This document shows positions 1-64,000 of a DNA stretch of 64,000 nucleotides, piece after piece; the stretch's first letter is position 1, and every line of letters begins with the position of its first letter. Made by a program: the position numbers and the translations under genes. The stretch spans positions 37,634-101,633 of the IMG/VR virus record IMGVR_UViG_3300039310_000050. One strand, given 5' to 3'. The notes below the pieces were generated by a model, which ran no database searches, was not told the origin of the DNA, and was given only the letters and a program-made list of their open reading frames with translations. The stretch is from a virus.

Positions 1-763
1 GAAATTCATTACTATATGGAAGTTTATCATTTCGGATACAATCATTAATATACAATTGGAATAAATCATTAGATCCTAAAGTAGCTAATGCAGTTTTAGA
101 AATATCAATTGCTCTATGACGTAATGAAGAAATTGCAGTTTCAATTTTTCCCCAATCTCCGGGAGCTATCATTTCTTCTTCTGGAAGTTCTGGTTCAAAA
201 CAATAAATTTGTTCTTGAAATGCATTTTCTGGAGCATTTGCTCCAAAATTAGCTTCCATATCTTTTATTTTATTTCCAGTATATGTGGTATGAAATACAC
301 AACCAATTTGACAAGACCGTATATATTTCGAAATTATGAAATGATGAGGAATTTTATAATTTAAAGTATTTGGTTGAAATGAAATTTCACCACCTGTGCG
401 GTACTTTGTCCAAAGAACATCTCCTTGAATAATTTGTGGAATATCACAATACCATAATCTATCATAAAGTTCCATTAAAGTAATTTGAAGTCCTTTTGAT
501 TCATGGTTTTCTAAAATATCAGCATGACAATAATTTATTTTCCCTGAAAATACACTTTTTGTTCCTACAAAAAATCTTTGATTTTCAGGATTTTTCCCAC
601 AAATAAAAGCCGGAGCACCATCCCATTTAACTGATATTCTGGTATTAGAAGTGTTTATACCACATAAAAAGTGATATACTTGTTCCAAAATATTCAATGG
701 AATAAATGGATCAGCTTTTGTAAAACATAAATCTTCTACATGCTGCAAATGAATATTCTTCAT
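1..763 (-). CDS. DUF6267-like phage protein, 3' part missing (runs off the left edge)
   Basis: Reading the minus strand from an ATG at 763 gives an open frame with no stop up to the window edge, so the C-terminus is outside. About 254 residues are visible. Near the N-terminus there is ISVKWDGAPAF followed by a GTKSVFSGK stretch; this KWDGAPA block is typical of the DUF6267 family of T4-like and cyanophage proteins (recalled from memory). KxDG also resembles motif I of nucleotidyltransferases and ligases, so a nucleotide-transfer role is possible but not shown. A clean sigma70 promoter (770-798) lies just upstream. Confidence is high that it is a gene, low for function. Confidence 0.75.
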   Translation of the reverse strand, partial: MKNIHLQHVEDLCFTKADPFIPLNILEQVYHFLCGINTSNTRISVKWDGAPAFICGKNPENQRFFVGTKSVFSGKINYCHADILENHESKGLQITLMELYDRLWYCDIPQIIQGDVLWTKYRTGGEISFQPNTLNYKIPHHFIISKYIRSCQIGCVFHTTYTGNKIKDMEANFGANAPENAFQEQIYCFEPELPEEEMIAPGDWGKIETAISSLRHRAIDISKTALATLGSNDLFQLYINDCIRNDKLPYSNEF

Positions 764-769
764 ACTTAC

Positions 770-798
770 ATATTATCAGATTTTTTCATTAATGTCAA
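770..798 (-). promoter_or_regulatory. sigma70 promoter for the 1-763 gene
   Basis: On the minus strand TTGACA (793-798), a 17-bp spacer and TAATAT (770-775), ending a few bases before the ATG at 763. The -35 box overlaps the stop codon of the preceding gene. Confidence 0.7.
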
Positions 799-2873
799 GT
801 GGCTTTACGAATATTTTCTAATGTATAATTTGGAGAAACATATTGTTTTGCAGTTTGTGCTTCTTGATTTTCTAAAAGAATATGGCGTTTAGCTATAGTT
901 TTCTTTGTTACAGCCAATACACCTAATCCTTTTAATAGGTATTTTGGATTTTTATTTTCAAAATTTCTAATTTGAAAAAATGGATAATCTTCAAAAGGAA
1001 CATCATTTAAATTTTGAATAATGGTTTTACATTCTAAAATTAATGTATTAAACCTATAATCCCAATCAAAATATCTTGTTTCCCAAGTTTGTTTAATAAC
1101 CGCACCATGTTTATAAATATCATCACCAAAAATTACATCTTGAGCTTCTTGGGAAGAAGTTTGAATATCTATTTCTGGATCCAAATTATATATACCATTC
1201 TTATTTTTTAATTTCACCAATTTTGGATAAGTATCTAATACATATTCAAATACATGTTGAGTAATTTCTCCCCAATATGTTTCTGGTGATTCCCATCCAG
1301 GCGCATCAGCTTGTTTGATTGAAATTGGAACTATACCTCGATACGTAACCAAATTCATATTACTTTTTAAACGTTCTTTAGTTTTTTTGGTACTTACATC
1401 AATAATATCAGTAATATTTTTAACAAAAAAATCTGTTCGTCCATTAACTTGGAATTCAATATTAATATTTTTATATACTTCCAAATATTCATGAATTGCA
1501 TTATAAAAATCTAATTCATTTTTTCTTCCTGCAGACATTGTAGGTAATTTAATTGTATCTTTAATTCTTGCAAAAATTTTAAAATCTCCTACTTCAATAT
1601 ACCGATATTCTGGTAAGTAAGGACCTTCATGTTCTAATTCTTTCATTTTAGGATTATAAATTCTTAAAGCATCAAAAATAGGTTTAACAAAATTAATAAT
1701 TTCTTTTTTATTTTTAACCATAATATAAAATGCTTTAGGAATACCTATAAGAGGTTCATTTAAAACATCTTTATATCCTAATTTAGTTATAATTTGTTTT
1801 ATGGTAGCTGAAGATAATTTGGCAGTAGGTGAAACTGGGAGTCTAAGAGAAATAAGATGAGTTTTTTTATTAAATTCAAATTGGCTACCCAATACTTCTG
1901 TTTTTGGATCTAATATATAATTATATAAATCTAATATCCATTTTTCAAATGATTTATGAAAAATTTTCCCACAAAAAACTTCAGCCACAAATTCTGTAGA
2001 ATTTACCGCAGCATATTCACTAACTTTATCTTCTATATCTCGTTTCAATTTAAGAGAAAATGAAGTCTCTTTTGAAAATGTTTTACTTTGTGTTTTTTCA
2101 TGATAAATATGTCCTAATTCATGCCATATTAAAGCTTCTTTATCATTATCAATTACATAAGAATGGGTAATTGTAGGATTTAAAAATAATCCTGTATTAA
2201 TTCCCATAAAATGATCAATATGATCATAATAAGCATATAATTCCATTGAATTATCAACTTTAATTTCAGGAGGTAATTTCAAATTTTTTTGTTTAGCTTT
2301 TTTAAAAACACCTAAAATTATATCCAGAATTTTAATAGAACAATCATTTTTTAAAAATTCTCCATTTCTTGGATGATCTGAAAAAGATATAACAACACCT
2401 AATTTTTTAAATTCAGCAATTAATCTATCAGGAGAATTATCTGGTAAATGATCTAAATCTAAAAGTTTCCCAGAAACATTTGTTTTACCAAATAAAATCA
2501 TTGCAGCTATTCTATGATTTCCATCAATAATATATTTTTGATTATGATATTGGATTACATAAACGGCATCTTCTCCACTTGTTGATGTTCGTAATTGTCC
2601 TTTTTGAATGATTCTTACCAATCGTTCAAAATTACTATAGGATAATACATCTTGTAAAGATAATAAGTTACTAAAATTGATTTGGGTAGGTTTCGCAAAT
2701 TCGAATCCAATATCTTCGAATTCTTTAGTAGGAGTAGGAAAATTTCTTTGGAGGATTTCTGTTATATCTTCAAGGATGGAACCAGCATTACTGGGTTGTT
2801 TAATAAAATTTTCAAACAACCCATTATAACTTTTAGTTTTTATTTCTGCGAGTTTAGTATCAATATCTAGCAT
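795..2873 (-). CDS. Large fusion protein: ParB-like domain, HELGH metallopeptidase, unknown C-terminal domain
   Basis: 692 residues. Residues about 70-130 carry YIIDGNHRIAAMILFGK, the DGNHR signature of ParB/Srx-type domains. Residues 251-255 are HELGH inside LIWHELGHIYHE, a zincin zinc-binding helix. The C-terminal third (about 440-680) has RKNELDF, GRTDFFVKN and PISIKQADAPGWESPETYWGE; its layout recalls uncharacterised nuclease-like phage proteins, but I cannot identify a catalytic set with certainty. No signal peptide or membrane segment, so it should be cytoplasmic or virion-packaged. It sits 10 bp downstream of the replicative helicase gene in the same direction, suggesting early co-transcription. 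I do not know its function; the combination of a ParB-like and a metallopeptidase domain in one chain is unusual. Confidence 0.8.
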   Translation of the reverse strand: MLDIDTKLAEIKTKSYNGLFENFIKQPSNAGSILEDITEILQRNFPTPTKEFEDIGFEFAKPTQINFSNLLSLQDVLSYSNFERLVRIIQKGQLRTSTSGEDAVYVIQYHNQKYIIDGNHRIAAMILFGKTNVSGKLLDLDHLPDNSPDRLIAEFKKLGVVISFSDHPRNGEFLKNDCSIKILDIILGVFKKAKQKNLKLPPEIKVDNSMELYAYYDHIDHFMGINTGLFLNPTITHSYVIDNDKEALIWHELGHIYHEKTQSKTFSKETSFSLKLKRDIEDKVSEYAAVNSTEFVAEVFCGKIFHKSFEKWILDLYNYILDPKTEVLGSQFEFNKKTHLISLRLPVSPTAKLSSATIKQIITKLGYKDVLNEPLIGIPKAFYIMVKNKKEIINFVKPIFDALRIYNPKMKELEHEGPYLPEYRYIEVGDFKIFARIKDTIKLPTMSAGRKNELDFYNAIHEYLEVYKNINIEFQVNGRTDFFVKNITDIIDVSTKKTKERLKSNMNLVTYRGIVPISIKQADAPGWESPETYWGEITQHVFEYVLDTYPKLVKLKNKNGIYNLDPEIDIQTSSQEAQDVIFGDDIYKHGAVIKQTWETRYFDWDYRFNTLILECKTIIQNLNDVPFEDYPFFQIRNFENKNPKYLLKGLGVLAVTKKTIAKRHILLENQEAQTAKQYVSPNYTLENIRKAT

Positions 2874-2883
2874 TCTTTAATAT

Positions 2884-4338
2884 TTAGACTTTAAAATCGG
2901 AGAATGTTTTCTTTCCACGCAACCCAAATTTCCTGGTTTGTAGATTTTTATAACCAGGTTCATATGGTTGGCTTCCATGTCTCTTGGATACATCACGCTT
3001 CATTTGTTGTTCATCTTGTTCAGGGGGATCATCTTCTCTTGTTTGGCCACGTTGTTCTACATCATACCAACGGAATTTCTTACGATCTAATCCAATAAAA
3101 AATCTTTTGTTTTCACTTGCATCTTTATATCTATTCTTGTGCTGAATAATCTTCATTTGTCCTAATTCACGCAATTTATCGGTACAAATTAAAAACCATG
3201 CAAGATCAACAGTTGCTAATAAACCAACTTTACTACCAGCTACTTGAGTAATTGTAGGATCTGTAGATTCAATTCCAGCGGCATCAAGTTGCGTTGCGCT
3301 CCAAATAGGAACATTATATTCTTGGGCTAATGCCCTTACTTCTTCAGCAATTGCCAAAATTGTAATGTGTGTTTTATCGCTTGCTTTAATACGGCAAGAT
3401 GCCATCAAGTTCATTGAATCAATGATAATAACATCTGGAATAAATTGTTTTTTTAATTTCAATTCTCCTAATAATGCTCGAATATTATTTACATGGATTG
3501 AACCTGCTGGATATTCTTTAGTTTCTAATTTACCTGGAGTACTTTCACGTGCCTTTTGTATCTTCTTTAAGAAAATTTCCTTCGGAAGATCTTCAATAGT
3601 ATCAATTGAAGTATCCAATAAATTACAATCAATTCTCAAATTGATATTTACTTCTGAAACTTCTAAAGTAATATAAAGAACATTCTTTCCCGCGCACATA
3701 TAGGATTTTGCAAGATGACAAAGACCTAATGTTTTACCAACATAAATTCCACCAACCAAAAGATTGAGAGTTTTGGAAGGTACTCCACCTTTTGTTACCT
3801 TATTACAATATGAAACATCAAAAGGTAATTTATATTCATCCGCATGTAATGTATCATATCGGAATTCTGCATCATTAAAATAATCATGACCAATGGAAGG
3901 ATCAAATGAAACTGCTAAAGCGTTTTCAAAAATATGTGGAATCGCACCTGAATCTAGTTTTTTATCTTTCCCTTCCAAAATCGCAACAGATCTATAAGCA
4001 GCGCAAACAAGTGCCTTATCTTTACAGAATTTCTCGGTCTCATCTATTAACCAATCTAATTCAAATTTTTCACTATCATCTTCCAATTCTGTTAAAGTTT
4101 CCAATACTTCTTTATATGTTTCTTCAACTACATTTTCCTTTTCAATCGATACAGCAATAACTGAAATTGTTGGAAGTTTATTGTATTCGGCAATATAATT
4201 TACGGTATGAGTAAAAATTAATTTCTCGTGAGTCTGTTTAAAATATTCCTCTTTTAAATAAGGAATAATTTTACGAGTATATTCCTCATTATGAAATAGT
4301 TGGCGGAGGATAATTGTTTCTATTCTAGTGTCTGACAT
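2884..4338 (-). CDS. 41: Replicative DNA helicase, T4 gp41 (DnaB-like)
   Basis: 484 residues, close to T4 gp41 (475). The C-terminal RecA-like domain has Walker A GGIYVGKT (196-203), the catalytic glutamate in YITLEVSE (about 222-229) and Walker B DVIIIDSMN (about 302-310), followed by an SATQLD segment, all typical of DnaB-family hexameric helicases. The N-terminal 160 residues fit the gp41 primase-interaction domain. It unwinds the lagging-strand template at the phage replication fork. Start is the ATG overlapping the end of the upstream 108-residue gene by 14 bp, so the two are probably translationally coupled. Confidence 0.93.
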   Translation of the reverse strand: MSDTRIETIILRQLFHNEEYTRKIIPYLKEEYFKQTHEKLIFTHTVNYIAEYNKLPTISVIAVSIEKENVVEETYKEVLETLTELEDDSEKFELDWLIDETEKFCKDKALVCAAYRSVAILEGKDKKLDSGAIPHIFENALAVSFDPSIGHDYFNDAEFRYDTLHADEYKLPFDVSYCNKVTKGGVPSKTLNLLVGGIYVGKTLGLCHLAKSYMCAGKNVLYITLEVSEVNINLRIDCNLLDTSIDTIEDLPKEIFLKKIQKARESTPGKLETKEYPAGSIHVNNIRALLGELKLKKQFIPDVIIIDSMNLMASCRIKASDKTHITILAIAEEVRALAQEYNVPIWSATQLDAAGIESTDPTITQVAGSKVGLLATVDLAWFLICTDKLRELGQMKIIQHKNRYKDASENKRFFIGLDRKKFRWYDVEQRGQTREDDPPEQDEQQMKRDVSKRHGSQPYEPGYKNLQTRKFGLRGKKTFSDFKV

Positions 4339-4651
4339 TGTTCTCCTGAGGAGTTAATTTCCAACCTTCTTCTTGTTCGCAAACCAATTCAAGTGCTATA
4401 GCTGCTACTATCCGAGAAAGTGCTTTCGATTTTTCACATTCTCTAGGATTATGCCCTGCATAATGTAGAATTCTATAATCATAACAAAACTGTGGTTGTC
4501 CTGGTCTATAATCCATTTCTTTTACAGGTATAATTTTAATTTTCTCTGCGACCTGGATTTTAAGTCCTTTATAAGGCCCCATATTTAATGTTACGAGATA
4601 AGGATTTGATTCATTATTGGTATAATATCCTTCTGGTAATATTCTTTTCAT
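4325..4651 (-). CDS. Hypothetical protein, 108 aa
   Basis: Not recognised. A basic protein with a central KEMDYRPGQPQFCYDYRILHY stretch and a KALSRIVAAIALELV helix near the C-terminus. It overlaps both neighbours (4 bp with the upstream gene, 14 bp with gp41), which argues for a real gene expressed with the helicase. No transmembrane segment or metal-binding cluster. Confidence 0.65.
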   Translation of the reverse strand: MKRILPEGYYTNNESNPYLVTLNMGPYKGLKIQVAEKIKIIPVKEMDYRPGQPQFCYDYRILHYAGHNPRECEKSKALSRIVAAIALELVCEQEEGWKLTPQENNVRH

Positions 4652-5235
4652 TTACTACACCTCGCAAGTCTTGCACGCCAATTAATACGGCATTTCTCCA
4701 TATCGTGGCGGTTTTCTTGGATTATTTTATCTTTTTGGTGTTCTGATATTGATGGAGCCAACGGGCCGAATAATTTATAGGACTTCTCAATAGGAAACTT
4801 TTTGAGATATAAACCATCGTCAGCATCTACAATATATTTTTTAGCAGCATCTTTATTTACCAGAATACCACACTGTTCCTCAAGTACCATAATAAATTGG
4901 GAATAGTCTTCAGGCAAAACATTGTAATGATTATTCCCACGGAACTTCATTAACTGGATTCCCTTAATACATTCTCTCCAACCAGTCTTACCATATAAAG
5001 CATGAGAACTGTATTTCACTTCAACATATAAATCAAATTTAGGAACATAAAGATCTCGTCCTTGTTCATCTTTAAACTGGATCTTTCCGTTACTAAAATC
5101 AGCAATACTATGTTCTAATTCATCTGCTTTCAGGAAATGACCTTTATTGGTATTATAGATCAATGGATCTAATGTATAATTGTTATTCACATACATCTGC
5201 CAATTTACACCCTTCTCAATATAATTTTCCACCAT
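4648..5235 (-). CDS. Hypothetical protein, 195 aa, upstream of gp41
   Basis: Not recognised by family. The middle contains FDLYVEVKYSSHALYGKTGW, where D-x3-EVK could be the core of a PD-(D/E)xK nuclease, but the other catalytic residues are not evident, so this is only a hint. ATGA-type overlap with the following gene. In the same direction as gp41 and probably co-transcribed. Confidence 0.65.
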   Translation of the reverse strand: MVENYIEKGVNWQMYVNNNYTLDPLIYNTNKGHFLKADELEHSIADFSNGKIQFKDEQGRDLYVPKFDLYVEVKYSSHALYGKTGWRECIKGIQLMKFRGNNHYNVLPEDYSQFIMVLEEQCGILVNKDAAKKYIVDADDGLYLKKFPIEKSYKLFGPLAPSISEHQKDKIIQENRHDMEKCRINWRARLARCSK

Positions 5236-5282
5236 GTCATATCATAGGTCACATTAGACATTATATAGGCACCTTTCACAAT

Positions 5283-5591
5283 TTATTCAGCATTTAAATG
5301 AAAATCAATTACAATCATAGCAATTCTATTTCCTTTACCTGAAACATCTTTTTCAAGTAAAGCATGAACCGGATAAAATCCATCACCATATCCTGTAGAA
5401 ACACAAACTCCTAATCCTTCATGGCCCGCTTCATAGTTGAAACTTTTCATATATGGGCCTTTTTCATTACTAACATCCAATTCTGGTAATCCATCACCAA
5501 TATAACATGGATCACCTATCCAACACATTCCTGAATCTACACCAATATGGCCCACTAACTTCCAATTTTCTTTTACTGGTTTCTTTTTCAT
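5283..5591 (-). CDS. Conserved phage protein, 102 aa, GDGFYPV type
   Basis: Sequence runs from VGHIGVDSGMCWIGDPCYI to GVCVSTGYGDGFYPVHA and ends in IAMIVIDF. This pattern, DSG...DPCYI...GDGFYPV, recurs in small beta-rich phage proteins of unknown function (recalled, not searched). Starts 2 bp after the stop of the upstream gene. No catalytic role can be assigned. Confidence 0.7.
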   Translation of the reverse strand: MKKKPVKENWKLVGHIGVDSGMCWIGDPCYIGDGLPELDVSNEKGPYMKSFNYEAGHEGLGVCVSTGYGDGFYPVHALLEKDVSGKGNRIAMIVIDFHLNAE

Positions 5592-5593
5592 AT

Positions 5594-5881
5594 TTACTCC
5601 GTTGTATGTAATTCGTTTTGAATTTGTTTCACCATAAATCCTAATTTATCTTTATCCAAACCCAATTCTTTTATAGAAACACCTCCCATTAAAGATTTTA
5701 CAAAATTTTGTTGTGGAGAAGTTAATTTCTTCATCATATCTTCTCTGCGCATATTTTGTTCCACTTGTTCAAATGGCTCATAATAGAAATCTACACCAGC
5801 ACCATTAAATGGTTTTAGTTTAGATACTCCGCATTCATGGAAGGCTTTCTCAAGTTTAAACTTCTTCAATTCTTTTCTCAT
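5594..5881 (-). CDS. Hypothetical protein, about 95 aa
   Basis: Not recognised. The frame is open from 5917, but the first 12 codons lie inside a sigma70 promoter (5888-5917), so the internal ATG at 5881 (MRKELKKFKLEKAF) is preferred. If transcription starts 6-7 bases after the TATAAT box, the mRNA would begin at or next to that ATG and be nearly leaderless. The C-terminal half (LTSPQQNFVKSLMGGVSIKELGLDKDKLGFMV) looks helical. Confidence 0.55.
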   Translation of the reverse strand: MRKELKKFKLEKAFHECGVSKLKPFNGAGVDFYYEPFEQVEQNMRREDMMKKLTSPQQNFVKSLMGGVSIKELGLDKDKLGFMVKQIQNELHTTE

Positions 5882-5887
5882 AACACC

Positions 5888-5917
5888 ATTATAACACAAA
5901 GGGCGCGTGGATAGCAA
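5888..5917 (-). promoter_or_regulatory. sigma70 promoter
   Basis: Minus strand TTGCTA (5912-5917), 18-bp spacer, perfect TATAAT (5888-5893). It lies immediately before the ATG at 5881 and could drive the leftward operon ending with gp41. Confidence 0.55.
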
Positions 5918-5918
5918 C

Positions 5919-6665
5919 CTACTTGAAGAATTTGTCTATATCTATAGGTTTATCCTTAATGGCTTGTTTTATGCGTTTATCGGCACCAATATAAATTTTC
6001 TTATCCTTCTCTATACCTGTAAATTTTCTATTGGTATTCACACACGCGACGCCAGTAGTACCAGATCCCATACAACAATCTAATACCATATCACCAGGAT
6101 TTGAATATGTGTTAATTAAATATTCCATTAAGGCCACGGGTTTTTGAGTTGGGTGTAATCCACGATCTTGTGAAAATTCTAAAACTGATATGGGATATCT
6201 GGTTCCTTCATTATCAATAGGAGTTTCTTTAGTTTGTTTTATTGATCCCGCTTCCCCACCAGAACGCTTACTATTCCATTTATATGGTTTTCCTTCTCTC
6301 ATTTGAGGATTATATGTCGGTTGTTTATCATAAAATACCACAACATCTTCGTGGCACTTCATTGGCATATATTTGGCTTGATATGGACTTGTACCATTAG
6401 GTTTTTGCCAAACTAAACAATATTTAAACCATTTCAAATTACTATTGATAAGCGTAGTTGTAAAAGGTTGTTGTGCTGTAAAAACATATGCCGCATTTGA
6501 CTTGGCTACTAATTTCAATTCTTTCCACAATTTATCCAAAGGTAAAATAGAATCCCAAGGACATGCAGTTGTACCATATGGAAGATCAATCAAAACCAAA
6601 TCCACAGAATGTTTTTCTATTTTGGTAAAACTTTTAAAACAATCTTCGTTATATAATGTGCCCAT
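5919..6665 (-). CDS. Site-specific DNA methyltransferase (N6-adenine or N4-cytosine)
   Basis: 248 residues from MGTLYNEDCF. Catalytic motif IV is DLPYG (27-31) near the N-terminus and the SAM-binding motif is DCCMGSGTTG near the C-terminus, with HPTQKPVALMEYLI between; this IV-to-I order marks the beta class. The ATG at 6665 (MGTL) is preferred to the one at 6701 because it fits the family N-terminus; it overlaps the upstream gene by 17 bp. It methylates phage DNA, probably for protection against host restriction or as half of a phage restriction-modification pair with the upstream gene (inference). Confidence 0.88.
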   Translation of the reverse strand: MGTLYNEDCFKSFTKIEKHSVDLVLIDLPYGTTACPWDSILPLDKLWKELKLVAKSNAAYVFTAQQPFTTTLINSNLKWFKYCLVWQKPNGTSPYQAKYMPMKCHEDVVVFYDKQPTYNPQMREGKPYKWNSKRSGGEAGSIKQTKETPIDNEGTRYPISVLEFSQDRGLHPTQKPVALMEYLINTYSNPGDMVLDCCMGSGTTGVACVNTNRKFTGIEKDKKIYIGADKRIKQAIKDKPIDIDKFFK

Positions 6666-7185
6666 ACAAATATTTATGCAAATCTTTTTTAATAACCTCA
6701 TTGTTCAACTCTCCATAACAAAATTCAATTCCCTTTTTATGTGTCACTGTCGCTCGAAAATAAGGTACTAATAAACCTCCAAATTTTGGAATAAATTCAT
6801 TAACAAGTTTTTTAGATTTCTTTATATATTCCAACCAAATAATATAATCATCAATTTTACTAATATGTTCTCCCAAAAAAGCAACAGAAAAATCTGGAGT
6901 TATATAAGTATATAATGCGTCATCTTCTTTTTTTACAAAATGACCGTTATACATTGGTTTTACATGGATCCCATGTTTTTTATTTGATTTTTCTTCTATC
7001 CGAAAACAGCATTTTCCTTCTTTAAAAATATTTTCAACAGGATCAAAATCTGGAAAATTTTGACTACCTTTTGGTTGTTCTATAAAGTCAGCATCACATT
7101 TTATTAAATATTTCTTTGTTGCTACTCCAGGATGTTTATCATATTTTAAATCAAATAATCCATTAACAAAATCATCTATAGTCAT
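6649..7185 (-). CDS. Hypothetical protein, 178 aa, coupled to the methyltransferase
   Basis: Not recognised. It has its own sigma70 promoter (7211-7240) and overlaps the methyltransferase start. It contains GKCCFRIEEKSNKK and NEFIPKFGGLLVPYFRATVTHKKGIEFCYGEL. Being tightly paired with a DNA methyltransferase raises the possibility of a cognate restriction or nicking enzyme, but I see no convincing nuclease motif. Confidence 0.65.
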   Translation of the reverse strand: MTIDDFVNGLFDLKYDKHPGVATKKYLIKCDADFIEQPKGSQNFPDFDPVENIFKEGKCCFRIEEKSNKKHGIHVKPMYNGHFVKKEDDALYTYITPDFSVAFLGEHISKIDDYIIWLEYIKKSKKLVNEFIPKFGGLLVPYFRATVTHKKGIEFCYGELNNEVIKKDLHKYLYGHII

Positions 7186-7210
7186 AAAATATTTTTCGTC
7201 ACATCAATCC

Positions 7211-7240
7211 ATTATATACTTAAACCACCTTTCATTTCAA
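7211..7240 (-). promoter_or_regulatory. sigma70 promoter
   Basis: Minus strand TTGAAA (7235-7240), 18-bp spacer, TATAAT (7211-7216), in the gap after uvsX and about 26 bp before the ATG at 7185. Confidence 0.65.
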
Positions 7241-7260
7241 TTCAAAAAGTCAAACAATTC

Positions 7261-8505
7261 TTAATCTTCCTCAACCTCACTCGCTACTTCCTCCGGCATT
7301 TCAACCGTCATACCATAATTGAATTCTTTACCGGCAAATACATCAAGCGCCTTCAGCACTTCATCGGTAAAATATACCTCTGGGTTTGCTTCGATCTGTT
7401 TTTCAGTTGCTACCTTATCACCAATTCTAATTTTACCACCCTTCTTTGCTTTCTCTTTACCTTCTTTCAGTTTCGCAAATCCTTCTGTTGCTGTTTTCTC
7501 TTTCTTCTCTTTTACTCTCTTGAATAGTTCATACTTCAATCCAAGTTCCAGTAATCCATAATACTTATCTAATCCGCCCGCATAATCCAGAGATACATCA
7601 ATCAATGTATTCTCTTTCGTCAAGCGGCCCTTTTCTAACTTACAGTGTAAAATAACTCCAACTACTTCAGTTCCTTCTTTATCTTTACTCTTACTCAAGA
7701 ATACTGAAAGCGAATTGGCATATTGTGGCCCACTGCCACCCGATTGGACTGTGTGAGAAAATAGATCTTGAGTCTTATATACATGATTCGTAATAAAGAA
7801 TGGAATATTTAATAAACCCATTTTCAATGTAATAGTTCTGAATGCTGATTTAATCAACCGGGTTCTGGTCATATCTTGTTTCTCACTACCCGATTCAGCA
7901 TCTTCCATTTCTTTCTGTGTAGAAAGATTTCCCAAAGAGTCGCATACAAACATCAATTCTTGCCGCTCTGAAGGTTTTGTTTCTTTCACTACGCGCAACA
8001 TCTTAAGTGATTGAGTCCGGAATTCTTGAACCGTTTCGATAGGAATCACATATACACGAGATACATCAATTCCTCTTGACACCATCATATCTTTTGTAAT
8101 CGCACCTTCAGTTTCAAAGAACATGATCCCCGATCCCGGGTGCGTATCCAAGAAATGTTTAACCAATGCTAAAATGAAATAGGTCTTACCTGTAGCAGAT
8201 GGTCCTGCGAAAACAACAATCTTGTTGTTAGGTGCTCCACCAAATAATGAACCACTCCATTGAGCGTTCAATAGATATACACCCGTATCAATCCAACCCG
8301 TTACATCGCCTGATATAATTCCATTTGAAGCCGCTTGAGCAAGGTCATTTCCTGTTGCTTTGGCTATCTTTTCAAAAAAGGCGATATTGGCCGTTTGCTT
8401 TACTTTCTTTTCCCGTACCTTCTTTTCTCTTACAGGTTTAGGTGCTCTTGGTTTCTTTACCCGTTGAATTTTGTTTGCTGCTTTAATTTTCTTTGGACGC
8501 GCCAT
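7261..8505 (-). CDS. uvsX: UvsX, RecA-like recombinase
   Basis: 414 residues, near T4 UvsX (391). After a lysine-rich N-terminal tail (1-40), unusual in its KKVREKKV repeats, the RecA core shows Walker A GPSATGKT (101-108), IMFFETEGAI and Walker B LMFVCDSLGN, then the L2-like FFITNHVYKT and SGGSGPQYANS. It coats ssDNA and drives strand exchange in recombination-dependent replication together with UvsY (found at 50827-51255). Its start overlaps the HD-domain gene by 23 bp. Confidence 0.92.
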   Translation of the reverse strand: MARPKKIKAANKIQRVKKPRAPKPVREKKVREKKVKQTANIAFFEKIAKATGNDLAQAASNGIISGDVTGWIDTGVYLLNAQWSGSLFGGAPNNKIVVFAGPSATGKTYFILALVKHFLDTHPGSGIMFFETEGAITKDMMVSRGIDVSRVYVIPIETVQEFRTQSLKMLRVVKETKPSERQELMFVCDSLGNLSTQKEMEDAESGSEKQDMTRTRLIKSAFRTITLKMGLLNIPFFITNHVYKTQDLFSHTVQSGGSGPQYANSLSVFLSKSKDKEGTEVVGVILHCKLEKGRLTKENTLIDVSLDYAGGLDKYYGLLELGLKYELFKRVKEKKEKTATEGFAKLKEGKEKAKKGGKIRIGDKVATEKQIEANPEVYFTDEVLKALDVFAGKEFNYGMTVEMPEEVASEVEED

Positions 8506-9184
8506 TCATTCTCTCCATTTGTAAGAAATCTTCATCAGTGGCTATTGATAGTTTCACACCATTTAATTCTAAAAACCGTTTAATATACATCGCTTTGGCA
8601 GTTACAGGAGGCCAACAAAAAAATCTTGGAATCATAGGTTTATCTAATCCCTCTTGTGACAATCTTTCCGTTACCCAATCTGGAATAGGTTTAAATAGAT
8701 AATATCCTTCAGCCATCAAGGCCATATCATCTGCCCATTTAACATCTTGTACCATTGGATATGGTAACCCAAATTTCTCATTGATTACTCGTTCTAATTT
8801 AGCTTCGACTTCACGATAACCTTCAAGTGCTTTACTATATTTAACAGGTCGGGCAATATCACTTAAATATGCTTCTGAAGCATCATGGAGCAATCCAGCT
8901 AAAGCATTTTCTGGTTGAACTAATTCGCTTACTATTACACAATGTTGTGCCACGGAATAAAATTGATTCACATGACCAGTATATCGGCAGTTATTTCCCA
9001 ATGCATGGGCAATATCTTGAATATCAATTTCATTAGGATCTGGATTAATTGGGAAAATTTTATGTCCTCTATAAGTACCTATCCAAGATCCTTTTTCATA
9101 ATTACCTTGGCGATTACTTGCTTTACTATCCGACACTTCACGATCATAAATTTCTTGACCAGTTAATTCTTTAATTTGTTCCAT
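8483..9184 (-). CDS. HD-domain phosphohydrolase
   Basis: 233 residues. The HD signature is seen as YSVAQHCVIVSEL and LLHDASEAYLSDIARPVK, then WADDMALMAEGYYL, as in YfbR-like nucleotidases and related phage HD proteins. Likely a 5'-nucleotidase or dNTP-pool enzyme acting in the cytoplasm during DNA synthesis. The gene lies between uvsX and an inserted HNH endonuclease; dUTPase and other nucleotide enzymes are nearby. Confidence 0.83.
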   Translation of the reverse strand: MEQIKELTGQEIYDREVSDSKASNRQGNYEKGSWIGTYRGHKIFPINPDPNEIDIQDIAHALGNNCRYTGHVNQFYSVAQHCVIVSELVQPENALAGLLHDASEAYLSDIARPVKYSKALEGYREVEAKLERVINEKFGLPYPMVQDVKWADDMALMAEGYYLFKPIPDWVTERLSQEGLDKPMIPRFFCWPPVTAKAMYIKRFLELNGVKLSIATDEDFLQMERMNGASKEN

Positions 9185-9715
9185 TTACTTCCTACGATTC
9201 TTATTTTGTTCACTTCTTGTAGACCATTTAACATTTCCTGGTTTATAATTACCATCATTATCTATACGATCAATTGAATATTCAGGTCCAGGTCTTTTAC
9301 CAACATCTTTAATAAAATTTTCAAAAGATTTTCTCCATCTACTACAAACAGAAATACCTCTTCCACCATAATTTTTATAACCTTTGGCATTTGGTTCATA
9401 GCATCTTTTCAACATATTAATATATGAACCATATGTTATATTATTTCTTTGTGTTGGTATTTCTCTATGGTTATATCTTGAAAAATATCCATGTTTTAAA
9501 TGTGCTTTTCTATAATTTTCAATATTTTTACATCCACAAGAAATAGTTTTTCTCTTTCTTCTAAACAAAACCAGTGGTAAAATTATTTCTTTCTGACAAC
9601 CATTACAAAAACATTTCCACCAAGAACAAACTTTATCATTATATGGTTTATAATAACAAAATTCTTTAACAATTAAATATCCAAATTTTCTGCAGGAATA
9701 TTCAACATACGCCAT
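9185..9715 (-). CDS. HNH homing endonuclease
   Basis: 176 residues. N-terminal zinc-ribbon-like part (SWWKCFCNGCQKE, TISCGCKN), then ITYGSYINMLKRCYEP, YKNYGGRGISVCSRW, and the C-terminal HNH segment YSIDRIDNDGNYKPGNVKW ending in STRSEQNKNRRK. This order is characteristic of the phage HNH/AP2-type homing endonucleases. It lies between the HD gene and the DUF5664 gene and overlaps the latter by 14 bp, typical for a free-standing mobile endonuclease gene. A relic of a close relative is found at 31767-31890. Confidence 0.88.
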   Translation of the reverse strand: MAYVEYSCRKFGYLIVKEFCYYKPYNDKVCSWWKCFCNGCQKEIILPLVLFRRKRKTISCGCKNIENYRKAHLKHGYFSRYNHREIPTQRNNITYGSYINMLKRCYEPNAKGYKNYGGRGISVCSRWRKSFENFIKDVGKRPGPEYSIDRIDNDGNYKPGNVKWSTRSEQNKNRRK

Positions 9716-10178
9716 TTTTTAATTTTTCCTTCAATAACTCATGCAAATATCCTTGTGCATTAAATATAATAGCACATAATGCAGTTTCTTTATTTACTGG
9801 TTTACCAGTTTTTTTATCAATTGTAGGATATCCTCTATGTAATTTCCATAAATCCCAAACATGTCGTAACAAAGATTTAATATATGAATTAAAAGTTATA
9901 CCTAACTGCCAATTATCTCCAGGTCTTTTGGATCCATCCGCTTGTACACTACAACTTAACATATATTCTCCAAATGCTTCTAATACAATTGGAGATAAAC
10001 AAGCTTCATAATCAATCTTTGATATATCTAAATCTCTGGTTGCTCCAGTTTCAAATTCTCTAACCAATGAAAGTCCTCTAGTCATAGTACCCATTACTGT
10101 ATGAGATTTATTATCACCTTCTAATGTTTTATATTTCGGATATTCATTATTTTCTTCTATCATTTCTTCTGTATTCAT
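9702..10178 (-). CDS. DUF5664 protein (dATP/dGTP diphosphohydrolase N-terminal type)
   Basis: 158 residues. TRDLDISKIDYEACLSP, VLEAFGEYM, and GDNWQLGITFNSYIKSLLRH with WDLWKLHRGY match the recurring R-D-K-x-DYE / DNWQ / SLxRH pattern of DUF5664 in phages. Annotated members are linked to dATP/dGTP hydrolysis domains; the activity of this stand-alone form is not established. ATGA overlap with DNA polymerase upstream. Confidence 0.72.
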   Translation of the reverse strand: MNTEEMIEENNEYPKYKTLEGDNKSHTVMGTMTRGLSLVREFETGATRDLDISKIDYEACLSPIVLEAFGEYMLSCSVQADGSKRPGDNWQLGITFNSYIKSLLRHVWDLWKLHRGYPTIDKKTGKPVNKETALCAIIFNAQGYLHELLKEKLKNGVC

Positions 10179-12838
10179 ACGAAAAATTTATCCATATCTT
10201 CTATTTTTTCTGTACTCCACCCAATTGGGTCTAAAATTTTCTCAATTGGATTTATAAAAGTCTTTTCATACATTTTTTCATAATCAACATACTTATGCAA
10301 TCCAAATTCTGGTGGTAATTTACCATTAAAAGCAATTACTTGATCATCAATTGGATTAGGTTGTTTCAAATATACATACTTGATTCTTTCAGATGATGTA
10401 ATTGGAGGATATTTTTTCTGCAACTTTTTATCCTCTAAACATTTATTATAAATTAAAACGGCTTTAACTCCAATATCTGTTCCTTTTTTATAAGTGTCTG
10501 CTTCATCTTCCCATTTTTTTAAATTATTCACTCCTCGAGGGCGGGCAATATCTTCAACTGGTAATTTCATAAACTTTTGTCGAAATGTTTCTATGAAATC
10601 TGCCATTTCAAATTGTGTTCCTGTCATCATAATTTGGACAGCTTTTCTCATTGCATCTCGGCAATATTGTGGGGTACTTGATTTAACAAGATCAAATCCC
10701 ATAATTTTCAATTTAGAAACTCGTTTAGTATTTTTACTTTTACAATCATTACAAGGTGGTGCTTTTTCAGAAGGACCAGAAAACTCATTATGGCAAGCAT
10801 TACATTCAAAATAATTATCACCTTCTGAATTCCATACTTGTAAAGCGTAGTGCTTCTTGGATGCCCAAATGCCGCGGTCTGCTAATACTTCCCGTTTCAT
10901 ACTTAAGATCGGCTTTTCAAGTTTCATCCCATTGATAAGGTCATTTGTAATTTGAGAAAACAATTGATCAATCAATGGTTCTAATTTAGTCTTACAAACT
11001 TTATCCAAGAAACTAATCAATGTCTCAATATCTGGTTTCTTTCCTTTAAACACATGCTGAATCAATTTATCCAAACTTACATAAACTGAATCTGTATCTG
11101 AATAAATCACAAAATCTAAATTTTCAGTCTTATATAGGTCATTAAAATACCGATTCAATTCACGCGCAATATATTGGATGATGAATTGCCCAGTCATTGT
11201 GACCGCTTCAGCATTGTCCAAATCATACCAACGAAAATAAGGATTTCCATAAGCACCGTAAAGTGAATTGAGCAAAATTTTAGTTGCTTTTTGTTTTACA
11301 TCTAATTTGGAAACCAAATTCTCTAATTCTATTTTTCTCTTTGGATCGGTACATCTTTCTAATTCTTTTTTAGCTGCTTTCAGATCCGCTTGATATTTCT
11401 TCCGTTTAGTAAAAATAGTTTCAACCATGCGACTATAGAAACTTTGTTTCTCCTTACTATAGAAAACTCCATTAGAAGCACTAGTACAATTATTACTTGT
11501 CGCTCTACCAAAAGCCTCTTCCCATTTATCATTTTCCGCCAACACATCATCAGAATTTAAATTCATTTTCAGGTCGGTTAATTTAACTTCAGGACCAATA
11601 TTCAGTACGCGAATAATATTAGGATACAGTGAAGCTACGTCAAACGATACTACACTTTCATAAACTCCCGGATTAGGTGGTTTAACATATGCACCTACAT
11701 ATTGATCCTTTTTCTCTTGATATTCTTTTTGTGGGATTACAATCTTCTCTTGATGAAGCCAATTAAAGATCAATACATCCCATGTTCTTACTTGCGCGAG
11801 AACATCCATAAAATTCACTTTAGCCAAATAAGCTACATCAACAGTTAACGCAATCAGATTTACTTTCTTTTCCAATTGTTCAATCAAATTCACATCTTGG
11901 ATATTATATTCAGTAAACCATTGAAAATCTTTTTCATAAAATTCTTTCATAGTTTCATATTTTTCTCGCCAATCAACTTTTCCTTCACCTTTCAATTCTG
12001 TTTTGGCAATATAATCCAATTTATAATTTTCTCTTGGATCTTTGATATTTTTAACATAGATCTGATAATAATCGATTTGAGATATCCCATAAATCTCATA
12101 ACATTGCCATTCTCTATGATTGAAATCTACTGAAACCGCTTGGACAATTCCCCATGTTGATAATTTCTTTGCGGTCTTTTCATCAAACAAATTCATTAAA
12201 CGATTATACAAATATGGGATATCAAAGAATCTTGAATTCCATCCTGTGATAATATCAGGGTCTAATTTATTCCAGAATTCAAGGAACCCCAAAAGCATTT
12301 CTTTTTCACTTTCAAATTCATAATGCTTAATGTTCTTTGATTTTGGAACAAAATGATTCTTCTTATTATATTTCTTTCCATCTACGAATGTGAAAACATG
12401 GAAGATATCAACATTGAATTCTTTAACAGTCAGAACATTGATTCGTTCACGCGCTATCTTCGCATCATCCTGTGTAAATCCTTGTTCGTTCTCATGCTCT
12501 AAATCGAGAGAAACAATACAAAGAGCATTCAATGAATATTCAAGGTCATGTTCTGGATATTCTTCAGCAATAAAACTATATTGAAATTGTGAATTCCCAT
12601 AGATGGGATACTGATCATTTTCGGCATGATCTTTGATAAATTCCCGCGCTTCTTTGATTTCATTGAAATGTATGGGTTCAACCGGATCTCCGACTAATGT
12701 ATGCCATTCTGAATTAGATTTTCCTGGGACATATAAGGTCGGGTGATATTTTATCCGGTACCGTTTTCTTTTCCCGTTATCAAATTCCTTTAATAGTACA
12801 TTTGAACCATAACAACATACATTGGTGTAAAATTTCAT
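10175..12838 (-). CDS. 43: DNA polymerase, family B (T4 gp43)
   Basis: 887 residues, close to T4 gp43 (898). N-terminal exonuclease: VSLDLEHE (Exo I) and WNSRFFDIPYL (Exo II). Polymerase motifs: A DVASLYPNIIR, B KILLNSLYGAYGNPYFRW, C YSDTDSVY. The C-terminal end carries a putative clamp-binding tail (EKIEDMDKFFV). At residues about 676-700 there is an extra CNAC...CNDC zinc-ribbon-like insertion, just before SKLKIMGFDLVKSSTP; T4 has only a short loop there. Replicates the phage genome with gp45, gp44/62 and gp41. Confidence 0.95.
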   Translation of the reverse strand: MKFYTNVCCYGSNVLLKEFDNGKRKRYRIKYHPTLYVPGKSNSEWHTLVGDPVEPIHFNEIKEAREFIKDHAENDQYPIYGNSQFQYSFIAEEYPEHDLEYSLNALCIVSLDLEHENEQGFTQDDAKIARERINVLTVKEFNVDIFHVFTFVDGKKYNKKNHFVPKSKNIKHYEFESEKEMLLGFLEFWNKLDPDIITGWNSRFFDIPYLYNRLMNLFDEKTAKKLSTWGIVQAVSVDFNHREWQCYEIYGISQIDYYQIYVKNIKDPRENYKLDYIAKTELKGEGKVDWREKYETMKEFYEKDFQWFTEYNIQDVNLIEQLEKKVNLIALTVDVAYLAKVNFMDVLAQVRTWDVLIFNWLHQEKIVIPQKEYQEKKDQYVGAYVKPPNPGVYESVVSFDVASLYPNIIRVLNIGPEVKLTDLKMNLNSDDVLAENDKWEEAFGRATSNNCTSASNGVFYSKEKQSFYSRMVETIFTKRKKYQADLKAAKKELERCTDPKRKIELENLVSKLDVKQKATKILLNSLYGAYGNPYFRWYDLDNAEAVTMTGQFIIQYIARELNRYFNDLYKTENLDFVIYSDTDSVYVSLDKLIQHVFKGKKPDIETLISFLDKVCKTKLEPLIDQLFSQITNDLINGMKLEKPILSMKREVLADRGIWASKKHYALQVWNSEGDNYFECNACHNEFSGPSEKAPPCNDCKSKNTKRVSKLKIMGFDLVKSSTPQYCRDAMRKAVQIMMTGTQFEMADFIETFRQKFMKLPVEDIARPRGVNNLKKWEDEADTYKKGTDIGVKAVLIYNKCLEDKKLQKKYPPITSSERIKYVYLKQPNPIDDQVIAFNGKLPPEFGLHKYVDYEKMYEKTFINPIEKILDPIGWSTEKIEDMDKFFV

Positions 12839-12870
12839 AATGAATTCCTAAAACATTTATATCCTTTATG

Positions 12871-13464
12871 TTATTTGTGTTTTCCTTCCGAAACTTTATA
12901 CATACAATCATAATTGAGTTTATGAATCTTACAAAATTTATATAAATTATTAACAATTCGCATTTTAAAATCCGGATAAACTATTTTCCAATTTTTGGAA
13001 TGTAATTCAGAATTTTGTTTTAGAAATCTTTTGGAACGCTTAAGTCCTAATTGATTATTTGGCTTACCAATTTTAGATTCCGATAAATGTATCTTATGTT
13101 CTTCTGATTTCTTTTTTCCAGAAAGAGATTTTGATATTTTTATATTTGTCTTTTTGGAATTTTTTCCATGACCACCTCCACCAACAGTATAATTATAACC
13201 GTGTTTATAGGTATCAAAATAAAATATACAAAGTATTTCCAAATTTAAGGCTTCTTTTAAAGTAGGAATATTATCAATTAAAATTTGGTGAATCCATTGA
13301 TTTTCTTTTGTATATTTTCTTATAGCGTAATCTATTTTCAATTTATGGTTTTCATTTTTAGAGTGTTTAATTTCTTCTTTCCAACGGACCATCATTGGTT
13401 TATAAGTATATCCAATATATGCTTTCTTGGAAATTTTACAAGTATGTTTATAAATTAGATACAT
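12871..13464 (-). CDS. GIY-YIG homing endonuclease
   Basis: 197 residues. The GIY-YIG core appears as YLIYKHT followed by AYIGYTYKPMMVRW, with the usual NLEILCIFYFDTY and GYNYTVGGGG elements; the C-terminal half has lysine-rich NUMOD3-like repeats (GKKKSEEHKIHLSESKIGK). It resembles the plus-strand GIY-YIG gene at 29463-30083. It sits just upstream of the DNA polymerase gene with its own sigma70 promoter at 13479-13508, as expected for a mobile endonuclease gene. Confidence 0.88.
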   Translation of the reverse strand: MYLIYKHTCKISKKAYIGYTYKPMMVRWKEEIKHSKNENHKLKIDYAIRKYTKENQWIHQILIDNIPTLKEALNLEILCIFYFDTYKHGYNYTVGGGGHGKNSKKTNIKISKSLSGKKKSEEHKIHLSESKIGKPNNQLGLKRSKRFLKQNSELHSKNWKIVYPDFKMRIVNNLYKFCKIHKLNYDCMYKVSEGKHK

Positions 13465-13478
13465 AGCTCTATTTACAT

Positions 13479-13508
13479 ATTATATCATAATTTGCTATTG
13501 TTTGTCAA
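13479..13508 (-). promoter_or_regulatory. sigma70 promoter for the GIY-YIG gene
   Basis: Minus strand TTGACA (13503-13508), 18-bp spacer, TATAAT (13479-13484). It is back-to-back with the plus-strand late box of the lysozyme gene at 13509-13516. Confidence 0.75.
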
Positions 13509-13516
13509 TATAAATA
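13509..13516 (+). promoter_or_regulatory. T4-type late promoter box TATAAATA before lysozyme
   Basis: Exact TATAAATA at 13509-13516. In T4 this box covers -13 to -6, which would put the start of transcription at about 13522, the A of the lysozyme ATG. Confidence 0.6.
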
Positions 13517-13521
13517 TTAAC

Positions 13522-13968
13522 ATGAACGTATCACAAAATGGATTAAACCGAATCGAACATTCTGAAGGATTTGTCGATCATGCTTATCCCGATGCAGGTG
13601 GATTATCTATTGGATATGGCACAAATCTTAATACACCAGAATTACTTGCCAAATATAATGTACCCGGAGTGACCATCACTCAAGCGGAAGCTGTGGAACT
13701 AATGATGGTTAAAATTGCGGCTATTGAGGCCGCATTCGCTGCGAGTATTATTGTTCCACTCACACAGAACCAATATGATGCTTTAGCCAGTTTTACTTAT
13801 AATATGGGTATAGCATCTTTTGAAACATCTACTTTATTGAAACTTCTAAATCAGAAAAATTACCAAGGTGCTGCGGATCAATTATTGCGTTGGGTATATT
13901 CTCAAGGTAAAGTGAGTACTGGACTAACTTACCGCAGACAAGAGGAAAGAACTTTGTTTCTTACTTAA
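13522..13968 (+). CDS. e: Endolysin, T4-type lysozyme (GH24 muramidase)
   Basis: 148 residues from MNVSQNGLNRIEHSEGF. The GH24 catalytic region is IEHSEGFVDHAYPDAGGLSIGYG (E, D and a serine where T4 has threonine), followed by LTQNQYDALASFTYNMG and TYRRQEERTLFLT. The frame continues 10 codons upstream to a TTG, but that stretch is the promoter box, so the ATG at 13522 is chosen. It degrades peptidoglycan at lysis. It is one of only a few plus-strand genes and is convergent with a small minus-strand gene, overlapping its end by 8 bp. Confidence 0.92.
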   Translation: MNVSQNGLNRIEHSEGFVDHAYPDAGGLSIGYGTNLNTPELLAKYNVPGVTITQAEAVELMMVKIAAIEAAFAASIIVPLTQNQYDALASFTYNMGIASFETSTLLKLLNQKNYQGAADQLLRWVYSQGKVSTGLTYRRQEERTLFLT

Positions 13969-14101
13969 CCTGTTCTAAAACTTTAGCAACAATTTCCTTA
14001 TCAATCTCTTCCATAATAGATTCTGGAGAAATTCCAAAGAAATGCATTATACCTTCAGGAACTTCTTGAAAATTAGAATTAACATATACAAGATGGATCA
14101 T
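13961..14101 (-). CDS. Small hypothetical protein, 46 aa
   Basis: Begins MIHLVYVNSNFQEVPEGIM. Its ATG overlaps the dUTPase stop (TAATG), a sign of translational coupling and of a real gene. It ends inside the last codons of the convergent lysozyme gene. Function unknown. Confidence 0.55.
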   Translation of the reverse strand: MIHLVYVNSNFQEVPEGIMHFFGISPESIMEEIDKEIVAKVLEQVK

Positions 14102-14625
14102 TAAAATATTCCAGTTGAATTAAATCCACCTGTTCTTTGAGTTTTCTTACCAGGTGGTTGGTAAAGTTCTTCCAAAACACTATGGATTTTACGTTCTAAT
14201 TTCGCTTGTGCTATACGTTCTCCATTTTGAATGGTAATAGAATTTTCTGTAGTATTCATTACACAAATAAAAAGTTCATTTACATAATCCCAATCAATGA
14301 TCCCAGTTGAATTACAAAGGATTAATCCCGTTTTAAAAGCAGTCCCACCACGCAGATTTACATCAACTCTATATCCTTCAGGTATATCAAGAATTAAACC
14401 AGTAGGAATTTTATAACGCCAGTTTGGCCATAAAATCAATTCAGGATTTATAAGTGGTACATATTGAAATGCAACTTCATTATTATCTCTATAACATTCA
14501 ATTGAAGATCCATCTAAAAATACCCGCAAATCAAAAGCGGCCGCCCCATCAGTGGCATATGTAGGTATTTGAACTTCTTTGGATAATCTATAAAATTTCA
14601 AAATATTATTTACATTTTCTAGCAT
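14101..14625 (-). CDS. dut: dUTP diphosphatase (dUTPase)
   Basis: 174 residues. Motif 1 ATDGAAAFDLR, motif 2/3 region LRGGTAFKTGLILCNSTGIIDWDY, motif 4 NGERIAQAKL and motif 5 RTGGFNSTG identify the trimeric dUTPase family, with RGGT in place of the usual RSG. It hydrolyses dUTP to dUMP, keeping uracil out of DNA. A longer spacer than usual (residues 30-55) separates motif 1 from the core. Overlaps the upstream gene by 20 bp. Confidence 0.9.
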   Translation of the reverse strand: MLENVNNILKFYRLSKEVQIPTYATDGAAAFDLRVFLDGSSIECYRDNNEVAFQYVPLINPELILWPNWRYKIPTGLILDIPEGYRVDVNLRGGTAFKTGLILCNSTGIIDWDYVNELFICVMNTTENSITIQNGERIAQAKLERKIHSVLEELYQPPGKKTQRTGGFNSTGIF

Positions 14626-14959
14626 TCACCTTTTTTTCAACTTCCTTTTTATCTTTTTTAACTTTAGCTTTTTTACGGGAAGCTTCCATTCTAGCATCAC
14701 AATCTGCAATAGCTTCTTGAACTGCTAATTTAGCAGAATATAGACTAATATATGATCCAAATTCTTCATCATTTACTTCTACTTCCCAAATAAAATTTTC
14801 ATCTCCATCTTCATCATCATAACTAGTGAAGACTATAGCCAATACTTTGTTATTTTCATCAACAAGCGAATGGCATTGTTTATTAACTCGGATCCACTGA
14901 GTAGTTTCTAACATAGGAAATCCTTTTTTATTTCGGATTCCATAATCTAATTCTGTCAT
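14606..14959 (-). CDS. Hypothetical protein, 117 aa, lysine-rich tail
   Basis: Not recognised. The first part has acidic SYDDEDGDENFIWEVEV, the last 30 residues are very basic (ASRKKAKVKKDKKEVEKKV). A second ATG (MLETTQWIRVNKQCHSL) 15 codons in is an alternative start. Overlaps dUTPase. Confidence 0.6.
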   Translation of the reverse strand: MTELDYGIRNKKGFPMLETTQWIRVNKQCHSLVDENNKVLAIVFTSYDDEDGDENFIWEVEVNDEEFGSYISLYSAKLAVQEAIADCDARMEASRKKAKVKKDKKEVEKKVNARKCK

Positions 14960-14977
14960 TCAATTATCCTCAAAATA

Positions 14978-15763
14978 TTATGGTCGGGATGAAAGAAATG
15001 ATGCTCCTGTTAAAGCAATACTTGTTACTGGATTTAAATTTCGATAAATTACTGCCGCATTTAACCCATAACCGATAAGCCGGTCATACCATTTAGGATT
15101 AGTCAATCTTCTAAAATTCCCTGTAATCGCATCTACATTATTTGTAATACTTCCAGCATCTTTCATCAAACTTGGAAAACCTGCATTAAAAGTTTTTGTC
15201 ATATCACTAATATCACGCCCTGTATAACGGAAATTAGCTAATACATCTGTTGTCATGTTTTGCCAACATAAACCATTTGTAGTACAATCTGTTTGTTGAT
15301 TAAATCTTTCCCCAACTTGTGCCGGAAGAGCAGCATATACTGTTGTCACTTGATCTATATTTTTATTTAATTCCGTTTCCTGTTCATTCAAATTTGCATT
15401 AAAAGTACCTAATTGCGTATTAACATTTGCTGATAAAATATCTACCGTTTCCGTAAATTTATCCACACGGGCGAATACATCGGTTTTAAAACTCTGTTTA
15501 GGTCCTAATAAAGCGTCCTGGATATTCCCAACTCTCTTATCCGTTTTATCAAATAATTGCGTAGTCAATTCCTGAAAACTATCAGCACGTTTATTTACCA
15601 ATGCAATTGTATCTGTTCTTAATACATTCATTTGTATTGTAGCATTATTTTGTAAGGAAGTCAACTGAGAATTGATAATAAATGGGAGAGTAAAAAATGC
15701 ACCTGCTATGGCACAATACATTAGAATTTTAGAATATATTAAAAGCCTTTTTTCTACTAACAT
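14978..15763 (-). CDS. Membrane-anchored coiled-coil protein, 261 aa
   Basis: One N-terminal transmembrane helix (about residues 8-30, ILMYCAIAGAFFTLPFII) is followed by a long helical region with heptad-like spacing and few prolines to residue 150, then a glycine-rich end with a second possible hydrophobic stretch (NPVTSIALTGASFLSS). Family not recognised. A role at the inner membrane is suggested by the anchor only. Overlaps the thioredoxin-like gene by 7 bp. Confidence 0.65.
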   Translation of the reverse strand: MLVEKRLLIYSKILMYCAIAGAFFTLPFIINSQLTSLQNNATIQMNVLRTDTIALVNKRADSFQELTTQLFDKTDKRVGNIQDALLGPKQSFKTDVFARVDKFTETVDILSANVNTQLGTFNANLNEQETELNKNIDQVTTVYAALPAQVGERFNQQTDCTTNGLCWQNMTTDVLANFRYTGRDISDMTKTFNAGFPSLMKDAGSITNNVDAITGNFRRLTNPKWYDRLIGYGLNAAVIYRNLNPVTSIALTGASFLSSRP

Positions 15764-16080
15764 GAAAAATTTCCTCCAAATAGGAGAGATAATTCATTAT
15801 CATTAGTGCAATGAATTGCCGCACCCACCAATCTTCCATTTTTAAAAGCATAGATATCTGGCAAATTCCTAACAGAGAATTTTTCAACCAATTCTCTTTC
15901 AGTATCATAATCAACTGAATAAACTTTAACAATATGTAAATTGGATTCATTCACCGTTTCTAAATAATTACGTGTTTGAATTCCTATAGTATCCCAAGTA
16001 GCTGTAAAATATACAATAACTGGGCATAAAGCTTCAATAACTTTAGATTGGAAATCTTTAAATGTAAGATTTTCTATCAT
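15757..16080 (-). CDS. Thioredoxin-fold protein without the CxxC motif
   Basis: 107 residues with the thioredoxin layout: PVIVYFTATWDTIG, then HIVKVYSVDYDTERELVEKFSVRNLPDIYAFKNGRLVG including the cis-proline position. The active-site WCGPC is replaced by WDTIG, so it cannot do classic disulfide exchange. It could be a scaffold or binding subunit, as T7 uses host thioredoxin (analogy only). ATG of this gene overlaps the stop of the next one upstream. Confidence 0.7.
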   Translation of the reverse strand: MIENLTFKDFQSKVIEALCPVIVYFTATWDTIGIQTRNYLETVNESNLHIVKVYSVDYDTERELVEKFSVRNLPDIYAFKNGRLVGAAIHCTNDNELSLLFGGNFSC

Positions 16081-16544
16081 TATAACCTCGATATTTCATT
16101 AACAATATCTGTTAAGAAATGTTGATAATCGGCATGTGGTTTAATACCGTATCTTTGGCAAGTTACATCAATATTATCAAATCGAAAATATGATGGAGGA
16201 CAATATACTATCACTTCTTTATGACTACCTAAACACTGTCCTAATTCTAAAAGTGAAATTGGACTTTGTTTAGATGGATCAAAATAGAAAACTACAATAG
16301 TCGCTAATTTAATTGCCTCTTGTTCCCAAGTAATTTGTTTACGTAATTGAGATCCGCCAAGATTAGGATTCCAATTCTTCCGGCGAGGATTAAGAACCAC
16401 AATATAATCGAAACGATCTAATTCTTTGGCTAATTTATCTTGCCAATCGATAGCAGTCCCATTAGCAATAGATCCAGCCAGAAAAATACTAAATCTATTA
16501 TTAGCTATTCCAAATTCGTGTGGTGCTTCTATTACTGTGGCCAT
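16080..16544 (-). CDS. Nucleoside 2-deoxyribosyltransferase-like protein
   Basis: 154 residues. FSIFLAGSIANGTAIDWQDKL, VVLNPRRKNW, QITWEQEAIKLATIVVFYFDPSKQSPISLLELG match the Nuc_deoxyrib_tr_2 pattern, including the catalytic glutamate candidate in LLELG. Such enzymes exchange or cleave the glycosidic bond of deoxynucleosides; in phages they are often annotated near other nucleotide-pool genes, as here with dUTPase. Substrate unknown. Confidence 0.78.
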   Translation of the reverse strand: MATVIEAPHEFGIANNRFSIFLAGSIANGTAIDWQDKLAKELDRFDYIVVLNPRRKNWNPNLGGSQLRKQITWEQEAIKLATIVVFYFDPSKQSPISLLELGQCLGSHKEVIVYCPPSYFRFDNIDVTCQRYGIKPHADYQHFLTDIVNEISRL

Positions 16545-16555
16545 TTTATTCCTTT

Positions 16556-16631
16556 TGGCAGGGGTGGGGAGACTCGAACTCCCGTCTTACAGTTTTGGAG
16601 ACTGCCATCCTTCCCATTAAACGACACCCCT
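16556..16631 (-). tRNA. tRNA-Trp (CCA anticodon)
   Basis: Complete cloverleaf on the minus strand: acceptor AGGGGTG/CACCCCT, anticodon loop CTCCAAA giving CCA, T-loop TTCGAGT, discriminator G and encoded 3' CCA. Confidence 0.93.
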
Positions 16632-16649
16632 ATTAGTGGCGTTATACAA

Positions 16650-16934
16650 TTATTTATCGCTTTCTAATTCTAATAAAATATCATTAGGGATATTATCTTT
16701 AGACAAAATCATAAATGGTGCCACAAAAAGAGTTACTGTTTTTACTTTCCAAGTTTTTGCTCTTCCAATTCTATAATCCCATTTATCTTCTATACGAGCC
16801 CGAATAGAAATATTACCATTTTCTGTAATGTTGACAACTCTTCCAACTCTTAAATGTGTTCCTTTATATTTACTAGAAGTGGGAGCAGCGATATAATCTC
16901 CAATTTTAATTTCACGTTCAAAAATATCTTTCAT
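16650..16934 (-). CDS. Hypothetical protein, 94 aa, beta-rich
   Basis: KIGDYIAAPTSSKYKGTHLRVGRVVNI looks like an SH3/KOW-type barrel, alternating short beta strands. No catalytic residues recognised. Its start overlaps the stop of the following upstream gene by 4 bp. Confidence 0.6.
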   Translation of the reverse strand: MKDIFEREIKIGDYIAAPTSSKYKGTHLRVGRVVNITENGNISIRARIEDKWDYRIGRAKTWKVKTVTLFVAPFMILSKDNIPNDILLELESDK

Positions 16935-17803
16935 ACTTTTATAATTTTTCCTTTTGAGAAAATAGCAGCTAAATCCGATAAATTACCAGCATTCTTAACC
17001 AAAATACTGGCCATAGAAAACATAACCATCATTGTTATTACCTTTAGTGCCTTTTCATATCCGGATTGTGGATTAACACAATCGGATATAATATGCATAT
17101 CAATCGGTGCATGAGGTGGTACTCTATAAAATTCATCCATAATTATTATTTGCGGAAATTGTTTCTGCATTTTTTCAGCAATTATCTGTTCTTCTGGTTG
17201 AAACCAAATTTTATATGTTGGATGTTCTATTAATAAATTCTCTAAAATACCAAAATAATCTTCAATTGAAACCAATTTCAAACCAGGATTAATTCGTAAA
17301 TCATTAAATTTATTTGTTCCTCTGTGAGAAACCGCTATTGTTTCTTCTGGAATTAAATTATACCTTTTAAAAAGTATATTTGCATACTGTTGTACACTTG
17401 GACTCCATTTTACAAGTCGTGGTACAATTTCCCTTAATAATTCCATTTCAGATACATTATAAACATCAATACGACCTAATGTTAAAAGATCATTCAACTT
17501 TCGCATATATTCACCCATACCAATAGGGTATGGATATACTTGCGGCCAAATATCATGTGGATTATCTAAGACTTCATCTAATTCTACTAACGGTTGTTCA
17601 AAAAACCAATCCCAAACATTTGGTCCTAATAATATAGGAGCATTTGAATCTTTATATAAACCAATTGTAGATCCTCGGCGCCAATCAACGGCCGCTTTAA
17701 TTCCACACAATTCAGCATTTCGGAGCATCAATACATAATTCAATATATGAAATGCTAATGGTGATTCATCATCGCTATCACATTGGATTAATGCATAACT
17801 CAT
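16931..17803 (-). CDS. Possible glycosyltransferase, fucosyltransferase-like, 290 aa
   Basis: The layout recalls GT11/GT23-type fucosyltransferases: an N-terminal FHILNYVLMLRNAELCGIKAAVDW, a central ETIAVSHRGTNKF (compare HxRRxDK), and a C-terminal MFSMASILVKNAGNLSDLAAIFSKG resembling the loop that senses the donor nucleotide. These are family-level resemblances recalled by eye, so the call is tentative. No signal peptide. It might decorate phage or host glycans. Coupled by overlap to small genes on both sides. Confidence 0.45.
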   Translation of the reverse strand: MSYALIQCDSDDESPLAFHILNYVLMLRNAELCGIKAAVDWRRGSTIGLYKDSNAPILLGPNVWDWFFEQPLVELDEVLDNPHDIWPQVYPYPIGMGEYMRKLNDLLTLGRIDVYNVSEMELLREIVPRLVKWSPSVQQYANILFKRYNLIPEETIAVSHRGTNKFNDLRINPGLKLVSIEDYFGILENLLIEHPTYKIWFQPEEQIIAEKMQKQFPQIIIMDEFYRVPPHAPIDMHIISDCVNPQSGYEKALKVITMMVMFSMASILVKNAGNLSDLAAIFSKGKIIKV

Positions 17804-17952
17804 GGTTTAAATTCCGTATCTTTAATAGAACAATTTGAGATTCTTTCTACTGGAAGAAGTCTTTCAATAAAATCACAAGCTTCCTCATAAGTATCAGTAG
17901 AAACCAATTTCTTTTTAGATTCATAAATAATAAAACGTTTAGTTTTATTCAT
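17800..17952 (-). CDS. Small hypothetical protein, 50 aa
   Basis: Begins MNKTKRFIIYESKKKLV. Its TGA overlaps the ATG of the 290-residue gene (ATGA) and its start overlaps the end of the upstream gene by 8 bp. This double overlap strongly suggests a real small gene. Function unknown. Confidence 0.6.
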   Translation of the reverse strand: MNKTKRFIIYESKKKLVSTDTYEEACDFIERLLPVERISNCSIKDTEFKP

Positions 17953-18205
17953 TTTTAAGATTTTCCAAATAAGATCTTTGTTCTAAAAGTTCTTTTCTTT
18001 CATCTGCCAAAACCACTAATATAGAACAATCTATACCATATTTTTTCAAATTATCAAGTATATCTTTCCAATTACTACAGCTTATTGATTCTAATTTATC
18101 AGAAATATCTTTCAACATATAAGCAATATCATTAAATTTTCTTGTATTATCTTCTATTTTTCTTGCTACTTCTTTTTCTTTTTTAAAATATTCTTTTACT
18201 TCCAT
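17945..18205 (-). CDS. Hypothetical helical protein, 86 aa
   Basis: Start at 18205 (MEVKEYFKKEKEVARK) behind a GGGAGGG ribosome-binding site; the frame is open further upstream only because it reads through tRNA-Leu. Strongly helical, charged, with likely coiled coil in residues 1-50. Confidence 0.62.
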   Translation of the reverse strand: MEVKEYFKKEKEVARKIEDNTRKFNDIAYMLKDISDKLESISCSNWKDILDNLKKYGIDCSILVVLADERKELLEQRSYLENLKNE

Positions 18206-18230
18206 AAAATTTCCCCTCCCTTCAAAAATT

Positions 18231-18307
18231 TGGTAGCCCGAGAGGGATTCGAACCCACAAAAAATAGCTCCTAAGGCTACCGCGTCTGCCAATTTCGCCA
18301 CCGGGCC
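18231..18307 (-). tRNA. tRNA-Leu (TAG anticodon) with a short variable arm
   Basis: Acceptor GGCCCGG/TCGGGCT, a Leu-like D arm (GGCGAAATTGG), anticodon stem GTAGC/GCTAT with loop CTTAGGA giving TAG, T-loop TTCGAAT and encoded CCA. The variable region is only about 5 T residues, whereas bacterial tRNA-Leu normally has a long variable arm. One T-T mismatch in the T stem. Confidence 0.85.
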
Positions 18308-18319
18308 AATTTTACTTTT

Positions 18320-18511
18320 CTATAATACTTCCAAAACTGGTTTAGAAATTATTTTAACTTCTTTTACCAATTTATAAATACCAAAAATCACTTCTCCATC
18401 ACCACTATTATTGCGTAATTGTTCATTTAGAAATTCAGTATCTTGTAAATCTTTTTCATTTGAAGATACTATATTTTCATCAATATCACTATATATTAAC
18501 GTATTTTCCGT
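18320..18511 (-). CDS. Small paralogue of the 18513-18740 protein, start unclear
   Basis: The frame ends in DGEVIFGIYKLVKEVKIISKP, clearly related to GQEILVGVYELVRTYKLSANP of the neighbouring gene, so it is a tandem duplicate. There is no ATG, GTG or TTG after the neighbour's stop; the only ATG in frame (18598) lies deep inside the neighbour. Either it uses a rare start, or it is reached by a +1 frameshift from the upstream gene near its AAG-AAA-GGG-AAA-TAA end, or it is decaying. Coordinates mark the part after the neighbour's stop. Confidence 0.4.
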   Translation of the reverse strand, partial: TENTLIYSDIDENIVSSNEKDLQDTEFLNEQLRNNSGDGEVIFGIYKLVKEVKIISKPVLEVL

Positions 18512-18512
18512 T

Positions 18513-18740
18513 TTATTTCCCTTTCTTTGGTGTAGTAACCAAAACTGCTGAAGGATTAGCAGATAATTTATAAGTTCTAACCAATTCATAAACTCCAACT
18601 AAAATTTCTTGTCCTTCATTAAAATTACTAAGGACATCTTCAACATACTCCTTTTGTTTTACATCAGATTCCTTAGTATCCAGATCAAAAGAATCCTTTC
18701 CTTCAACAACAACAATCGTTTTTAGTAAATTATGTGACAT
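18513..18740 (-). CDS. Hypothetical protein, 75 aa
   Basis: Starts MSHNLLKTIVVVEGK after a poly-T/AAAGAGAG stretch; ends NPSAVLVTTPKKGK. Related to the following 18320-18511 sequence. Family not recognised. Confidence 0.6.
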   Translation of the reverse strand: MSHNLLKTIVVVEGKDSFDLDTKESDVKQKEYVEDVLSNFNEGQEILVGVYELVRTYKLSANPSAVLVTTPKKGK

Positions 18741-18756
18741 TTTTTTTCTCTCTTTT

Positions 18757-19119
18757 CTATAAATATAAACTTGGTAATTTAACTGCTTCTTCTACTAATC
18801 CAACCCAATAATCATCCAAATTATCAATATTAAAATCTTTTTCACCAAAACCATTATCCCTCAAAAAATTTCTAATATACATCCCATAACCAAAATGATA
18901 TTCTGTCCACCATTCTTGTGGGTCATTATCAATCGCTTGACGAATTTTATCTATTGATTCCCGTTTTAAATGAACTTTTAAAAATTGAACACATTCATTA
19001 CGTAAATCCGGTCTTAATAAAGCCACTTTATCCGCATGATATTTTTGCCAATTTTCTGGTAAATTCAAATCGACTTCACCAGTTATTTTCTCCTCGGTTT
19101 GTTTCCATATTCTAAACAT
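18757..19119 (-). CDS. Conserved phage protein, 120 aa, DUF6794-like
   Basis: FGYGMYIRNFLRDNGFGEKDFNIDNLDDYWVGLVEEAV resembles the GxxIRN...DxxSxxIxxxY pattern of DUF6794 proteins (recalled). Preceded by a TTGACA/TATATT promoter. Function unknown. Confidence 0.62.
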   Translation of the reverse strand: MFRIWKQTEEKITGEVDLNLPENWQKYHADKVALLRPDLRNECVQFLKVHLKRESIDKIRQAIDNDPQEWWTEYHFGYGMYIRNFLRDNGFGEKDFNIDNLDDYWVGLVEEAVKLPSLYL

Positions 19120-19181
19120 ATATTACCTTTTAAATGATTGGTTCCACATGTGGATGTAATTCTTCAAAATAACATAATCTA

Positions 19182-19210
19182 AATATATCACAAATAATTC
19201 TGGTTGTCAA
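19182..19210 (-). promoter_or_regulatory. sigma70 promoter
   Basis: Minus strand TTGACA (19205-19210), 17-bp spacer, TATATT (19182-19187), directly after the 3' end of tRNA-Asn. Confidence 0.65.
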
Positions 19211-19220
19211 GTAAGAAATT

Positions 19221-19295
19221 TGGCTCTGGCCCTTGGATTCGAACCAAGATCCTAAATGTTAACAGCATTTCGCTTTACCATTAAGCTAGACCAGA
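19221..19295 (-). tRNA. tRNA-Asn (GTT anticodon)
   Basis: Acceptor TCTGGTC/GGCCAGA, anticodon stem AAATG/CATTT with loop CTGTTAA, T-loop TTCGAAT, discriminator G, encoded CCA. Confidence 0.93.
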
Positions 19296-19306
19296 AGATC
19301 CTTTAG

Positions 19307-19538
19307 CTACCCGGGAATGTAATTACTTTCAGAATCTAAAACCAATTCATATTTGAGCAAGTAAAATTTATAATTTTCAATATAACATTGGTGGTCTTTT
19401 TAAATATAAATAATAGCTTGTGTAACATAATCAGGACGTTTGTATAATTTAGCTTTACTTATTTTTTATCCACGTATCACGACCACAATAAAATGGCTTA
19501 ATCCATCCATCATTACGCCGCAAAATATACACATTCAT
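19307..19538 (-). pseudogene. Broken small gene (frameshift and in-frame stop)
   Basis: Starting at the ATG at 19538, the translation MNVYILRRNDGWIKPF YCGRDTWIKN is followed, after a one-base shift in an A-run, by SKAKLYKRPDYVTQAIIYI, then an in-frame TAA, then KDHQCYIENYKFYLLKYELVL to a TAG at 19307. The pieces together look like one small conserved phage protein of about 76 residues (pattern TWxKxRSKAK...LxYELV). The span is 232 bp, not a multiple of three. Both lesions sit in short A/T runs, so sequencing error cannot be excluded. Confidence 0.6.
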
Positions 19539-19550
19539 AATATTATCCTT

Positions 19551-19625
19551 TGGAGCGAGGTGCGAGGATCGAACTCGCATAAACTAGCTTGGAAGGCTAG
19601 CGCACAACCATTATACCAACCTCGC
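19551..19625 (-). tRNA. tRNA-Gly (TCC anticodon)
   Basis: Acceptor GCGAGGT/ACCTCGC, anticodon stem CTAGC/GCTAG with loop CTTCCAA, T-loop TTCGATC, discriminator T, encoded CCA. Confidence 0.93.
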
Positions 19626-19645
19626 CACGCTCATCCGAGGCGCCC

Positions 19646-19669
19646 ATTCGCGATTCGCGAATCGCGAAT
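19646..19669. repeat. Perfect 24-bp palindrome of three TCGCGA units
   Basis: The two 12-base halves are exact reverse complements and contain TCGCGA three times with a 7-bp period. GC-rich in an AT-rich genome. It lies between a 63-residue gene and tRNA-Gly; it could form a hairpin, be a protein-binding site, or be an imported repeat. Confidence 0.8.
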
Positions 19670-19717
19670 CCCGAATCTATAATGGTCTCATGGTCTTGAA
19701 GCCACAGGATTCCTCGC

Positions 19718-19909
19718 TTATCGAATACGCAATTGATATTGTAACTTTTCTGCCAAAATCATAATATCTTCGGCATTTTCGGTACAAACAAATCTTAACC
19801 CACTATCCTTACGTATTTCTACATTTTTTAGTATTTCATATATTTCTCCTATTGTTAGATAATCTCTCAATAGAAAAAATAAAAATAATTTAATTCGTTC
19901 TTGATCCAT
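19718..19909 (-). CDS. Small hypothetical protein, 63 aa
   Basis: Start at 19909 (MDQERIKLFLFFLLRDYLTIGEIYEIL) with GAGG upstream; the frame extends farther only through tRNA-Gln. Predicted helical N-terminus, ends AEKLQYQLRIR. The LTIGEIYEILKNVE part resembles short conserved phage helical proteins. Confidence 0.6.
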   Translation of the reverse strand: MDQERIKLFLFFLLRDYLTIGEIYEILKNVEIRKDSGLRFVCTENAEDIMILAEKLQYQLRIR

Positions 19910-19930
19910 ACTATTCCTCAATTCAAAATT

Positions 19931-20004
19931 TGGCACCCGGTCAGGGACTCGAACCCCAATTAATGGCTCCAAAGGCCACTGTCCTACCATTAGACGAACC
20001 AGGT
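19931..20004 (-). tRNA. tRNA-Gln (TTG anticodon)
   Basis: Acceptor ACCTGGT/ACCGGGT, anticodon stem GTGGC/GCCAT with loop CTTTGGA, T-loop TTCGAGT, discriminator G, encoded CCA. Confidence 0.93.
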
Positions 20005-20005
20005 A

Positions 20006-20368
20006 TTAACCCATAGAACTTGGTGAAGTACCCATAGTATTTACATTAGCATTATAAGGTTCTTCTATTTTTGACCGACGAAATTCCTTATTTTTTTCTT
20101 CTCGTTCTGTTTTATCTCTATCTTCAGTTATTGGTGTATCTTTCAAAAAATTTTCAAGAGACATATCATCCATACGGCCTACTTGGATAACTACACCATC
20201 AAGGACAAAATGCCATTCATTTGCTGGAAGATCAAGTAATATTTCTTGCCCTTCATCAAATCGGTAAGACCAATGTTCATCAGCCCCTTTAACAGGACCT
20301 ACATAACCATGCATATTTAATAAAATGGTTTGCGTTGCTTGTTTAAAAATTTCTTTATAAGATTTCAT
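20006..20368 (-). CDS. Hypothetical protein, 120 aa
   Basis: Not recognised. The middle (RFDEGQEILLDLPANEWHFVLDGVVIQVG) is beta-rich; the C-terminal 45 residues are charged and probably disordered. The stop codon is directly before tRNA-Gln. Confidence 0.6.
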   Translation of the reverse strand: MKSYKEIFKQATQTILLNMHGYVGPVKGADEHWSYRFDEGQEILLDLPANEWHFVLDGVVIQVGRMDDMSLENFLKDTPITEDRDKTEREEKNKEFRRSKIEEPYNANVNTMGTSPSSMG

Positions 20369-20380
20369 ATTTAATATTTA

Positions 20381-20776
20381 TCAAAATTTCAAAAAACTTT
20401 CATGGATTAATATACCTTTTGGTGGTCTTGTTTCACACCTTCCATACCGAGAACTACAATTATATGGTATATATTTCTCAGTATTAAAAATTGCTTTCTT
20501 TCCATTTAAAGGACCACCAATACAAGGAAATTTAGTAGATCCACTTACTCTTTTATAAGAATAACTATATTCCCATTTTGATTTGGTTTTTAATTTATAA
20601 AATACATCACTAATAAAAACATCTTCCGATCGATTTTCAGTTTCATTATGTATTGTTAACACATCCTGATCCCATTTTATATCATATTTTTCATAAGAAT
20701 CATAATCTTTTAAGAAAGCGGGTTGTTTGAATGTTCGTTTTATAACATCAGGGAATTTCGTTTTTCCTATCCACAT
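20381..20776 (-). CDS. Hypothetical protein, 131 aa
   Basis: Not assigned. FPCIGGPLNGKKAIFN is a pattern seen in many phage and bacterial small proteins of unknown role. Its ATG overlaps the stop of the tiny upstream gene. Confidence 0.6.
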   Translation of the reverse strand: MWIGKTKFPDVIKRTFKQPAFLKDYDSYEKYDIKWDQDVLTIHNETENRSEDVFISDVFYKLKTKSKWEYSYSYKRVSGSTKFPCIGGPLNGKKAIFNTEKYIPYNCSSRYGRCETRPPKGILIHESFLKF

Positions 20777-20853
20777 ACTACTACTCCATGTTTAAATAAT
20801 ACACTCGGTTCTATCGTTCCATCATTATACATTGCAACCTTTTCTTCACTCAT
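20767..20853 (-). CDS. Possible 28-aa protein
   Basis: MSEEKVAMYNDGTIEPSVLF, with GGTGGA before the ATG and its TAG inside the next gene's start region. Overlap style matches the rest of the operon, but the length makes it uncertain. Confidence 0.35.
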   Translation of the reverse strand: MSEEKVAMYNDGTIEPSVLFKHGVVVCG

Positions 20854-20884
20854 AATTTCCACCAATAATATACATGAAATAACA

Positions 20885-22069
20885 TTACATATCCTTCTTA
20901 TCCCGAAATCCAAGTGCCCTTGGAAACCTTGGAATACCATCTGCTGTTAAATTTTGAAATGCTACTTTCACCAACTTACCAATATATTTCTTTCCATCTC
21001 GGTAATATTCTTCACGTTTTGCCGCCGATGCTTTAGGTGTAGCTTTAAATCTCTTATGATCTTTTGTTTCACAAATCCAAATGGCTGAATTAGCCATTTT
21101 ACCAACACCATGTTCGAAATCAACTACCTTATATTCTGCATCTTGGAAAGATTTTACTTTTTGAATATCGCTTGATCGGTGGCCAAATAAATATTCACCA
21201 TCCCAATTACGGACAATACATCCTTCATATCCTTGTTCCACAAATGTTTTTTCAAAATCAAAAATTTCATCATATTCATATGTAGGTTGTAAACATGCAC
21301 TACAAACTCCTGCATAATATTTTGGTAATTTAACTACTTGATTTACAATATAAGTTGGTACTAAAACCAAATATGCACTTTCATATTTTGGACTAGTAGG
21401 GTTTAATTTATGAAAAAATGCTTCAAGATTTTTCAAGCGATTCTTCCAAATATCACGTTTCCCCAATTCATTAATTGGCATATCAAATACATGATATTCT
21501 AATTGTTCTGTTTCACCTTCATGATATTTCTTTGCCCATGAAGTAAGAGATTCAAAATCAACTCCATGAACATATAATTCACCATCCAGAACCATTTCTT
21601 GTGGCATTACTTTTTCAAGTTCTTCAATAATATGTTTAGGAGCCGTCCATTCTTTACCACCGCGAGTCCCTAATACTACACGGCCATCTTCCCAATATGC
21701 CATTGCACGAACACCATCCAATTTTGGTTGGAGGTCACATGGATAAACGATTCCGCGGCCTTTCTTTTTATGAAAATCGTGTGCCAACATAGGTAAAAAG
21801 ATTTCTTCTTTAGCACCTTCTTTAGTTTCAGAATATTTTCGTTCCCGTTTAAAAGTCCACATTGCTTGAGCTTCCAAAATTGCTTGTTCTTCCGCAGTTG
21901 TGGCATTTGCTTTACCAAAATTTTTTGGAGTAGCTTTTTTGGGTGAAAGTTGTAATTTACCACCAATTTGTCCATGGCGGGTAATAATAGTATCACCTTC
22001 TGTCCAAATATCCCATTGAACTAAAGCTCCCGTTTTACTTTTATGATATAATGTTGGAAATGTTTTCAT
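20885..22069 (-). CDS. 30: ATP-dependent DNA ligase with N-terminal WGR domain
   Basis: 394 residues from MKTFPTLYHK at 22069, preferred over farther ATGs because it starts right after the upstream stop. Residues 1-80 form a WGR-like domain (VQWDIWTEGDTIITRHGQIGG). The nucleotidyltransferase has motif I PKLDGVR with lysine 116, then VLDGELY, EGCIVRN and the EYKVVDF/GKLVKVAF end. It seals nicks in phage DNA, the role of T4 gene 30, though its WGR architecture differs from T4 ligase. Residues about 243-264 (QVVKLPKYYAGVCSACLQPTY) are an insertion encoded by a 65-bp sequence identical to one at 34445-34509. Confidence 0.88.
   Translation of the reverse strand: MKTFPTLYHKSKTGALVQWDIWTEGDTIITRHGQIGGKLQLSPKKATPKNFGKANATTAEEQAILEAQAMWTFKRERKYSETKEGAKEEIFLPMLAHDFHKKKGRGIVYPCDLQPKLDGVRAMAYWEDGRVVLGTRGGKEWTAPKHIIEELEKVMPQEMVLDGELYVHGVDFESLTSWAKKYHEGETEQLEYHVFDMPINELGKRDIWKNRLKNLEAFFHKLNPTSPKYESAYLVLVPTYIVNQVVKLPKYYAGVCSACLQPTYEYDEIFDFEKTFVEQGYEGCIVRNWDGEYLFGHRSSDIQKVKSFQDAEYKVVDFEHGVGKMANSAIWICETKDHKRFKATPKASAAKREEYYRDGKKYIGKLVKVAFQNLTADGIPRFPRALGFRDKKDM
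21278..21342 (-). repeat. 65-bp direct repeat, copy inside DNA ligase
   Basis: Base-for-base identical to 34445-34509, same strand and reading frame; flanking bases differ immediately on both sides. Encodes 21 residues including CSAC. Confidence 0.95.
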
Positions 22070-22070
22070 T

Positions 22071-22256
22071 TTAAAATCCTTGTGAACGGTCATATGCAGC
22101 TTCCGCTTGAGCGGCCTTTTTTTCCGACCAATTAACCTCAGCATCAAGGAAAACATTATACTGTTCATTTTCAGGCAAATCGTAAAAATCTACACCAAAA
22201 CGTTCTTCAGCAAGACGTTCTGCTTCCATTTGAATTTCATATTTATAGTCTGACAT
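22071..22256 (-). CDS. Hypothetical protein, 61 aa
   Basis: MSDYKYEIQMEAERLAEERFGVDFYDLP, a charged helical protein. The ATG at 22256 follows TTGAGGTT; the same AATTGAGGTTGAA leader also precedes the gene at 25276. First gene after the promoter at 22274-22302 and directly upstream of the ligase. Confidence 0.65.
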   Translation of the reverse strand: MSDYKYEIQMEAERLAEERFGVDFYDLPENEQYNVFLDAEVNWSEKKAAQAEAAYDRSQGF

Positions 22257-22273
22257 ATTCAACCTCAATTACA

Positions 22274-22302
22274 ATTATAGCGTATGTAAGGCCGCTTGTC
22301 AA
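22274..22302 (-). promoter_or_regulatory. Consensus sigma70 promoter
   Basis: Minus strand TTGACA (22297-22302), 17-bp spacer, TATAAT (22274-22279): a perfect match. Drives the 61-residue gene and the ligase. Confidence 0.85.
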
Positions 22303-22315
22303 GTGATTTTTAAAG

Positions 22316-22408
22316 ACGCCTAGTGGATTCTTTGCTCACGCGAAAGAACCCTGTAAGGAGGCGAGATGATCTTGCTCAAGGACCATCTTCTTGTGGTATG
22401 CTAGGCGT
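22316..22408 (-). ncRNA. Structured noncoding element A, about 93 nt
   Basis: Closed by an exact 8-bp inverted repeat (ACGCCTAG at one end, CTAGGCGT at the other). Inside, on the minus strand, are two hairpins: one from GATGGTC paired with GATCATC, one from GGTTCTTT paired with AAAGAATCC, capped by GC-GTGA-GC (a GNRA-type loop). A G-U pair on the minus strand is an A-C mismatch on the plus strand, so the minus RNA folds better, the same direction as the tRNAs. The joining segment includes CCTCCTTA, the same as the 3' end of 16S rRNA. It lies between tRNA-Thr and the next promoter. No known RNA family recognised. Confidence 0.55.
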
Positions 22409-22421
22409 ACCCATACCAAAC

Positions 22422-22498
22422 TGGAGCCGCGGGGGAGAATCGAACTCCCTCTCTGTTGATTACAGGTCAACCGCTTTCCCGGATTAAGCTACCGTGGC
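22422..22498 (-). tRNA. tRNA-Thr (TGT anticodon)
   Basis: Anticodon stem GTTGA/TCAAC with loop CCTGTAA, T-loop TTCGATT, encoded CCA. The acceptor stem GCCACGG/CCGCGGC has one A-C mismatch at position 4. Confidence 0.9.
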
Positions 22499-22570
22499 TA
22501 ATAACTTTTTCCTTTTATTTTAAAAATAAATCTCCTTCCCTTACCTTTTGTATTTAAAGATCCGAAATTA

Positions 22571-22646
22571 TGGCGGGACCGAACGGATTCGAACCGTCAA
22601 CATCTTGCTCGACAGGCAAGAACTCTAACCATTGAGCTACGGTCCC
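22571..22646 (-). tRNA. tRNA-Asp (GTC anticodon)
   Basis: Acceptor GGGACCG/CGGTCCC, anticodon stem CTTGC/GCAAG with loop CTGTCGA, T-loop TTCGAAT, discriminator G, encoded CCA. Its first G is also the last base of the upstream gene's TAG stop. Confidence 0.93.
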
Positions 22647-22870
22647 TAAACTTTCTTTTTCGGATAATCATTCACATAAAATCCAGGGCCCACAAATTTC
22701 AATGCGGAAGTAGAAACTTTCCGTTCCAAGTGGCCGCGGCATCTACTTTCTGTCAATTCATAATTTTCTGCTAAATCACCGTGGGTCAAAACTCTGGCTT
22801 CTTCATCCATCTTTTGGAAGATTTCAAAAGTCTTTCCGCATTCACTACACACGTAATCGTAATATGGCAT
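22646..22870 (-). CDS. FmdB-like zinc-ribbon protein, 74 aa
   Basis: From MPYYDYVCSECGKTFEIFQKM at 22870: the N-terminal CxxC and Y-x-C pattern is that of FmdB-family putative regulatory proteins, with a later TESRCRGHLERKVS supplying one more cysteine rather than a full second CxxC. Possibly a small DNA- or RNA-binding protein. The TAG stop shares its G with tRNA-Asp. Confidence 0.72.
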   Translation of the reverse strand: MPYYDYVCSECGKTFEIFQKMDEEARVLTHGDLAENYELTESRCRGHLERKVSTSALKFVGPGFYVNDYPKKKV

Positions 22871-22877
22871 AAAAATC

Positions 22878-23660
22878 CTAATGGTCTTTTTCACCCTGTG
22901 TAGCCGCAGGTAATGGAGCATCTGGATCCGATTGATACCATTTATATTTTCCATCTTTTAATAATTTTCGAAATTTAATTAAACGCGATACTGGCATAGC
23001 AATCATACTTGTTTGTGCTACAGTACCAACTATAAAAGCACAAATAGCATGTTGATTCAAACAAATAACCGATGAACCACTTGATCCACCATTTATACCA
23101 AATTCTTGTAATAATATAGTTCCAGTCCATTGAATGGCATCATCAACAATAGGACGATCAACACTTGTACTAGAAACAGACCCTAAAAACACTTGTTTAC
23201 CAATTCCTAATGGACCACCAACATTAATTACTTCATCTAATAAATTAGGATCTTCACCTAATGGAATAATAGGAAAACTAAAAGTTTTATCAACTGTTAA
23301 TAAGAAAAAATCATCACCTTTAGTCCTATATCCGCAACCTTTAGGAATTGCTTTTAAATAAACTTTATCCCCAGGAATATCTGGAGATATAAAGAAAAAT
23401 GTTTTTTCTGGTGTAACTGTCTTTTTTTCCGAATCATCTATACAACCACAATGAGCGGCTGTAACAAATGTATATGTAGTTTTATCTTCATCAATAGCTG
23501 TAGCGGTGCATTTCATTTCCATTGTACCTTGTGCTGTTTGAGCATATAATAATGTTGTAGCTGGCCATAATACTTTATTCACATATAATTTATCGGCATT
23601 CGATAACTGTCCGAATATTAATGTTGAAAACATCAACGAAAGAACTATTAATTTCGTCAT
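22878..23660 (-). CDS. Secreted trypsin-like serine protease, 260 aa
   Basis: An N-terminal signal peptide (LIVLSLMFSTLIFGQLSNA, residues 4-22) and the S1 triad candidates: histidine 70 in VTAAHC, aspartate 117 or 118 in KGDDFFLL, serine 195 in NGGSSGSSVI. Cysteines flank the histidine. It should be exported to the periplasm or outside. Serine proteases of this kind are rare in T4-like phages; roles could include processing envelope proteins or effects on neighbouring cells (inference). The downstream zinc-ribbon gene begins 8 bp after its end. Confidence 0.85.
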   Translation of the reverse strand: MTKLIVLSLMFSTLIFGQLSNADKLYVNKVLWPATTLLYAQTAQGTMEMKCTATAIDEDKTTYTFVTAAHCGCIDDSEKKTVTPEKTFFFISPDIPGDKVYLKAIPKGCGYRTKGDDFFLLTVDKTFSFPIIPLGEDPNLLDEVINVGGPLGIGKQVFLGSVSSTSVDRPIVDDAIQWTGTILLQEFGINGGSSGSSVICLNQHAICAFIVGTVAQTSMIAMPVSRLIKFRKLLKDGKYKWYQSDPDAPLPAATQGEKDH

Positions 23661-23681
23661 CCAATTTCCTTAATTTAAATT

Positions 23682-23927
23682 TTAATCTCCTTTTCTTGGA
23701 TCTTCTTTACTAGCATTTTTAATTTCTATTTCTGTTAATTTTACAGTTAATTCATTTTCATCCATTGCTTCAAAAAGAGCCATTTCAATAGCAATACCAC
23801 CCTCTTCTTTTATAGTGGCTGCCCGTTTATTAATTCCGTGTGATACTAATAAATGATCTTTTTCCTTATCAGATAATTGATTCATTTGTTTTACAAATTT
23901 AAGTGTATTTAATAATGTATGTTGCAT
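23682..23927 (-). CDS. Hypothetical protein, 81 aa
   Basis: MQHTLLNTLKFVKQMNQLSDKEKDHLLVSHGINKRAATIKEEGGIAIEMALFEAM; helical, acidic. Start at the inner ATG (23927), which follows two bases after the stop of a tiny upstream frame. Unknown function. Confidence 0.55.
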   Translation of the reverse strand: MQHTLLNTLKFVKQMNQLSDKEKDHLLVSHGINKRAATIKEEGGIAIEMALFEAMDENELTVKLTEIEIKNASKEDPRKGD

Positions 23928-23929
23928 AC

Positions 23930-24004
23930 TTATAACCATTCTCTTCCATAATCTTGTTCTTGATCATATCTTATTAATCTTTCAACAAAATCTTTTATTT
24001 TCAT
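23930..24004 (-). CDS. Possible 24-aa protein
   Basis: MKIKDFVERLIRYDQEQDYG with AAGGAAA upstream; ends two bases before the next ATG. Pattern xDFVERLIRYD is plausible for a helix, but length limits certainty. Confidence 0.38.
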   Translation of the reverse strand: MKIKDFVERLIRYDQEQDYGREWL

Positions 24005-24022
24005 GATATTTCCTTTAATCTT

Positions 24023-24098
24023 TGGAGGGACGTCAGAGAGTTGAACTCTATCTAATGGTTCCACAGACCATCGTGCTTACCGGCAACACTTCCGTCCC
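24023..24098 (-). tRNA. tRNA-His (GTG anticodon)
   Basis: Anticodon stem ATGGT/ACCAT with loop CTGTGGA, T-loop TTCAACT, encoded CCA. Acceptor GGGACGG/ACGTCCC has a G-A mismatch at the inner end, and the usual -1 G of tRNA-His is replaced by A. Follows tRNA-Tyr without any spacer. Confidence 0.88.
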
Positions 24099-24190
24099 TG
24101 GTGTAAGGTAATGGATTTGAACCACTGAGGCCTCCGAAGAGACAAAGGAGCTACAGCCCTTCGCATTCAACCGAACTCTGCCAACCTTAC
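24099..24190 (-). tRNA. tRNA-Tyr (GTA anticodon)
   Basis: Acceptor GTAAGGT/ACCTTAC, anticodon stem AAGGG/TCCTT with loop CTGTAGC giving GTA, long variable arm capped by TTCG as usual for bacterial Tyr, T-loop TTCAAAT, encoded CCA. Confidence 0.92.
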
Positions 24191-24194
24191 AAAA

Positions 24195-24575
24195 TTATTC
24201 TGCTTTATCTACTTTATTTAAACTTTCCACTTCTGTTCTTGGACGGCAAGCCTCACAAGTTAAAGAATTTAATTCTTTAAGTAATTCCGAATTACGATCA
24301 TAAAGAAAATTAATATCCTCAATCAAATTGTCTACTGCTAAATCAGTTTCCTTAACTCTATCCATTAAATCCTTTTCAACTTCTTCTAAGGATTCAACTT
24401 GTTCAAATAACTCATCATTTTCTTCTTCTAAGTTTTCAACCATTTCATTAGCTTCGTCCAAAGAATATTCTAAGTCACGATAGGCTTCATCTAAATCAAA
24501 ATTTTCTCTTAACAACTCTTTATTATTTTCTTTTAATTCTTTTACTAATTCTTTTAATTGTTTAACCGTTTTCAT
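24195..24575 (-). CDS. Coiled-coil protein, 126 aa
   Basis: From MKTVKQLKELVKELKENNKELL after AGGATAATT. Nearly the whole chain is acidic heptad-repeat helix (residues 1-105), ending in CEACRPRTEVESL. A homodimeric or trimeric rod is likely. Function unknown. Confidence 0.68.
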   Translation of the reverse strand: MKTVKQLKELVKELKENNKELLRENFDLDEAYRDLEYSLDEANEMVENLEEENDELFEQVESLEEVEKDLMDRVKETDLAVDNLIEDINFLYDRNSELLKELNSLTCEACRPRTEVESLNKVDKAE

Positions 24576-24595
24576 AATTATCCTCATTTCTAATT

Positions 24596-24673
24596 TGGAC
24601 CACCAGGAGGGACTTGAACCCTCTAAGACCAGTTTTGCAGACCTAGCGCCTCGACCACCTCGGCATCTAGTGA
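24596..24673 (-). tRNA. tRNA-Cys (GCA anticodon), weak stems
   Basis: Loop CTGCAAA gives GCA. Acceptor TCACTAG/CTGGTGG pairs using two wobble pairs; anticodon stem TAGGT/ACTGG has a G-A type mismatch. T-loop TTCAAGT and encoded CCA are normal. Confidence 0.82.
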
Positions 24674-24676
24674 ATT

Positions 24677-24751
24677 TGGTGGACCCGCCGAGACTCGAAC
24701 TCGGAACTCAACCTTGCAAAGGTCATATTTTCCCATTAAAACTACAAGCCC
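24677..24751 (-). tRNA. tRNA-Ala (TGC anticodon)
   Basis: Acceptor GGGCTTG/CGGGTCC including the G3-U70 pair that identifies Ala, anticodon stem TGACC/GGTTG with loop TTTGCAA, T-loop TTCGAGT, discriminator A, encoded CCA. Three bases before tRNA-Cys. Confidence 0.92.
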
Positions 24752-24848
24752 AATTTTCTTTCTTCATACCACTGTTTTCTGTGGCAATTAGCACAAAGAA
24801 CATCACTCTAAACCATCGTTTTCTATCTTCTGGATTTTTAAATGCCAT
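24742..24848 (-). pseudogene. Relic of a small CxxC protein (HNH or zinc-finger type)
   Basis: From an ATG at 24848, MAFKNPEDRKRWF is followed after a frame change by DVLCANCHRKQWYEERKLGL and a TAG within tRNA-Ala's 5' end. LCANCHRK is typical of HNH proteins. The two halves are in different frames, so this is read as a remnant. Confidence 0.4.
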
Positions 24849-24860
24849 TTCTTTTAAAAT

Positions 24861-24936
24861 TGGTAGTGGATTAGGGAATCGAACCCTACTAAACTTGCTT
24901 GTAGAGCAAGTGCCTCAACCAGCCGGCCCATCCACT
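24861..24936 (-). tRNA. tRNA-Val (TAC anticodon)
   Basis: Acceptor AGTGGAT/ATCCACT, anticodon stem CTTGC/GCAAG with loop TCTACAA, T-loop TTCGATT, encoded CCA. Its first two bases are the AG of the upstream gene's TAG stop. Confidence 0.93.
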
Positions 24937-25276
24937 AAACTACATCCGGATCAACTGGCGCCACTACCACGCGGGCCGCGCTATCCAAATAACCATATGC
25001 TGTAGCCGTCCATTCACGGCTTGGAACAACCCGCAAAGTATGAGTACCCTTTTCAGTACCTTCTCTAATTGTTGCCTTATGTTGTTTGGGGATTCTATCC
25101 CAACACTTTGAGCAAAACAAATTCTTACCAGATGCCATATTCTTACACTTCGGATAATCAAAACATCTATGAACACTACCAACCTTTTTCTTGGTTTTAG
25201 TAGCACGCCGGATAGCATCCTGGCATTCACTACATTTTTGATCGTTTCTTCCGATACTTGAGCAACCTGAACACAT
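24935..25276 (-). CDS. Multi-zinc-ribbon protein, 113 aa
   Basis: Cysteine pairs CSGC, CSEC, CFDYPKC and CSKC in residues 1-60 suggest two zinc-binding ribbons, followed by TIREGTEKGTHTL and an alanine-rich tail. Probably binds nucleic acid or a protein partner. Consensus-like promoter upstream (25296-25324). The stop codon overlaps tRNA-Val by two bases. Confidence 0.7.
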   Translation of the reverse strand: MCSGCSSIGRNDQKCSECQDAIRRATKTKKKVGSVHRCFDYPKCKNMASGKNLFCSKCWDRIPKQHKATIREGTEKGTHTLRVVPSREWTATAYGYLDSAARVVVAPVDPDVV

Positions 25277-25295
25277 AAATTTTCAACCTCAATTC

Positions 25296-25324
25296 ATTGT
25301 AACACAATTTATTTAGAATGTCAA
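25296..25324 (-). promoter_or_regulatory. sigma70 promoter
   Basis: Minus strand TTGACA (25319-25324), 17-bp spacer, TACAAT (25296-25301); followed by the same AATTGAGGTTGAA leader seen before the 22256 start. Confidence 0.75.
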
Positions 25325-25347
25325 GGGGAATTTTAATTCCCCTATAT

Positions 25348-25530
25348 TTAAATCAACAAAATCAATTTGGGTAATAACCACGCGAATAACCAAATTAATA
25401 ACCCAATAACCAAAATAAAATTAATAACTACTCGAATTCTTTGGTCCATCGTCAAAGTACCCAATAAATACCACGCAAGACCAACAAAGGCAAGAACTAT
25501 ACAAGACACAAAAATTAAATGAAGAAGCAT
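25348..25530 (-). CDS. Small membrane protein, 60 aa, two transmembrane helices
   Basis: Two hydrophobic segments (about 3-25 and 36-58) separated by TMDQRIRVVIN. A late-type box TATAAATA lies 50 bp upstream. Size, topology and late promoter would suit a holin, but it is not near the lysozyme gene, so this is only a possibility. Confidence 0.68.
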   Translation of the reverse strand: MLLHLIFVSCIVLAFVGLAWYLLGTLTMDQRIRVVINFILVIGLLIWLFAWLLPKLILLI

Positions 25531-25579
25531 AAGATATCTTACTCCTTTCTGGAGATACAGACACTTATCTCATGTTAGT

Positions 25580-25587
25580 ATTTATAT
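25580..25587 (-). promoter_or_regulatory. T4-type late box TATAAATA
   Basis: Exact match on the minus strand, between tRNA-CAT and the 60-residue membrane protein; transcription would start near 25574. Confidence 0.6.
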
Positions 25588-25590
25588 TTT

Positions 25591-25665
25591 GGTAGCGGGT
25601 GGGGGTATCGATCCCCACTCTATGGCTTATGAGACCATCGTGACACCTGTTCACTTCACCCGCAT
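25591..25665 (-). tRNA. tRNA with CAT anticodon (Met, or Ile if lysidine-modified)
   Basis: Anticodon stem ATGGT/GCCAT with loop CTCATAA. With discriminator A and CCA, the terminal pair 1-72 is a T-T mismatch, while the inner six pairs (GCGGGT/ACCCGC) are perfect. Lacks the three G-C pairs of initiator anticodon stems. Whether it reads AUG or AUA cannot be decided here. Confidence 0.85.
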
Positions 25666-25673
25666 CAACCGTT

Positions 25674-26111
25674 TTAAATAATAACTATAAATCTATCATC
25701 CAAAAATTTTAAATGTGGTTTTACATCTTCCCACTTTAAACCACCATTTCCACAACCGACTTTAGGTAAATAAATTTCATTAATTCTCATTTCATTTACT
25801 AAATTTAAAAGTTCTTCTCCACTTTTAATAATTAATGATAAAATTGATTTTTCCCACCATTTATCTTTAGTTGGAAATGTAAATATATTAAATTCTTTCC
25901 AGTAATGGGTTCTATTACCATAATTTTGAATAAATTGGCCTAACATTTTTGATAAATTGGGGAAAGTATTTTTAGCTTTAAGAGCAACCCCTTTCCCCAT
26001 TACAGCATTATCATTTTTATTTAACCAATTATTTACAGTAATTATAATCGGATACCCAAGTTTATGTACCGTCCATAAATTATAAACTAAACTTTCTTTT
26101 ATTTCAACCAT
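25674..26111 (-). CDS. Macro-domain protein (ADP-ribose-binding)
   Basis: 145 residues. NDNAVMGKGVALKAKNTFPNL is the macro-domain N-terminal loop and LPKVGCGNGGLKWEDVKPHL the second substrate loop, matching Appr-1''-p phosphatase-like macro domains. These bind or hydrolyse ADP-ribose derivatives, including those made in tRNA repair or by ADP-ribosylation. Its location among tRNA and RNA ligase genes suggests RNA repair or counter-defence (inference). Overlaps the next gene by 8 bp. Confidence 0.82.
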   Translation of the reverse strand: MVEIKESLVYNLWTVHKLGYPIIITVNNWLNKNDNAVMGKGVALKAKNTFPNLSKMLGQFIQNYGNRTHYWKEFNIFTFPTKDKWWEKSILSLIIKSGEELLNLVNEMRINEIYLPKVGCGNGGLKWEDVKPHLKFLDDRFIVII

Positions 26112-26529
26112 TTTTATTTATCAAGTTAGCAACCGCTTGTTCATCTAATGGTTCAATCAAAAAACTTTTACCACGAGAATAATAACCAGACATTACTTCA
26201 CGGGCTGATTCTGTTATAATAGTGTGGGTTGATACTGCTTCCTCAAGTGCCCTAGTTAAAGAAAGAACACGTCCCGTTTCTTTTTTATAATTATCAACTG
26301 GATGCGTAAATGCTTTTCCAAAAAATTCTACTTCTGGAAGTGTAGGATGTTCTTCCATATATCCAACATTTAACTGTAAAGTACAATGAGTTTCCCCTCG
26401 TAAAAATTGCAATTTATCAGCTAAAGAAACCAATGAATTTACATTTGTATCTGCGATCCTAACTTCTGGAAGAAAATGCCGGAATTTAATTACAACCTTC
26501 CCCAATTTTTGTGTCTCAAACTTAATCAT
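26104..26529 (-). CDS. Hypothetical protein, 141 aa
   Basis: From MIKFETQKLGKVVIKFRHF at 26529 after AAAGGAAAATT; farther upstream the frame only reads tRNA-Lys. Mixed alpha/beta, with VSLADKLQFLRGETHCTLQLNVGY and a helical C-terminus. Not recognised. Confidence 0.62.
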   Translation of the reverse strand: MIKFETQKLGKVVIKFRHFLPEVRIADTNVNSLVSLADKLQFLRGETHCTLQLNVGYMEEHPTLPEVEFFGKAFTHPVDNYKKETGRVLSLTRALEEAVSTHTIITESAREVMSGYYSRGKSFLIEPLDEQAVANLINKNG

Positions 26530-26588
26530 ATAATTTTCCTTTTTATATTTAAACAACATCAATTTACAGTCCAAACTGTAATTGAATT

Positions 26589-26665
26589 TGGTGGCTTGTT
26601 TGGGGTACGATCCCAAATCTCTCAGCTTAAAAGGCTGGAGCTTTTTCCATTTAAGCTAACAAGCC
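26589..26665 (-). tRNA. tRNA-Lys (TTT anticodon)
   Basis: Acceptor GGCTTGT/ACAAGCC, loop CTTTTAA giving TTT, T-loop ATCGTAC (variant TTCGA), discriminator A, encoded CCA. It has its own promoter at 26692-26719. Confidence 0.9.
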
Positions 26666-26691
26666 AAAACTTTTTGTATTTCTTTTATTAT

Positions 26692-26719
26692 AGTATAGCA
26701 TATTTTAAAAAATTGTCAA
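26692..26719 (-). promoter_or_regulatory. sigma70 promoter for tRNA-Lys
   Basis: Minus strand TTGACA (26714-26719), 16-bp spacer, TATACT (26692-26697). Confidence 0.75.
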
Positions 26720-26727
26720 GCATTTTA

Positions 26728-26804
26728 TTTTGATATTCCATTACCGCTCGCTTCCCACCTGGGTTGGCTACCAGCCTCAGCCTCGTCCGTATGGAACATC
26801 AAAA
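26728..26804 (-). ncRNA. Structured noncoding element B, 77 nt
   Basis: The ends form a long stem of about 16 bp: TTTTGAT-G-TTCCAT on one side against ATGGAA-T-ATCAAAA on the other, with one G-U pair and one bulge. The GC-rich interior contains small hairpins (GGCT/AGCC and CCC/GGG). It begins 2 bases after the tRNA-Arg 3' end and ends 8 bases before the promoter of tRNA-Lys. No T-run follows, so it is not a classic terminator. Architecture and placement parallel element A. Confidence 0.55.
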
Positions 26805-26806
26805 CT

Positions 26807-26883
26807 TGGTACCCGTAGAGCGATTCGAACGCCCGACATACTGGTTAGAAGCCAGTTACTCTATCCAACTGAGTTATACGGGC
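26807..26883 (-). tRNA. tRNA-Arg (TCT anticodon)
   Basis: Acceptor GCCCGTA/TACGGGT, anticodon stem ACTGG/CCAGT with loop CTTCTAA, T-loop TTCGAAT, encoded CCA. Reads AGA/AGG, codons favoured by this AT-rich genome. Confidence 0.93.
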
Positions 26884-26911
26884 AAAATGTTTCATATATT
26901 TTTATAATTTT

Positions 26912-27008
26912 TGGCAGAGGGAATAGGATTCGAACCTACGGATGAACTTATTAAGCCCACCTACGGTTTTCAAGACCGCCGCAATAAACCGGACTCTGCC
27001 ATCCCTCT
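26912..27008 (-). tRNA. tRNA-Ser (TGA anticodon)
   Basis: Acceptor AGAGGGA/TCCCTCT, anticodon stem GCGGT/ACCGT with loop CTTGAAA, long variable arm, T-loop TTCGAAT, discriminator G, encoded CCA. Its first two bases are shared with the upstream gene's TAG stop. Confidence 0.93.
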
Positions 27009-27279
27009 ATAAATTAATACCAGCATCTATATATCCGTGACAATGATCTTCCCATTCGCCAGTGGCCTCATTGTACTTCATTCCACCTACTTCATTAAAT
27101 CCAAAAGCGCAACATTCACAAGGAATATAACTTTCATGAGTAACCTCATAATATTCTAAATTCATTACCATACACAAATGGTGTTCTCTCCAAGAACATC
27201 CACATATACAAATACCAGAACAATTAGGACCACTATATTTTGGTTCCCATTTTTCTATTGTTTGTTCTATTTGTATCAT
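27007..27279 (-). CDS. Cysteine-rich protein, 90 aa
   Basis: Cysteines in CSGICICGCSWREHHLC and YIPCECCAFGFNEVGG suggest zinc binding. The spacing looks like a known small phage protein type, not named here. Stop codon overlaps tRNA-Ser. Confidence 0.65.
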   Translation of the reverse strand: MIQIEQTIEKWEPKYSGPNCSGICICGCSWREHHLCMVMNLEYYEVTHESYIPCECCAFGFNEVGGMKYNEATGEWEDHCHGYIDAGINL

Positions 27280-27298
27280 AATTTATTAACCCATTAAA

Positions 27299-27586
27299 TT
27301 ATTTCTTTTTCTTAGCAACTTTTTTAATAGGTTTCTTTACTGTTTTAAATGGTAATTTTGATTGATCATTATCAGGAATTTCAACATCATAAATATGATC
27401 CTGAAGTCTATCAGTTGAACCTGATTCAATTTTCATTTCATCTCCATTATCATCTACTAAAGTAAGTAATGGAAATATAACTCCAGTTAAATGGCTTGTT
27501 TGTATGTCTTTAACTAACCAACTTTTAGTTAAACCAATAATTCTATCACCAACCCTCAAATCCTTTGCTTTCTTTTGTACCTTCAT
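27299..27586 (-). CDS. Hypothetical protein, 95 aa, basic tail
   Basis: KAKDLRVGDRIIGLTKSWLVKDIQ is a small beta-barrel-like start; the C-terminus is KKPIKKVAKKKK. Begins right after the next gene's stop. May bind nucleic acid through the basic tail (inference). Confidence 0.62.
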   Translation of the reverse strand: MKVQKKAKDLRVGDRIIGLTKSWLVKDIQTSHLTGVIFPLLTLVDDNGDEMKIESGSTDRLQDHIYDVEIPDNDQSKLPFKTVKKPIKKVAKKKK

Positions 27587-27587
27587 T

Positions 27588-27842
27588 TCAAACCTCCATA
27601 CCTTCTTCTTCTAAAATTTCTAAAGGTGTTCTTTTTCTTTCTTTGGCTAATTTATTAATATATTCACCCATTTCTGGTGATAATTGTTCATAAATTACCA
27701 ATTGTTTAATTTGTTTCTCGGGTGGAAGATTCCTTATATAATCTTTTCTTCCCATAATACAAGTTTTAGGATCATTATTATGCGGGTATTTATCAAGACC
27801 TGTTGCACATGCTTTACATATTTCACGCTTTTGATTTATCAT
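27588..27842 (-). CDS. Hypothetical protein, 84 aa
   Basis: Contains CKACATGLDKYPHNNDPKTC, possibly metal-binding, then helical KQIKQLVIYEQLSPEMGEYINKLAKE. Its start lies inside the 3' end of the decayed frame at 27823-27968. Confidence 0.6.
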   Translation of the reverse strand: MINQKREICKACATGLDKYPHNNDPKTCIMGRKDYIRNLPPEKQIKQLVIYEQLSPEMGEYINKLAKERKRTPLEILEEEGMEV

Positions 27843-27968
27843 AATATTTTCTTATAAAATAGGGAATTTCATTGACATATGTATCGTACCGTTTTTCATC
27901 TAAATTGGTCCTACTTCATACACATAATATTCTAAACCTTCTTCAAATACTATACCACAATTTCTCAT
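27823..27968 (-). pseudogene. Small gene broken by a frameshift
   Basis: ATG at 27968 overlaps the upstream stop (ATGA), as for functional genes here. It encodes MRNCGIVFEEGLEYYVYEVGP then meets a TAG; shifting frame gives NLDEKRYDTYVNEIPYFIRKYYDKSKA to a TGA at 27823. Span is 146 bp, two more than a multiple of three. Together about 48 residues of plausible protein. Confidence 0.6.
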
Positions 27969-28315
27969 ATTAAAACTTCCTTAATATCTAATGGAACTAT
28001 TTTCTTTTTATTCCATTTTTCTTTTTCTTCTTTATTCATTTGAACTAAACCACGATCCCATGCCCAACGAGCTAAACCTCTCATATCTCGAATAGAAGTT
28101 AAATATTTTGAAGTCATAAGTAATCGAGATATTTGATTATAATCTTCATTTTCTCGAATAGTTACAATAACTCTCCCACCTTCATCTTTTAATTTACCAA
28201 AAAAATTAGAAATACCAGATGGATTATATTTACCTTGAATTTCAAAAGTCCATTGGTGATGTTTCGCCTCAATTTTTTGTGCCGCCTTTTTTGTTTGGTT
28301 TTTCATGTGAAACAT
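27965..28315 (-). CDS. Hypothetical protein, 116 aa
   Basis: Basic N-terminus (MKNQTKKAAQKIEAKHHQWTF; the ATG at 28306 is an alternative start), central GISNFFGKLKDEGGRVIVTI and SIRDMRGLARWAWDRGLV. Unknown function. Between the RNA ligase and the broken small gene. Confidence 0.62.
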   Translation of the reverse strand: MFHMKNQTKKAAQKIEAKHHQWTFEIQGKYNPSGISNFFGKLKDEGGRVIVTIRENEDYNQISRLLMTSKYLTSIRDMRGLARWAWDRGLVQMNKEEKEKWNKKKIVPLDIKEVLI

Positions 28316-28330
28316 TAAAGAAAAAACATG

Positions 28331-29320
28331 CTATTTCTTCCTTTTGTCCTCCAAATAATCTATAGATACATATTTTAATATTAATCTTCCATGTAACCTT
28401 TCAGAATATCTTTCTTTAATACATTTAACTACACACCCCTCGCGGATATGTTTCGCGCCTTCTATTGTAGATAATCCATTTACATATTTTTGCATCACTT
28501 CTATAGAATATGGCCCGCGATATAACACTGGTACCAAAAAATCAGATTTGGCACCACCGAGGGCATCGTCATAATCCAAAAATTGACCTGCGGCGAATAC
28601 ATCAAACGCTCTAAACTTATAAGGACATTCCTGAGTAACACCATAATTAAATCCCTTCTGTACTGCACCAAAAATTTCTCCATATAAAATTACATCCGGA
28701 TTAAGACGGCAAAATGCTTCTACCCAAGGACAATATTCTAATACATTCCAATAAAGATTCTTTCCCTGTTCTGGTATTTTTTTCCATTGATAGTGCGATC
28801 CACAATACATTTTTCCATTTTGGAAAGTATACCGTGAATTTGCACCATGGATTTTTTCTGTAATTACAACTTCTTCACCTTCCACAAATTCATTCCGATA
28901 TTTTTGCCATGGTTCAATATCATAAATTACACCATCAATTGGTGGAGGATCTTGAAATTCTCCTTGAGCCGAATTAATTTCTGCGGATAATTCTGGGTCA
29001 TAATGTTTAATTCCAAGAATATCAGCAACATCATCACCAACTACCGATCCTTCAGGCGCAGGTATGAGCATACCATAAGATTCTTCCCCGCGGAATCTCC
29101 TAGCCCTGATTTTTAAATGCCCTTCCAAAAATTTAAATTGTTCAGTATTTGGAACAACTGAATCGGGTGGAAGATAAGCAGCCAAATCTCCTTTCTTCCA
29201 ATCTTCTAAACGAACAACACATTGATATCCATCAAATACTTTACAAATTCCGAGTAGGTCTGCGTTGGGGTGTTTTTCAATTTTTTCAATTCTAACCACT
29301 TCAACAATGAAATTACTCAT
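28331..29320 (-). CDS. RNA ligase, Rnl5/Rnl2 type with N-terminal OB domain
   Basis: 329 residues. Motif I TEKIHGANSR with lysine 156, motif III-like YGEIFG, motif IV-like EGCVVK, motif V LILKYVS. The N-terminal 130 residues (VEVVRIEKIEKHPNADLLG ... RARRFRGEESYGMLI) look like an OB domain as in Deinococcus-type Rnl5. It would reseal nicked RNA. Lying within the tRNA region, it may repair tRNAs cut by host anticodon nucleases, as T4 Rnl1 does, but by a different ligase family. Own promoter at 29349-29377. Confidence 0.85.
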   Translation of the reverse strand: MSNFIVEVVRIEKIEKHPNADLLGICKVFDGYQCVVRLEDWKKGDLAAYLPPDSVVPNTEQFKFLEGHLKIRARRFRGEESYGMLIPAPEGSVVGDDVADILGIKHYDPELSAEINSAQGEFQDPPPIDGVIYDIEPWQKYRNEFVEGEEVVITEKIHGANSRYTFQNGKMYCGSHYQWKKIPEQGKNLYWNVLEYCPWVEAFCRLNPDVILYGEIFGAVQKGFNYGVTQECPYKFRAFDVFAAGQFLDYDDALGGAKSDFLVPVLYRGPYSIEVMQKYVNGLSTIEGAKHIREGCVVKCIKERYSERLHGRLILKYVSIDYLEDKRKK

Positions 29321-29348
29321 AATTTATCCTTTATTTTATGATACATCT

Positions 29349-29377
29349 ATCATAACATAAAATAAATGAAATGTCAA
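29349..29377 (-). promoter_or_regulatory. sigma70 promoter for RNA ligase
   Basis: Minus strand TTGACA (29372-29377), 17-bp spacer, TATGAT (29349-29354). Back-to-back with the late box at 29383-29390. Confidence 0.7.
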
Positions 29378-29382
29378 GTGAA

Positions 29383-29390
29383 TATAAATA
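29383..29390 (+). promoter_or_regulatory. T4-type late box TATAAATA before GIY-YIG gene
   Basis: Exact match, transcription start expected near 29396, giving a leader of about 67 bases that opens with the hairpin at 29399-29432. Confidence 0.55.
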
Positions 29391-29398
29391 TTATTATC

Positions 29399-29432
29399 GG
29401 GACCAAGTGGTGTTTAAGACCGCATTGGCCCC
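29399..29432 (+). promoter_or_regulatory. 5'-end hairpin in the GIY-YIG leader
   Basis: GGGACCAAG pairs with the segment ending TTGGCCCC with one A-C mismatch, continued by GTGGT/ACCGC-type pairs. It is within 4 bases of the predicted start of the late transcript. The ribosome-binding AGAGG lies after it. Confidence 0.5.
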
Positions 29433-29462
29433 TGAACAAAGCATTAGAGGTAACTAACGCAA

Positions 29463-30083
29463 ATGTCTAAACCTATTTATTTAATATATAAACACACCAG
29501 TCCATCAGGAAAATCTTATATTGGATATACTTGTCAAACTATGAAAGAAAGATGGAAACAAGAAATTTCACATTCCAAAAATTTTAAACATGGACACAAA
29601 TTAGATACTGCTATTAGAAAATATCCAAATGAGGATCAATGGACTTATAAAATCCTAATATATAATATTCCAACTTTAGACGAAGCCAAGAATTTAGAAA
29701 TCATTTGTATATTTTATTTTGATACAAATATTAATGGATATAATATGACTCCTGGTGGAGATGGACATGGAAAACATTCTAAAGAAACTAAAAATAAAAT
29801 AGGTATGAAAAATAAAGGAAAAATTTCTTGGCGTAAAGGTAAAATTAATTTACCAAAACATTCTAAAGAAACTATATACAAAATGTCACAAATAAAATTA
29901 AATAAACATCCATCACAAAAAACTAAAAATAAAATATCTAAATCTTTAACTAATCGGAAACTTTCCAAAGAACATATATTTAACAGGTCTAAATCTCAAA
30001 CAGGATTAAAACGCTCACAAGAAACCAAAAGGAAAATACAAATAGCCAAATTAGGACAACATTACACAAAACAATGTGGATAG
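29463..30083 (+). CDS. GIY-YIG homing endonuclease (plus strand)
   Basis: 206 residues. PIYLIYKHTSPSGKSYIGYTCQTMKERW is the GIY-YIG core; NLEIICIFYFDTNINGYNMTPGGDG follows; the C-terminal half has four NUMOD3-like repeats (HSKETKNKIG, HSKETIYKMS, PSQKTKNKIS, RSQETKRKIQ). It is oriented against its neighbours and has a late-type promoter, consistent with an independent mobile gene. Related to 12871-13464. Confidence 0.9.
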   Translation: MSKPIYLIYKHTSPSGKSYIGYTCQTMKERWKQEISHSKNFKHGHKLDTAIRKYPNEDQWTYKILIYNIPTLDEAKNLEIICIFYFDTNINGYNMTPGGDGHGKHSKETKNKIGMKNKGKISWRKGKINLPKHSKETIYKMSQIKLNKHPSQKTKNKISKSLTNRKLSKEHIFNRSKSQTGLKRSQETKRKIQIAKLGQHYTKQCG

Positions 30084-30221
30084 CAAATATTTATTTGATG
30101 GTTTCTTTAAAGGTTAAGAAAAGGTGCGGTATTACGCAGATTCAAGTAAAACAAAAATCCATGAATTTTATCTCATTCTAAATCAACAAGATAGAGCGAT
30201 TGGAAATCATAAAAATGTGTT
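30084..30221. other. Intergenic stretch, nothing convincing
   Basis: 138 bp between convergent genes. A 27-codon plus-strand frame exists but has no ribosome-binding site. No promoter or terminator recognised. Confidence 0.5.
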
Positions 30222-30434
30222 TTATAGGCCAAGAAGTGTGGTTTCGATAGCTTGAACAAGCGATTCCAAATCATCATCCAAGCGGCCTATATCAATCAAG
30301 GACAATTGTGTATTACTTTCCAAAGTATATTCTCTCCGGATCTTTCCAAGTTCTGTTTTCAATAAGTAAAGAGTATCCGAATATAACTCATTCTCTCTTT
30401 CTAATTCCAACGTTTCGTTAATCTGTCTAGCCAT
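30222..30434 (-). CDS. Small helical protein, 70 aa
   Basis: MARQINETLELERENELYSDTLYLLKTELGKIRREY, predicted coiled coil followed by a second helix. Start overlaps the upstream gene by 8 bp. Unknown function. Confidence 0.62.
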   Translation of the reverse strand: MARQINETLELERENELYSDTLYLLKTELGKIRREYTLESNTQLSLIDIGRLDDDLESLVQAIETTLLGL

Positions 30435-31071
30435 TTAATTTCCACTCTGATGCTGGGAGGTAAGTTCTTATCCGAGCATACAATTTACTATTGGTTCCTT
30501 TTTGTAGATTTGGTGTTACATTTTTCTTTATTTCTTCTTTGGATAATTGGCGTTGATGGTAATTCTCCTGTATATAGATACCATCATCAACCTTAACACC
30601 ATTATGATATATTGGATAAGTAGTTTCATTTTTTGTTATCCAATAAACAAACCAACAACCTTTGATTTGTTTAAAGTCATATACATCACCAAAACCCAAA
30701 TTTATTGGTAAAAATTTACTTTGAATATAATCAATTTCTAATTCATTTGTATGAGGTTGTTTCCAAGATCTACTCTTATATTTTCCTTTACAAAGAAAAC
30801 CAGTATTTGGATCTACATAAAGATCTTCAATAGGATAAATTTTAGGAAAATGTGAATGTTGAGTATATGCTTCACCATTTAATATATAAACATTTTTTTC
30901 TACCATCCATAAAATACGATGACGAATTTCCTGTCCTATTTCAGTTTTATCATCAGCAAAATGGCAAATTTCAGAATATACTTTATCCCAAAGTTGTCCA
31001 ACTTTAGATTCTAAAAAACTATGCAAAACCGAATAATCAAAATAATCTTTAGCTTTCTTTTTATTCAACAT
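30427..31071 (-). CDS. Conserved phage protein, 214 aa
   Basis: SFLESKVGQLWDKVYSEICHFAD and DLYVDPNTGFLCKGKYKSR recur in proteins of unrelated tailed phages (recalled), but no function is known. Consensus promoter directly upstream (31080-31108). Confidence 0.68.
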   Translation of the reverse strand: MLNKKKAKDYFDYSVLHSFLESKVGQLWDKVYSEICHFADDKTEIGQEIRHRILWMVEKNVYILNGEAYTQHSHFPKIYPIEDLYVDPNTGFLCKGKYKSRSWKQPHTNELEIDYIQSKFLPINLGFGDVYDFKQIKGCWFVYWITKNETTYPIYHNGVKVDDGIYIQENYHQRQLSKEEIKKNVTPNLQKGTNSKLYARIRTYLPASEWKLNG

Positions 31072-31079
31072 AATACAAA

Positions 31080-31108
31080 ATTATATCATACCTCAATATT
31101 TTTGTCAA
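31080..31108 (-). promoter_or_regulatory. Consensus sigma70 promoter
   Basis: Minus strand TTGACA (31103-31108), 17-bp spacer, TATAAT (31080-31085). Confidence 0.85.
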
Positions 31109-31111
31109 GAT

Positions 31112-31360
31112 TTATTTTTGCTTTTTCCACCCAGTAGAAATTTTAGAATAACGCCGGTCTGACATTTCTACAATATTAGGATCTATTTGATTATTTAATG
31201 ATTCTTGAGCCCGCTGACGGAGTAATTGAGATGTAGAAAGAGTTTTAGATCTTTTTTCAACTATATCCTGCATCATTTCATTTACTTTGGGGCTTACTAC
31301 ATTATCAGGATTATTCTTTACTTGTTCCTTTAATTCAGAAATTTTTTGATTATCAAACAT
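31112..31360 (-). CDS. Hypothetical protein, 82 aa
   Basis: Helical and charged (QKISELKEQVKNNPDN ... SQLLRQRAQESLNNQ). Starts at the regA stop codon. Unknown function. Confidence 0.6.
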   Translation of the reverse strand: MFDNQKISELKEQVKNNPDNVVSPKVNEMMQDIVEKRSKTLSTSQLLRQRAQESLNNQIDPNIVEMSDRRYSKISTGWKKQK

Positions 31361-31764
31361 TATATCACTCTTTTCGGTTTTCCAATATTATATTTTGGAA
31401 CTAAAGTCCATCCTTCCTTTTCTTTGAAAGATAAAATTTTAATTAAATTAATTGGTGTAATAGGTGATTTAGATTTTTCTGGATCCACCAATTTTACTAA
31501 TCCCCATTCTGCCAAAAGATTTGCAATTGTATTACGGCGCCCTTTATCTTCTTCTGAAAAATTCGTTTGTTTTCCATCTAATGCAAAAAGTTCTTTAAAA
31601 TGGAGAATTTTATAGTGACCTTGTTTATGTAATATATGTGCCGATTGATATAATTTTGGTTCTTTACGTGAAGCTATTCCAATACGAGTTAAAGTTTCCT
31701 TAGTTTTTAAAAAATCATCCGGTGAGGATAAAGTGACTTCAATTCCAATATCATCAAATAACAT
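31360..31764 (-). CDS. regA: RegA translational repressor
   Basis: 134 residues from MLFDDIGIEVTLSSPDDF at 31764 (T4 RegA 122). DDFLKTKETLTRIGIASRKEPKLYQSAHILHKQGHYKILHFKEL, EEDKGRRNTIANLLAEWGLV and GWTLVPKYNIG align well with T4 RegA as I recall it. It binds start regions of early mRNAs, including its own. AAGGA precedes the chosen ATG; the frame further upstream is a leftover of an HNH gene. Genes 62 and 44 lie upstream as in T4. Confidence 0.92.
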   Translation of the reverse strand: MLFDDIGIEVTLSSPDDFLKTKETLTRIGIASRKEPKLYQSAHILHKQGHYKILHFKELFALDGKQTNFSEEDKGRRNTIANLLAEWGLVKLVDPEKSKSPITPINLIKILSFKEKEGWTLVPKYNIGKPKRVI

Positions 31765-31766
31765 AA

Positions 31767-31890
31767 TTTTTCCTTTTATTTCTTTGTTGTTCAGATCTTG
31801 TGGCCCACCCAACATTACCAGGCTCATAATTTTCATTATTATTTATATGATCAATAGTCTTTAGATGGACCTGAAATATCTTTATAAAAC
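31767..31890 (-). pseudogene. Relic of an HNH homing endonuclease (C-terminal end)
   Basis: Minus-strand reading gives IDHINNNENYEPGNVGWATR then SEQQRNKRKNYV, nearly the same as the C-terminus of the intact HNH gene at 9185-9715. A few preceding residues (CFIKIFQVHLKT) continue the frame into the end of gene 62. No start or HNH N-terminal part remains. Confidence 0.8.
31840..31847 (-). promoter_or_regulatory. Possible late box TATAAATA within the relic
   Basis: Exact match on the minus strand, 76 bp before the regA ATG, but it lies in former coding sequence for Asn-rich residues, so it may be chance. Confidence 0.3.
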
Positions 31891-32301
31891 ATTTTTCTTT
31901 TTATTTATACCACCCTGATACATTCGAGATTTAATATATTCAAGATCCTTTTCAGTAAGGATTTTCAATGCTTCTCTAGCTTTTTTAGTAGAATAGGAAT
32001 AATATTCTTTAACTAAATCTAAATTTTCAGGTTTTTCATCTTTTGTTCCTTTTGCAAAACGAGGACGCGCAGAAACACCATACAGATAAAAAAGATATTG
32101 AGGAGCACCATCTAAACTCGATCTTTTATTCATTTCTTGGGCATAATAAAGTGAATCAGGAAAACGAGCAAATATACGATTTATCACATACGCATACCGC
32201 TTATATTCTTTTTCAGTTATTTGAGGATCTGATTCAGAATCCTCAAGTAAATTTTTTTTCGTTTTATTAATTGAATCTAAAAACCTAAAAAAATCTGCCA
32301 T
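31882..32301 (-). CDS. 62: Clamp loader small subunit (T4 gp62)
   Basis: 139 residues from MADFFRFLDSINKTKKNLL at 32301. YVINRIFARFPDSLYYAQEMNKRSSLDGAPQYLFYLYG, RPRFAKGTKD and YSYSTKKAREALKIL match the short gp62-type subunits of T4-like phages. With gp44 it loads the gp45 clamp. It starts within the stop codon of the tiny upstream gene (TAATG). Its position between gene 44 and regA fits. Confidence 0.88.
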   Translation of the reverse strand: MADFFRFLDSINKTKKNLLEDSESDPQITEKEYKRYAYVINRIFARFPDSLYYAQEMNKRSSLDGAPQYLFYLYGVSARPRFAKGTKDEKPENLDLVKEYYSYSTKKAREALKILTEKDLEYIKSRMYQGGINKKKNVL

Positions 32302-32387
32302 TACAGAATATATTCCCAAGTACCATCCGCATCTGATAGGATATCTCCCGATTGTCTTTTCATTTTTACTACTTTCTTTTCTGTCAT
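32301..32387 (-). CDS. Small protein, 28 aa, coupled to gene 62
   Basis: MTEKKVVKMKRQSGDILSDA...; TAA overlaps the ATG of gene 62. AAGGATAAT before its start. Small but well placed. Confidence 0.5.
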   Translation of the reverse strand: MTEKKVVKMKRQSGDILSDADGTWEYIL

Positions 32388-32391
32388 ATTA

Positions 32392-33276
32392 TTATCCTTC
32401 TTTCAATAATTGTTCATGCATTGTTTTAAATGCTGCATAAAAATCTTCTGGATGAATTGAATAAGACCATAAATCACCATTCCCATCGGGAAAAGAAATT
32501 TCATAAAACCCAAAAAAGGTTCCACCGAAATGTGCTACTTGTTTTTCTTTTGGTGTATTTTCATTTTCAATTACATCTACCATACAATCTGCCAATTTAA
32601 ATCTCATTGTCCCTTTAGTTTGTCCGGGATACCAATCTCTTTGAACTGGGACAGAAATTGTAGCCACTGGAACTCTTGGCTTTTTGACAACTGGATCCGG
32701 ATCATTTTTGATTTCTTTTGGCTCTTTCTTTTTCTTTGCAATTTTCTTTTTCTTAACAGTTTTCTTTGGTACATATTTTTCCTCTACCAAATCTTCTGTC
32801 GGTGAATCTATTGAAGCATCAAATGCTTTATCGAGATTATCACCACTAATAACAATACCATGGTCATCTAACCACCATTGCGGAAATGAATGATCTTTGT
32901 TATGGTCTTCCAAAATTATATTATGTAATTCTATACCCCCCTTTTCAAACAATTCATCTATTTCATATTTTACATATACACGATAAGTATAATCTGAAAC
33001 CACAAGTATCAAAGAATTAGGATTATTTTCAGCCCATTTAATCAAATACCGTGAATTATCTTCCATCAATGAGGTTCCTGGCAGCATTCCACCAAAATCG
33101 TAAATAACTAAATCTGTACCTTCTTGAATACCACCCACGGAATGCGCCCGATATGCATCCAATTCACATGGAAAAATTAAAGCAGCAAATACTTTTTTAT
33201 GAGTTTCTACTTCCTCTTCTGCTGTATGCATAGAGGTGCCCATAGGATCTACAAGGATACAAGTTTTAATTTTCAT
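32392..33276 (-). CDS. Hypothetical protein, 294 aa, between genes 44 and 62
   Basis: N-terminal alpha/beta half: TCILVDPMGTSMH, DLVIYDFGGMLPG, LILVVSDYTYRVY look like a Rossmann- or receiver-like fold, without clear catalytic residues. Residues about 170-205 are a lysine-rich linker (KKTVKKKKIAKKKKEPKEI). The C-terminal 90 residues (MRFKLADCMVDVIENE ... GGTFFGFYEISFPDGNG) form a beta domain. T4 has no gene here. Overlaps gene 44 by 4 bp, so it is made together with the clamp loader. Confidence 0.68.
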   Translation of the reverse strand: MKIKTCILVDPMGTSMHTAEEEVETHKKVFAALIFPCELDAYRAHSVGGIQEGTDLVIYDFGGMLPGTSLMEDNSRYLIKWAENNPNSLILVVSDYTYRVYVKYEIDELFEKGGIELHNIILEDHNKDHSFPQWWLDDHGIVISGDNLDKAFDASIDSPTEDLVEEKYVPKKTVKKKKIAKKKKEPKEIKNDPDPVVKKPRVPVATISVPVQRDWYPGQTKGTMRFKLADCMVDVIENENTPKEKQVAHFGGTFFGFYEISFPDGNGDLWSYSIHPEDFYAAFKTMHEQLLKEG

Positions 33277-34217
33277 ATAACTTCAAATCCTTCATCTGCC
33301 ATTACAGTTGTTAAAAACGCAAGCAAACAAATTTCTTGATCCAAACTACGTGATGCTTGATCCAGAAAATCACCCAAAATCAAAACAAATTGTGGAATGA
33401 ATTCTGGCTTAAAATGAACATACATCACATCAAACAACTGCCGATATATGCGCGTGGGTTCATTATCTGCGTTATTAGCTACCCACTTTCTCACTTTACC
33501 AAAATCTTTATCTTTCATTGCTGCTAAAAGTTCCTTAATCGGAACATCGGCCAACTGGCTTAAAATACCTGAATCAATCTTTCCTGTAATTGCATATCTT
33601 TGAATTACACCAATTGTCATACGAAAATCAGGAAAGAATTTCGAAATCAATTGCATTAAAACTGCATTTTCAAATGGGATCTTTTCTATCTTTAAGATTT
33701 CGGCAATCCGTTGATGCATTTGTTTGGCCATAGAAACTTTTTCTTCTTTTGTTGGTTTAAAATCAACAATAGGACAGCGAGAAAATAAAGCATCAATTAC
33801 TTGATTCTTAAAATTGATAGTTAAAATAAAACTACAATTTCCAGAAAATTCTTCCATGAAATTCCGTAATGCTTCTTGAGTTAACTTGGTAAGCCCATCA
33901 GCTTCATCCAAAATAACTACTTTACGTCCACCAGTCATAGATACTGTTGATGAAAAACCACGAATATCTGTTCTCAATGTATCAATATTACCATTTTCAG
34001 AACAATTGATAATTAAACTATCCGCATCCAACTCATCACATAGCGCACGAGCAATAGTTGTTTTTCCAATTCCTGGAACACCATGTAAAGTTATATTAGG
34101 AATAATATTTTGATCTACATAAGATTGGAATATTATTCTGAGGTTTTCTGGAAGGACTGTATCTTTTACCGTACGTGGACGATATTTCTCTGCCCAAATA
34201 ATTTCTTTACGAATCAT
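33273..34217 (-). CDS. 44: Clamp loader large subunit (T4 gp44)
   Basis: 314 residues (T4 319). WAEKYRPRTVKDTVLP start, Walker A GVPGIGKTT (46-54), Walker B ILDEADG (102-108), arginine-finger FSRCP, then the C-terminal collar domain. AAA+ ATPase that opens the gp45 clamp with gp62. The start lies in the tail of a frameshifted small gene. Confidence 0.94.
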   Translation of the reverse strand: MIRKEIIWAEKYRPRTVKDTVLPENLRIIFQSYVDQNIIPNITLHGVPGIGKTTIARALCDELDADSLIINCSENGNIDTLRTDIRGFSSTVSMTGGRKVVILDEADGLTKLTQEALRNFMEEFSGNCSFILTINFKNQVIDALFSRCPIVDFKPTKEEKVSMAKQMHQRIAEILKIEKIPFENAVLMQLISKFFPDFRMTIGVIQRYAITGKIDSGILSQLADVPIKELLAAMKDKDFGKVRKWVANNADNEPTRIYRQLFDVMYVHFKPEFIPQFVLILGDFLDQASRSLDQEICLLAFLTTVMADEGFEVI

Positions 34218-34397
34218 GTAATACTTTTTCCTTTTCTTTTTTCAATTTAATTATTGTAGGATATTTAGGATCTCTACACCATCTACAAAGTAATGGTGCT
34301 CCTTTCATTTCACCCTCAAGAATTACAGCATCATAAAATAACCCGCGCGATCAGGAAATAATTGGTCACTCTCTCCACAAATTTTACATTTTTCCAT
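34207..34397 (-). pseudogene. Zinc-ribbon gene broken by a frameshift
   Basis: ATG at 34397 overlaps the upstream stop (TAATG). Frame 1 gives MEKCKICGESDQLFPDRAG; a shift then gives LFYDAVILEGEMKGAPLLCRWCRDPKYPTIIK and a stop at 34207. CxxC and CxxC together would form a zinc ribbon. Span 191 bp, not a multiple of three. Confidence 0.6.
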
Positions 34398-34678
34398 TAT
34401 GTAACCACCACTTTCAATTTAGTTCCTTGATTTTGTCCTTGATAATATGTAGGTTGTAAACATGCACTACAAACTCCTGCATAATATTTTGGTAATTTAA
34501 CTACTTGATCTGATTGAATTAAATCAAGGAACTTCTTTACACTAAAGGGATATGTTTTACGTTTTTCTTTATTTTCTGGTTCACTGGTATCAATTGCCAA
34601 AAATTGAGCCATTTTACGTTTCTGACCACAAAATTGGCAATGTAAAGTTGTATTTTTTCTTTTAGTAGATTTAGCCAT
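34397..34678 (-). CDS. Zinc-ribbon protein, 93 aa; source or partner of the ligase repeat
   Basis: Start MAKSTKRKNTTLHCQFCGQKRKM at 34678; CQFC and CSAC, about 60 residues apart, form a plausible zinc ribbon. The segment QVVKLPKYYAGVCSACLQPTY is encoded by the 65-bp repeat also found in the ligase. It fits naturally here as the second half of the ribbon, so this is likely the original copy. Its start overlaps the upstream gene. Confidence 0.72.
   Translation of the reverse strand: MAKSTKRKNTTLHCQFCGQKRKMAQFLAIDTSEPENKEKRKTYPFSVKKFLDLIQSDQVVKLPKYYAGVCSACLQPTYYQGQNQGTKLKVVVT
34445..34509 (-). repeat. 65-bp direct repeat, copy in zinc-ribbon gene
   Basis: Identical to 21278-21342; see that entry. 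Confidence 0.95.
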
Positions 34679-34940
34679 TTTCAATAGTCAAGGTTGATTT
34701 TAATTCCTTGTATCCTTTAACTATAATATCCCATTCAGGACCTACATATATAGAATTAAAAGGATGAAGTGATTTATCTAATTTAAAAACACCTTCACCA
34801 GCTAAAAGAAAAATTCCATTACCCAAACCATCAATATATCCAGAAAATACTGTTCCATATGTAATAGATCCTAAACGTCTAGATTCTTTTTTAACTTCTT
34901 TAGTTTTAATATTAATTTTCATTTGTGCCATAATTTCCAT
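34671..34940 (-). CDS. Hypothetical protein, 89 aa
   Basis: KESRRLGSITYGTVFSGYIDGLGNGIFLLAGEGVFKLDKS; beta-rich. Start is either 34940 or the ATG three codons later. No function assigned. Confidence 0.6.
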   Translation of the reverse strand: MEIMAQMKINIKTKEVKKESRRLGSITYGTVFSGYIDGLGNGIFLLAGEGVFKLDKSLHPFNSIYVGPEWDIIVKGYKELKSTLTIENG

Positions 34941-34981
34941 TTTTCCTTTTCACATTATTTGATTTATTATCCATAATATTT

Positions 34982-35057
34982 TGGTAGAGTTACCGAGGAT
35001 TGAACTCGGATTTGTGGCGTGAAGGGCCACCTTCCTATCCATTTAGAAGATAACTCC
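34982..35057 (-). tRNA. tRNA-Glu (TTC anticodon)
   Basis: Acceptor GGAGTTA/TAACTCT, anticodon stem GTGGC/GCCAC with loop CCTTCAC, T-loop TTCAATC, encoded CCA. Isolated from the other tRNAs, just after gene 45. Confidence 0.93.
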
Positions 35058-35062
35058 ACATT

Positions 35063-35761
35063 TTAATTACCATATTGACTAGCATTTGCTTCTAATACAA
35101 TATGATATGTAAGTGGTAAAGTCTCATGTTTAAAGCGGCTAATACCATCTTTACATACTGCAACATCATAAGTGCCTGGAATTAATGTTAAATAATCAAT
35201 TTTCCAAACAAATTTAAATGGAGGAATTTTAGCAGGTGCTTTACCAATTTCAAGACTGGTTGTATTTGTACTGCTATTTTTACTATCTAATGTAGTTAGA
35301 CTTAACTTTTTACCATCACTTTCAAGAGCCAATTCAGGCGTTCCTAAAGTTCTAGCCATATTTGTAATTGATCGAAATTGAGCTTCTGTTAATTTTAAGG
35401 TAACTTCAGTACTAGGTAAAGCTATTTTTTTCTTAGGATCTGGAATATATGCTAAAGCTTCATCTCCATAATGATATTTAACCGATAAACCACCAGATTC
35501 ATCACTAATTTTAACATATTCATCAGCTTCATCAAAAATCAATGTTGGTTTTTCAAATTGTGTTGTTACTGATAAAAATTGAGTTAAATCATAAATTGTA
35601 AATCTTTTAGGAAATTTTTCTGTTATTTCTACTTCTGCAAAAGTATGTTTCTTTACAGAACGTGTTACCAAATTATTTCCTTTTGGAAACAATAATGTTT
35701 GATTAATAGTTGCAAAATTCTTTAAAATATCAGTTGTTATTGGTGTTAATAATAGAGACAT
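35063..35761 (-). CDS. 45: Sliding clamp (T4 gp45)
   Basis: 232 residues (T4 228). LKNFATINQTLLFPKGN, FTIYDLTQFLSV and the C-terminal LTYHIVLEANASQYG correspond to conserved parts of gp45 as recalled. Trimeric processivity clamp for gp43, and in T4 also a mobile activator of late transcription, which fits the gp55 gene and late boxes here. The start overlaps the upstream gene by 32 bp. Confidence 0.9.
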   Translation of the reverse strand: MSLLLTPITTDILKNFATINQTLLFPKGNNLVTRSVKKHTFAEVEITEKFPKRFTIYDLTQFLSVTTQFEKPTLIFDEADEYVKISDESGGLSVKYHYGDEALAYIPDPKKKIALPSTEVTLKLTEAQFRSITNMARTLGTPELALESDGKKLSLTTLDSKNSSTNTTSLEIGKAPAKIPPFKFVWKIDYLTLIPGTYDVAVCKDGISRFKHETLPLTYHIVLEANASQYGN

Positions 35762-36173
35762 TAGCTAATTCCTTTTTCATTTCAATTATAAATTTCAATC
35801 TTAATGTATTTTCCAATACCGATTTATAATGTTGCATTAAAACTAATTTATATGCTTCAGAATCTTTAGTAACTATTACGGTATCCATTGCTTCAAATAA
35901 AGCTTGGCGCATATATACTAAACTATCCAAATGTTCTTCATAAGCATCTTTTAATGCATCACGCCCATTGAATGGTTGAAGTCTTGTACCATACTTATGA
36001 TATCCTGTACGGTCCCTTAATTTAATATCATCCATCAATTTTAATTGTGTTTTTTCTTGTATTGATCCTGGAGGAAATTTTTGTCTTGATAAATCACTTA
36101 ATACAAGATCCCAAATAGCAGGTTTATTATTTACTATTGGAGGCGGTTCTTTTTTCCATAATTCTTCATTCAT
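35730..36173 (-). CDS. Conserved phage protein, 147 aa, possible dNTP pyrophosphohydrolase-like
   Basis: RDRTGYHKYGTRLQPFNGRDALKDAYEEHLDSLVYMRQALFE recurs in phage proteins annotated as dATP/dGTP or MazG-like pyrophosphohydrolase domains; the E-x-x-x-D-x-x-x-Y arrangement would suit metal binding. Function not proven. Own consensus promoter. Confidence 0.6.
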   Translation of the reverse strand: MNEELWKKEPPPIVNNKPAIWDLVLSDLSRQKFPPGSIQEKTQLKLMDDIKLRDRTGYHKYGTRLQPFNGRDALKDAYEEHLDSLVYMRQALFEAMDTVIVTKDSEAYKLVLMQHYKSVLENTLRLKFIIEMKKELANVSIINTNNN

Positions 36174-36218
36174 TTTAAATATATCCCAAAATACTAAATT
36201 TTCTTTTTATCATTATTC

Positions 36219-36247
36219 ATTATAACATATTTCTATTTGGTTGTCAA
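36219..36247 (-). promoter_or_regulatory. Consensus sigma70 promoter
   Basis: Minus strand TTGACA (36242-36247), 17-bp spacer, TATAAT (36219-36224); likely drives the gene at 36173 and gene 45. Confidence 0.85.
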
Positions 36248-37177
36248 TTACCAAGTTTTCTTAATTGGCGGAGCAATAGGGTGTGAATTATCTTCATTTC
36301 CTATATCATCAGGTCCATCTTGTGCATTTGGATCTATTTTGGTATAAACATCAAGGAAACTAGTTTGAGTATTTAAATCAAATCTAGCAATACTATCTCG
36401 AATAGCCTTAATTCTATTACGTTTAAAAATGGCATAAGCTTTCACAATATATACTAAACGACCAGTACTAATTGTTTCATCTACACCACCTTGATTATAT
36501 GTTTGCCGTATATTTTCTGCCCATTGACACAAACAATCAATAAAATCAGGAGATTCAATACCATATATTGATAAATTCTTTTTAAGAATTTTGGCAGTTA
36601 TTTTTGAATTTGGATATCCTTGTTCATACATTAAAGGAAATCTTTCCAATAATGCTTCATTCATTACATTTGTTCCAATATATTTACCATCTTCACTACC
36701 TCGACCTTTTGTATTAGCTGTAGCTACAATATTGAAACCCTTACAAGGATGCACCCAACGATTAATTTTTTTAATATAAATTCCACTACCTTCTAAAAGA
36801 GGTTGCATACATAAAAATTTGGAAGAACCTAAATCAATTTCATCTAATAAAAGAAGTGCACCACTAGGATCTTCGGCTGCTTTAACTGCTGGTCCATCTT
36901 CCCAAATTGTATCTCCATTAATTAACTTATAACTTCCTAATAAATCACTTTCATCCGTTTCAATCGTAATATTTACTCGATACAAATTTTTCTTATTTTC
37001 TGCACAAATCTGTAAAGGAATTAATGTCTTCCCAGATCTTGTGGGACCTGTAATATAAAATGGTAGAAAAATACCACTATCAATAATAGTTTTTACATCA
37101 TTATAACAACCAAAAGGAACAAAGGTTGGGTCTTTTTCAGGAATAAAATTATTTGAATTTTCAATTTTCTTCTTCAT
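36248..37177 (-). CDS. MoxR/CobS-like AAA+ ATPase
   Basis: 309 residues. Walker A GPTRSGKT (44-51), Walker B ALLLLDEID (107-115), sensor region NIVATANTKGRG and EALLERFPLMYE, typical of MoxR and CobS ATPases. CobS-like genes are known in cyanophages and other T4-like phages, where their role is unclear. The VWA/CobT-like partner is encoded just upstream (37660-39861), so the pair probably forms a chaperone or metal-insertion-like complex (inference from the MoxR-VWA families). Confidence 0.85.
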   Translation of the reverse strand: MKKKIENSNNFIPEKDPTFVPFGCYNDVKTIIDSGIFLPFYITGPTRSGKTLIPLQICAENKKNLYRVNITIETDESDLLGSYKLINGDTIWEDGPAVKAAEDPSGALLLLDEIDLGSSKFLCMQPLLEGSGIYIKKINRWVHPCKGFNIVATANTKGRGSEDGKYIGTNVMNEALLERFPLMYEQGYPNSKITAKILKKNLSIYGIESPDFIDCLCQWAENIRQTYNQGGVDETISTGRLVYIVKAYAIFKRNRIKAIRDSIARFDLNTQTSFLDVYTKIDPNAQDGPDDIGNEDNSHPIAPPIKKTW

Positions 37178-37239
37178 AATGTATATTATCCAATTTTTTA
37201 TTCTATTCCAAAAGGTTTCGCTTTTACATCATTTTCATC

Positions 37240-37566
37240 TTACCATACTTCAGGTTCAACTGGCTCCTTTGGAACTTTCAATGGTTTCGTTTTAATTACT
37301 ACATCTTTAAATGCCACAACTGGCAATTTTAAAAGAACAGTCAAATCATATCGGGCCCGTTTATCTGGAATACGAACCTTTAAATTCTTACTAATCCATG
37401 ATGGTGCAAATTTTAAACCATTAATCTCTTTTGTAGCTTTTAATAAATCAGAACGTTTTACAAGATTTGCATTCTTTCCAAATTTTGCAATTAGTTGATC
37501 TAAAAATAATCTTTGGCTTGTTGTTAAACTTTTTGGTGAATTATTATCCACTTTTTTCTTGGACAT
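37240..37566 (-). CDS. Hypothetical protein, 108 aa
   Basis: TTSQRLFLDQLIAKFG and RSDLLKATKEINGLKFAPSWISKNLKVRIPDKRARYDL: a winged-helix-like or DNA-binding appearance, not certain. Lies between the MoxR and VWA genes with a perfect promoter. Confidence 0.62.
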   Translation of the reverse strand: MSKKKVDNNSPKSLTTSQRLFLDQLIAKFGKNANLVKRSDLLKATKEINGLKFAPSWISKNLKVRIPDKRARYDLTVLLKLPVVAFKDVVIKTKPLKVPKEPVEPEVW

Positions 37567-37584
37567 TTCTAACCCCTATCTTTA

Positions 37585-37613
37585 ATTATACTATATTTTC
37601 AATGAATTGTCAA
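37585..37613 (-). promoter_or_regulatory. Perfect consensus sigma70 promoter
   Basis: Minus strand TTGACA (37608-37613), 17-bp spacer, TATAAT (37585-37590). Confidence 0.88.
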
Positions 37614-37659
37614 GTACCCTATTTAATGAATCTTGTTAAAAAACGCGGACATTATAAAA

Positions 37660-39861
37660 TTAAGAAATCATCCGTATAAACCGAGTGAGAACTACGCGTT
37701 GTTTCCTCTGTTTCAATCCATGATCAGTCATTGCTGTTACCATTTGACGATTACTCATTGGCATTGCTGGCGCAAACGGACTTGATGGTAAATGAATTTT
37801 CAATTCTTTTCCTCCAGGAATAATATAAAATTCATTATATCCCATATCATCAGCCAAAATAAAACCATTTTTATTAAATTCACCTCTTAATTTATTTTGG
37901 CTATCTTCATCTATCCATCTTTTAGGACATAAAATTTCAAACGCATGATTTTTTAATTCTTCAGAATCTCCCGAAATAAAAAATCCAATAGCATTAACTC
38001 CTGTACGATTACGGAAAATTTGTAAAAATTGTGAAGTATTTTCCATAGATGATACCGAAATTGGATAATCTATATGAGTTATTGGATCTTTCAAAAATAT
38101 ATCATTTTTATTACAATCAATAGGTAATACATGTCCTTCTTCATTACCTACATAATAATGATCTGTTGTTGCTTCACCATCTGTAATAAAAATTGTATTT
38201 ACTTTTTGATATTTCTTACAAAATGGTTTAACCATCTCTATCGCAGTTACAATGGTTTCATTTAAAGGAGTACCTCCCATTAAATCTGTGGGTGGTAAAG
38301 AAAGTTGATTACTAGAAGCCATCATTAATAAATTAATACAAGCATCATTAAAATCTGTGGCGGACATATTACTTGATAAAATTTGACGTAACTTAAATCC
38401 TGCAAAAAAAGCAAAATCATCTTTATGATGTATAAATTCATCCGCGTTTGCTTCTATTCCCAAAGAAAAAATATTTTGCTTACTATGTGTTGCATATGAT
38501 CCAAAAGTATAAACATCAAATGGAATTTGTTCTTTTTTAGCAAATAAAACCAAATTCAATAATTGATGAATAGCTCCCAACATATGTGGTTCCATGGAAC
38601 CACTCCAATCAACAAAAATTTGTAAAATATGATTCTTACCTTCTGGTATAGTGGCCACTTTCAACATAATATCATCTTCAAATTTATACCTATTTAATTT
38701 ATGAAGATCGATAATTCCCATATTTGAAATTTGGGTTCTACGGTATGCATCGGCCGCTTTATGTATTTCAAATTCTTTTTGTAACCATGCAACCACTGGT
38801 TTATTTTCTTCTTTAAATTTTTCAAATTCATTAGTATGAAGAGAAACCATATTTGGTTTTTGATCATAAAATAATCTAATTTCAGAATGAACTACCCAAT
38901 AAGGAATAATAATTTGATCTAATTTTGGAATAGGTATACCTAAATATTTAACATTTTTAGCCATAGAATCAATTAAATTTTCTTGAGATTTTTCCCAAGT
39001 TTTATCAGTTTCCGATTCTATAGGAATATCTAATTCCGATTCATTGTCCTTTTCGGTTTTAGTGGTTTCTTTGGATTTTTTGTCTTCATTGGTTTCTTTG
39101 GTTTCTTTGGAAGTATCTTTTTTAATTTCATTTTCTTCCTTTTCTGGTTCTACAGTATCTTCCTCATTATCAGATTCATCAATATCTGAATCGGGATCAA
39201 TTACATCAGAATCTTCTTTTTGAGATACATTCTGTTCTTTTTGTTTCTCTTCTTGATTTTCTTCCTTTTGTGATTCTCTTTTTTTCTTTTGTTCCTCTTT
39301 AGCATACTTATATAAGTCAAAACAAATATCTATAACATCATTAAATATTAATGCTTTTTCAATACGATCAACAAATTCATGTTCAATTGGAGAAAAAATA
39401 ATTGAAGAATCTCTCGTTTTAAAATAAACATTAATACGGTCTATAATATTGAATTCATTTATATTACGAGATTTCGTAGCAAAAAAATCTCTATCTACTA
39501 ATTCTTTATATCCATTTAAAAATGCTTTTCGGCCACCAGGATATTTGATCTTTATAAGTTTTTCAATACGGCAATCTTCTACAATATTGATAAGTCTTTT
39601 TGCAGCCCGAGGATGAATAGGATTAACATACATACATGCTTCAGTAAATATATTTCCTCCTTGTGTAGAAAATAATGCATGTGATACTTCATGAAGGATA
39701 AAAAGATCATATATATCATTTGATATATCTTTCCAAATTGGAAGAGTTAATATTCTTCTTTTTGGATCGAAGGACGCAGTACAAATACCCGCATGTACTA
39801 CTGTTAAATCTTCTTTAGCTAATAATTTTGCCAACATCTTTTTGGATTGAATGTTTATCAT
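37660..39861 (-). CDS. VWA-domain, CobT-like protein with N-terminal HExxH
   Basis: 733 residues. N-terminal IYDLFILHEVSHALFST (HEVSH at 57-61) looks like a metallopeptidase-like helix. Residues about 200-290 are a long acidic and lysine-rich linker (KEENQEEKQKEQNVSQKE, DESDNEEDTVEPEKEENE), as in CobT. The C-terminal VWA domain has the MIDAS motif DWSGSM (about 418) with TDLMGGTPL and FITDGEATTDH. Together with the MoxR-like ATPase it resembles CobS/CobT and MoxR/VWA pairs, which remodel or metallate target proteins. Its target in the phage is unknown. Confidence 0.85.
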   Translation of the reverse strand: MINIQSKKMLAKLLAKEDLTVVHAGICTASFDPKRRILTLPIWKDISNDIYDLFILHEVSHALFSTQGGNIFTEACMYVNPIHPRAAKRLINIVEDCRIEKLIKIKYPGGRKAFLNGYKELVDRDFFATKSRNINEFNIIDRINVYFKTRDSSIIFSPIEHEFVDRIEKALIFNDVIDICFDLYKYAKEEQKKKRESQKEENQEEKQKEQNVSQKEDSDVIDPDSDIDESDNEEDTVEPEKEENEIKKDTSKETKETNEDKKSKETTKTEKDNESELDIPIESETDKTWEKSQENLIDSMAKNVKYLGIPIPKLDQIIIPYWVVHSEIRLFYDQKPNMVSLHTNEFEKFKEENKPVVAWLQKEFEIHKAADAYRRTQISNMGIIDLHKLNRYKFEDDIMLKVATIPEGKNHILQIFVDWSGSMEPHMLGAIHQLLNLVLFAKKEQIPFDVYTFGSYATHSKQNIFSLGIEANADEFIHHKDDFAFFAGFKLRQILSSNMSATDFNDACINLLMMASSNQLSLPPTDLMGGTPLNETIVTAIEMVKPFCKKYQKVNTIFITDGEATTDHYYVGNEEGHVLPIDCNKNDIFLKDPITHIDYPISVSSMENTSQFLQIFRNRTGVNAIGFFISGDSEELKNHAFEILCPKRWIDEDSQNKLRGEFNKNGFILADDMGYNEFYIIPGGKELKIHLPSSPFAPAMPMSNRQMVTAMTDHGLKQRKQRVVLTRFIRMIS

Positions 39862-39885
39862 TTAATCTCCAAAGACTTCAAAATT

Positions 39886-40350
39886 TTATTTTGGATCATT
39901 CCCGCATGGCGCAAAAGTCTCTTTCTCTTCCACCTCGTACAGCCAAACGTGATCGTCTTGGTGGCCTCTCGCCATCGGGATGATCCATCGAAGGTTTGGA
40001 ACCACGTTGGGGAGGTCCGAAACTGGGAATATGCGCACCTCTTCGGACTCCAGCGTGCGGCAAGCCTCCAGTTTTGTTGTGTCAAAGGCATGAAAGAACT
40101 CAACAGACCAATCCTTCCCAAAAAGTCTGAGAAATAGCGTCCAACCCACGGCAACTCCAGCCTCTTCATTGAACTCGCGCCACATGGCCGCGCTGGCGCT
40201 TTCATCTGGCAACCCAGGCTCTCCGGATGTGCGCTTACCGCCGATGGCATTCCAGTGCCCTACCACCGAAGCAGGCCCGTGGTTCTTGTGGATCAAGGCT
40301 ACCTTGGAGCCGTCAGAACTGAAAAGAAAACCGGCAACGTACTTTGTCAT
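39886..40350 (-). CDS. NUDIX hydrolase, recently acquired
   Basis: 154 residues. The Nudix box is GEPGLPDESASAAMWREF followed by NEEAGV; the spacing before the first glutamate has one extra residue. Hydrolyses a nucleoside diphosphate linked to another group; substrate unknown. Two 60-base lines inside the gene count 62-65% GC, against 30% in a line of the neighbouring gene, and codons are GC-ending, unlike all other genes here. Strong GGGAGG ribosome-binding site. It seems to use the promoter at 40446-40474. Confidence 0.87.
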   Translation of the reverse strand: MTKYVAGFLFSSDGSKVALIHKNHGPASVVGHWNAIGGKRTSGEPGLPDESASAAMWREFNEEAGVAVGWTLFLRLFGKDWSVEFFHAFDTTKLEACRTLESEEVRIFPVSDLPNVVPNLRWIIPMARGHQDDHVWLYEVEEKETFAPCGNDPK

Positions 40351-40372
40351 TCGGCCCTACCTCCCGCTGTAG

Positions 40373-40438
40373 TCATGTTTTAGATGAATATACCAACTTC
40401 TTCTTACATTTTGGACAAATTCTACTATATTCATTCAT
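40373..40438 (-). pseudogene. Truncated zinc-ribbon frame upstream of the NUDIX gene
   Basis: MNEYSRICPKCKKKLVYSSK is an N-terminus typical of phage HNH or zinc-ribbon proteins, but it ends after 21 residues exactly where the GC-rich island begins. Its promoter is intact. Probably cut by the arrival of the NUDIX gene. Confidence 0.55.
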
Positions 40439-40445
40439 AAATTTA

Positions 40446-40474
40446 ATTATAACATGATTTATGTAATTTGTCAA
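40446..40474 (-). promoter_or_regulatory. Perfect consensus sigma70 promoter
   Basis: Minus strand TTGACA (40469-40474), 17-bp spacer, TATAAT (40446-40451). The -35 box overlaps the stop codon of the IMP dehydrogenase-like gene. Confidence 0.87.
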
Positions 40475-41487
40475 GCGCCATGAGCAGTACTTTCATGATA
40501 ACCCGCGGCACTAATTTGAACAAATTCAGCATTCTTCCATAATTCTACAATATTACGTGCACCATTATATGAAAAACCAGAACGAACACCTTCCATTAAT
40601 TGAGTAAGAATTGTAGATACATGTCCTTTATATGGAACTAATGTTTCTTCACCTTCAATATATCCTTGTTTTTGAACTTCAAATTTTTGTCCAAACGATG
40701 CTGAACCGCGATATATTTTGAATAATTTTCCATCATCTTTAATCACATTACCTGGAGTTTCTTTTGTCCCAGCAATCAAATGGCCTAACATAACTGAATT
40801 GGCTCCAGCGGCTAATGCTTTTACAATATCACCAGAATTCTTTATTCCTCCATCAGCAATTAAATTAATTTTAGGAAAAAATTTCCGAATTCTAAAAATA
40901 CTTTCTAAAGTAGGAAGACCAGATCCTGTAACAATTCTTGTAGTACATTGACTACCACTTCCAATCCCCACTTTAAATGATAAATCATATAATGGAAAAT
41001 TACCTCCCAACCTTTTTAAAAGATTATCAATACCTTTAGGAGTTGCATAATTACCTATAATCAATCTAGGTGTTGGAATAATTTTACTATAAATTTCTAA
41101 AATTGTATTTTCAACTTCAGGAGAATCAGCATGAGCCACATCAATACAATATCCATAGGGATGATACTTTTCACACAATCTAATTCTTTCTAATGCTTCT
41201 TTATATTTCCCTTCAACCGAAACAAATACAGGTGGTTTTTCATATTTTGGAAGTAAATATAATTGTTCTTTAGGAGAACACATTCTATGTAATACTCCAA
41301 CTCCACCAAATTTATACATTTCTATTGCCATATCGGTTTCTGTAATCGAAGACATATTAGCAGATAAAATGGGAAATTTTAATGGAATACCAGCAACCGA
41401 AGTAGCCAATGAAACTTGATCACGACTACCTCCAAATGTTCTTTGTGGAACTAATAAAACATCATCAAAACTATTTGCATATAACAT
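40471..41487 (-). CDS. IMP dehydrogenase / GMP reductase-like enzyme
   Basis: 338 residues, a TIM barrel without the CBS domains of bacterial GuaB. N-terminal [20 protein letters not shown], catalytic loop [11 protein letters not shown] with cysteine 181, phosphate-binding [26 protein letters not shown], and [10 protein letters not shown]. The length fits GMP reductase or a CBS-less IMPDH; I cannot separate the two from the sequence. It would adjust guanine nucleotide pools. Ends HESTAHGA. Rare in T4-like phages. Confidence 0.87.
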
Positions 41488-41671
41488 GTTTCTTCCTTAT
41501 GAGTGTTGTATTTCTCTACTATCCTTTCCCAAATTTGCGTAGTTTCTCAACATACGAAAATTTCCTTATCTTTAGAATCAATAACTTGAGATTTGCATTA
41601 AACGTGCAACTATAATAGTATGACAGTCATACTCGTTTTAACTGTATTTACAGTTTTTGTCCTCATTGATG
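41488..41671. promoter_or_regulatory. Regulatory gap upstream of the IMPDH-like gene with two palindromes
   Basis: 184 bp without a convincing gene. It contains AGTATGAC-A-GTCATACT (41617-41633) and AACTGTA-TT-TACAGTT (41640-41655), both exact inverted repeats, and a plus-strand TATAAT (41611-41616) with a TTGAGA 19 bp before it. An 18-codon minus-strand frame (MLRNYANLGKDSREIQHS) precedes the enzyme gene. Operators are plausible; no riboswitch recognised. Confidence 0.5.
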
Positions 41672-41920
41672 CTATTCAGAGGAAACACCAGAAAAGCTAG
41701 TTTTCTGGATATAACTTGGACGGAATGTCTTGACCGCATCAATAACAATTTGTTGCCGTCTTCGCATTTCGTCCAAGTGAATTACACAAATTGAATTTGG
41801 ATCTTCATGTTTCCCATAATTTTCAATTAAATCAATTATACTATCTAATAGTTTATTAAATTCATCTAGGTTAACTTTAATTTCCACATTATTCTTTCTT
41901 CCACACATAAACCGGCTCAT
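41672..41920 (-). CDS. Hypothetical protein, about 75-82 aa
   Basis: VEIKVNLDEFNKLLDSIIDLIENYG ... HLDEMRRRQQIVIDAVKTF, helical. ATG at 41920 or 41908, or a GTG just after the methyltransferase stop, are all possible starts; the last would avoid overlap. Confidence 0.55.
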   Translation of the reverse strand: MSRFMCGRKNNVEIKVNLDEFNKLLDSIIDLIENYGKHEDPNSICVIHLDEMRRRQQIVIDAVKTFRPSYIQKTSFSGVSSE

Positions 41921-43604
41921 ATTTCCGGAATCGTCCTAATACTTTGATATAATTCTTACAAAGAGGGGTTCCATCTTCTCCAATGCGATTCGCACCCGGC
42001 ATATTCATTAATACCATTTTTTCAACACCAACAAATTTCATTCCAAGTGATTTCAAAATCTCAGAACTGTCTTGTTCAATTGGCATACATTCTTTTCCAT
42101 AAAAAACATCTGCTACATTCCAAAGTAAATATCGATTTTTCTTAAGATAAGAAACCGCAGTTTCTAAAGTTGGACGTAAAAATCCTTCTCGCCATGCATC
42201 ATATTGAGGGAATTTAATACATGATTGTGTTTCATCTTCACTATATTGTTCCTTTGAAAAATATGGAGGTGATGTAAAAACAAGGTCTAATTTTCCTTTA
42301 TATTTTTTGAATTTCTTATCTTTTCCAATTACTTCAGACCCTAATTGAAATACTTCAAATGTATGTGGTTCATAACCCCAATGTTTCAATGAATTATTAA
42401 TAAATCCTGCCAAATACTCGTAACGAGTTTTTCCAAGTTCATCAATAAAATTATCTGTATTTGGATCTGTTCCAATATAATGAATATGTCTATCATCTAA
42501 TACAGTCATTGCACCCGCAATTCGGCCACCCCAACCCGCAGATGGGTCATAAATGTTAATTACTGGTTGATCTTTAATATGGTCTGTATATTTTTCATAA
42601 AGATATTTGGCAACCATTGGTGGAAAATTTACTGCTACTTGAATATAACCAATTTTAAATGCTGTAAATCCAAGTGGAAAAATTCGAGTTGAATTCTTAA
42701 AGAAACGGATATGGTATTGTTCTTCTTCTTTTAAATCCTGTTCCATTGCTTGAAAATATGGATCTAGATATATTTTTATCTTTTTATTTGAACCAAAAGG
42801 TTTAATGAAAGCTGGAGGAAGTTCTCCTAATAAATTAGTTAGGTGTTCTGGACCTATAATTCCTAATGTAAATAATTCAATAATATCAGCTTTAGAAAGC
42901 CATAAAAATTTTGAAGCATCAACTTGAGTATAACCACTACCTGTTTCACCTTCTTTGGAAGGTTCAACACGACTCAACCAAAATCCATATTCACCAAATT
43001 TTACAAAATCTCTTTTGAATAATTGAACCCATTCTTTACCAGTAGCCGCTGGAACTAAACCCATATCACTATTAGCTAAAATTGAAATGGAATATTTGTA
43101 AAATGAATCTTTACGAAAATGTCTACGGCATCCTTTTTGCATCCTATTTCGGAATCTATTATCTTTGAATAAATCATAAACTGCATACCCATTAAATCCC
43201 TTTTCAGTCACTTTAGTTTGATAATTTATTTTAGCACGCATCATGGTTGGAAAAAATTGATTCACACATGATCCCATACATCCATCATTAATAATCACAT
43301 TTTCTTTTCCATCTAATTCATCAACATAAGGTTTTGTAGATCCTGATTTAGGTTTATATCGTGAAAGAGTGATTCCAGGAGTTCCACTCATCTTACGGAA
43401 TTCTTCTTCCATTTCAAATTCATTGGATCCAGCTAATGGTGGAACTCCATATTCATCCCATACCTCAAGCACACGGGCGCGCATCTTATCAACCCACGTT
43501 TCGAATTCTTCATTATCCATTAGTAACAATTCTTTAAATGTTACATTGATAGATTGATCTTCAAGAATATAATCATTTCTATCCCAATAATGTTTTTCCA
43601 TCAT
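41889..43604 (-). CDS. Large DNA methyltransferase-like protein, 571 aa
   Basis: The C-terminal half has the SAM-binding IYDPSAGWGGRIAGAM (about 348) and the catalytic LVFTSPPYFSKEQYS (about 436), the TSPPY motif of N4-cytosine or N6-adenine enzymes, then YLLWNVADVFYG. The N-terminal 330 residues (GYAVYDLFKDNRFRNRMQKGC and so on) are a separate domain I do not recognise, perhaps for target recognition. It lies just after gene 46. Could modify phage DNA against restriction. Confidence 0.8.
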   Translation of the reverse strand: MMEKHYWDRNDYILEDQSINVTFKELLLMDNEEFETWVDKMRARVLEVWDEYGVPPLAGSNEFEMEEEFRKMSGTPGITLSRYKPKSGSTKPYVDELDGKENVIINDGCMGSCVNQFFPTMMRAKINYQTKVTEKGFNGYAVYDLFKDNRFRNRMQKGCRRHFRKDSFYKYSISILANSDMGLVPAATGKEWVQLFKRDFVKFGEYGFWLSRVEPSKEGETGSGYTQVDASKFLWLSKADIIELFTLGIIGPEHLTNLLGELPPAFIKPFGSNKKIKIYLDPYFQAMEQDLKEEEQYHIRFFKNSTRIFPLGFTAFKIGYIQVAVNFPPMVAKYLYEKYTDHIKDQPVINIYDPSAGWGGRIAGAMTVLDDRHIHYIGTDPNTDNFIDELGKTRYEYLAGFINNSLKHWGYEPHTFEVFQLGSEVIGKDKKFKKYKGKLDLVFTSPPYFSKEQYSEDETQSCIKFPQYDAWREGFLRPTLETAVSYLKKNRYLLWNVADVFYGKECMPIEQDSSEILKSLGMKFVGVEKMVLMNMPGANRIGEDGTPLCKNYIKVLGRFRKYEPVYVWKKE

Positions 43605-43606
43605 AA

Positions 43607-45319
43607 TTACTCCAAAATGCTAAATCCCTTTTCTTCAATAAATTTCAATGTATTATTAAACTTATCAATCAATAAATCACCTTGAGGACTAATAACAAAA
43701 ATATTTACATCCTTACTTAATAACTGAATAATCTTTAAAAGATCATCCACACCTGATGCATCCAAACTCTTTTCAAAAATTTCATCCATTATCAATAAAT
43801 TCGTATTTGCGGAATTTTTTAATCTAGCAATTTCTCGCCATGTAAATAAAATTGCCAAATCAATACGAAGTTTTTGTCCTTCTGATAATTGATAATATGT
43901 TCTTTCTTTATTTCCACGAATATGAATCAATTCTTTAAAATTCTCATCAATTGTAAAATTAGCAAAGAAGTCCATAGCTGCCAAATATCGATTGACATAT
44001 TTATTAATAATTGGAAGATATTGCCTAATAATTTTAGTTTTAATACCAGTATCTTTCAACATTACAGAAATTATATCCAAATAATGTTTTTTGGATGTTA
44101 ATTCATCTCTTTGTTCCATCAATTTGGATAATTCTTTGTATAAATCTTTCAATTTATCTTCTTGTTCTTTAGTATCTCCACTTTTTTCCTGTAATTCATT
44201 AATATCTTCTTGTACCTTTTCAATAAAGTTATCAATTGCACGAATTGAACTTTGTAACTTATTTACCTCTTTAGAATTTTCTTCAATTTCTAAAAGGATC
44301 TTTTTAATTCCATTTAACCTAGATTCAGATTCTGATAATTCTCCCTCCAATTTAATTAAAGCAGATTCAATTTCTTTAATTAAATCACCTTTTTCATTCA
44401 ACATACTATTTCGAAAAATATCATCAATAGTTTGCTTACATGTTGGGCATTTATCAGTCTTTTTATAAAATTCTTGTTCTTTTTCAGTTTTATTTTTATT
44501 AGTTCTAAGTTTATCTTCAGTTATTTCCAATTTTCTTATACGTTCCTGAAGATTTATTTGTTCAGAAGTTGTCATAATCAATTCAGTTATAGCTTGTTGA
44601 ATATATTGGATTTTTTCGTCAACTTCTTTTCTTTGTTTTAAATTTTCAGATATCAAATTCTTTTTTTCAGTAATCGCATTAATATTATCTGATTGTAATT
44701 TTTTGAGATAACTTTTTACCAATGTTATCTTTTCATTTTGTAATTCAATCGAATTACATAAAAGGATATATTCTTCTTTCATTTCTGCTATGCGTTGTTT
44801 AAGAACAATATTCATAGCTGAAAAAATTTGAATATCTAATAAATCTTCAATTAAATAACGCCGATCGGCAACTGATAATTGCATAAATGGTACAAATGAA
44901 GCCGATCCCAATACAACCACTTGCGTAAAACTTTTACGATTTAATTTAAGAATAGATTGTTCTAAATATTTTTGATAATCCCGAGATTTAGATTCTTGAT
45001 CTACCATTACTTGATTAATATAAATTTCAAATATTCTTGGTTTTAAACCTCTACGAATTTTATAATTAGTTCGACCAATTGAAAATTCAATTTCAACAAT
45101 CATTTCCTCTTCATTTGTATCATTAATTAAATCTGGAATATTAACATTTCGAAAAGCTACTCCAAATAAACCAAAAATTAAAGCATCTAATACAGTTGAT
45201 TTCCCTGTTCCATTAACACCATAAATTAATGTCGTAGGAGCTCCACGTAAATTTATTTCAGTAAAATTATCTCCTGTATTTAATAGGTTTTTCCATCTTA
45301 CTTTTTTAAAATTTACCAT
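43607..45319 (-). CDS. 46: Recombination nuclease subunit gp46 (Rad50-like)
   Basis: 570 residues from MVNFKKVRWKNLLNTGDNF at 45319. Walker A GVNGTGKST (34-42), long coiled coils around a zinc hook DKCPTCKQTI (about 288), then the ABC signature YQLSEGQKLRIDLAI and Walker B LLIMDEIFEKSLD. With gp47 it resects DNA ends for recombination-dependent replication. An HNH gene overlaps its start by 14 bp. Confidence 0.93.
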   Translation of the reverse strand: MVNFKKVRWKNLLNTGDNFTEINLRGAPTTLIYGVNGTGKSTVLDALIFGLFGVAFRNVNIPDLINDTNEEEMIVEIEFSIGRTNYKIRRGLKPRIFEIYINQVMVDQESKSRDYQKYLEQSILKLNRKSFTQVVVLGSASFVPFMQLSVADRRYLIEDLLDIQIFSAMNIVLKQRIAEMKEEYILLCNSIELQNEKITLVKSYLKKLQSDNINAITEKKNLISENLKQRKEVDEKIQYIQQAITELIMTTSEQINLQERIRKLEITEDKLRTNKNKTEKEQEFYKKTDKCPTCKQTIDDIFRNSMLNEKGDLIKEIESALIKLEGELSESESRLNGIKKILLEIEENSKEVNKLQSSIRAIDNFIEKVQEDINELQEKSGDTKEQEDKLKDLYKELSKLMEQRDELTSKKHYLDIISVMLKDTGIKTKIIRQYLPIINKYVNRYLAAMDFFANFTIDENFKELIHIRGNKERTYYQLSEGQKLRIDLAILFTWREIARLKNSANTNLLIMDEIFEKSLDASGVDDLLKIIQLLSKDVNIFVISPQGDLLIDKFNNTLKFIEEKGFSILE

Positions 45320-45605
45320 AATTTTTCTCCACATATTTAAAAGCTTGTAAAATTATTTTTGGATCATCTTGTAATAACCCTATTCCCCTATTACAATTAC
45401 TACATAATAATCCCCTAATTTTTCCAGATTTATGTTGGTGATCTACAGCAAATTTTCTTCCTATTGGATCCTTATCAATTTTACATATAGCACATTTTCC
45501 TTTTTGTTTTTTTAATAAAATATTATATTCCTCTATAGTTATACGAGACCATTTCCTAAATTTATCAGATCGTCTTTTTTTATTACAAATAGAACATATC
45601 TTCAT
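45306..45605 (-). CDS. Endonuclease VII-like HNH protein, 99 aa
   Basis: EEYNILLKKQKGKCAICKID followed by RKFAVDHQHKSGKIRGLLCSNCNRGIGLLQDDP is the recombination endonuclease VII fold (CxxC, DHxH, CxxCN). With an extra N-terminal CSICNKKRRSDKF zinc pair. At 99 residues it is shorter than T4 gp49 (157), so a free-standing homing endonuclease is more likely than the Holliday-junction resolvase. Inserted between genes 47 and 46. Confidence 0.83.
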   Translation of the reverse strand: MKICSICNKKRRSDKFRKWSRITIEEYNILLKKQKGKCAICKIDKDPIGRKFAVDHQHKSGKIRGLLCSNCNRGIGLLQDDPKIILQAFKYVEKNYGKF

Positions 45606-45620
45606 ATTTGATCCTATAAT

Positions 45621-45977
45621 TTAAGAATATTTTTCAATTTCTTCAGTATTAGATAACATGATGGTCTTATCTGGGAAAACTACACTCATGCGCATCTGTT
45701 TACAAAAATGCAACAATTCACCCGCCAACATAAGTGCCTTCATTCTAATATCTTGTTCCTCTGAAGGGAATCTTGGATAATTAATGAACCCAACAATCAA
45801 CCCAGGTTCATTACCTTTCTTATATACAAATTGAGTCCTCGTAACAGTAACACAAATACTGATTCTATCCACCCATTCTTGGATAAATTTCTCAACTGAT
45901 TCAAATGGCATTACTTCATTAGTATATCCTCTACGAAGACCTACATAAATTGTTGCTGTAAAAGTTGGAACTGTCAT
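45621..45977 (-). CDS. Conserved hypothetical protein, 118 aa
   Basis: TFTATIYVGLRRGYTNEVMPFESVEKFIQEWVDRISICVTVT and EPGLIVGFINYPRFP, an alpha/beta sandwich pattern also seen in siphophage proteins (recalled). Overlaps gene 47 by one base. Function unknown. Confidence 0.65.
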   Translation of the reverse strand: MTVPTFTATIYVGLRRGYTNEVMPFESVEKFIQEWVDRISICVTVTRTQFVYKKGNEPGLIVGFINYPRFPSEEQDIRMKALMLAGELLHFCKQMRMSVVFPDKTIMLSNTEEIEKYS

Positions 45978-47047
45978 TATCTATCCATTCCCTGAGCTTC
46001 AGTATAAAGGATTTTAATTTCTTCTTTAATTTTGTCTTTATTTGAATCTATTTCCAAATTATCAACATATTTATTCAAAATTGTTAAAGTATCTTCAGTC
46101 AAATCTACTTTCATATTTGCATCTTCCTCAGATAATTGTAAATCATCATCAATTTTTACATCTGCTGGATTCATATTAAATAACTTTTCAATAAATTTAT
46201 CAAAAAAGAGTGGATTTATCCTATTTTGAACTATCACTTTTATATAAGCACCTTGGTACTTATCATTAATCTTTTTCAATAAAAAATCTAAAGTTTTTTC
46301 TTTATCATCATAATATATCTTATAAAACATTCTATAAGGATTTTCATGGAATTCTAATTTCATAGTACCTGATTTCCATGTATGAAATCCTCGTGGATCA
46401 TTCATATCATCAAATTTAATTTCATAAGGTGACCCCAAATATGATATATTTCCTTCTTGAGATTTATGATGTAAATGACCGGACCAAACACCTTTAAATT
46501 TTTTAAAAATTTTGGCTTCCAATCCTTCTGCCAATCTTAAACTACGATTTACCAAAAATCCTTTAATTTCTAAATGTCCCATAAGGATTTTAGCAGTTGT
46601 AGTTTTAATCATTTTCATTGAATGTTCATAATTTTCTTCATTAATCCATGGGACAAATAATATTTTTGTTTTATCAAATGTCACTTCTGTAGCTGTATCA
46701 AAAATTTCAATATTAGGATACATTCCACACAATTCTTTAACAGCATTTACTTTAGATGTATTTTTAAAATAAGTAGTATGATTTCCTAACATACTATAAA
46801 GTTTAATCTTTCGTTCCAATAATCGATCAAAATACATTTCCCTAGATCTTTGAAAAGATAAAAAATTAACAAATTTTCTACGATCAAATGTATCTCCCAA
46901 ATCAATTATTTCAGTAATTTTATTTTTATCAATAAATGGGAAAAAAATGTCATCATAAAATTTTTGGAAATAATCTAAGAAAATGGGGCTATCAGAACGA
47001 GCACCAAAATGTTGATCGGCAATAATTACTTTAATGGGATTTTTCAT
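45977..47047 (-). CDS. 47: Recombination nuclease subunit gp47 (Mre11-like)
   Basis: 356 residues from MKNPIKVIIADQHFGARSD at 47047 (T4 339). Metallophosphoesterase motifs: ADQHFG, DLGDTFDRRKF, GNHTTYF, GHLEIKG, GHLHHKSQ. Forms the gp46/47 exonuclease complex. The start lies 17 bp inside the upstream methyltransferase gene. Confidence 0.92.
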   Translation of the reverse strand: MKNPIKVIIADQHFGARSDSPIFLDYFQKFYDDIFFPFIDKNKITEIIDLGDTFDRRKFVNFLSFQRSREMYFDRLLERKIKLYSMLGNHTTYFKNTSKVNAVKELCGMYPNIEIFDTATEVTFDKTKILFVPWINEENYEHSMKMIKTTTAKILMGHLEIKGFLVNRSLRLAEGLEAKIFKKFKGVWSGHLHHKSQEGNISYLGSPYEIKFDDMNDPRGFHTWKSGTMKLEFHENPYRMFYKIYYDDKEKTLDFLLKKINDKYQGAYIKVIVQNRINPLFFDKFIEKLFNMNPADVKIDDDLQLSEEDANMKVDLTEDTLTILNKYVDNLEIDSNKDKIKEEIKILYTEAQGMDR

Positions 47048-47681
47048 TTTTCTTGATATATACATCTCCCCAATCAAAATTTTTACAATTAAAAGTATTT
47101 AACATCCAACTAATTTTACCATAATCTACCCAATCTTTAAAATGAAAATTTGGTCCTTCTCCAATTACAACATTATATTCTCTGTCTTTATATCCTACAT
47201 AATCCAAACAAGCAAATGTATTTTTCATCAATTCTGCCATAAATTCTATAGAAATGATATCAATCTGTTTGGTAAGCCCTTGTAAAACCGATAATTCATA
47301 TCCTTCTACATCAATCTTGATATAAAACGGTTTACCATATTTGGCAATCATATTATCTAATGTATCGGTTTTAACATATTCTGGTTCTTTATTCCAAGAG
47401 TGTCCTTGAAATCTATGGCCAGTATGTCCTATGAATTCTTGTGACATTGAAGTAATTTGGTTTTCAGTTGCTCTCCAAATAGGCGCTGTACCTACTGAAT
47501 TAGATAAAGCTACATTTTCAACTGTAATTCCTAATCGCTTTTCAGTAAATTTTGCTAAATCTTCTTGCGGTTCAAATCCTATAACTTGAGCCCCCGCGGC
47601 CATATATTGTTCTGCTTTTCTCCCAACATTACAACCAACATCAAATACAAATCTGTTTTTAAGTAAATCTGTTATCTGCAT
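47031..47681 (-). CDS. FkbM-family methyltransferase
   Basis: 216 residues. FVFDVGCNVGRKAEQYMAAGAQVIGFEP is the SAM-binding motif I with post-I acidic residue, then YVKTDTLDNMIAKYG and PFYIKIDVEGYELSVLQGL, the FkbM signature. Known members O-methylate sugars or small molecules; a DNA or glycan target is possible. Placed between gp47 and gp55, unlike T4. Confidence 0.83.
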   Translation of the reverse strand: MQITDLLKNRFVFDVGCNVGRKAEQYMAAGAQVIGFEPQEDLAKFTEKRLGITVENVALSNSVGTAPIWRATENQITSMSQEFIGHTGHRFQGHSWNKEPEYVKTDTLDNMIAKYGKPFYIKIDVEGYELSVLQGLTKQIDIISIEFMAELMKNTFACLDYVGYKDREYNVVIGEGPNFHFKDWVDYGKISWMLNTFNCKNFDWGDVYIKKNEKSH

Positions 47682-48310
47682 ACCATAAATTTCTCTATAC
47701 CAATAATTTTTTTGGGTTGTTTTTTAATAGGTTTCTTTTTCTTATTTTTATTTGCTTCAAATTTTTCAATGGTATCATTTTGCAATTCTCGCATAAATTT
47801 GATAAAAGTATTAGCATATTCCCCATTATCACCTTTTTGAGTAGCAAAAAAATCTACCATACTACGAATACTCATTTGTTTAATATACTTATGCTTTTCC
47901 TCTTTAGAAATTCTTCGATAAAAAGCATACGTCATAATTTGAGTAAAATATGAAAAAGGATTTTTATATTTTCTAGGATTAAAATTTTCTAAACAAAGGA
48001 CCGCATTTTCTAATGCATCTCCAATCATTTCTTCTCTATATGGCGTAGTACTAAAAAATCCCTTACGTGTGAGATGTTGTGCTATAAGCACTAAACATTC
48101 TCCAATATAATTATATTCAGGAGTTTGAGGTCTTTCAAATTTAGGTAATTTACTCTTAGGTATTCCTTTTTTTAAAAGGACCTTACATTTCTGTTTATAT
48201 TTTTTCCGTAAAGGTTTTACCTTAGGGAGATATTCTTGGAAAGCTTTTAAGAAAGTTTTATTGTCTACTGGCCAAACAACCTTTGGCCAAACCTTGATGG
48301 GTTTTTTCAA
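47672..48310 (-). CDS. 55: Late transcription sigma factor gp55
   Basis: 212 residues (T4 185). The core EYNYIGECLVLIAQHLTRKGFF, EEMIGDALENAVLCLENFNP and NPFSYFTQIMTYAFYRRI corresponds to sigma region 2 as in gp55. It directs RNA polymerase to TATAAATA late promoters found in this window. The N-terminal and C-terminal ends are lysine-rich. Consensus promoter at 48362-48390. Confidence 0.9.
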   Translation of the reverse strand: MKKPIKVWPKVVWPVDNKTFLKAFQEYLPKVKPLRKKYKQKCKVLLKKGIPKSKLPKFERPQTPEYNYIGECLVLIAQHLTRKGFFSTTPYREEMIGDALENAVLCLENFNPRKYKNPFSYFTQIMTYAFYRRISKEEKHKYIKQMSIRSMVDFFATQKGDNGEYANTFIKFMRELQNDTIEKFEANKNKKKKPIKKQPKKIIGIEKFMVCR

Positions 48311-48361
48311 ATTAAGTAACCTATTCCTGAAGATTTTTTTCTATTTCATTAACGTTCTTTC

Positions 48362-48390
48362 ATTATAGCAAATTTTACTATAATTGTCAA
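48362..48390 (-). promoter_or_regulatory. Perfect consensus sigma70 promoter for gene 55
   Basis: Minus strand TTGACA (48385-48390), 17-bp spacer, TATAAT (48362-48367). Confidence 0.87.
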
Positions 48391-48448
48391 GCCTTTGGTC
48401 TATATTTCTTTTAATACCAACAAGATCCAAATTATTTTCAAAAAACAC

Positions 48449-48477
48449 TTGACTTCCACAAAAAAACTTGCTATAAT
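48449..48477 (+). promoter_or_regulatory. Strong plus-strand sigma70 promoter
   Basis: TTGACT (48449-48454), 17-bp spacer, TATAAT (48472-48477). The only clear plus-strand early promoter in the window; divergent from the gene 55 promoter. Confidence 0.85.
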
Positions 48478-48503
48478 ATACATGTCGTTTAAAAAGAGGG
48501 GCC

Positions 48504-48584
48504 ATGGTATTAGTGGCCATTAATAGACATGATGATATTATGTGGAGAAGAGGACCATTAAGGCCAAAAGAGTGGATATTATGA
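48504..48584 (+). CDS. Leader peptide gene, 26 aa
   Basis: MVLVAINRHDDIMWRRGPLR... with AAAAGAGGGG upstream. The TGA overlaps the ATG of the membrane protein (ATGA). A GGCCA/TGGCC hairpin covers the ribosome-binding region. Could control translation of the next gene. Confidence 0.5.
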   Translation: MVLVAINRHDDIMWRRGPLRPKEWIL

Positions 48585-48772
48585 CAACATTATTTATAAT
48601 GATATTGGCTATCTTAGCATTATTAGCTATAGGAAAATTTATCATAATGGTAGCAATTTTAGCATTTAGATTGGTATATATTATTGTAGCAGCATTCTTA
48701 ACTTTTATTATTGGATCCGCAATTATCATAACTATTTGGATTGCAATCCATGGGTGGGTCTTTTCAATCTAA
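48581..48772 (+). CDS. Small, very hydrophobic membrane protein, 63 aa
   Basis: MTTLFIMILAILALLAIGKF then two further hydrophobic stretches (FIIMVAILAFRLVYIIVAAF, LTFIIGSAIIITIWIAI): two to three transmembrane helices filling the protein. Early-type promoter and opposite strand to its neighbours. By size and timing it could be a superinfection-exclusion or membrane-targeting protein such as T4 Imm, but no sequence similarity was recognised. Its end overlaps the end of uvsW by 41 bp. Confidence 0.68.
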   Translation: MTTLFIMILAILALLAIGKFIIMVAILAFRLVYIIVAAFLTFIIGSAIIITIWIAIHGWVFSI

Positions 48773-50294
48773 CTTTATATAACTTATAATCAAATTTTTC
48801 ATTATTATAGATATTCATCCTAATTACAAAATGTTTCATGGTATGGTTTTTATGACTTTTATATTGGAGAATATCAGAAATATCATAAAAATTTAATATA
48901 TCTTTGGAAGATGCTTTTCTTAAACCTCTTCCAATAGATTGAAGTAAACGAATACAACTTTTAATAGGTGAAGCAATAATCAAATTATGTAAATTCCTAA
49001 TATTCACACCTAAAGAAAATGTACCATAAGAAGCTACGATAATAGCATCTCTTTCTTTTTCAGTAATTTGTCTAAATTTTTCTCTAATTTCCGCATCTAC
49101 TTTACCAGAAATAAAAAATACTTTTCTTCCATCAATAACATTATTTTTAATAGATTCATAAAGAATTTTCCCATGACGATCAACTAAATTAAAAAGGACA
49201 AGAGTATTTCCTTTTAATGATATTGCAAGATTTCGGATAAATTTATTCCGCGCCTCATTTTCAACCAAAAATGTAATTTCTTGTTGATATTTGGCACCTT
49301 TCATTTTTTCACAAATTTCTTCTGGATAGTAAAGCATTAAACAATTAACTAATATATTGGATAGAATTTCTCTCTCTATTAAAAGTTTAGTTGTAGTAAC
49401 TTTATATACTCGTCCAAACAAACCTTCTAAAACTAATTTATGTGTTTTAGTTCCATCTAATGTTCCAGTTGTACCAAAACGATATTTCGCATTCATGGAT
49501 TTGTTCATAATTTTTATAAGAGAAGCAGCTTTAAATAAATGAGCTTCATCACCAATTATCACTTCAAATTGTTCAAAATATTCTTCAGGTAATTTATAAA
49601 TGGATTCCCAAGTTGATATAACAATTTGTTTTTTGGTTCCTTTTTCTTTTCCTTGATAAATCATATGAGTTTCATCTCTAACATCCCATTTATCAGCATA
49701 AGAATATTCCCCAAAATCTGTAAACATTTGAGAAACCAAATTTACAGTAGGTACTATAATAAGAATTTTTCCTTTTATAAATTGTTGATAATATCGAATT
49801 AAAAGATAAATGATTAAAGATTTACCTGATGCTGTAGGGCATAATAAAATAGATCTTGAAGATTGGACAGAATGACGAAAAGCATCTAATTGAAAATCGT
49901 GTGGTTCAATAGGAATAAAAATATCTTTTTCATTTTTATCTTCTCGTTTTACATGGATATTTAAAGATTTTGCAAATGCTAAAGCTTCTTTAACAGAAAA
50001 TTCTTCTTCTACATCTAAATCTTGTCCATTTTCATATTCTATTACATATTCATGTAACCTAGCATATTCTTTAATATGTTGTAAAAGACCAAGATAAATT
50101 TCTCCTGTATGCTTATTATAGAGTCGTATTTGTCCGTCCCAAAGTTTCATTTTATATTTCTTCATAAACTTGTAACCAGGAACAAAGAAACAAAAGAAAT
50201 CGGATAAAGAATTTACTATACTATCTGAAGCTAAAACTTCTAGGAAAATTTCGTCTTTCTTTCGGATATAGAGTGTATTATCATTTAATGTCAT
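48732..50294 (-). CDS. uvsW: UvsW, RNA-DNA helicase
   Basis: 520 residues (T4 503). Superfamily 2 motifs: LCPTASGKSLI (I), IIGDEAHLFKA (II), RFGTTGTLDG (III), IIVASYGTFSLGVNIRNL (V) and LLQSIGRGLRKAS (VI). The N-terminal DNA-binding part FFVPGYKFMKKYKMKLWDGQIRLY matches UvsW. Unwinds R-loops and branched DNA, shutting off origin replication late. Confidence 0.93.
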   Translation of the reverse strand: MTLNDNTLYIRKKDEIFLEVLASDSIVNSLSDFFCFFVPGYKFMKKYKMKLWDGQIRLYNKHTGEIYLGLLQHIKEYARLHEYVIEYENGQDLDVEEEFSVKEALAFAKSLNIHVKREDKNEKDIFIPIEPHDFQLDAFRHSVQSSRSILLCPTASGKSLIIYLLIRYYQQFIKGKILIIVPTVNLVSQMFTDFGEYSYADKWDVRDETHMIYQGKEKGTKKQIVISTWESIYKLPEEYFEQFEVIIGDEAHLFKAASLIKIMNKSMNAKYRFGTTGTLDGTKTHKLVLEGLFGRVYKVTTTKLLIEREILSNILVNCLMLYYPEEICEKMKGAKYQQEITFLVENEARNKFIRNLAISLKGNTLVLFNLVDRHGKILYESIKNNVIDGRKVFFISGKVDAEIREKFRQITEKERDAIIVASYGTFSLGVNIRNLHNLIIASPIKSCIRLLQSIGRGLRKASSKDILNFYDISDILQYKSHKNHTMKHFVIRMNIYNNEKFDYKLYKVRLKRPTHGLQSK

Positions 50295-50309
50295 TTAAGA
50301 AACCACTTG

Positions 50310-50408
50310 TCATTGTGGCCGCGAATGTGATTCGGAGATGGTGAATGCATGAAGCGTTTCTGAATCCATATTACAAAATTTTTGTGCATTTTCTTCCGTA
50401 AGTTTCAT
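50310..50408 (-). CDS. Small protein, 32 aa
   Basis: MKLTEENAQKFCNMDSETLH... Its ATG overlaps the upstream stop (ATGA) and it ends just before uvsW. Position like the tiny uvsY/uvsW-flanking genes of T4. Confidence 0.45.
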   Translation of the reverse strand: MKLTEENAQKFCNMDSETLHAFTISESHSRPQ

Positions 50409-50830
50409 TTTAAAAACTCCGTCCAAACTGAATATTCAATTATGCGACCTACCTTTTTCGCGGCCTCTTGCATAGGTTTATTTTGTGAATATATACCACC
50501 AGAAATTCTTGGAAGACCTTGTTTAATTATTATTTTTTTCAATTTAGCATACATCTTTTCATATAAATATTGGTGTCGGTGCGATTTTTCGACAAAAGTC
50601 ATTCGAATCCAAGCATATTTTTCATCTGGGTGGCACGTAAATGTTATTAAAGCTACTGGTTTATTTTTATATTCCATCCAAATGACTTCATGATCTCCAA
50701 TTGTATCTTCATTTAAAATTATTAAAGGATCTACATATTTAATTTTAATTAATTCATTCCATCCTTCCATCATTAGAGGAAGACAGGGAGAATTGGAAAG
50801 TTTTTTATTATATTTTAATGAATAACTCAT
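50405..50830 (-). CDS. GNAT-family acetyltransferase-like protein, 141 aa
   Basis: HEVIWMEYKNKPVALITFTCHPDEKYAWIRMTFVEKSHRHQYLYEKMYAKLKKII fits strands 2-4 and the acetyl-CoA loop of GNAT enzymes, with VEKSHRHQYLYEKM for the R/Q-x-x-G-x-G/A motif in a weak form. Substrate unknown. Coupled to uvsY by a 4-bp overlap. Confidence 0.6.
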   Translation of the reverse strand: MSYSLKYNKKLSNSPCLPLMMEGWNELIKIKYVDPLIILNEDTIGDHEVIWMEYKNKPVALITFTCHPDEKYAWIRMTFVEKSHRHQYLYEKMYAKLKKIIIKQGLPRISGGIYSQNKPMQEAAKKVGRIIEYSVWTEFLK

Positions 50831-51255
50831 TTTTCATTTCCTAAATACTTTAAATAATCTGTAACATTTTTCATAAGCCAAGTTCTTTGACCAATTTGAT
50901 CCATTGTGCGTTTTAAAAGGTCAATTAATTCTTCTTTAGATTCTATTTGGGTTCTTAATTTTTGAAGATCTTCATCCGCTGCAAGATATAATTTAACATC
51001 GGTATCAGCAATTCTTTTTAATAAAGGTTTTTTGATATAGACTTCATCTGGAGCTTTTTTCCTAAAATATTCCCATCGTTCTAAATATAATTTATCCCAA
51101 TCTCTTTCAAGTTTTTTTAATGCTAAACGTTCTAACATAAGCATTTTATTATATTTATGATGTATTTTAGGAGTACGGACCGCCTCATAATTTAATTCGT
51201 CATGTTCAATTCGGAGATCTTGTAAAATTTCCGCTTGTAATTCAGATAAAGTCAT
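50827..51255 (-). CDS. uvsY: UvsY recombination mediator
   Basis: 142 residues (T4 137). The pattern TPKIHHKYNKMLMLERLALKKLERDWDKLYLERWEYFRKKAPDEVY is that of T4-like UvsY proteins. Loads UvsX on ssDNA covered by gp32. The C-terminal half includes ELIDLLKRTMDQIGQRTWLMKNVTDYLKYL. Confidence 0.88.
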   Translation of the reverse strand: MTLSELQAEILQDLRIEHDELNYEAVRTPKIHHKYNKMLMLERLALKKLERDWDKLYLERWEYFRKKAPDEVYIKKPLLKRIADTDVKLYLAADEDLQKLRTQIESKEELIDLLKRTMDQIGQRTWLMKNVTDYLKYLGNEK

Positions 51256-51256
51256 T

Positions 51257-51853
51257 TTATGTTGTAGAATCGTCTGTTGTATCAGGTTGAGTTGGAGTTA
51301 CACTTTCAAAATCATAATAACTATAAGCAAATCTTACAGTAGCTTCAATAGCTATAGGTTCATTTACATCATTTGTTAAATGAAATCCACTTAAATAAAT
51401 TGGAAAAGCATCACGAAAATAAAAAACAATATTAGGAACTGATTGGTTAGTTAAAAGTATCAATTGAGCATCTGAAGTTAAACCACCTTCTTCATGTGGT
51501 TGTAATTGTTCTAATTTCACAGTTTCATAATCAGCACTGGTTTTTACCATATACATCAATAACATCCAATTTGCTAATTCGCTCCAATTATTCATATCTG
51601 CATCAACAATAAATGTTACTTCTAATTCTTCAAATTCAATATTTAATCCACTTCTTGGAATAGGATTTACACTTGTTACTTGTTTCCAATTACTTCCATT
51701 CATTGATGGAATATTACAACTATTACTAGATAAAGATAATTCTGGTAATTTAGTTAAGAAAAAAATAAATTTATTGGGATATAATGGATTGACATTTTTT
51801 GGTTGTCGATTTAATGCACCATATAATTGAGATTGATCTGTTTTAGTTATCAT
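51257..51853 (-). CDS. Tail tube-like structural protein, 198 aa
   Basis: From MITKTDQSQLYGALNRQPKN at 51853; further upstream the frame lies in the promoter. NKFIFFLTKLPELSLSSNSCNIPSMNG, SGLNIEFEELEVTFIVDADMNNWSELANWMLLM has the layout of gp19/gp54-type tube-fold proteins of T4-like phages. Likely part of tail tube, baseplate hub top or neck. Preceded by a consensus early-type promoter instead of a late box. Confidence 0.62.
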   Translation of the reverse strand: MITKTDQSQLYGALNRQPKNVNPLYPNKFIFFLTKLPELSLSSNSCNIPSMNGSNWKQVTSVNPIPRSGLNIEFEELEVTFIVDADMNNWSELANWMLLMYMVKTSADYETVKLEQLQPHEEGGLTSDAQLILLTNQSVPNIVFYFRDAFPIYLSGFHLTNDVNEPIAIEATVRFAYSYYDFESVTPTQPDTTDDSTT

Positions 51854-51866
51854 AACACTATTATTT

Positions 51867-51895
51867 ATTATATCATATTTTAAAGGATTTGTCAA
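51867..51895 (-). promoter_or_regulatory. Consensus sigma70 promoter
   Basis: Minus strand TTGACA (51890-51895), 17-bp spacer, TATAAT (51867-51872). Could supply uvsY and uvsW early. Confidence 0.85.
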
Positions 51896-51897
51896 GA

Positions 51898-51940
51898 CAA
51901 AAAAATGGGGAATTAAGGATTTTAAGGTCCCTAATTCCCC
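51898..51940 (-). terminator. Rho-independent terminator after gene 23
   Basis: A stem of GGGGAATTA/TAATTCCCC extended by three more pairs with one mismatch, followed on the minus strand by ATTTTTTTG. It ends the capsid gene transcript. Confidence 0.9.
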
Positions 51941-51966
51941 GGAATTTTAAAACCAGTGGCAATTGA

Positions 51967-53325
51967 TTATAGAAGATTGACCACTTTAATCATACGGTAA
52001 TATGCACTTGAATTACCCTGGAGGGTAGCATTCGCGTCTGACCAGAATGGATTTGGCGCCAAAGCATACCGAGTCTTAAAGGCAATCTTCGGTTGGAAGG
52101 TATGAGGATCTTGTGCTCTAAACAATTGTAGAGGTACATATGGACAATAGAAAAGACCTGCATCATAAGCATTTGCACCCTTATAACCTACTAATACGAA
52201 TTCTTCATTTGTTCCACTATTACCAAAATAAGGATCGATATATACACGATAACGTCCATTTAATACACCAGTGAAAGTATTTCCAGTATCATCTACTGTT
52301 AAATCACTTTGTAATGCAGGTGTATAATCTAATTTTCCAGCCATTACTAACGCACTAGCAACGTCTGAAGAACAGATTATAACATTACCTCTTCCACGAC
52401 GCGTCGCCTTGGCAATAGCATTAGCTTCACGTTCAACTTGGAAGATAAGACCCTTAAATTTTTCAACTGACCAACGACCATTGGCATCAATGTCAAGATC
52501 GAATGTTCCAGGAACAGTTGTTTGTGCTGCACCAGTTACAGATACATAGTAAATTGTTCTAATAACTTCACGGTTAATTTCAGTTAAGATTTCAGCCGAA
52601 AGGATATTAGCCAATTCTGTTTCAGCATCTAAACCATGGATAGCTTTTAAGTCTTGTGCAACTTCAACTGAATATTCAGCTTTTAATGCACGGGTTTTAG
52701 CTTCCACAGTAATTTTATCAATACTGAAAGCCATCTGATTAAAATCAGATCCAACTCCATCACCTAAAGCTTCAGCTTGTGGTGTGGTCATAGGACGACC
52801 GATTGTATAACCAGATACACTTGATACTGGTGGGAATCCAGTTGATACAGGATCTGTTCCAGATTGAGATGAAGCACCAGGAAAACTATTCGATCCAGTT
52901 TGTCCTAACCAATCTTGTCCAGAAGGTCCATTAGGATCTTGACCAGAAAATTGTGTTTGGGCTTCATTGAATAATGCTTCTGTTCCTTGTTTGCTAGTAT
53001 AACGTGACTTCATGGCAAAAATTAAACCGGTAGGTCCAACCATAGGTTGCACACCACAAACATCGTATGCAATCAAGTTAGGCATAGCACGTCTTACCAA
53101 TGAAATCAAAATAGGATCGAAATTAGCAATTCCGGCTCCTGTACTTAATGTAGGTGCGGATTCTTTTAAAGTTTGGCTTTGTTTTTCAAAATCTTCACTT
53201 TGATTTTCCATTAATGTAGCAATTACACGCCGTTTGTGGCGATTAACAAGTTTGCCATAACTTGGATCATCAAGAATCGTTTCCCACTTTGTAACCAATT
53301 TATCAGTGGTCATATCGTCTCTCAT
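51967..53325 (-). CDS. 23: Major capsid protein (T4 gp23)
   Basis: 452 residues. KLVTKWETIL start, then LISLVRRAMPNLIAYDVCGVQPMVGPTGLIFAMKSRY, FNQMAFSIDKITVEAKTRALKAEYSVEVAQDLKAIHGLDAE and the C-terminal FQPKIAFKTRYALAPNPF as in gp23. The N-terminal peptide (up to about residue 60) would be removed by the gp21 protease. Late box upstream at 53368-53375 and a terminator downstream: a strongly expressed single-gene unit. Confidence 0.95.
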   Translation of the reverse strand: MRDDMTTDKLVTKWETILDDPSYGKLVNRHKRRVIATLMENQSEDFEKQSQTLKESAPTLSTGAGIANFDPILISLVRRAMPNLIAYDVCGVQPMVGPTGLIFAMKSRYTSKQGTEALFNEAQTQFSGQDPNGPSGQDWLGQTGSNSFPGASSQSGTDPVSTGFPPVSSVSGYTIGRPMTTPQAEALGDGVGSDFNQMAFSIDKITVEAKTRALKAEYSVEVAQDLKAIHGLDAETELANILSAEILTEINREVIRTIYYVSVTGAAQTTVPGTFDLDIDANGRWSVEKFKGLIFQVEREANAIAKATRRGRGNVIICSSDVASALVMAGKLDYTPALQSDLTVDDTGNTFTGVLNGRYRVYIDPYFGNSGTNEEFVLVGYKGANAYDAGLFYCPYVPLQLFRAQDPHTFQPKIAFKTRYALAPNPFWSDANATLQGNSSAYYRMIKVVNLL

Positions 53326-53367
53326 GTTAATTAATTCTCCTTAATTCTTTAATACACTATTATGGAA

Positions 53368-53375
53368 TATTTATA
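53368..53375 (-). promoter_or_regulatory. T4-type late promoter box for gene 23
   Basis: TATAAATA on the minus strand, 43 bp before the ATG. Confidence 0.8.
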
Positions 53376-53380
53376 ATCCA

Positions 53381-54814
53381 TTAATTTTTAGCCATTTGGT
53401 GTAATGCTGCTTTAACTGATTCTACCATTGTTAAAGTAGTAGTTTTTGTATCAGTGGCATTATCCAGTAATGTCTGTTCTGCTAAGGTTTTTGGCTTAGG
53501 TGATTCTTTTGAACTAACTACATTGTCTCTTAAAGTTGCTAACGCAGTTTCAAATTTCTTCGGTGTAGTGAATTCAACACTTTCAGCCAAAGTTCTCAAT
53601 TTTTCCACTTGTGTAGTTGCCAAACCTTTTGCTACCCGATCAAAAATTTCAGAACGTTCATGTTTTTTAACTTCTTTTTGTAAAGAAATATTAGTTTCGA
53701 TTTGTTCATTTAATTTTTGTTCTAATTTACTTATACGATTTGCCATTTCAGAAACAACATCAACTTTTTCTTCTGGTAATTCAATATAATGTTCTTCGAA
53801 AAGTTGTTTTAATTCACCAATAAAAGATTCTACTAATTCAGATTTAATTGCACTTTCCAAAGGTACTTCATTTTCTTTGACCCAACTTTCTACTACTAAG
53901 TCAAGAGAACCATTTACTACTTCTGCCAATTCTTGGCGGATTTCTTCAACACGTTCATTAAGTTTTCTCGTATTACGTTCTTTTAATGTTTTACGATATT
54001 CCTTAATTCTATTAGAAAGAGTAGCTTCAAAAATAGTAGATGTTTTTTCTTTTAATACTTCAGAAATAGGATCTCCAGCAAAAAGAGCAGAAGTTGCTTC
54101 TTTTACAGCTTTCTTATCAGCTTTTTCATCTTCCTCTTCTTCTTTTTTCTCTTCTTTTAATTTCTTTTTCTTTTCTTCTTTTTCTTTTTCTGCTTTACTT
54201 TCTTTTTCGTCTTCTTCTTCTTTAATACCAGGATCTTTTTCGTGAGTTTTTTCACCTTCTTCATTATCATTTTCTTCCTTTAACCGATCAGCTTTTTCTC
54301 CAGATCCTTTAGCTTTATCGGTATAACCAGCACGTTTATTGGCATTAGAAGTTTCTTTTTCTTCTTCTTTTTCTTCTTTAACTTCTTTTTCTTTCTTTTT
54401 CTTCAAAAATGGAGGAAGATCTTTCTTTTCCTTCTCTTTTTCATCATCTTCTTCCTCATGAAGACCATAAACTTTTGGAGTAGGAGGAAGTTCCCGAGAA
54501 CCAGGATCTTTATTATCTTTATCTACTCCACCCAATTGTTTACGGGGCAAATCTGCATTTGTAGGAAGATGTCCTGTAGGACCTTCAGTAGGTGAAACAC
54601 CTGGAGTAGTTTTTAATGTATCAACGGCACCTGTAGGAATTGGTCCTGTAGCATCAATTTTACCGTGACCATCAATAACACCTTTAGTTACATCTTCACC
54701 TTTTTCAGGTTTTACTTGTGTAGGACTATTGGTACCATAACGTTCTTCTGATTCTGTCAATACGGTCTTTTTTTTGCTGAGGATCGCGTCCAATTTTTCG
54801 TTAAAGGATTTCAT
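53381..54814 (-). CDS. 22: Prohead scaffold protein (T4 gp22)
   Basis: 477 residues, much longer than T4 gp22 (269). Position between genes 21 and 23 and the C-terminal helical part (LEQKLNEQIETNISLQKEVKKHERSEIFDRVAKGLATTQVEKLRTLAESVEF) support the call. Residues about 115-240 are a low-complexity run of K and E. Forms the assembly core and is degraded by gp21. Confidence 0.85.
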   Translation of the reverse strand: MKSFNEKLDAILSKKKTVLTESEERYGTNSPTQVKPEKGEDVTKGVIDGHGKIDATGPIPTGAVDTLKTTPGVSPTEGPTGHLPTNADLPRKQLGGVDKDNKDPGSRELPPTPKVYGLHEEEDDEKEKEKKDLPPFLKKKKEKEVKEEKEEEKETSNANKRAGYTDKAKGSGEKADRLKEENDNEEGEKTHEKDPGIKEEEDEKESKAEKEKEEKKKKLKEEKKEEEEDEKADKKAVKEATSALFAGDPISEVLKEKTSTIFEATLSNRIKEYRKTLKERNTRKLNERVEEIRQELAEVVNGSLDLVVESWVKENEVPLESAIKSELVESFIGELKQLFEEHYIELPEEKVDVVSEMANRISKLEQKLNEQIETNISLQKEVKKHERSEIFDRVAKGLATTQVEKLRTLAESVEFTTPKKFETALATLRDNVVSSKESPKPKTLAEQTLLDNATDTKTTTLTMVESVKAALHQMAKN

Positions 54815-54867
54815 TCTATGTCTCCTCGACTATTAATCAAAATTAATGGATAAATATCTCTTATCCA

Positions 54868-54875
54868 TATTTATA
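54868..54875 (-). promoter_or_regulatory. T4-type late promoter box for gene 22
   Basis: TATAAATA on the minus strand, 54 bp before the ATG. Confidence 0.8.
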
Positions 54876-54880
54876 AAAAT

Positions 54881-55573
54881 CTATATCTTAAAACGGTCAT
54901 CTATTTCCGTTAAGAATTCTTTATAAACTTGTAAACTAACTTCATGTAAAGAATTTTCTGAAGCTAATTTAATAGCTTTTTTCCATTTATCTAAATTTGC
55001 TTCTTGAATTAATCCATCAGCAAAAATGTATTCTTTATTTTCCATTACACCTCTAACAAATGCATCAGGTGCAGATGGATCCATAACAATATCTGCCGCA
55101 GTTGCTAAATGGAAATCACCTTGAACCATATCAATACCATTTGTACGCCGAAGTGTTCCAACTGCTCTTGAAGATACTCCAAAAAGGATTTCTTCTTCCA
55201 AAAAATTTTGAACAATTTTTCCAAATGGTGAATTAGAAATTCTTGCTTTTCCAATATAATTATCACCATCTTTTATAAGTGAAATAATTTTATGTGAAAC
55301 TCTTTCAGGATTTACTGTAGGACCATCAGGATGTCCTAATTCTCCAACTGCTCTATTTTTAAGAACCATTTCATTTACATAACGGATTACTTCTGGTTCC
55401 ATAATCGATTTTGGATATTTACGTTTATTTTTATTAACTATTTCTTGTTGTAAAAATACACCTTCAATCATACGGTAGGTCTTACCATTAAGATCTTCTT
55501 TTATGAATTGAAATTCATCACATGCCTCAATTAGCATGTCCATTTCAACACCATTTAAAATGATTTTAGACAT
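54881..55573 (-). CDS. 21: Prohead protease (T4 gp21)
   Basis: 230 residues (T4 212). NKNKRKYPKSIMEPEVIRYV, histidine in AVGELGHPDGPTV, serine in ILFGVSSRAVGTL, and DIVMDPSAPDAFVRGV, all typical of S77-family prohead proteases. Cleaves capsid and core proteins during head maturation. Confidence 0.92.
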   Translation of the reverse strand: MSKIILNGVEMDMLIEACDEFQFIKEDLNGKTYRMIEGVFLQQEIVNKNKRKYPKSIMEPEVIRYVNEMVLKNRAVGELGHPDGPTVNPERVSHKIISLIKDGDNYIGKARISNSPFGKIVQNFLEEEILFGVSSRAVGTLRRTNGIDMVQGDFHLATAADIVMDPSAPDAFVRGVMENKEYIFADGLIQEANLDKWKKAIKLASENSLHEVSLQVYKEFLTEIDDRFKI

Positions 55574-55574
55574 A

Positions 55575-55814
55575 TTATTTTAATCCTACAATCGTACCGG
55601 CACTGGAAGATAATAGATACAGGATCTCAATAGGATAAATGAATCCAGGTTCAACAGTAAGTCCCGCAGTTTCCCCATAAATGGTTTGAATAACTATAAC
55701 TCCACTTGTACCAGCCATAAATGCACTATATGCACCGGCTGATCCACCACTAGCTAATCCGGAAGTACCGGCAGTAGTAACCGTTAAATTTACCACGTGA
55801 GTATAAGGATACAT
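55575..55814 (-). CDS. Hypothetical structural-type protein, 79 aa
   Basis: Gly/Ala/Ser/Thr-rich: LTVTTAGTSGLASGGSAGAYSAFMAGTSGVIVIQ, like beta-structured virion or fibre segments. Lies between gp67-like and gp21 genes, overlapping the former by one base. Possibly a minor head or decoration protein. Confidence 0.6.
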   Translation of the reverse strand: MYPYTHVVNLTVTTAGTSGLASGGSAGAYSAFMAGTSGVIVIQTIYGETAGLTVEPGFIYPIEILYLLSSSAGTIVGLK

Positions 55815-56092
55815 TACTTACCCGCCTTCGCATCCTCGTGTTGCTCTTTATTTTCACCATGTTTTAGGTGCTTCATTTTATCTTTAAAAGCCTTGCGCCG
55901 AGATGCATTTAATTTTGCTTTTTCATCTGAACCTGGAAGAGTATCAATTGCTTTCCAAGTTTTAGCAACTACTTGTTTCTTTTTCTCTTCTAAAATAACT
56001 CCAGCCTTTTGATACAATGACCGTTCTAATAATTCAGTAGATCTTAAATAATCTTTATTTTCAATAGCTGTAATTATATCTGTTTTAACCAT
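55814..56092 (-). CDS. 67: Prohead core protein (T4 gp67-like)
   Basis: 92 residues from MVKTDIITAIENKDYLRSTELLERSLYQKAGVILEEKKKQVVAK at 56092. The pattern of I-x-A-I-x-x-K-D ... L-x-E-x-x-x ... LEEKKKxVA is shared with gp67-type core proteins, and a charged C-terminal tail follows. Position before gene 21 fits. Confidence 0.72.
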   Translation of the reverse strand: MVKTDIITAIENKDYLRSTELLERSLYQKAGVILEEKKKQVVAKTWKAIDTLPGSDEKAKLNASRRKAFKDKMKHLKHGENKEQHEDAKAGK

Positions 56093-56111
56093 ATAGATCT
56101 CCAATTAATAT

Positions 56112-56762
56112 TTAGTCATTTACCATTCTTTGGCAAAAGTCTACAGCTTTAAGGAAATGTGTTTTATCACCTGTTAAAAGGTCTACAAAATATTTTAAAT
56201 TATCTTCTGTTAAATTTTCCATTACTGTATCTATTTTTTTAATTATAGATTCATTTAAAACCATTCTATGTCCATCTTTAAGTACTAAAACTGATTCATA
56301 ACGAACGCGTTTATTAGTATCTTCATCATCCCGTAAACCTTTTCCACTTTGTGAATCTTGGTCATTTGATTTAGTACTATCTACCCTAATTTCAGTTCTT
56401 GTTGTTTCTCCAAGAAAGGTGTTAAAATATTCTCTTAAAGATTCTTCTTTAATTCCATATTGTTTAGCAGCCATTTGGATAGTATTTTCTAATTCGAGAT
56501 TATTTTCTAATACACTTTCCACAGTATAATCAATAGCTTCACGGACCTTAGGTTCATAAGATTCATATGGATCTTTATCTTTTTCAGGTTCCAATAATAA
56601 TTTCTTTCCTTCTGTTAAAACTTTCGAATTTAATTCTCTCTTTTTCTTATTGTAGGCTTTCGTTACTTTTTCAGTAAGAATTTCATCTACATTACTGATT
56701 AGAGAATACGGTGCCTGATTCTCGCAAGAGAGAACTATATTTTTAACGGATTTTGGTGTCAT
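56112..56762 (-). CDS. Probable prohead core component, 216 aa
   Basis: From MTPKSVKNIVLSCENQAPY at 56762 after AGGAG; an ATG 8 codons upstream overlaps the previous gene. Helical, charged, C-terminus MVLNESIIKKIDTVMENLTEDNLKYFVDLLTGDKTHFLKAV. Located where T4 has 67/68, so a head core role is inferred from position. Confidence 0.62.
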   Translation of the reverse strand: MTPKSVKNIVLSCENQAPYSLISNVDEILTEKVTKAYNKKKRELNSKVLTEGKKLLLEPEKDKDPYESYEPKVREAIDYTVESVLENNLELENTIQMAAKQYGIKEESLREYFNTFLGETTRTEIRVDSTKSNDQDSQSGKGLRDDEDTNKRVRYESVLVLKDGHRMVLNESIIKKIDTVMENLTEDNLKYFVDLLTGDKTHFLKAVDFCQRMVND

Positions 56763-56770
56763 ATATTCTC

Positions 56771-56944
56771 CTATTCTAAATTCCAATTAATCTTTAGTAT
56801 TTTCACTTCTTTTAAAATTTCGGGTATAATTTCCATTATATCAACTTCAGCTTCTAACCCATGAATTGTTTTATCCAATTCTTCTTGTGTATAATTTCTT
56901 TTGGCATGTAATTGCCCAAATGCCCCATAAATTTTTGTTTTCAT
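56771..56944 (-). CDS. Small protein, 57 aa, after the portal gene
   Basis: MKTKIYGAFGQLHAKRNYTQEELDKTIHGLEAEVDIMEIIPEILK...; starts in the portal stop codon (TAATG). Helical. Possibly a head core or regulatory peptide. Confidence 0.6.
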   Translation of the reverse strand: MKTKIYGAFGQLHAKRNYTQEELDKTIHGLEAEVDIMEIIPEILKEVKILKINWNLE

Positions 56945-58533
56945 TATTTATTTTTCTCCGATTTTGATTTTTTAGGTGCTGGTGGAGGTTCCTGTTCAAA
57001 TACACCAGATTCTAAAGAAGCGATTCTTTCTTTTTCGTCATCAACTTCAGGTTTTTCATTTTTAATTTGGTCTTTCATAATTTCAATTTGATCTTCATCT
57101 AACATTAATACATTCTTGAATATCCATTCTCTTGAAAAATATCTATCAACAGGAGATTCTGGGTCAATCATAGTTAATAATTGAAGTCTTTTTGTCCAAA
57201 TTTCTTGTTCTTTAGCTTCAGTAAAGACCGAATCTTTTTGATAAGCAATAGTTATATTATCTCTAAAATCTCCCCATTCATCTTTAGTAATAACTCCACA
57301 TAATTCTAATTGAATTTTCAAAAGTTCTTTAATTAAATGATCGAATCTTTTACGAAGTTTTACAATAAATCTTGAAAATTTAACTTCATCTCTTGAAATT
57401 TCAGCTTCACGACCAACACCAAAACCACCATCAGATTTTAAACGTGATTTAGGAACATGTAAAGCTTGATATAACCGTTCCTGGAAATACATAATATCTT
57501 CAATTTGTCCAAGATTAGTTCCAGCAGGTAAAGTTGTTACTTCAGTTCCTCGTCCACCTTCACGTCTTGGTAAGAAAAAATCCTCTTGCATCGATAAGAA
57601 TTTATGGTCATCTCTAACATTTCCTGTATCAGAATCATATACTAATTTATTACGGAAGTCATTCATAATAACTTTAATATAAGCTTCTGCTCGGTTAGTT
57701 GGCATATTACCAACATCAATATAAAATACTCTACGTTCAGCCGCACGACTTAACCGATAAATAACATGAGCATCTTCCATTGCACGTAATTGATTGAGTG
57801 GTTTAATTGCTTTATGCAAATAACTTACAACCATATTCCGTGTACTATCAATTAAACCAGAATGAACATAACAAATGGCATCAGGAGCAATTTTAACTCC
57901 AATTGCCGTTGTTGCTTCAACATTAACAATTCCACGTTCATTATAAAGGTAATATTCTAAAATAGAATCTACAATTTCAACTCCACCTTCACCTAATTTC
58001 TTTTTAATTTCACGGATTTTACGAACTCTTCTAGGATCTAAATATCTTAGTTCCTTAATACCTTCTTGTGGTGTATCTGGATCAACTAATATATGATAAA
58101 ATAAACGTCCATCAACATACCACCGTCTAAAAATTTCCATACCATCTTCATTGAAATTCAAAAGTTTAAGAATTTCATCAAAAGCATCATGTATTTGCTT
58201 TTTGACACTTTCAGGTTGTTCTAATTGTTCTAAATTAATTGATAATGCAGGACGATTATCTTCTTGGACAACTGCATCAGTAATAATATCTTCTATTGCT
58301 TGGTCACACTCTGGTTGCATGGCCATGTCTCTATACCGAGTAATTAATTCAGCTTCGTTTTTAGCTGTACCTTCTAAATCTACATAAGTTCCATAAATTC
58401 CACCAGAGGCAATTTGTGAGGCACCATCTACATTAGCTGGGATAGCAAATGATTTGTATTTTTGGATAGGATTTTGAGTTCCTATCTGAAATCCCAATAA
58501 CCGAAATGCCTCCATTAAATAATTTTTAGCCAT
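56944..58533 (-). CDS. 20: Portal protein (T4 gp20)
   Basis: 529 residues (T4 524). EAELITRYRDMAMQPECDQAIEDIITDAVV, LDPRRVRKIREIKK, INQLRAMEDAHVIYRLSRAAERRVFYIDVGNMPTNRAEAYI and VPKSRLKSDGGFGVGREAEISRDEVKFSRFI are hallmark gp20 segments. Dodecameric channel at the special vertex and nucleus of head assembly. Confidence 0.95.
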   Translation of the reverse strand: MAKNYLMEAFRLLGFQIGTQNPIQKYKSFAIPANVDGASQIASGGIYGTYVDLEGTAKNEAELITRYRDMAMQPECDQAIEDIITDAVVQEDNRPALSINLEQLEQPESVKKQIHDAFDEILKLLNFNEDGMEIFRRWYVDGRLFYHILVDPDTPQEGIKELRYLDPRRVRKIREIKKKLGEGGVEIVDSILEYYLYNERGIVNVEATTAIGVKIAPDAICYVHSGLIDSTRNMVVSYLHKAIKPLNQLRAMEDAHVIYRLSRAAERRVFYIDVGNMPTNRAEAYIKVIMNDFRNKLVYDSDTGNVRDDHKFLSMQEDFFLPRREGGRGTEVTTLPAGTNLGQIEDIMYFQERLYQALHVPKSRLKSDGGFGVGREAEISRDEVKFSRFIVKLRKRFDHLIKELLKIQLELCGVITKDEWGDFRDNITIAYQKDSVFTEAKEQEIWTKRLQLLTMIDPESPVDRYFSREWIFKNVLMLDEDQIEIMKDQIKNEKPEVDDEKERIASLESGVFEQEPPPAPKKSKSEKNK

Positions 58534-58618
58534 TATGATTCACACTTTCTAAATATTTTTTATGAGGGGCTTTCATTTTTAATTTTGTTTCTTCAGAATG
58601 GTGTTGATGTTTAGCCAT
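58526..58618 (-). CDS. Small basic protein, 30 aa
   Basis: MAKHQHHSEETKLKMKAPHK..., ending 8 bases inside the portal start. AGGATATC before its ATG. His/Lys-rich. Between genes 19 and 20. Confidence 0.5.
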   Translation of the reverse strand: MAKHQHHSEETKLKMKAPHKKYLESVNHNG

Positions 58619-58631
58619 GATATCCTATTTT

Positions 58632-58653
58632 GAGGGGAGATTAATCTCCCCTC
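58632..58653. terminator. Perfect 22-bp palindrome, likely terminator
   Basis: GAGGGGAGATT followed by its exact reverse complement, directly after gene 19. On the minus strand it lacks a strong T-run; on the plus strand TTTATCT follows. A transcript-ending or RNA-processing hairpin. Confidence 0.6.
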
Positions 58654-58659
58654 TTTATC

Positions 58660-58667
58660 TATTTATT
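58660..58667 (-). promoter_or_regulatory. Variant late box AATAAATA before gene 20
   Basis: One mismatch to TATAAATA; the same variant precedes gene 18 (61614-61621). Confidence 0.4.
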
Positions 58668-58675
58668 CGGATTAA

Positions 58676-59260
58676 TTATCCGTTCAAAGGACCAGCATCT
58701 CCATCAGTTGTAGGACCATTAACAGATACAGCATCCCACCATTGGTACCGAAATGTACATTGGAACTTTTCAATTGTGTTGTTTGTTCCCCAATCAAGTT
58801 CCATTGCACCTACTTCAGTTGGAAATGCTCCATTCATTTTATATTGTTTAATAGTAGGAACATCTAACTTTGAATATTGTTGAACATAAGCATCCACACA
58901 ATAAGCCGCAGGAGTAGCCGCTGCATTACTACGAATGTTAGCAACATGGGCATTTAATGCACTTAACCAAAGTTCAAATGCATCTCTGATTAAGAAGTTT
59001 TCATCATTCATAATTGTTACTGTCCAAGGATCAAATTCACGATCACCAGGATAGTAAGTTTTACGACCCATATATGGTACTTCAATTTCACCTAATTTAT
59101 CCGCTGGTAACGAACTTGTTTGGGCTAAAAGTGTAACTAATCCACTTGCAGCCCCCACTCCAGTAACTAAACTAGGAAATTGTAAAACGATTTGGAATAG
59201 ATTGGGTCTGGTACCAGATCCGGTTAAGGCTGCTCGAAACCCTGTAATACTTCTTGCCAT
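58676..59260 (-). CDS. 19: Tail tube protein (T4 gp19)
   Basis: 194 residues (T4 163). RPNLFQIVLQFPSLVTG, YMGRKTYYPGDREFDPWTVTIMNDENFLIRDAFELWLSALNAH and GAFPTEVGAMELDWGTNNTIEKFQCTFRYQWWD are conserved gp19 features. Polymerises into the inner tail tube. Confidence 0.93.
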   Translation of the reverse strand: MARSITGFRAALTGSGTRPNLFQIVLQFPSLVTGVGAASGLVTLLAQTSSLPADKLGEIEVPYMGRKTYYPGDREFDPWTVTIMNDENFLIRDAFELWLSALNAHVANIRSNAAATPAAYCVDAYVQQYSKLDVPTIKQYKMNGAFPTEVGAMELDWGTNNTIEKFQCTFRYQWWDAVSVNGPTTDGDAGPLNG

Positions 59261-59284
59261 AATAGTATCTCCTTAAAACCTTTC

Positions 59285-61552
59285 TTAGAATTGACCAACA
59301 ATCTCAGTGAAATCTACTCCAGTAGGAGTAGCAATGAAATTTAATTGAATATAATTAATAGATTTAGCTGGTTGTAAATAAATATCAGCTTCGAATTGGT
59401 GTGCATCAATCATTTGTGGTGTATTATTTGTTGCATCACAAACAATTAGATAATTATATAAACCACGTCTACCTTCAATATCACGTAAAAATGGATCAAT
59501 TAATCCACGGAATTGTGTCCGAGTAGTATCATCATTCAATTCGAATAATGTATATTTTGCCGCTTGTGATATTGCTTGTTCAATATAAATGAATAAACGC
59601 CGAACATTAATACGATCAAAAGCTCCCGGTTTAGAAACAAATGTTTTATCACCAAAAAGAACCGGTCCTTGACCTGCAAATGAAACTATGGGATTTATAC
59701 TTGCTTGATATAAAACATCACGATATGCTTGTTTTGGATTCCATGCAAGAGAAACCACACCCTTTAAATTACCACGATTTAATCCAGCAGGAGAAAACCA
59801 TGGATCACGTACTTGGTCAGTATAAACACATAATCCGGCTGTATCTCCATTTCCTGGAACCCACCGATAAACATCATTATATTTATCATATTTCTGTGAC
59901 CAATTACCATCCATAAATGCATAAGATGAATATGGTACAGTATTTGCATAAGCAACAATATCTGTTGCTTCATTTCCTGCATTATAAACAACTGCATCTT
60001 GAGGAGGTGAAAAACAAACTACACAATCTTGTCTTTCTTCTGCAATTTCTGTAATCAAATATCCAACTACAGTTGCATCATAATTTGCAGTCAAAATTAA
60101 ACCAAATGAAAAATCATCCACATTAAATAAATCATAACCTAACATTAATTCTCCATCAGTTACAGTATTATTTCCATCATTTCCACCTTCAAGAAGAGTA
60201 ACATATTGAATTGCATTTGATCCACTAGTTAATGGTGTATGACCTATTGCATAAACTGCACCAGTTCCACTACTTGTGACAATTGGGATAACTAATGCTG
60301 CCGCGGCAGGAACATTATTAATTGCACTTACAACTTGGTTTGCAGTAGTAATACCAGCAGTTCCTGAAGTTGAATTACCTAATGTAACATTAATAGCTGT
60401 ACCAACTACAGATACACTAGCACTTGTTCCATTTGTACCAAGATTTGTATATTGAATTGTAATATTATTTCCAGCACTTCCAACATTTCTAGCTGTATAT
60501 AAAATTCCAGTAACACCAGCTTCTAATGTTGAAGTAGCAGCCGTTCCAGCTACATAAAGAGTATCAAAAACCGTATTCTTAGCTTTAGATCCCCAATTAT
60601 TTAATGGAATTGTTGTCGGAAAATCTAACCAATAAACCCAACTTGATTTACTGAAAAGAACATTTGGATAATAGATACTATTCCCTTGAGAATCTTGAGC
60701 ATCTGAAGCTTTAGAAACAAATGCATAAGATTCAATTACATCACCAGGGGTTCCTGTAATTGTTCCTAAAGTATCAACAAATACTAAATGAAGTTCATCA
60801 TTTGATCCACCTAAGGCCGCAGTATATGCAGAAGTCCCTGGAGGATTAGAGAATAAGCCTTTATATTGCCATAATGCAAATTGTTCTGCACTATCACAAA
60901 TCCAACATTGTATACCATTTCCTAAATCACCCGGATATCGGGCAGCAAATTCACCACTATCTGTTTGTTGACCAGCAGCAAAATTGGTTGTATAGTCGTT
61001 TGAATTTTGAATTCTTAAACCAACAACTGGAGTTAAAACTGCTTCTTCAGTAATAATATCTCCACCTGTTGGAATAACTGTAATCGATGGAGGCGAATCA
61101 ATACTTAATCCTTCTCCAGAACTTGTAACTATTACATCTACGATTTCTCCATTAGCAACAACTACTGTAGCTGCTGCTCCTGAAGAACCAGAAAATTGTA
61201 ATGTAGGCACATGAACATATCCTGCACCTGGGACAGTAGGTTCTACATATGTTACACCATCATTAATAACCGCAGCATTTCTTGCATCTGCGGAAATTAC
61301 TCTTACAACACTTAAATTATTTCCATATTGTAAGAAACTTGATGCTGTAAACCATGTAGCAGAAGTATCGTTATCAGGTTCACCAAAAGTGTTTTTTAAA
61401 GTAATTTCACTATCTACAAGCGTTTTTAAATTTGCAGGACCCCATGTAAAAGGACCAGCCAAAACACCACCAGTTTCAGCGGTTCCTACAACCGTTGTAT
61501 CATCATCAATTTCACTAAATTGAACACCTGGACTTAATAAATTAAATGCCAT
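59285..61552 (-). CDS. 18: Contractile tail sheath protein (T4 gp18)
   Basis: 755 residues, longer than T4 gp18 (659). N-terminal LLSPGVQFSEIDDDTTVVGTAETGGVLAGPFTWGPAN and C-terminal FGDKTFVSKPGAFDRINVRRLFIYIEQAISQAAKYTLFELND ... RGLIDPFLRDIEGRRGLYNYLIVCDATNNTP define the family. The middle carries extra beta modules (ARNVGSAGNNITIQYTNLGT and relatives), probably surface-exposed insertions. Confidence 0.95.
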   Translation of the reverse strand: MAFNLLSPGVQFSEIDDDTTVVGTAETGGVLAGPFTWGPANLKTLVDSEITLKNTFGEPDNDTSATWFTASSFLQYGNNLSVVRVISADARNAAVINDGVTYVEPTVPGAGYVHVPTLQFSGSSGAAATVVVANGEIVDVIVTSSGEGLSIDSPPSITVIPTGGDIITEEAVLTPVVGLRIQNSNDYTTNFAAGQQTDSGEFAARYPGDLGNGIQCWICDSAEQFALWQYKGLFSNPPGTSAYTAALGGSNDELHLVFVDTLGTITGTPGDVIESYAFVSKASDAQDSQGNSIYYPNVLFSKSSWVYWLDFPTTIPLNNWGSKAKNTVFDTLYVAGTAATSTLEAGVTGILYTARNVGSAGNNITIQYTNLGTNGTSASVSVVGTAINVTLGNSTSGTAGITTANQVVSAINNVPAAAALVIPIVTSSGTGAVYAIGHTPLTSGSNAIQYVTLLEGGNDGNNTVTDGELMLGYDLFNVDDFSFGLILTANYDATVVGYLITEIAEERQDCVVCFSPPQDAVVYNAGNEATDIVAYANTVPYSSYAFMDGNWSQKYDKYNDVYRWVPGNGDTAGLCVYTDQVRDPWFSPAGLNRGNLKGVVSLAWNPKQAYRDVLYQASINPIVSFAGQGPVLFGDKTFVSKPGAFDRINVRRLFIYIEQAISQAAKYTLFELNDDTTRTQFRGLIDPFLRDIEGRRGLYNYLIVCDATNNTPQMIDAHQFEADIYLQPAKSINYIQLNFIATPTGVDFTEIVGQF

Positions 61553-61613
61553 CTTGTATCTCCTTAATTCTTATAATCTTTTGCCAATTATGTTTTAATT
61601 CTAATTCATTAAA

Positions 61614-61621
61614 TATTTATT
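61614..61621 (-). promoter_or_regulatory. Variant late box AATAAATA before gene 18
   Basis: On the minus strand 62 bp before the sheath ATG; one mismatch to the T4 late consensus. Confidence 0.4.
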
Positions 61622-61633
61622 ATTTCCAAGACT

Positions 61634-63370
61634 TTAAGCCCATCCAACTTCCTGTAATCTTTTAAGTCTATCCATATCAATAGATGCTTTCCTTTGTTCT
61701 CTTTTACAAAATTCATCCCAAATTTCACTTTGAGCACTTTTCCAAACACATTCTTTAGTTAAAATTTCTTCTTCTTCTTCAATTCCAGTATCAACCCACC
61801 CATAAGGTGTTAAATCGTGTTCAAAATTTGGTGCATAATCTTCTTGTAAACTCTCACGAAGTTTAGCTTCTACCAAATCTCTAAAATGTTTTTGAGTTGT
61901 TAACCAAGAAAATACTACAAGTGTCATTACCAAATCATCTTTTTTACCTTCATCAGCTTGGTATTTGTCATTTTTTAAAACAAATGAAATCAATTCATCT
62001 TTAATATCTGCATCATAAAAAATTAATTTTTTATTTTCAATAAGAGTTTTTAAATTGGCGCATCCAGTTCTACGTACTGGTGTACTCATTTTAACACCGC
62101 GTTGAATATTTTTACCTACATTTCCAAATCCTGTTGCTAAAATTTGGCCAGATCTTCCTTTTGTAGCTACCATTAAAATATTTTCATACTCATGAATATG
62201 ATGTAAATCATCTGCTACTTGATATCCTGGTCCATCCATTTCTAAAAGAATATAAGCATTATTATATCTTTTAGCTACAGGAACAATTTCATCAGCTAAT
62301 AATACTGGTGGAATTGTATTAGACCAATATTTAGCTACTACTTCATATGGAGAATCTGTTACATCAATGACTGTAAATGCTGAATTATCTAATTGTTTTC
62401 CACGGGCTGTATCTACACAAATTACATAAATATGAGGTTCATCTATAGTTGATGAAGGGTCTTTCCAAACATCAAAGAAATGTTGTGAATGTTTTGGAGG
62501 AAAAGTTTCTATTAATTTTAAGAAACGTCCTGAAATTAAAGTAGCACCAGATCCAATAAATTCGCATCCAAATTCTTGGTCAAATCTTTCTTGACCAATA
62601 ATTGATATTGTTTGTTCTGCCCATTCTGGATTTTCATGTCCTGGAACTTCAGTATAATGAACTTCAAGAGCATGAAAATGATTCCACAAAGGATGGTCAT
62701 GAGGAAAGTTTGCTTTAACCCATAAATCATGAAAAAGATTTACTCCATTAGGTGTTGAAACAATAATAATTTTAGAAGTTGTTCCTTGAGAAATTACAGG
62801 ATAAGTTGAAGTCCAGAATTTATCAGCTAATTTATTATCAATATGAGCAAACTCATCCAAAAAGATAACATTAAAAGTTTGTCCACGTACAGATGCGCCC
62901 GTAGTGGCATAAGCTGCAATAATACATCCATTTTCTAATTCAATACGAGTTTTATTCCAAACTTTAACACCTTGTTGAAGCCACATAGGTAATAATTCAA
63001 ATGCTAATTGAATTTTTCCTAATAATTCAATGGCCGTTTCTCGCTTATTTGCAAGAATTCCAATTTTTTTATATTTATTAAATAATACGTAATGTAAAAA
63101 ATATGCAACCAATGTAGTTGATTTGCCTGATTGCCGAGGCATAACGGTAATTACAAACCGTTCTTCATGGACTGTTTTAACTAATTGGGCCTGGAAATCC
63201 CATAATTTAAAATCTGTAACACCTTCATCAATTGTAACAACTTGAATATAATTTGTAATAAAAAAAACAGGATCTTCGGCACACTTTTGTAATTTTTCAA
63301 ATAATTGAGGTGTCCATTTAACATGAACATTCGTATCTTTAAGAGATGGATTACCTAAATATGTACTCAT
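61634..63370 (-). CDS. 17: Terminase large subunit (T4 gp17)
   Basis: 578 residues from MSTYLGNPSLKDTNVHVKW at 63370, where the ATG overlaps the upstream stop (TAATG). Walker A VMPRQSGKST (77-86), Walker B FNVIFLDEFAHID, C-motif IIIVSTPNG; C-terminal nuclease with VICVDTARGKQLDNSAF and LLEMDGPGYQVADDL. Motor that packages DNA into the prohead and cuts concatemers. Confidence 0.95.
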   Translation of the reverse strand: MSTYLGNPSLKDTNVHVKWTPQLFEKLQKCAEDPVFFITNYIQVVTIDEGVTDFKLWDFQAQLVKTVHEERFVITVMPRQSGKSTTLVAYFLHYVLFNKYKKIGILANKRETAIELLGKIQLAFELLPMWLQQGVKVWNKTRIELENGCIIAAYATTGASVRGQTFNVIFLDEFAHIDNKLADKFWTSTYPVISQGTTSKIIIVSTPNGVNLFHDLWVKANFPHDHPLWNHFHALEVHYTEVPGHENPEWAEQTISIIGQERFDQEFGCEFIGSGATLISGRFLKLIETFPPKHSQHFFDVWKDPSSTIDEPHIYVICVDTARGKQLDNSAFTVIDVTDSPYEVVAKYWSNTIPPVLLADEIVPVAKRYNNAYILLEMDGPGYQVADDLHHIHEYENILMVATKGRSGQILATGFGNVGKNIQRGVKMSTPVRRTGCANLKTLIENKKLIFYDADIKDELISFVLKNDKYQADEGKKDDLVMTLVVFSWLTTQKHFRDLVEAKLRESLQEDYAPNFEHDLTPYGWVDTGIEEEEEILTKECVWKSAQSEIWDEFCKREQRKASIDMDRLKRLQEVGWA

Positions 63371-64000
63371 TATCCTATAACTACATAATACCAATTGTAG
63401 GTAGTTAATGCAGCCAGAGCCACAGAATTTGATTCTAATACCCATCCAGAAGAACTTAAAGAAGTTACAAATGGAGTAGCAGTTGTTAAAGCGGCCGCCG
63501 CAGCATTTCCAGGTTCTAAAATGATTGCAGAAGGAGCGGCTGGTAAATTAATACCAAAAATTACTGTAATAATTGGAGAAGCTGTATTTGGTGAAGATCC
63601 TGTTGTAATAGAAATTAATCCCGCAGCATCTTTACCAGTTATAGTTGCTGATCCACTTGTTCCTGCTCCTACTCCAAGTGAATAAGTTCCAGAGGTTCCA
63701 CCAGCCACAATTCTTGCTGTTATATTTCTAGCCGCAAAATCTCCATTAGTATCTCTCCGAACTAAAGTAGATGGAGTATTAATATTTGTTGCTTGATTTC
63801 CGGCTGAAGTTGCAGAAGCAATATTAACCGCAGTTTGACCACCAACCGTAGCTACTGAAGGACTTGGATAATTTCCTGTTAAATCTCCACCTGCTGTACC
63901 AAATGTTACTAAAGTATTTGTTACAGAAACTACACGCCCATTACTATCAGATACAAATACTGGGATATGTGTTGTATCTCCATATGTACCTGCTGAGCCA
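63370..64000 (-). CDS. Tail fibre-like protein, C-terminal part (5' end outside)
   Basis: The frame is open through the right edge, so the N-terminus lies beyond 64000; at least 209 codons are visible. IPVFVSDSNGRVVSVTNT, GGDLTGNYPSPSVATVGG, STLVRRDTNGDFAARNITA and GTSGTYSLGVGAGTSGSATI are repeats of the beta-helical fibre type found in long fibres and virion knobs. It occupies the place of the small terminase gene in T4. Probably host recognition or a structural fibre. Confidence 0.8.
   Translation of the reverse strand, partial: GSAGTYGDTTHIPVFVSDSNGRVVSVTNTLVTFGTAGGDLTGNYPSPSVATVGGQTAVNIASATSAGNQATNINTPSTLVRRDTNGDFAARNITARIVAGGTSGTYSLGVGAGTSGSATITGKDAAGLISITTGSSPNTASPIITVIFGINLPAAPSAIILEPGNAAAAALTTATPFVTSLSSSGWVLESNSVALAALTTYNWYYVVIG

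Follow-up and report, generated by a model that had tools for sequence, protein, structure and literature searches.

A conserved, single-copy structured RNA linked to tRNA genes in many otherwise unrelated bacterial viruses

We analysed a 64-kb stretch of viral DNA (the window), part of a 101.6-kb virus record whose terminase shares about 47 % identity with the terminases of cyanophage-type T4-like phages. The window carries 16 tRNAs, all on the minus strand, and in the gap between two of them lies a small structured element that reads in the same direction as its tRNAs, from 26804 to 26728 (Table 1). An earlier note on this DNA had placed it between tRNA-Arg, whose CCA end lies 2 nt upstream, and the tRNA-Lys promoter, whose TTGACA box follows after 8 nt, and these positions are right. 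The closing stem of 16 bp that it described (P1) also holds, with one bulged A; the stem is AT-rich and is followed by TAAAATGC. The core has the anatomy described, except that its short hairpins, such as GGCU-GGU-AGCC, belong to the minimum-energy fold and not to the conserved structure, in which the inner helix of the window copy is 3 bp (CUG/CAG) flanked by a purine-rich internal loop. The note was likewise correct that the element is not a standard intrinsic terminator, since no T-run follows P1 in the window.

Table 1 Features at the element locus of the window
Feature	Position	Strand	Basis or remark
Small RNA element, whole	26728..26804	(-)	R1 covariance model match 26726-26804; fold z
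P1 closing stem, 5′ arm, 16 nt	26789..26804	(-)	Letters differ in every lineage
Conserved core, 5′ half, GGAC-G-AGGCU-GA-GG	26775..26788	(-)	GRA bulge, then C-R pairing with Y-G
P2 hairpin, 3 bp	26759..26774	(-)	CUG 26772-26774 pairs with CAG 26759-26761
P2 loop, GUAGCCAACC	26762-26771	(-)	Inserts of up to about 180 nt instead in other phages
Conserved core, 3′ half, GUGGGAAGCGAG-C-G	26745..26758	(-)	Recovered by the scan fixing the 5′ half only
P1 closing stem, 3′ arm	26728..26744	(-)	Fold and comparison
tRNA-Arg(TCT)	26807..26883	(-)	Directly upstream of the element, 2-nt linker
tRNA-Ser(TGA)	26912..27008	(-)	Upstream member of the array shared with tRNA-Arg and the element
Sigma-70-like tRNA-Lys promoter, TTGACA-16-TATACT	26692..26719	(-)	Sequence; pattern match on the identical relative L003
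tRNA-Lys promoter boxes	TTGACA 26714-26719; -10 TATACT 26692-26697	(-)	Begins 8 nt past the element
tRNA-Lys(TTT)	26589..26665	(-)	Downstream of the element

The minus-strand fold of the element reaches -27.5 kcal/mol (z -3.35) and beats 200 of 200 dinucleotide shuffles. The plus strand folds similarly well (z -3.43), so fold energy alone cannot give the strand, which we took from the comparative data. We built a covariance model (R1) on 30 divergent copies, that of the window among them; it gave one match only in the window, the element itself, at 64.4 bits (E 6e-14). Elsewhere in the window a tRNA-like stretch with anticodon GCA (Cys) lies at about 24600-24670 on the minus strand, between tRNA-His/Tyr and tRNA-Ala; it is called by neither ARAGORN nor the tRNA model of Rfam. 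Overlapping short palindromes (cgcgattcgcgaatcgcgaatcccgaat) are found at 19645-19672, just upstream of tRNA-Gly.

Before any model was made, a blastn search with the intergenic stretch matched Streptomyces phages (80 % over 51 nt, E 8e-4) at sites within tRNA arrays, where the core is nearly alike and the letters of P1 are wholly different yet still pair. A first loose pattern gave mostly chance matches. Two scans of IMG/VR with the pattern AGGCTNNGG-N(8-69)-TGGGAWGCGNGYGG then yielded 83 distinct copies (first set), and a further scan fixing the 5′ half alone added at least 69 new distinct copies (second set). Conservation at positions within the first search patterns is partly by construction. 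The 3′ core is however carried by 65 of the 69 second-set copies listed, two of the other four running off the end of their contig, and since only the 5′ half had been fixed this 3′ conservation was not made by the search pattern. The family totals at least about 145 distinct copies on IMG/VR contigs together with 118 records of cultured Streptomyces phages that fit the consensus, none of which, among the records listed, is annotated there. Two Arthrobacter phages fit the same core pattern with longer inserts, and a Microcystis phage fragment fits it with a copy at the end of the record, so that Microcystis phages probably carry the element as well. We conclude that these copies form a family of small structured RNA that had not been classified before and is shared by many bacterial viruses not otherwise related to one another.

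The consensus reads P1, a GRA bulge, C-R pairing with Y-G, AGGCUNNGG, a P2 of 3 bp, a loop or insert, and RUGGGNNGCGNG. Its core letters are invariant or nearly so, while the sequence of P1 is completely different between copies with pairing kept. Across the ten inner pairs of the 30-row alignment all 300 of 300 cells are paired, compared with 81 % after shuffling and 25-40 % in slid controls, and the same pairs show 59 double changes against 17.4 in shuffles. Two of them, G24-C55 and C25-G54, never vary and are therefore uninformative either way; both also fall inside the search pattern. The R and Y of the C-R/Y-G pairs covary (A-U 56, G-C 10), as do all three pairs of P2, which is paired in 63 of 65 second-set copies listed. 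P1 lies outside every search pattern and was hence unconstrained by the search; it has at least 6 uninterrupted bp in 96 % of the first set and 91 % of the second set as listed, compared with 12 % when arms or flanks are swapped between phages. Conservation of the paired arms had been named beforehand as a test, and it is the pairing that is strongly kept, not the sequence of the arms.

Within the internal loop the two bases after GUGGG vary in the second-set copies listed (AC, AT, UA, AA and others). Position four of the inner helix is G-C if an A follows GUGGGA and mostly A-G or G-A if a U does, and the loop base by itself is enough to predict the core base for 63 of the 66 distinct sequences. 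This non-Watson-Crick covariation of a loop base with a core base hints at a tertiary contact. In longer members there is also an apical domain, in which a motif of the form stem-GGAG ... CGUU-stem recurs. The apical loop insert of one copy (L373, about 2805-2950) is about 150 nt long and contains an ORF of about 43 codons starting MKTKYINEF.

No model of Rfam 15 matches over the element at gathering threshold in the window or in 20 loci with copies, and searches of the window copy, one short and one long member at E values up to 10 likewise give none there. ARAGORN and the tRNA model of Rfam both find no tRNA or tRNA-like cloverleaf in the element. The similarity between GUGGGAUGC and the c-di-GMP-I riboswitch was discounted, as the pairing differs and there is no Rfam match. 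The literature searched on the core sequence and on RNAs of phage tRNA clusters yielded no description of the element. The RNA class is thus new relative to Rfam 15, which lacks some published motifs, and to the literature searched.

We sampled 1,507 bacterial genomes, covering four phyla, and with the short-insert pattern, which misses long-insert forms, found no credible copy: there were no matches in 1,129 genomes of Actinomycetota, Bacteroidota and Pseudomonadota, and the single match in 378 genomes of Bacillota was due to chance and not accepted by R1. Absence from bacteria is in this sense a statement about the sample, and within the samples searched the element is restricted to phages. 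Carriage by plasmids was considered and set aside, the matches being weak and partial only, as was mimicry of a host RNA, since 5,426 E. coli genomes contain nothing that matches the consensus core.

When R1 was run on 49 whole phage records, 48 proved to have a single copy and the remaining one to have two; the virus record of the window has one. All tRNAs within 400 nt of copies are on the same strand as the element (73/73 and 129/129, or 202/202, the second set as listed). Considering only loci that have a tRNA on their stretch, 21 of 30 copies of the first set without Streptomyces phages have a same-strand tRNA or tmRNA within 31 nt (0.9 at random), and 32 of 46 in the second set as listed have one within 40 nt (2.2 at random). 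The 119 non-Streptomyces copies listed comprise 37 between tRNAs, 17 only after a tRNA, 11 only before one and 54 without a tRNA in a chained position, some of these stretches being short. Given the last group, tRNA maturation cannot be the sole route to the RNA. Some copies in other phages adjoin a tmRNA. Gaps are 8-24 nt from the tRNA end to the core and 11-35 nt from the core to the next tRNA and consist mostly of the P1 arms, indicating that the element is packed as a member of the array, with no preference for its start or end. These data establish that the element is a genuine conserved RNA gene, present as a single copy, whose core is fixed and whose stems are free to vary, and that it is linked to tRNA transcription.

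A sigma-70-like promoter, with a -10 box ending 12-22 nt before GGAC, precedes 28 copies, nearly all in Streptomyces phages, and this spacing puts the predicted transcript start at about the 5′ end of P1. In many copies another promoter or a tRNA lies directly downstream. Streptomyces phages such as L001, L238 and L275 have a gene for a VWA-type or TerD-like protein after the element, in the same position across genera and sometimes with its own promoter between the two. Cis-regulation of a fixed downstream gene was rejected, because such a gene is found only in Streptomyces phages and a second TTGACA intervenes in some of them. At one other locus (L292) an abiF RNA (RF03085, above gathering threshold) is found at 1265-1301, about 100 nt downstream of an element copy.

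Occurring once per genome and usually among tRNA genes, the element is probably a stable helper RNA and not a transcription terminator. Our preferred reading, to which we give a probability of roughly 0.55, is that of a stable single-copy phage RNA that is released with the tRNAs and acts in trans through its internal loop. In the phage of the window it would be transcribed as the last member of a tRNA-Ser - tRNA-Arg unit, from which tRNA processing would free it as a stable RNA in its own right, about 77 nt long and with P1 closing its ends, and in other phages the same RNA would come from between two tRNAs, from beside a tmRNA or from a promoter of its own. Its working part would be the invariant purine-rich internal loop (the GRA bulge and AGGCU/RUGGGNNGCG), with P1, P2 and the optional apical domain keeping that loop in shape. 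The RNA may accumulate. Its copy number and varied position suggest that it may act in trans, and it may bind a conserved factor shared by the hosts of these phages; our guess is that this factor most likely belongs to translation or RNA metabolism, with the RNA serving as a decoy or modulator. The placement of copies inside tRNA arrays, as additional members joined by short linkers, agrees with one of three proposals of the earlier note, a stable RNA matured with the tRNAs.

The other two proposals, an insulator and a non-classical terminator, fit poorly. Single copies and varied positions argue against terminators, insulators and ribozymes acting on tRNA ends, since any of these should recur at many tRNAs or keep to fixed positions. 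An element that terminates, insulates or stabilises the 3′ end of a tRNA transcript would suit the window copy, which has a tRNA 3′ end on one side and the following promoter on the other, and in a few other copies a T-run continues from P1, which could then also act as a terminator stem. We nevertheless regard this as very improbable: there is one element per phage, found before, within or after arrays (37 inside them among the matches listed), some copies are promoter-proximal with predicted transcripts starting at the element, the window copy has no T-run, and termination needs no invariant internal loop. The earlier note had also treated the element as the second example of one thing, a view that the data do not support. 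The probable first example, at 22310-22418 of the window on the minus strand, similarly lies 3′ of a tRNA (tRNA-Thr) and before another TTGACA (z -2.33), but R1, the model for the present element, does not match it, and an exact 27-base piece of it occurs among viral contigs only in two from near relatives of the window.

An invariant internal loop between freely variable stems with an optional apical domain is typical of ribozymes, and the covariation outside Watson-Crick pairing points to tight tertiary folding. These features, together with a location 3′ of tRNAs that recalls theta ribozymes (PMC10879173), would be accounted for by a catalytic RNA of a new class, such as a self-cleaving one, with the internal loop as active site and possibly freeing tRNA ends. 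We consider it unlikely, as there is a single copy per genome despite many tRNAs, copies also stand ahead of tRNAs and at the start of transcripts, positions from which a cut would serve no tRNA, the element's own P1 arm separates the core from the tRNA 3′ end, and Rfam ribozyme models have no match at E up to 10. The conserved purine-rich loop between variable helices is equally a property of riboswitch aptamers, and a ribosome-binding site follows closely on some copies. An aptamer or sponge for a small molecule, such as a host nucleotide signal, appears still less probable, given that the downstream gene is inconsistent outside Streptomyces phages, that many copies are directly followed by a promoter or tRNA, and that no Rfam riboswitch matches. 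Action in cis on RNA polymerase we judge to be quite improbable. The put RNA of HK022, a short structured phage RNA antiterminator, can start at a promoter, and a put-like function could protect long untranslated tRNA operons, which are exposed to Rho; promoter-proximal copies do begin at the transcription start. Unlike put, however, the element shows no promoter bias in its array position and no preference for array starts, the window copy ends a unit just ahead of the next promoter, and R1 has no match in the early region of HK022 (25000-40751), where put sites are not annotated.

What is conserved is an RNA with an invariant loop, present as a single copy in phages of Streptomyces, Arthrobacter, probably Microcystis and many uncultured hosts, and such conservation means that the RNA must serve some need of these phages. 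As a broader and tentative proposal, the family, carried as an extra member of tRNA arrays, may be a new functional class of phage RNA, either a new natural ribozyme or a decoy against a host factor of translation, RNA decay or tRNA-cutting defence that is conserved across bacterial phyla. Several cultured carriers (Karimac, NootNoot, Annadreamy and Braelyn), which can be grown on laboratory Streptomyces, make its role directly testable. The finding bears on the old question of what extra stable RNAs do in phage tRNA clusters.

GOLLD and ROOL are structured noncoding phage RNAs that often lie near tRNAs. Structures have been reported for both (PMC12286853). They are homo-oligomers of several hundred nucleotides, in contrast to the element, which has no Rfam match. 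Theta (HDV-like) ribozymes of gut phages are structured RNAs beside phage tRNA 3′ ends, with a nested double pseudoknot and a cleavage site within 5 nt of the tRNA end (PMC10879173). The two ends of the element instead pair together, and copies occur also before tRNAs and without them; an HDV-like ribozyme was rejected on this topology, on the distance of 8-24 nt between tRNA end and core, and on the lack of a match to the HDV-type models of Rfam. Extra RNAs in a phage tRNA cluster are a kind known since T4. There RNA C and RNA D (species 1 and 2 RNA, rnaC and rnaD), which are annotated as stable RNAs and for which we know of no function, likewise lie directly 3′ of a tRNA. They were discarded as relatives, R1 having no match in T4 69500-73500 at E up to 10. 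The element is shorter than they are and occurs in unrelated phages, and its genomic placement would fit an RNA of the same kind.

Follow-up and report, generated by a model that had tools for sequence, protein, structure and literature searches.

In the cyanophage literature, cobS is counted as an auxiliary metabolic gene for vitamin B12. The viral record IMGVR_UViG_3300039310_000050 carries a cobS-like gene beside a gene for a VWA protein with an HExxH motif, and the question is whether such a pair inserts cobalt, builds virions, or remodels and cuts other proteins. We analysed positions 37,634 to 101,633 of this record (64,000 nucleotides, hereafter the window). Positions 36248-39861 span exactly three minus-strand ORFs, and the ORFs, an AAA_5 match and the motifs bear out the sequence-only reading that a MoxR-type ATPase and a VWA partner carrying HExxH are encoded here. 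In addition, the N-terminal HEVSH, acidic linker and MIDAS which that reading had seen in the partner could each be placed at residue level. The features of the locus and its surroundings are as follows.

36248..37177, minus strand: MoxR/midasin-type AAA+ ATPase of 309 aa ("CobS", phrog_249), lacking the N-terminal domain usual in relatives (ORF, AAA_5, phrog match, motifs)
37240..37566, minus strand: 108-aa protein corresponding to the phage ATPase N-terminal domain as its own gene; basic, net charge +14 (N-domain profile)
37660..39861, minus strand: 733-aa partner ("peptidase", phrog_459) with a VWA/MIDAS domain and a zincin-like domain at its N-terminus (phrog_459; model and fold matches)
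39679..39693, minus strand: HEVSH, residues 57-61 of the partner, predicted zinc ligands and catalytic Glu (89/89 relatives)
39562..39588, minus strand: NIVEDCRIE, residues 92-100, helix with a candidate third zinc ligand (N, E, D, R and I invariant in 89/89 relatives, for which this motif was among the retrieval patterns)
39007..39294, minus strand: acidic, disordered linker, residues about 190-285, net charge -19 (model, charge count)
38596..38610, minus strand: MIDAS motif DWSGS, residues 418-422, site completed by T531 and D561 (alignment; NorD and Rea1/Mdn1 fold match)
37585..37613, minus strand: perfect sigma-70 match upstream of the 108-aa gene and the ATPase (TTGACA-17-TATAAT)
40446..40474, minus strand: perfect sigma-70 match upstream of a Nudix gene and the VWA gene (consensus match)
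36219..36247, minus strand: perfect sigma-70 match upstream of a 147-aa gene and gp45 (consensus match)
35063..35761, minus strand: gp45 sliding clamp, context (phrog_223, E 5.9e-55)
33273..34217, minus strand: gp44 clamp loader, context (phrog_168, E 3.8e-103)
43607..45334, minus strand: gp46/SbcC-like recombination nuclease subunit, context (phrog_77, E 6.9e-144)
54881-55573: separate head maturation protease, in the same window

The ATPase matches AAA_5 at 48.4 bits (cut-off 22), and the key residues of Walker A, Walker B, sensor 1 and the arginine finger are conserved in 60/60 aligned phage ATPases. Among PDB sequences it is closest to midasin (E 2.5e-24), with CobS (6.7e-12) and NorQ (3.8e-10) behind. 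With these AAA+ core motifs and an adjacent VWA protein with a complete MIDAS, the locus has the sequence characters of a MoxR AAA+/VWA pair. The match to phrog_249 (E 1.3e-89) runs over 101-358 of 380, the N-terminal remainder corresponding to the separately encoded 108-aa protein. Among 511 ORFs of the window, this gene ranked top against a profile of the ATPase N-terminal domain (E 2.8e-5; runner-up 0.059; one sequence without a clear domain boundary and one copy of S-SM1 were left out of the profile), and hhalign scored the relationship at 90%. Judged from these alignments, the 108-aa gene is homologous to the ATPase N-terminal domain and has been split off in this phage, which is new here. 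The suspected link of the 108-residue gene to the pair was thus upheld, unexpectedly in the form of the ATPase's own domain, and this homology rules out an unrelated third component. An assembly error is also ruled out by five further IMG/VR records that are identical over 3814 bases, although these possibly come from related samples. The predicted structure of the 108-aa protein gave no fold match in the PDB at E < 0.1; the VIA-align rows reached Z 5.1 or less and mixed EF-hand and winged-helix domains, and no fold is claimed. The N-terminal domain is apparently missing from Ochrobactrum phage OC and phage XG4.

The partner aligns with phrog_459 over its full length (E 3.4e-168; 1-736 of 736); both proteins thus matched their families and their genes are adjacent, which places them in the phrog_459/phrog_249 pair. 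The HExxH, with both His and the Glu, is kept in all 89 phage relatives, which form 45 clusters at 50% identity and exclude six sequences that duplicate the window as well as the separately encoded VWA half of the XG4 phage partner; the XG4 row is the HExxH gene alone, and its VWA columns carry no meaning. The motif arose in 103 of 20000 shuffles of the first 110 partner residues; being so rare in shuffles yet kept in 89/89 relatives, it is not a chance occurrence. The first His lies 24-46 residues from the Glu of ED.RI among the relatives, so that 89/89 show the sequence signature of zincins, an HExxH followed by an acidic ligand. However, a related partner in Pseudomonas phage Nican01 has a degenerate HExxH, and catalysis is therefore dispensable in some pairs. 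Membership of the bacterial DUF2201_N (PF13203) metallopeptidase-VWA family was set aside, since the model matched neither the partner nor any of 68 relatives. The N-terminal domain was modelled at pLDDT mostly about 90; the structure matches, taken up by the VWA domain, are confined to residues 349-733. There, the VWA domain, with its complete MIDAS (D418/S420/S422, T531, D561), matched the MIDAS domain of Mdn1/Rea1 and NorQ-bound NorD at Z 13.9-16.8 (top nine rows), the best other VWA domain reaching 12.3; a PDB sequence search with the partner returned low-complexity matches only. The pair therefore resembles NorQ-NorD and midasin both in the VWA fold and in AAA+ sequence. However, the Paracoccus NorD examined lacks the zincin motif, midasin is one very large chain, and the clients of these systems differ.

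The sequence-only reading had treated the presence of the partner as an exception, which was mistaken: partner presence is the rule in Kyanoviridae-like phages, where the pair is a core feature (phrog_249 in 495 and phrog_459 in 463 phage records). The pair is thus common and already in print. The core "peptidase" (T4-GC 146) and "CobS" (T4-GC 150) have the same motifs and the same order beside gp45/gp44, the synteny in relatives being gp46 - partner - ATPase - gp45 - gp44. The present phage differs in its separate ATPase N-terminal domain and in the Nudix, IMPDH-like and methyltransferase-like genes between gp46 and the partner. The ATPase was missing from the stretch examined in 23 of 80 IMG/VR loci; among nine of these 23 for which whole records were searched, one carries it on another part of its 87-kb contig, and the other eight are fragments of 11-62 kb, uninformative on its absence. 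Related pairs also occur on plasmids and phage-plasmids (e.g. in Acinetobacter, Cupriavidus and Klebsiella, and IncHI-like), including one conjugative plasmid of the IncC type and one that is mobilizable. In 6/7 examined, an HExxH and VWA partner lies beside a MoxR ATPase, often near DNA metabolism genes; however, the VWA domains of several resemble CobT more closely (CobT_C matched 5/7), and the IncC/IncHI-like pairs have a differing gene order and a DUF3150 gene. The neighbours of the phage pair are replication and recombination genes rather than structural ones, and the related pairs on phages and plasmids lie near DnaE, or SSB and recombinase genes. This placement is an association only.

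The promoters suggest early expression. Perfect TTGACA-17-TATAAT sites occur eight times in the window, against 0.12 expected. In relatives, with the count restricted to IMG/VR loci that extend 200 bases or more upstream (76/80 partner genes; 55 ATPase genes), sigma-70 matches of 11-12/12 were found upstream of 33/76 partner and 27/55 ATPase genes, as compared with 0/131 shuffles. The late motif TATAAATA was found upstream of 0/76 partner and 0/55 ATPase genes, and no late promoter precedes the transcription units of the pair in this phage. In the same window, TATAAATA precedes the scaffold gene by 53 bases and the major head gene by 42. Across the whole window it is not above chance (14 sites, 15.6 expected), and the promoter argument therefore rests on position. 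A literature search on the timing of cobS transcription gave nothing usable.

A previous study reads the phage pair as a CobST cobaltochelatase (PMC8651126); the two proteins would then join host CobN, insert cobalt and raise B12, for example for a class II ribonucleotide reductase (RNR). The remote homology to CobST is real: the N-terminal domain, acidic linker, VWA domain and AAA+ partner are colinear, and hhalign connects the phage partner to mobile-element partners (99.4%) and these to CobT (100%), the direct phage partner-CobT comparison giving 53.8%. However, the curated models do not accept the phage proteins. The ATPase scored 41.1 bits against the CobS model TIGR01650 (curated cut-off 558.55), the CobT Pfam models (PF06213, PF11775) matched 0/68 relatives at E 0.01, and PF06213 did not match the partner of this phage. 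The invariant phage HExxH is absent from the corresponding site in 25 genuine CobT sequences (one short sequence excluded); one CobT frame has HEPAH at residue 30 of a stop-to-stop frame, which was judged to precede the domain. CobN was found in none of 13 phage records, with 5/14 control genomes positive; a host may nevertheless supply CobN. The sequence-only reading had also argued from the lack of visible cobalamin genes. That argument loses force because a B12-dependent RTPR-type RNR is encoded elsewhere on this contig, beyond the window, and the cobalamin reading thereby keeps some ground. Such class II enzymes occur in 3/18 pair-bearing records, this phage included; 13/18 have the B12-independent class I enzyme (NrdB), and 2/18 have neither. 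Taken together, a viral cobaltochelatase appears very unlikely.

Another study proposes that a jumbo-phage MoxR ATPase with a vWA protein fused to an N-terminal metallopeptidase, by description similar to the present pair, serves virion assembly, by analogy with an archaeal-virus MoxR-vWA pair needed for tails (PMC7824862). A late assembly chaperone and processing protease acting on head or tail proteins would fit maturation in principle; however, both the neighbours and the promoters of the present pair point to replication instead, a separate head maturation protease is encoded in the window, and the IncC conjugative and mobilizable plasmids with related pairs make no virions, which makes this role quite improbable. 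The tests thus favour neither published reading. Similarly doubtful is a host-takeover protease, which during early infection would extract and cleave proteins of the host (RNA polymerase, nucleoid or defence proteins). Early-type promoters, the invariant active site and the occurrence on both phages and plasmids would suit it, but gene placement points to replication and a host target is conjectural; moreover, PADLOC models of known anti-phage defence systems match none of the three proteins. Somewhat less improbable, though still unlikely, is a NorQD-like machine that only remodels or inserts metal, its zincin site being structural or metal-handling. NorD and CobT work with MoxR ATPases without an HExxH (PMC9976466), and the motif is lost in Nican01; against this stands the retention of both His and the Glu across the 45 clusters of phage partners.

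We consider, with a probability of roughly one half, that the pair is expressed early and works as a midasin/NorQD-like remodeller carrying a zincin on a tether, its targets being replication or recombination proteins; the peptidase activity and the substrate are predictions. The three genes would form one machine. The AAA+ ATPase would assemble into a MoxR/midasin-type ring, for which the 108-aa protein would supply the N-terminal domain as a separate piece, and the 733-aa partner would dock on the ring through the VWA domain at its C-terminus, in the way that NorD docks on NorQ. The MIDAS metal site may grip the target, ATP hydrolysis would strain or unfold it, and the zincin-like HExxH domain, presumably zinc-bound, on its flexible acidic tether would probably cut it. 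The machine would be made early, and its most likely targets would be replication or recombination proteins, belonging either to the phage replisome or to the host and bound to DNA; cobalt insertion or virion building seems less likely than such a role. The earlier preference for phage-specific protein remodelling over a cobaltochelatase therefore holds for remodelling, on account of the CobS/CobT models, CobN and the zincin motif, but not for phage specificity, because related pairs sit on plasmids.

A broader reading is tentative and, as a whole, rather unlikely to hold: phages and conjugative plasmids may have in common a metalloprotease, driven by ATP and guided by its MIDAS, that clears or remodels proteins bound to DNA, either at the replication fork or during recombination. 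It would long have been filed as a marine-phage B12 gene, and cellular CobT would be a relative that lost the peptidase site. As the basic ATPase N-terminal domain is now a separate subunit, the ring might be recruited to DNA or clients in trans. If the pair is an early metalloprotease-remodeller, the B12 inference drawn from cobS would be wrong for hundreds of phage genomes. The split N-terminal domain, for its part, is a natural subunit with which to study how the ATPase is recruited.

Three genes on the minus strand occupy the stretch 36248-39861:

36248-37177, minus strand: MoxR-type AAA+ ATPase ('CobS'), 309 aa
37240-37566, minus strand: 108-aa protein
37660-39861, minus strand: partner, a VWA protein, 733 aa (HEVSH motif, acidic linker, MIDAS site)

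The gene set that the sequence-only reading had described here is borne out: the AAA+ ATPase and a partner with HEVSH, acidic linker and MIDAS are all present. The window comprises bases 37634-101633 of an IMG/VR record of 101,633 bases, and its gene order (gp55, gp47, gp46, a few metabolic genes, partner, 108-aa gene, ATPase, 147-aa gene, gp45, gp44) matches that of T4-like Kyanoviridae. Between gp46 and the VWA gene are genes for a Nudix protein (39886-40350), an IMP dehydrogenase/GMP reductase-like protein (40471-41487) and a methyltransferase-like protein of 571 aa (41889-43604); in six other annotated phages this gap holds 0-3 genes. The 147-aa protein, whose gene (35730-36173) lies upstream of gp45, has a segment in common with the C-terminal part of a deoxynucleoside monophosphate kinase family and with several unknown phage families. 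Sixteen tRNA genes were found in 16556-35057, 15 of them in 16556-27008; the remaining one, for tRNA-Glu, lies directly downstream of gp45.

The pair of ATPase and partner is an already known core phage machine. The partner matches phrog_459 ('peptidase') along its entire length, and the ATPase matches phrog_249. Searches of 50,697 phage records by tblastn, with each protein counted separately, gave 463 records for the partner and 495 for the ATPase. Sorted by first name word, the record counts for partner and ATPase are equal in Synechococcus (365/365), Cyanophage (61/61), Prochlorococcus (24/24) and Pelagibacter (3/3). Annotations of HTVC008M, S-SM1, OC, S-PM2, P-HM1 and P-SSM2 show partner, ATPase, clamp and clamp loader in that order; in DLP_6 the pair adjoins DNA polymerase, UvsX and primase/helicase. 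Within the stretch examined around 80 IMG/VR partner loci, the ATPase was seen at 57, gp45 at 41, gp44 at 34 and gp46 at 34. In addition, cobS is listed among cyanophage core genes in PMC3037559.

Two readings of the pair have been published. PMC8651126 names it CobST, describes cobT as 'mistakenly annotated as a peptidase' and suggests a hijacking of host CobN by phage CobST; PMC7824862 describes a MoxR-vWA chaperone with an N-terminal metallopeptidase and proposes a role in virion assembly. According to a statement in PMC5083919, bacterial cobS is not truly homologous to cyanophage cobS; PMC9964418 assigns a cyanophage MoxR ATPase to the CGN subfamily, and PMC2147016 reports a Bacillus phage with two MoxR-type subunits. 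In the open-licence literature, covered mostly at the level of titles and abstracts, we recognised no study that tests the two readings against each other.

The putative active site was compared in 89 partner sequences (the window, seven named phages, the HExxH gene of phage XG4 and 80 IMG/VR loci), forming 45 clusters at 50% identity. Both histidines and the glutamate of HExxH are present in 89/89, and the MIDAS residues are conserved in 88-89 of 89. The N, E, D, R and I of N..ED.RI are likewise found in all 89, a count biased because this motif, unlike HExxH, served as a retrieval pattern. In 25 CobT proteins (one of Methylobacterium, the other 24 all of a single bacterial order), no HExxH was found at the corresponding site, and the helix after this site resembles EQARVEA in the 11 where the pattern located the helix. 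HExxH is retained in six of seven related partners from plasmids and other phages; the exception is the CobT-like partner of Pseudomonas phage Nican01 (L112:2373-4454), which has lost HExxH and retained the VWA domain. By hhalign, the phage partner matches the plasmid partners at 99.4% and these match CobT at 100%, with only 53.8% for phage partner and CobT directly, a chain that places CobT as a remote relative; the curated models do not class the phage partner as CobT. Pseudoalteromonas phage XG4 (L010) encodes the VWA and HExxH parts by two genes, with the VWA gene leading (7670-9912 and 9977-11207), and its ATPase frame is likewise divided in two; these splits may be natural fission or, because the record is marked unverified, sequence error.

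A cobaltochelatase reading was also examined through cobalamin. CobN was found in 0/13 phage records, with 5/14 control genomes positive. Among 18 pair-bearing records, the class I small subunit NrdB scored above cut-off in 13; three (this phage and those of L015 and L016) lack NrdB and carry an RTPR-type class II enzyme, which in each case matches below the curated cut-off; in the other two, neither NrdB nor an RTPR-type enzyme was found. Weak RTPR matches in two NrdB-positive records are read as cross-matches. Therefore, a need for B12 does not track the pair, and in this phage such a need could apply. The reductase of this phage lies outside the window in two frames (contig 26128-29092): the first passes, after CVKPSG, into an intein-like N-terminal segment, followed by a 215-aa ORF and then by a frame that starts like a C-terminal intein and holds the rest of the enzyme. 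The 215-aa ORF looks HNH-like, and the arrangement resembles a split intein accompanied by a free-standing homing endonuclease; TIGR01445 scores only 17.7 bits against a cut-off of 24.5.

The 108-aa gene is a split-off N-terminal domain of the ATPase. When 511 window ORFs were searched with an N-terminal profile built from 54 phage ATPases, it ranked first (E 2.8e-5 vs 0.059 for the next ORF), and hhalign gave 90%. The closest relative, L015 (49-50% identity in the partner), has the domain fused to the ATPase, and the ATPases of OC and XG4 appear to be without it. A perfect promoter lies between partner and 108-aa gene, from which domain and ATPase could be made together, apart from the partner.

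This promoter is one of eight perfect sigma-70 sites (TTGACA-16/18-TATAAT) in the window (0.12 expected; eight reached by 0/100 shuffles). All lie on the minus strand, and for seven of them an ORF starts at most 105 bases away. Three flank the module, before the Nudix-partner unit, the 108-aa gene with the ATPase, and the 147-aa gene with gp45; a further one stands ahead of the gene for the late sigma factor. The late motif TATAAATA stands 53 bases before the scaffold gene and 42 before the major head gene, and shows no enrichment across the window. In the 200 bases upstream of relatives' genes, sigma-70 matches of 11 or 12/12 were found for 33/76 partner and 27/55 ATPase genes, and for none of 131 base-shuffled stretches; TATAAATA, which these relatives may or may not use ahead of their own head genes, was found at 0/76 and 0/55.

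In unrelated elements, related pairs adjoin DnaE (Nican01, a Klebsiella phage, Cupriavidus and Acinetobacter plasmids) or SSB, Bet/RecT and exonuclease (IncC and IncHI-like plasmids, the latter our label for a record typed Col(VCM04), MOBH). These two plasmids (L118, L119) carry MoxR ATPase, DUF3150 protein and VWA protein as a set, and the VWA protein of the IncHI-like plasmid retains HExxH and EDLRIE. The link is weaker in Roseobacter phage CRP-810 and Microcystis phage Mae-Yong1326-1, with endonuclease V and RecA-family genes nearby. In the group of comparison loci L044 and L032, class I reductase and exonuclease genes are close to the partner, and the L044 ATPase lies elsewhere on its contig.

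An AlphaFold2 model of the partner (mean pLDDT 78.8) matched best, by VIA-align, the MIDAS domains of human Mdn1 and fungal Rea1 and NorQ-bound NorD (Z 13.9-16.8 across the top nine rows vs 12.3 for the best other VWA row), and midasin is the best PDB sequence match of the ATPase. In NorQD, as described in PMC9976466, a VWA-domain finger plugs the ring and the MIDAS binds the client; as a working model, the VWA domain of the phage partner would plug the ATPase ring likewise and its MIDAS would grip a client. This analysis adds the split ATPase domain, the promoter test and the reductase test. Overall, a MoxR/VWA remodeller that is made early and includes a probable metallopeptidase is a better reading of the pair than a cobaltochelatase.
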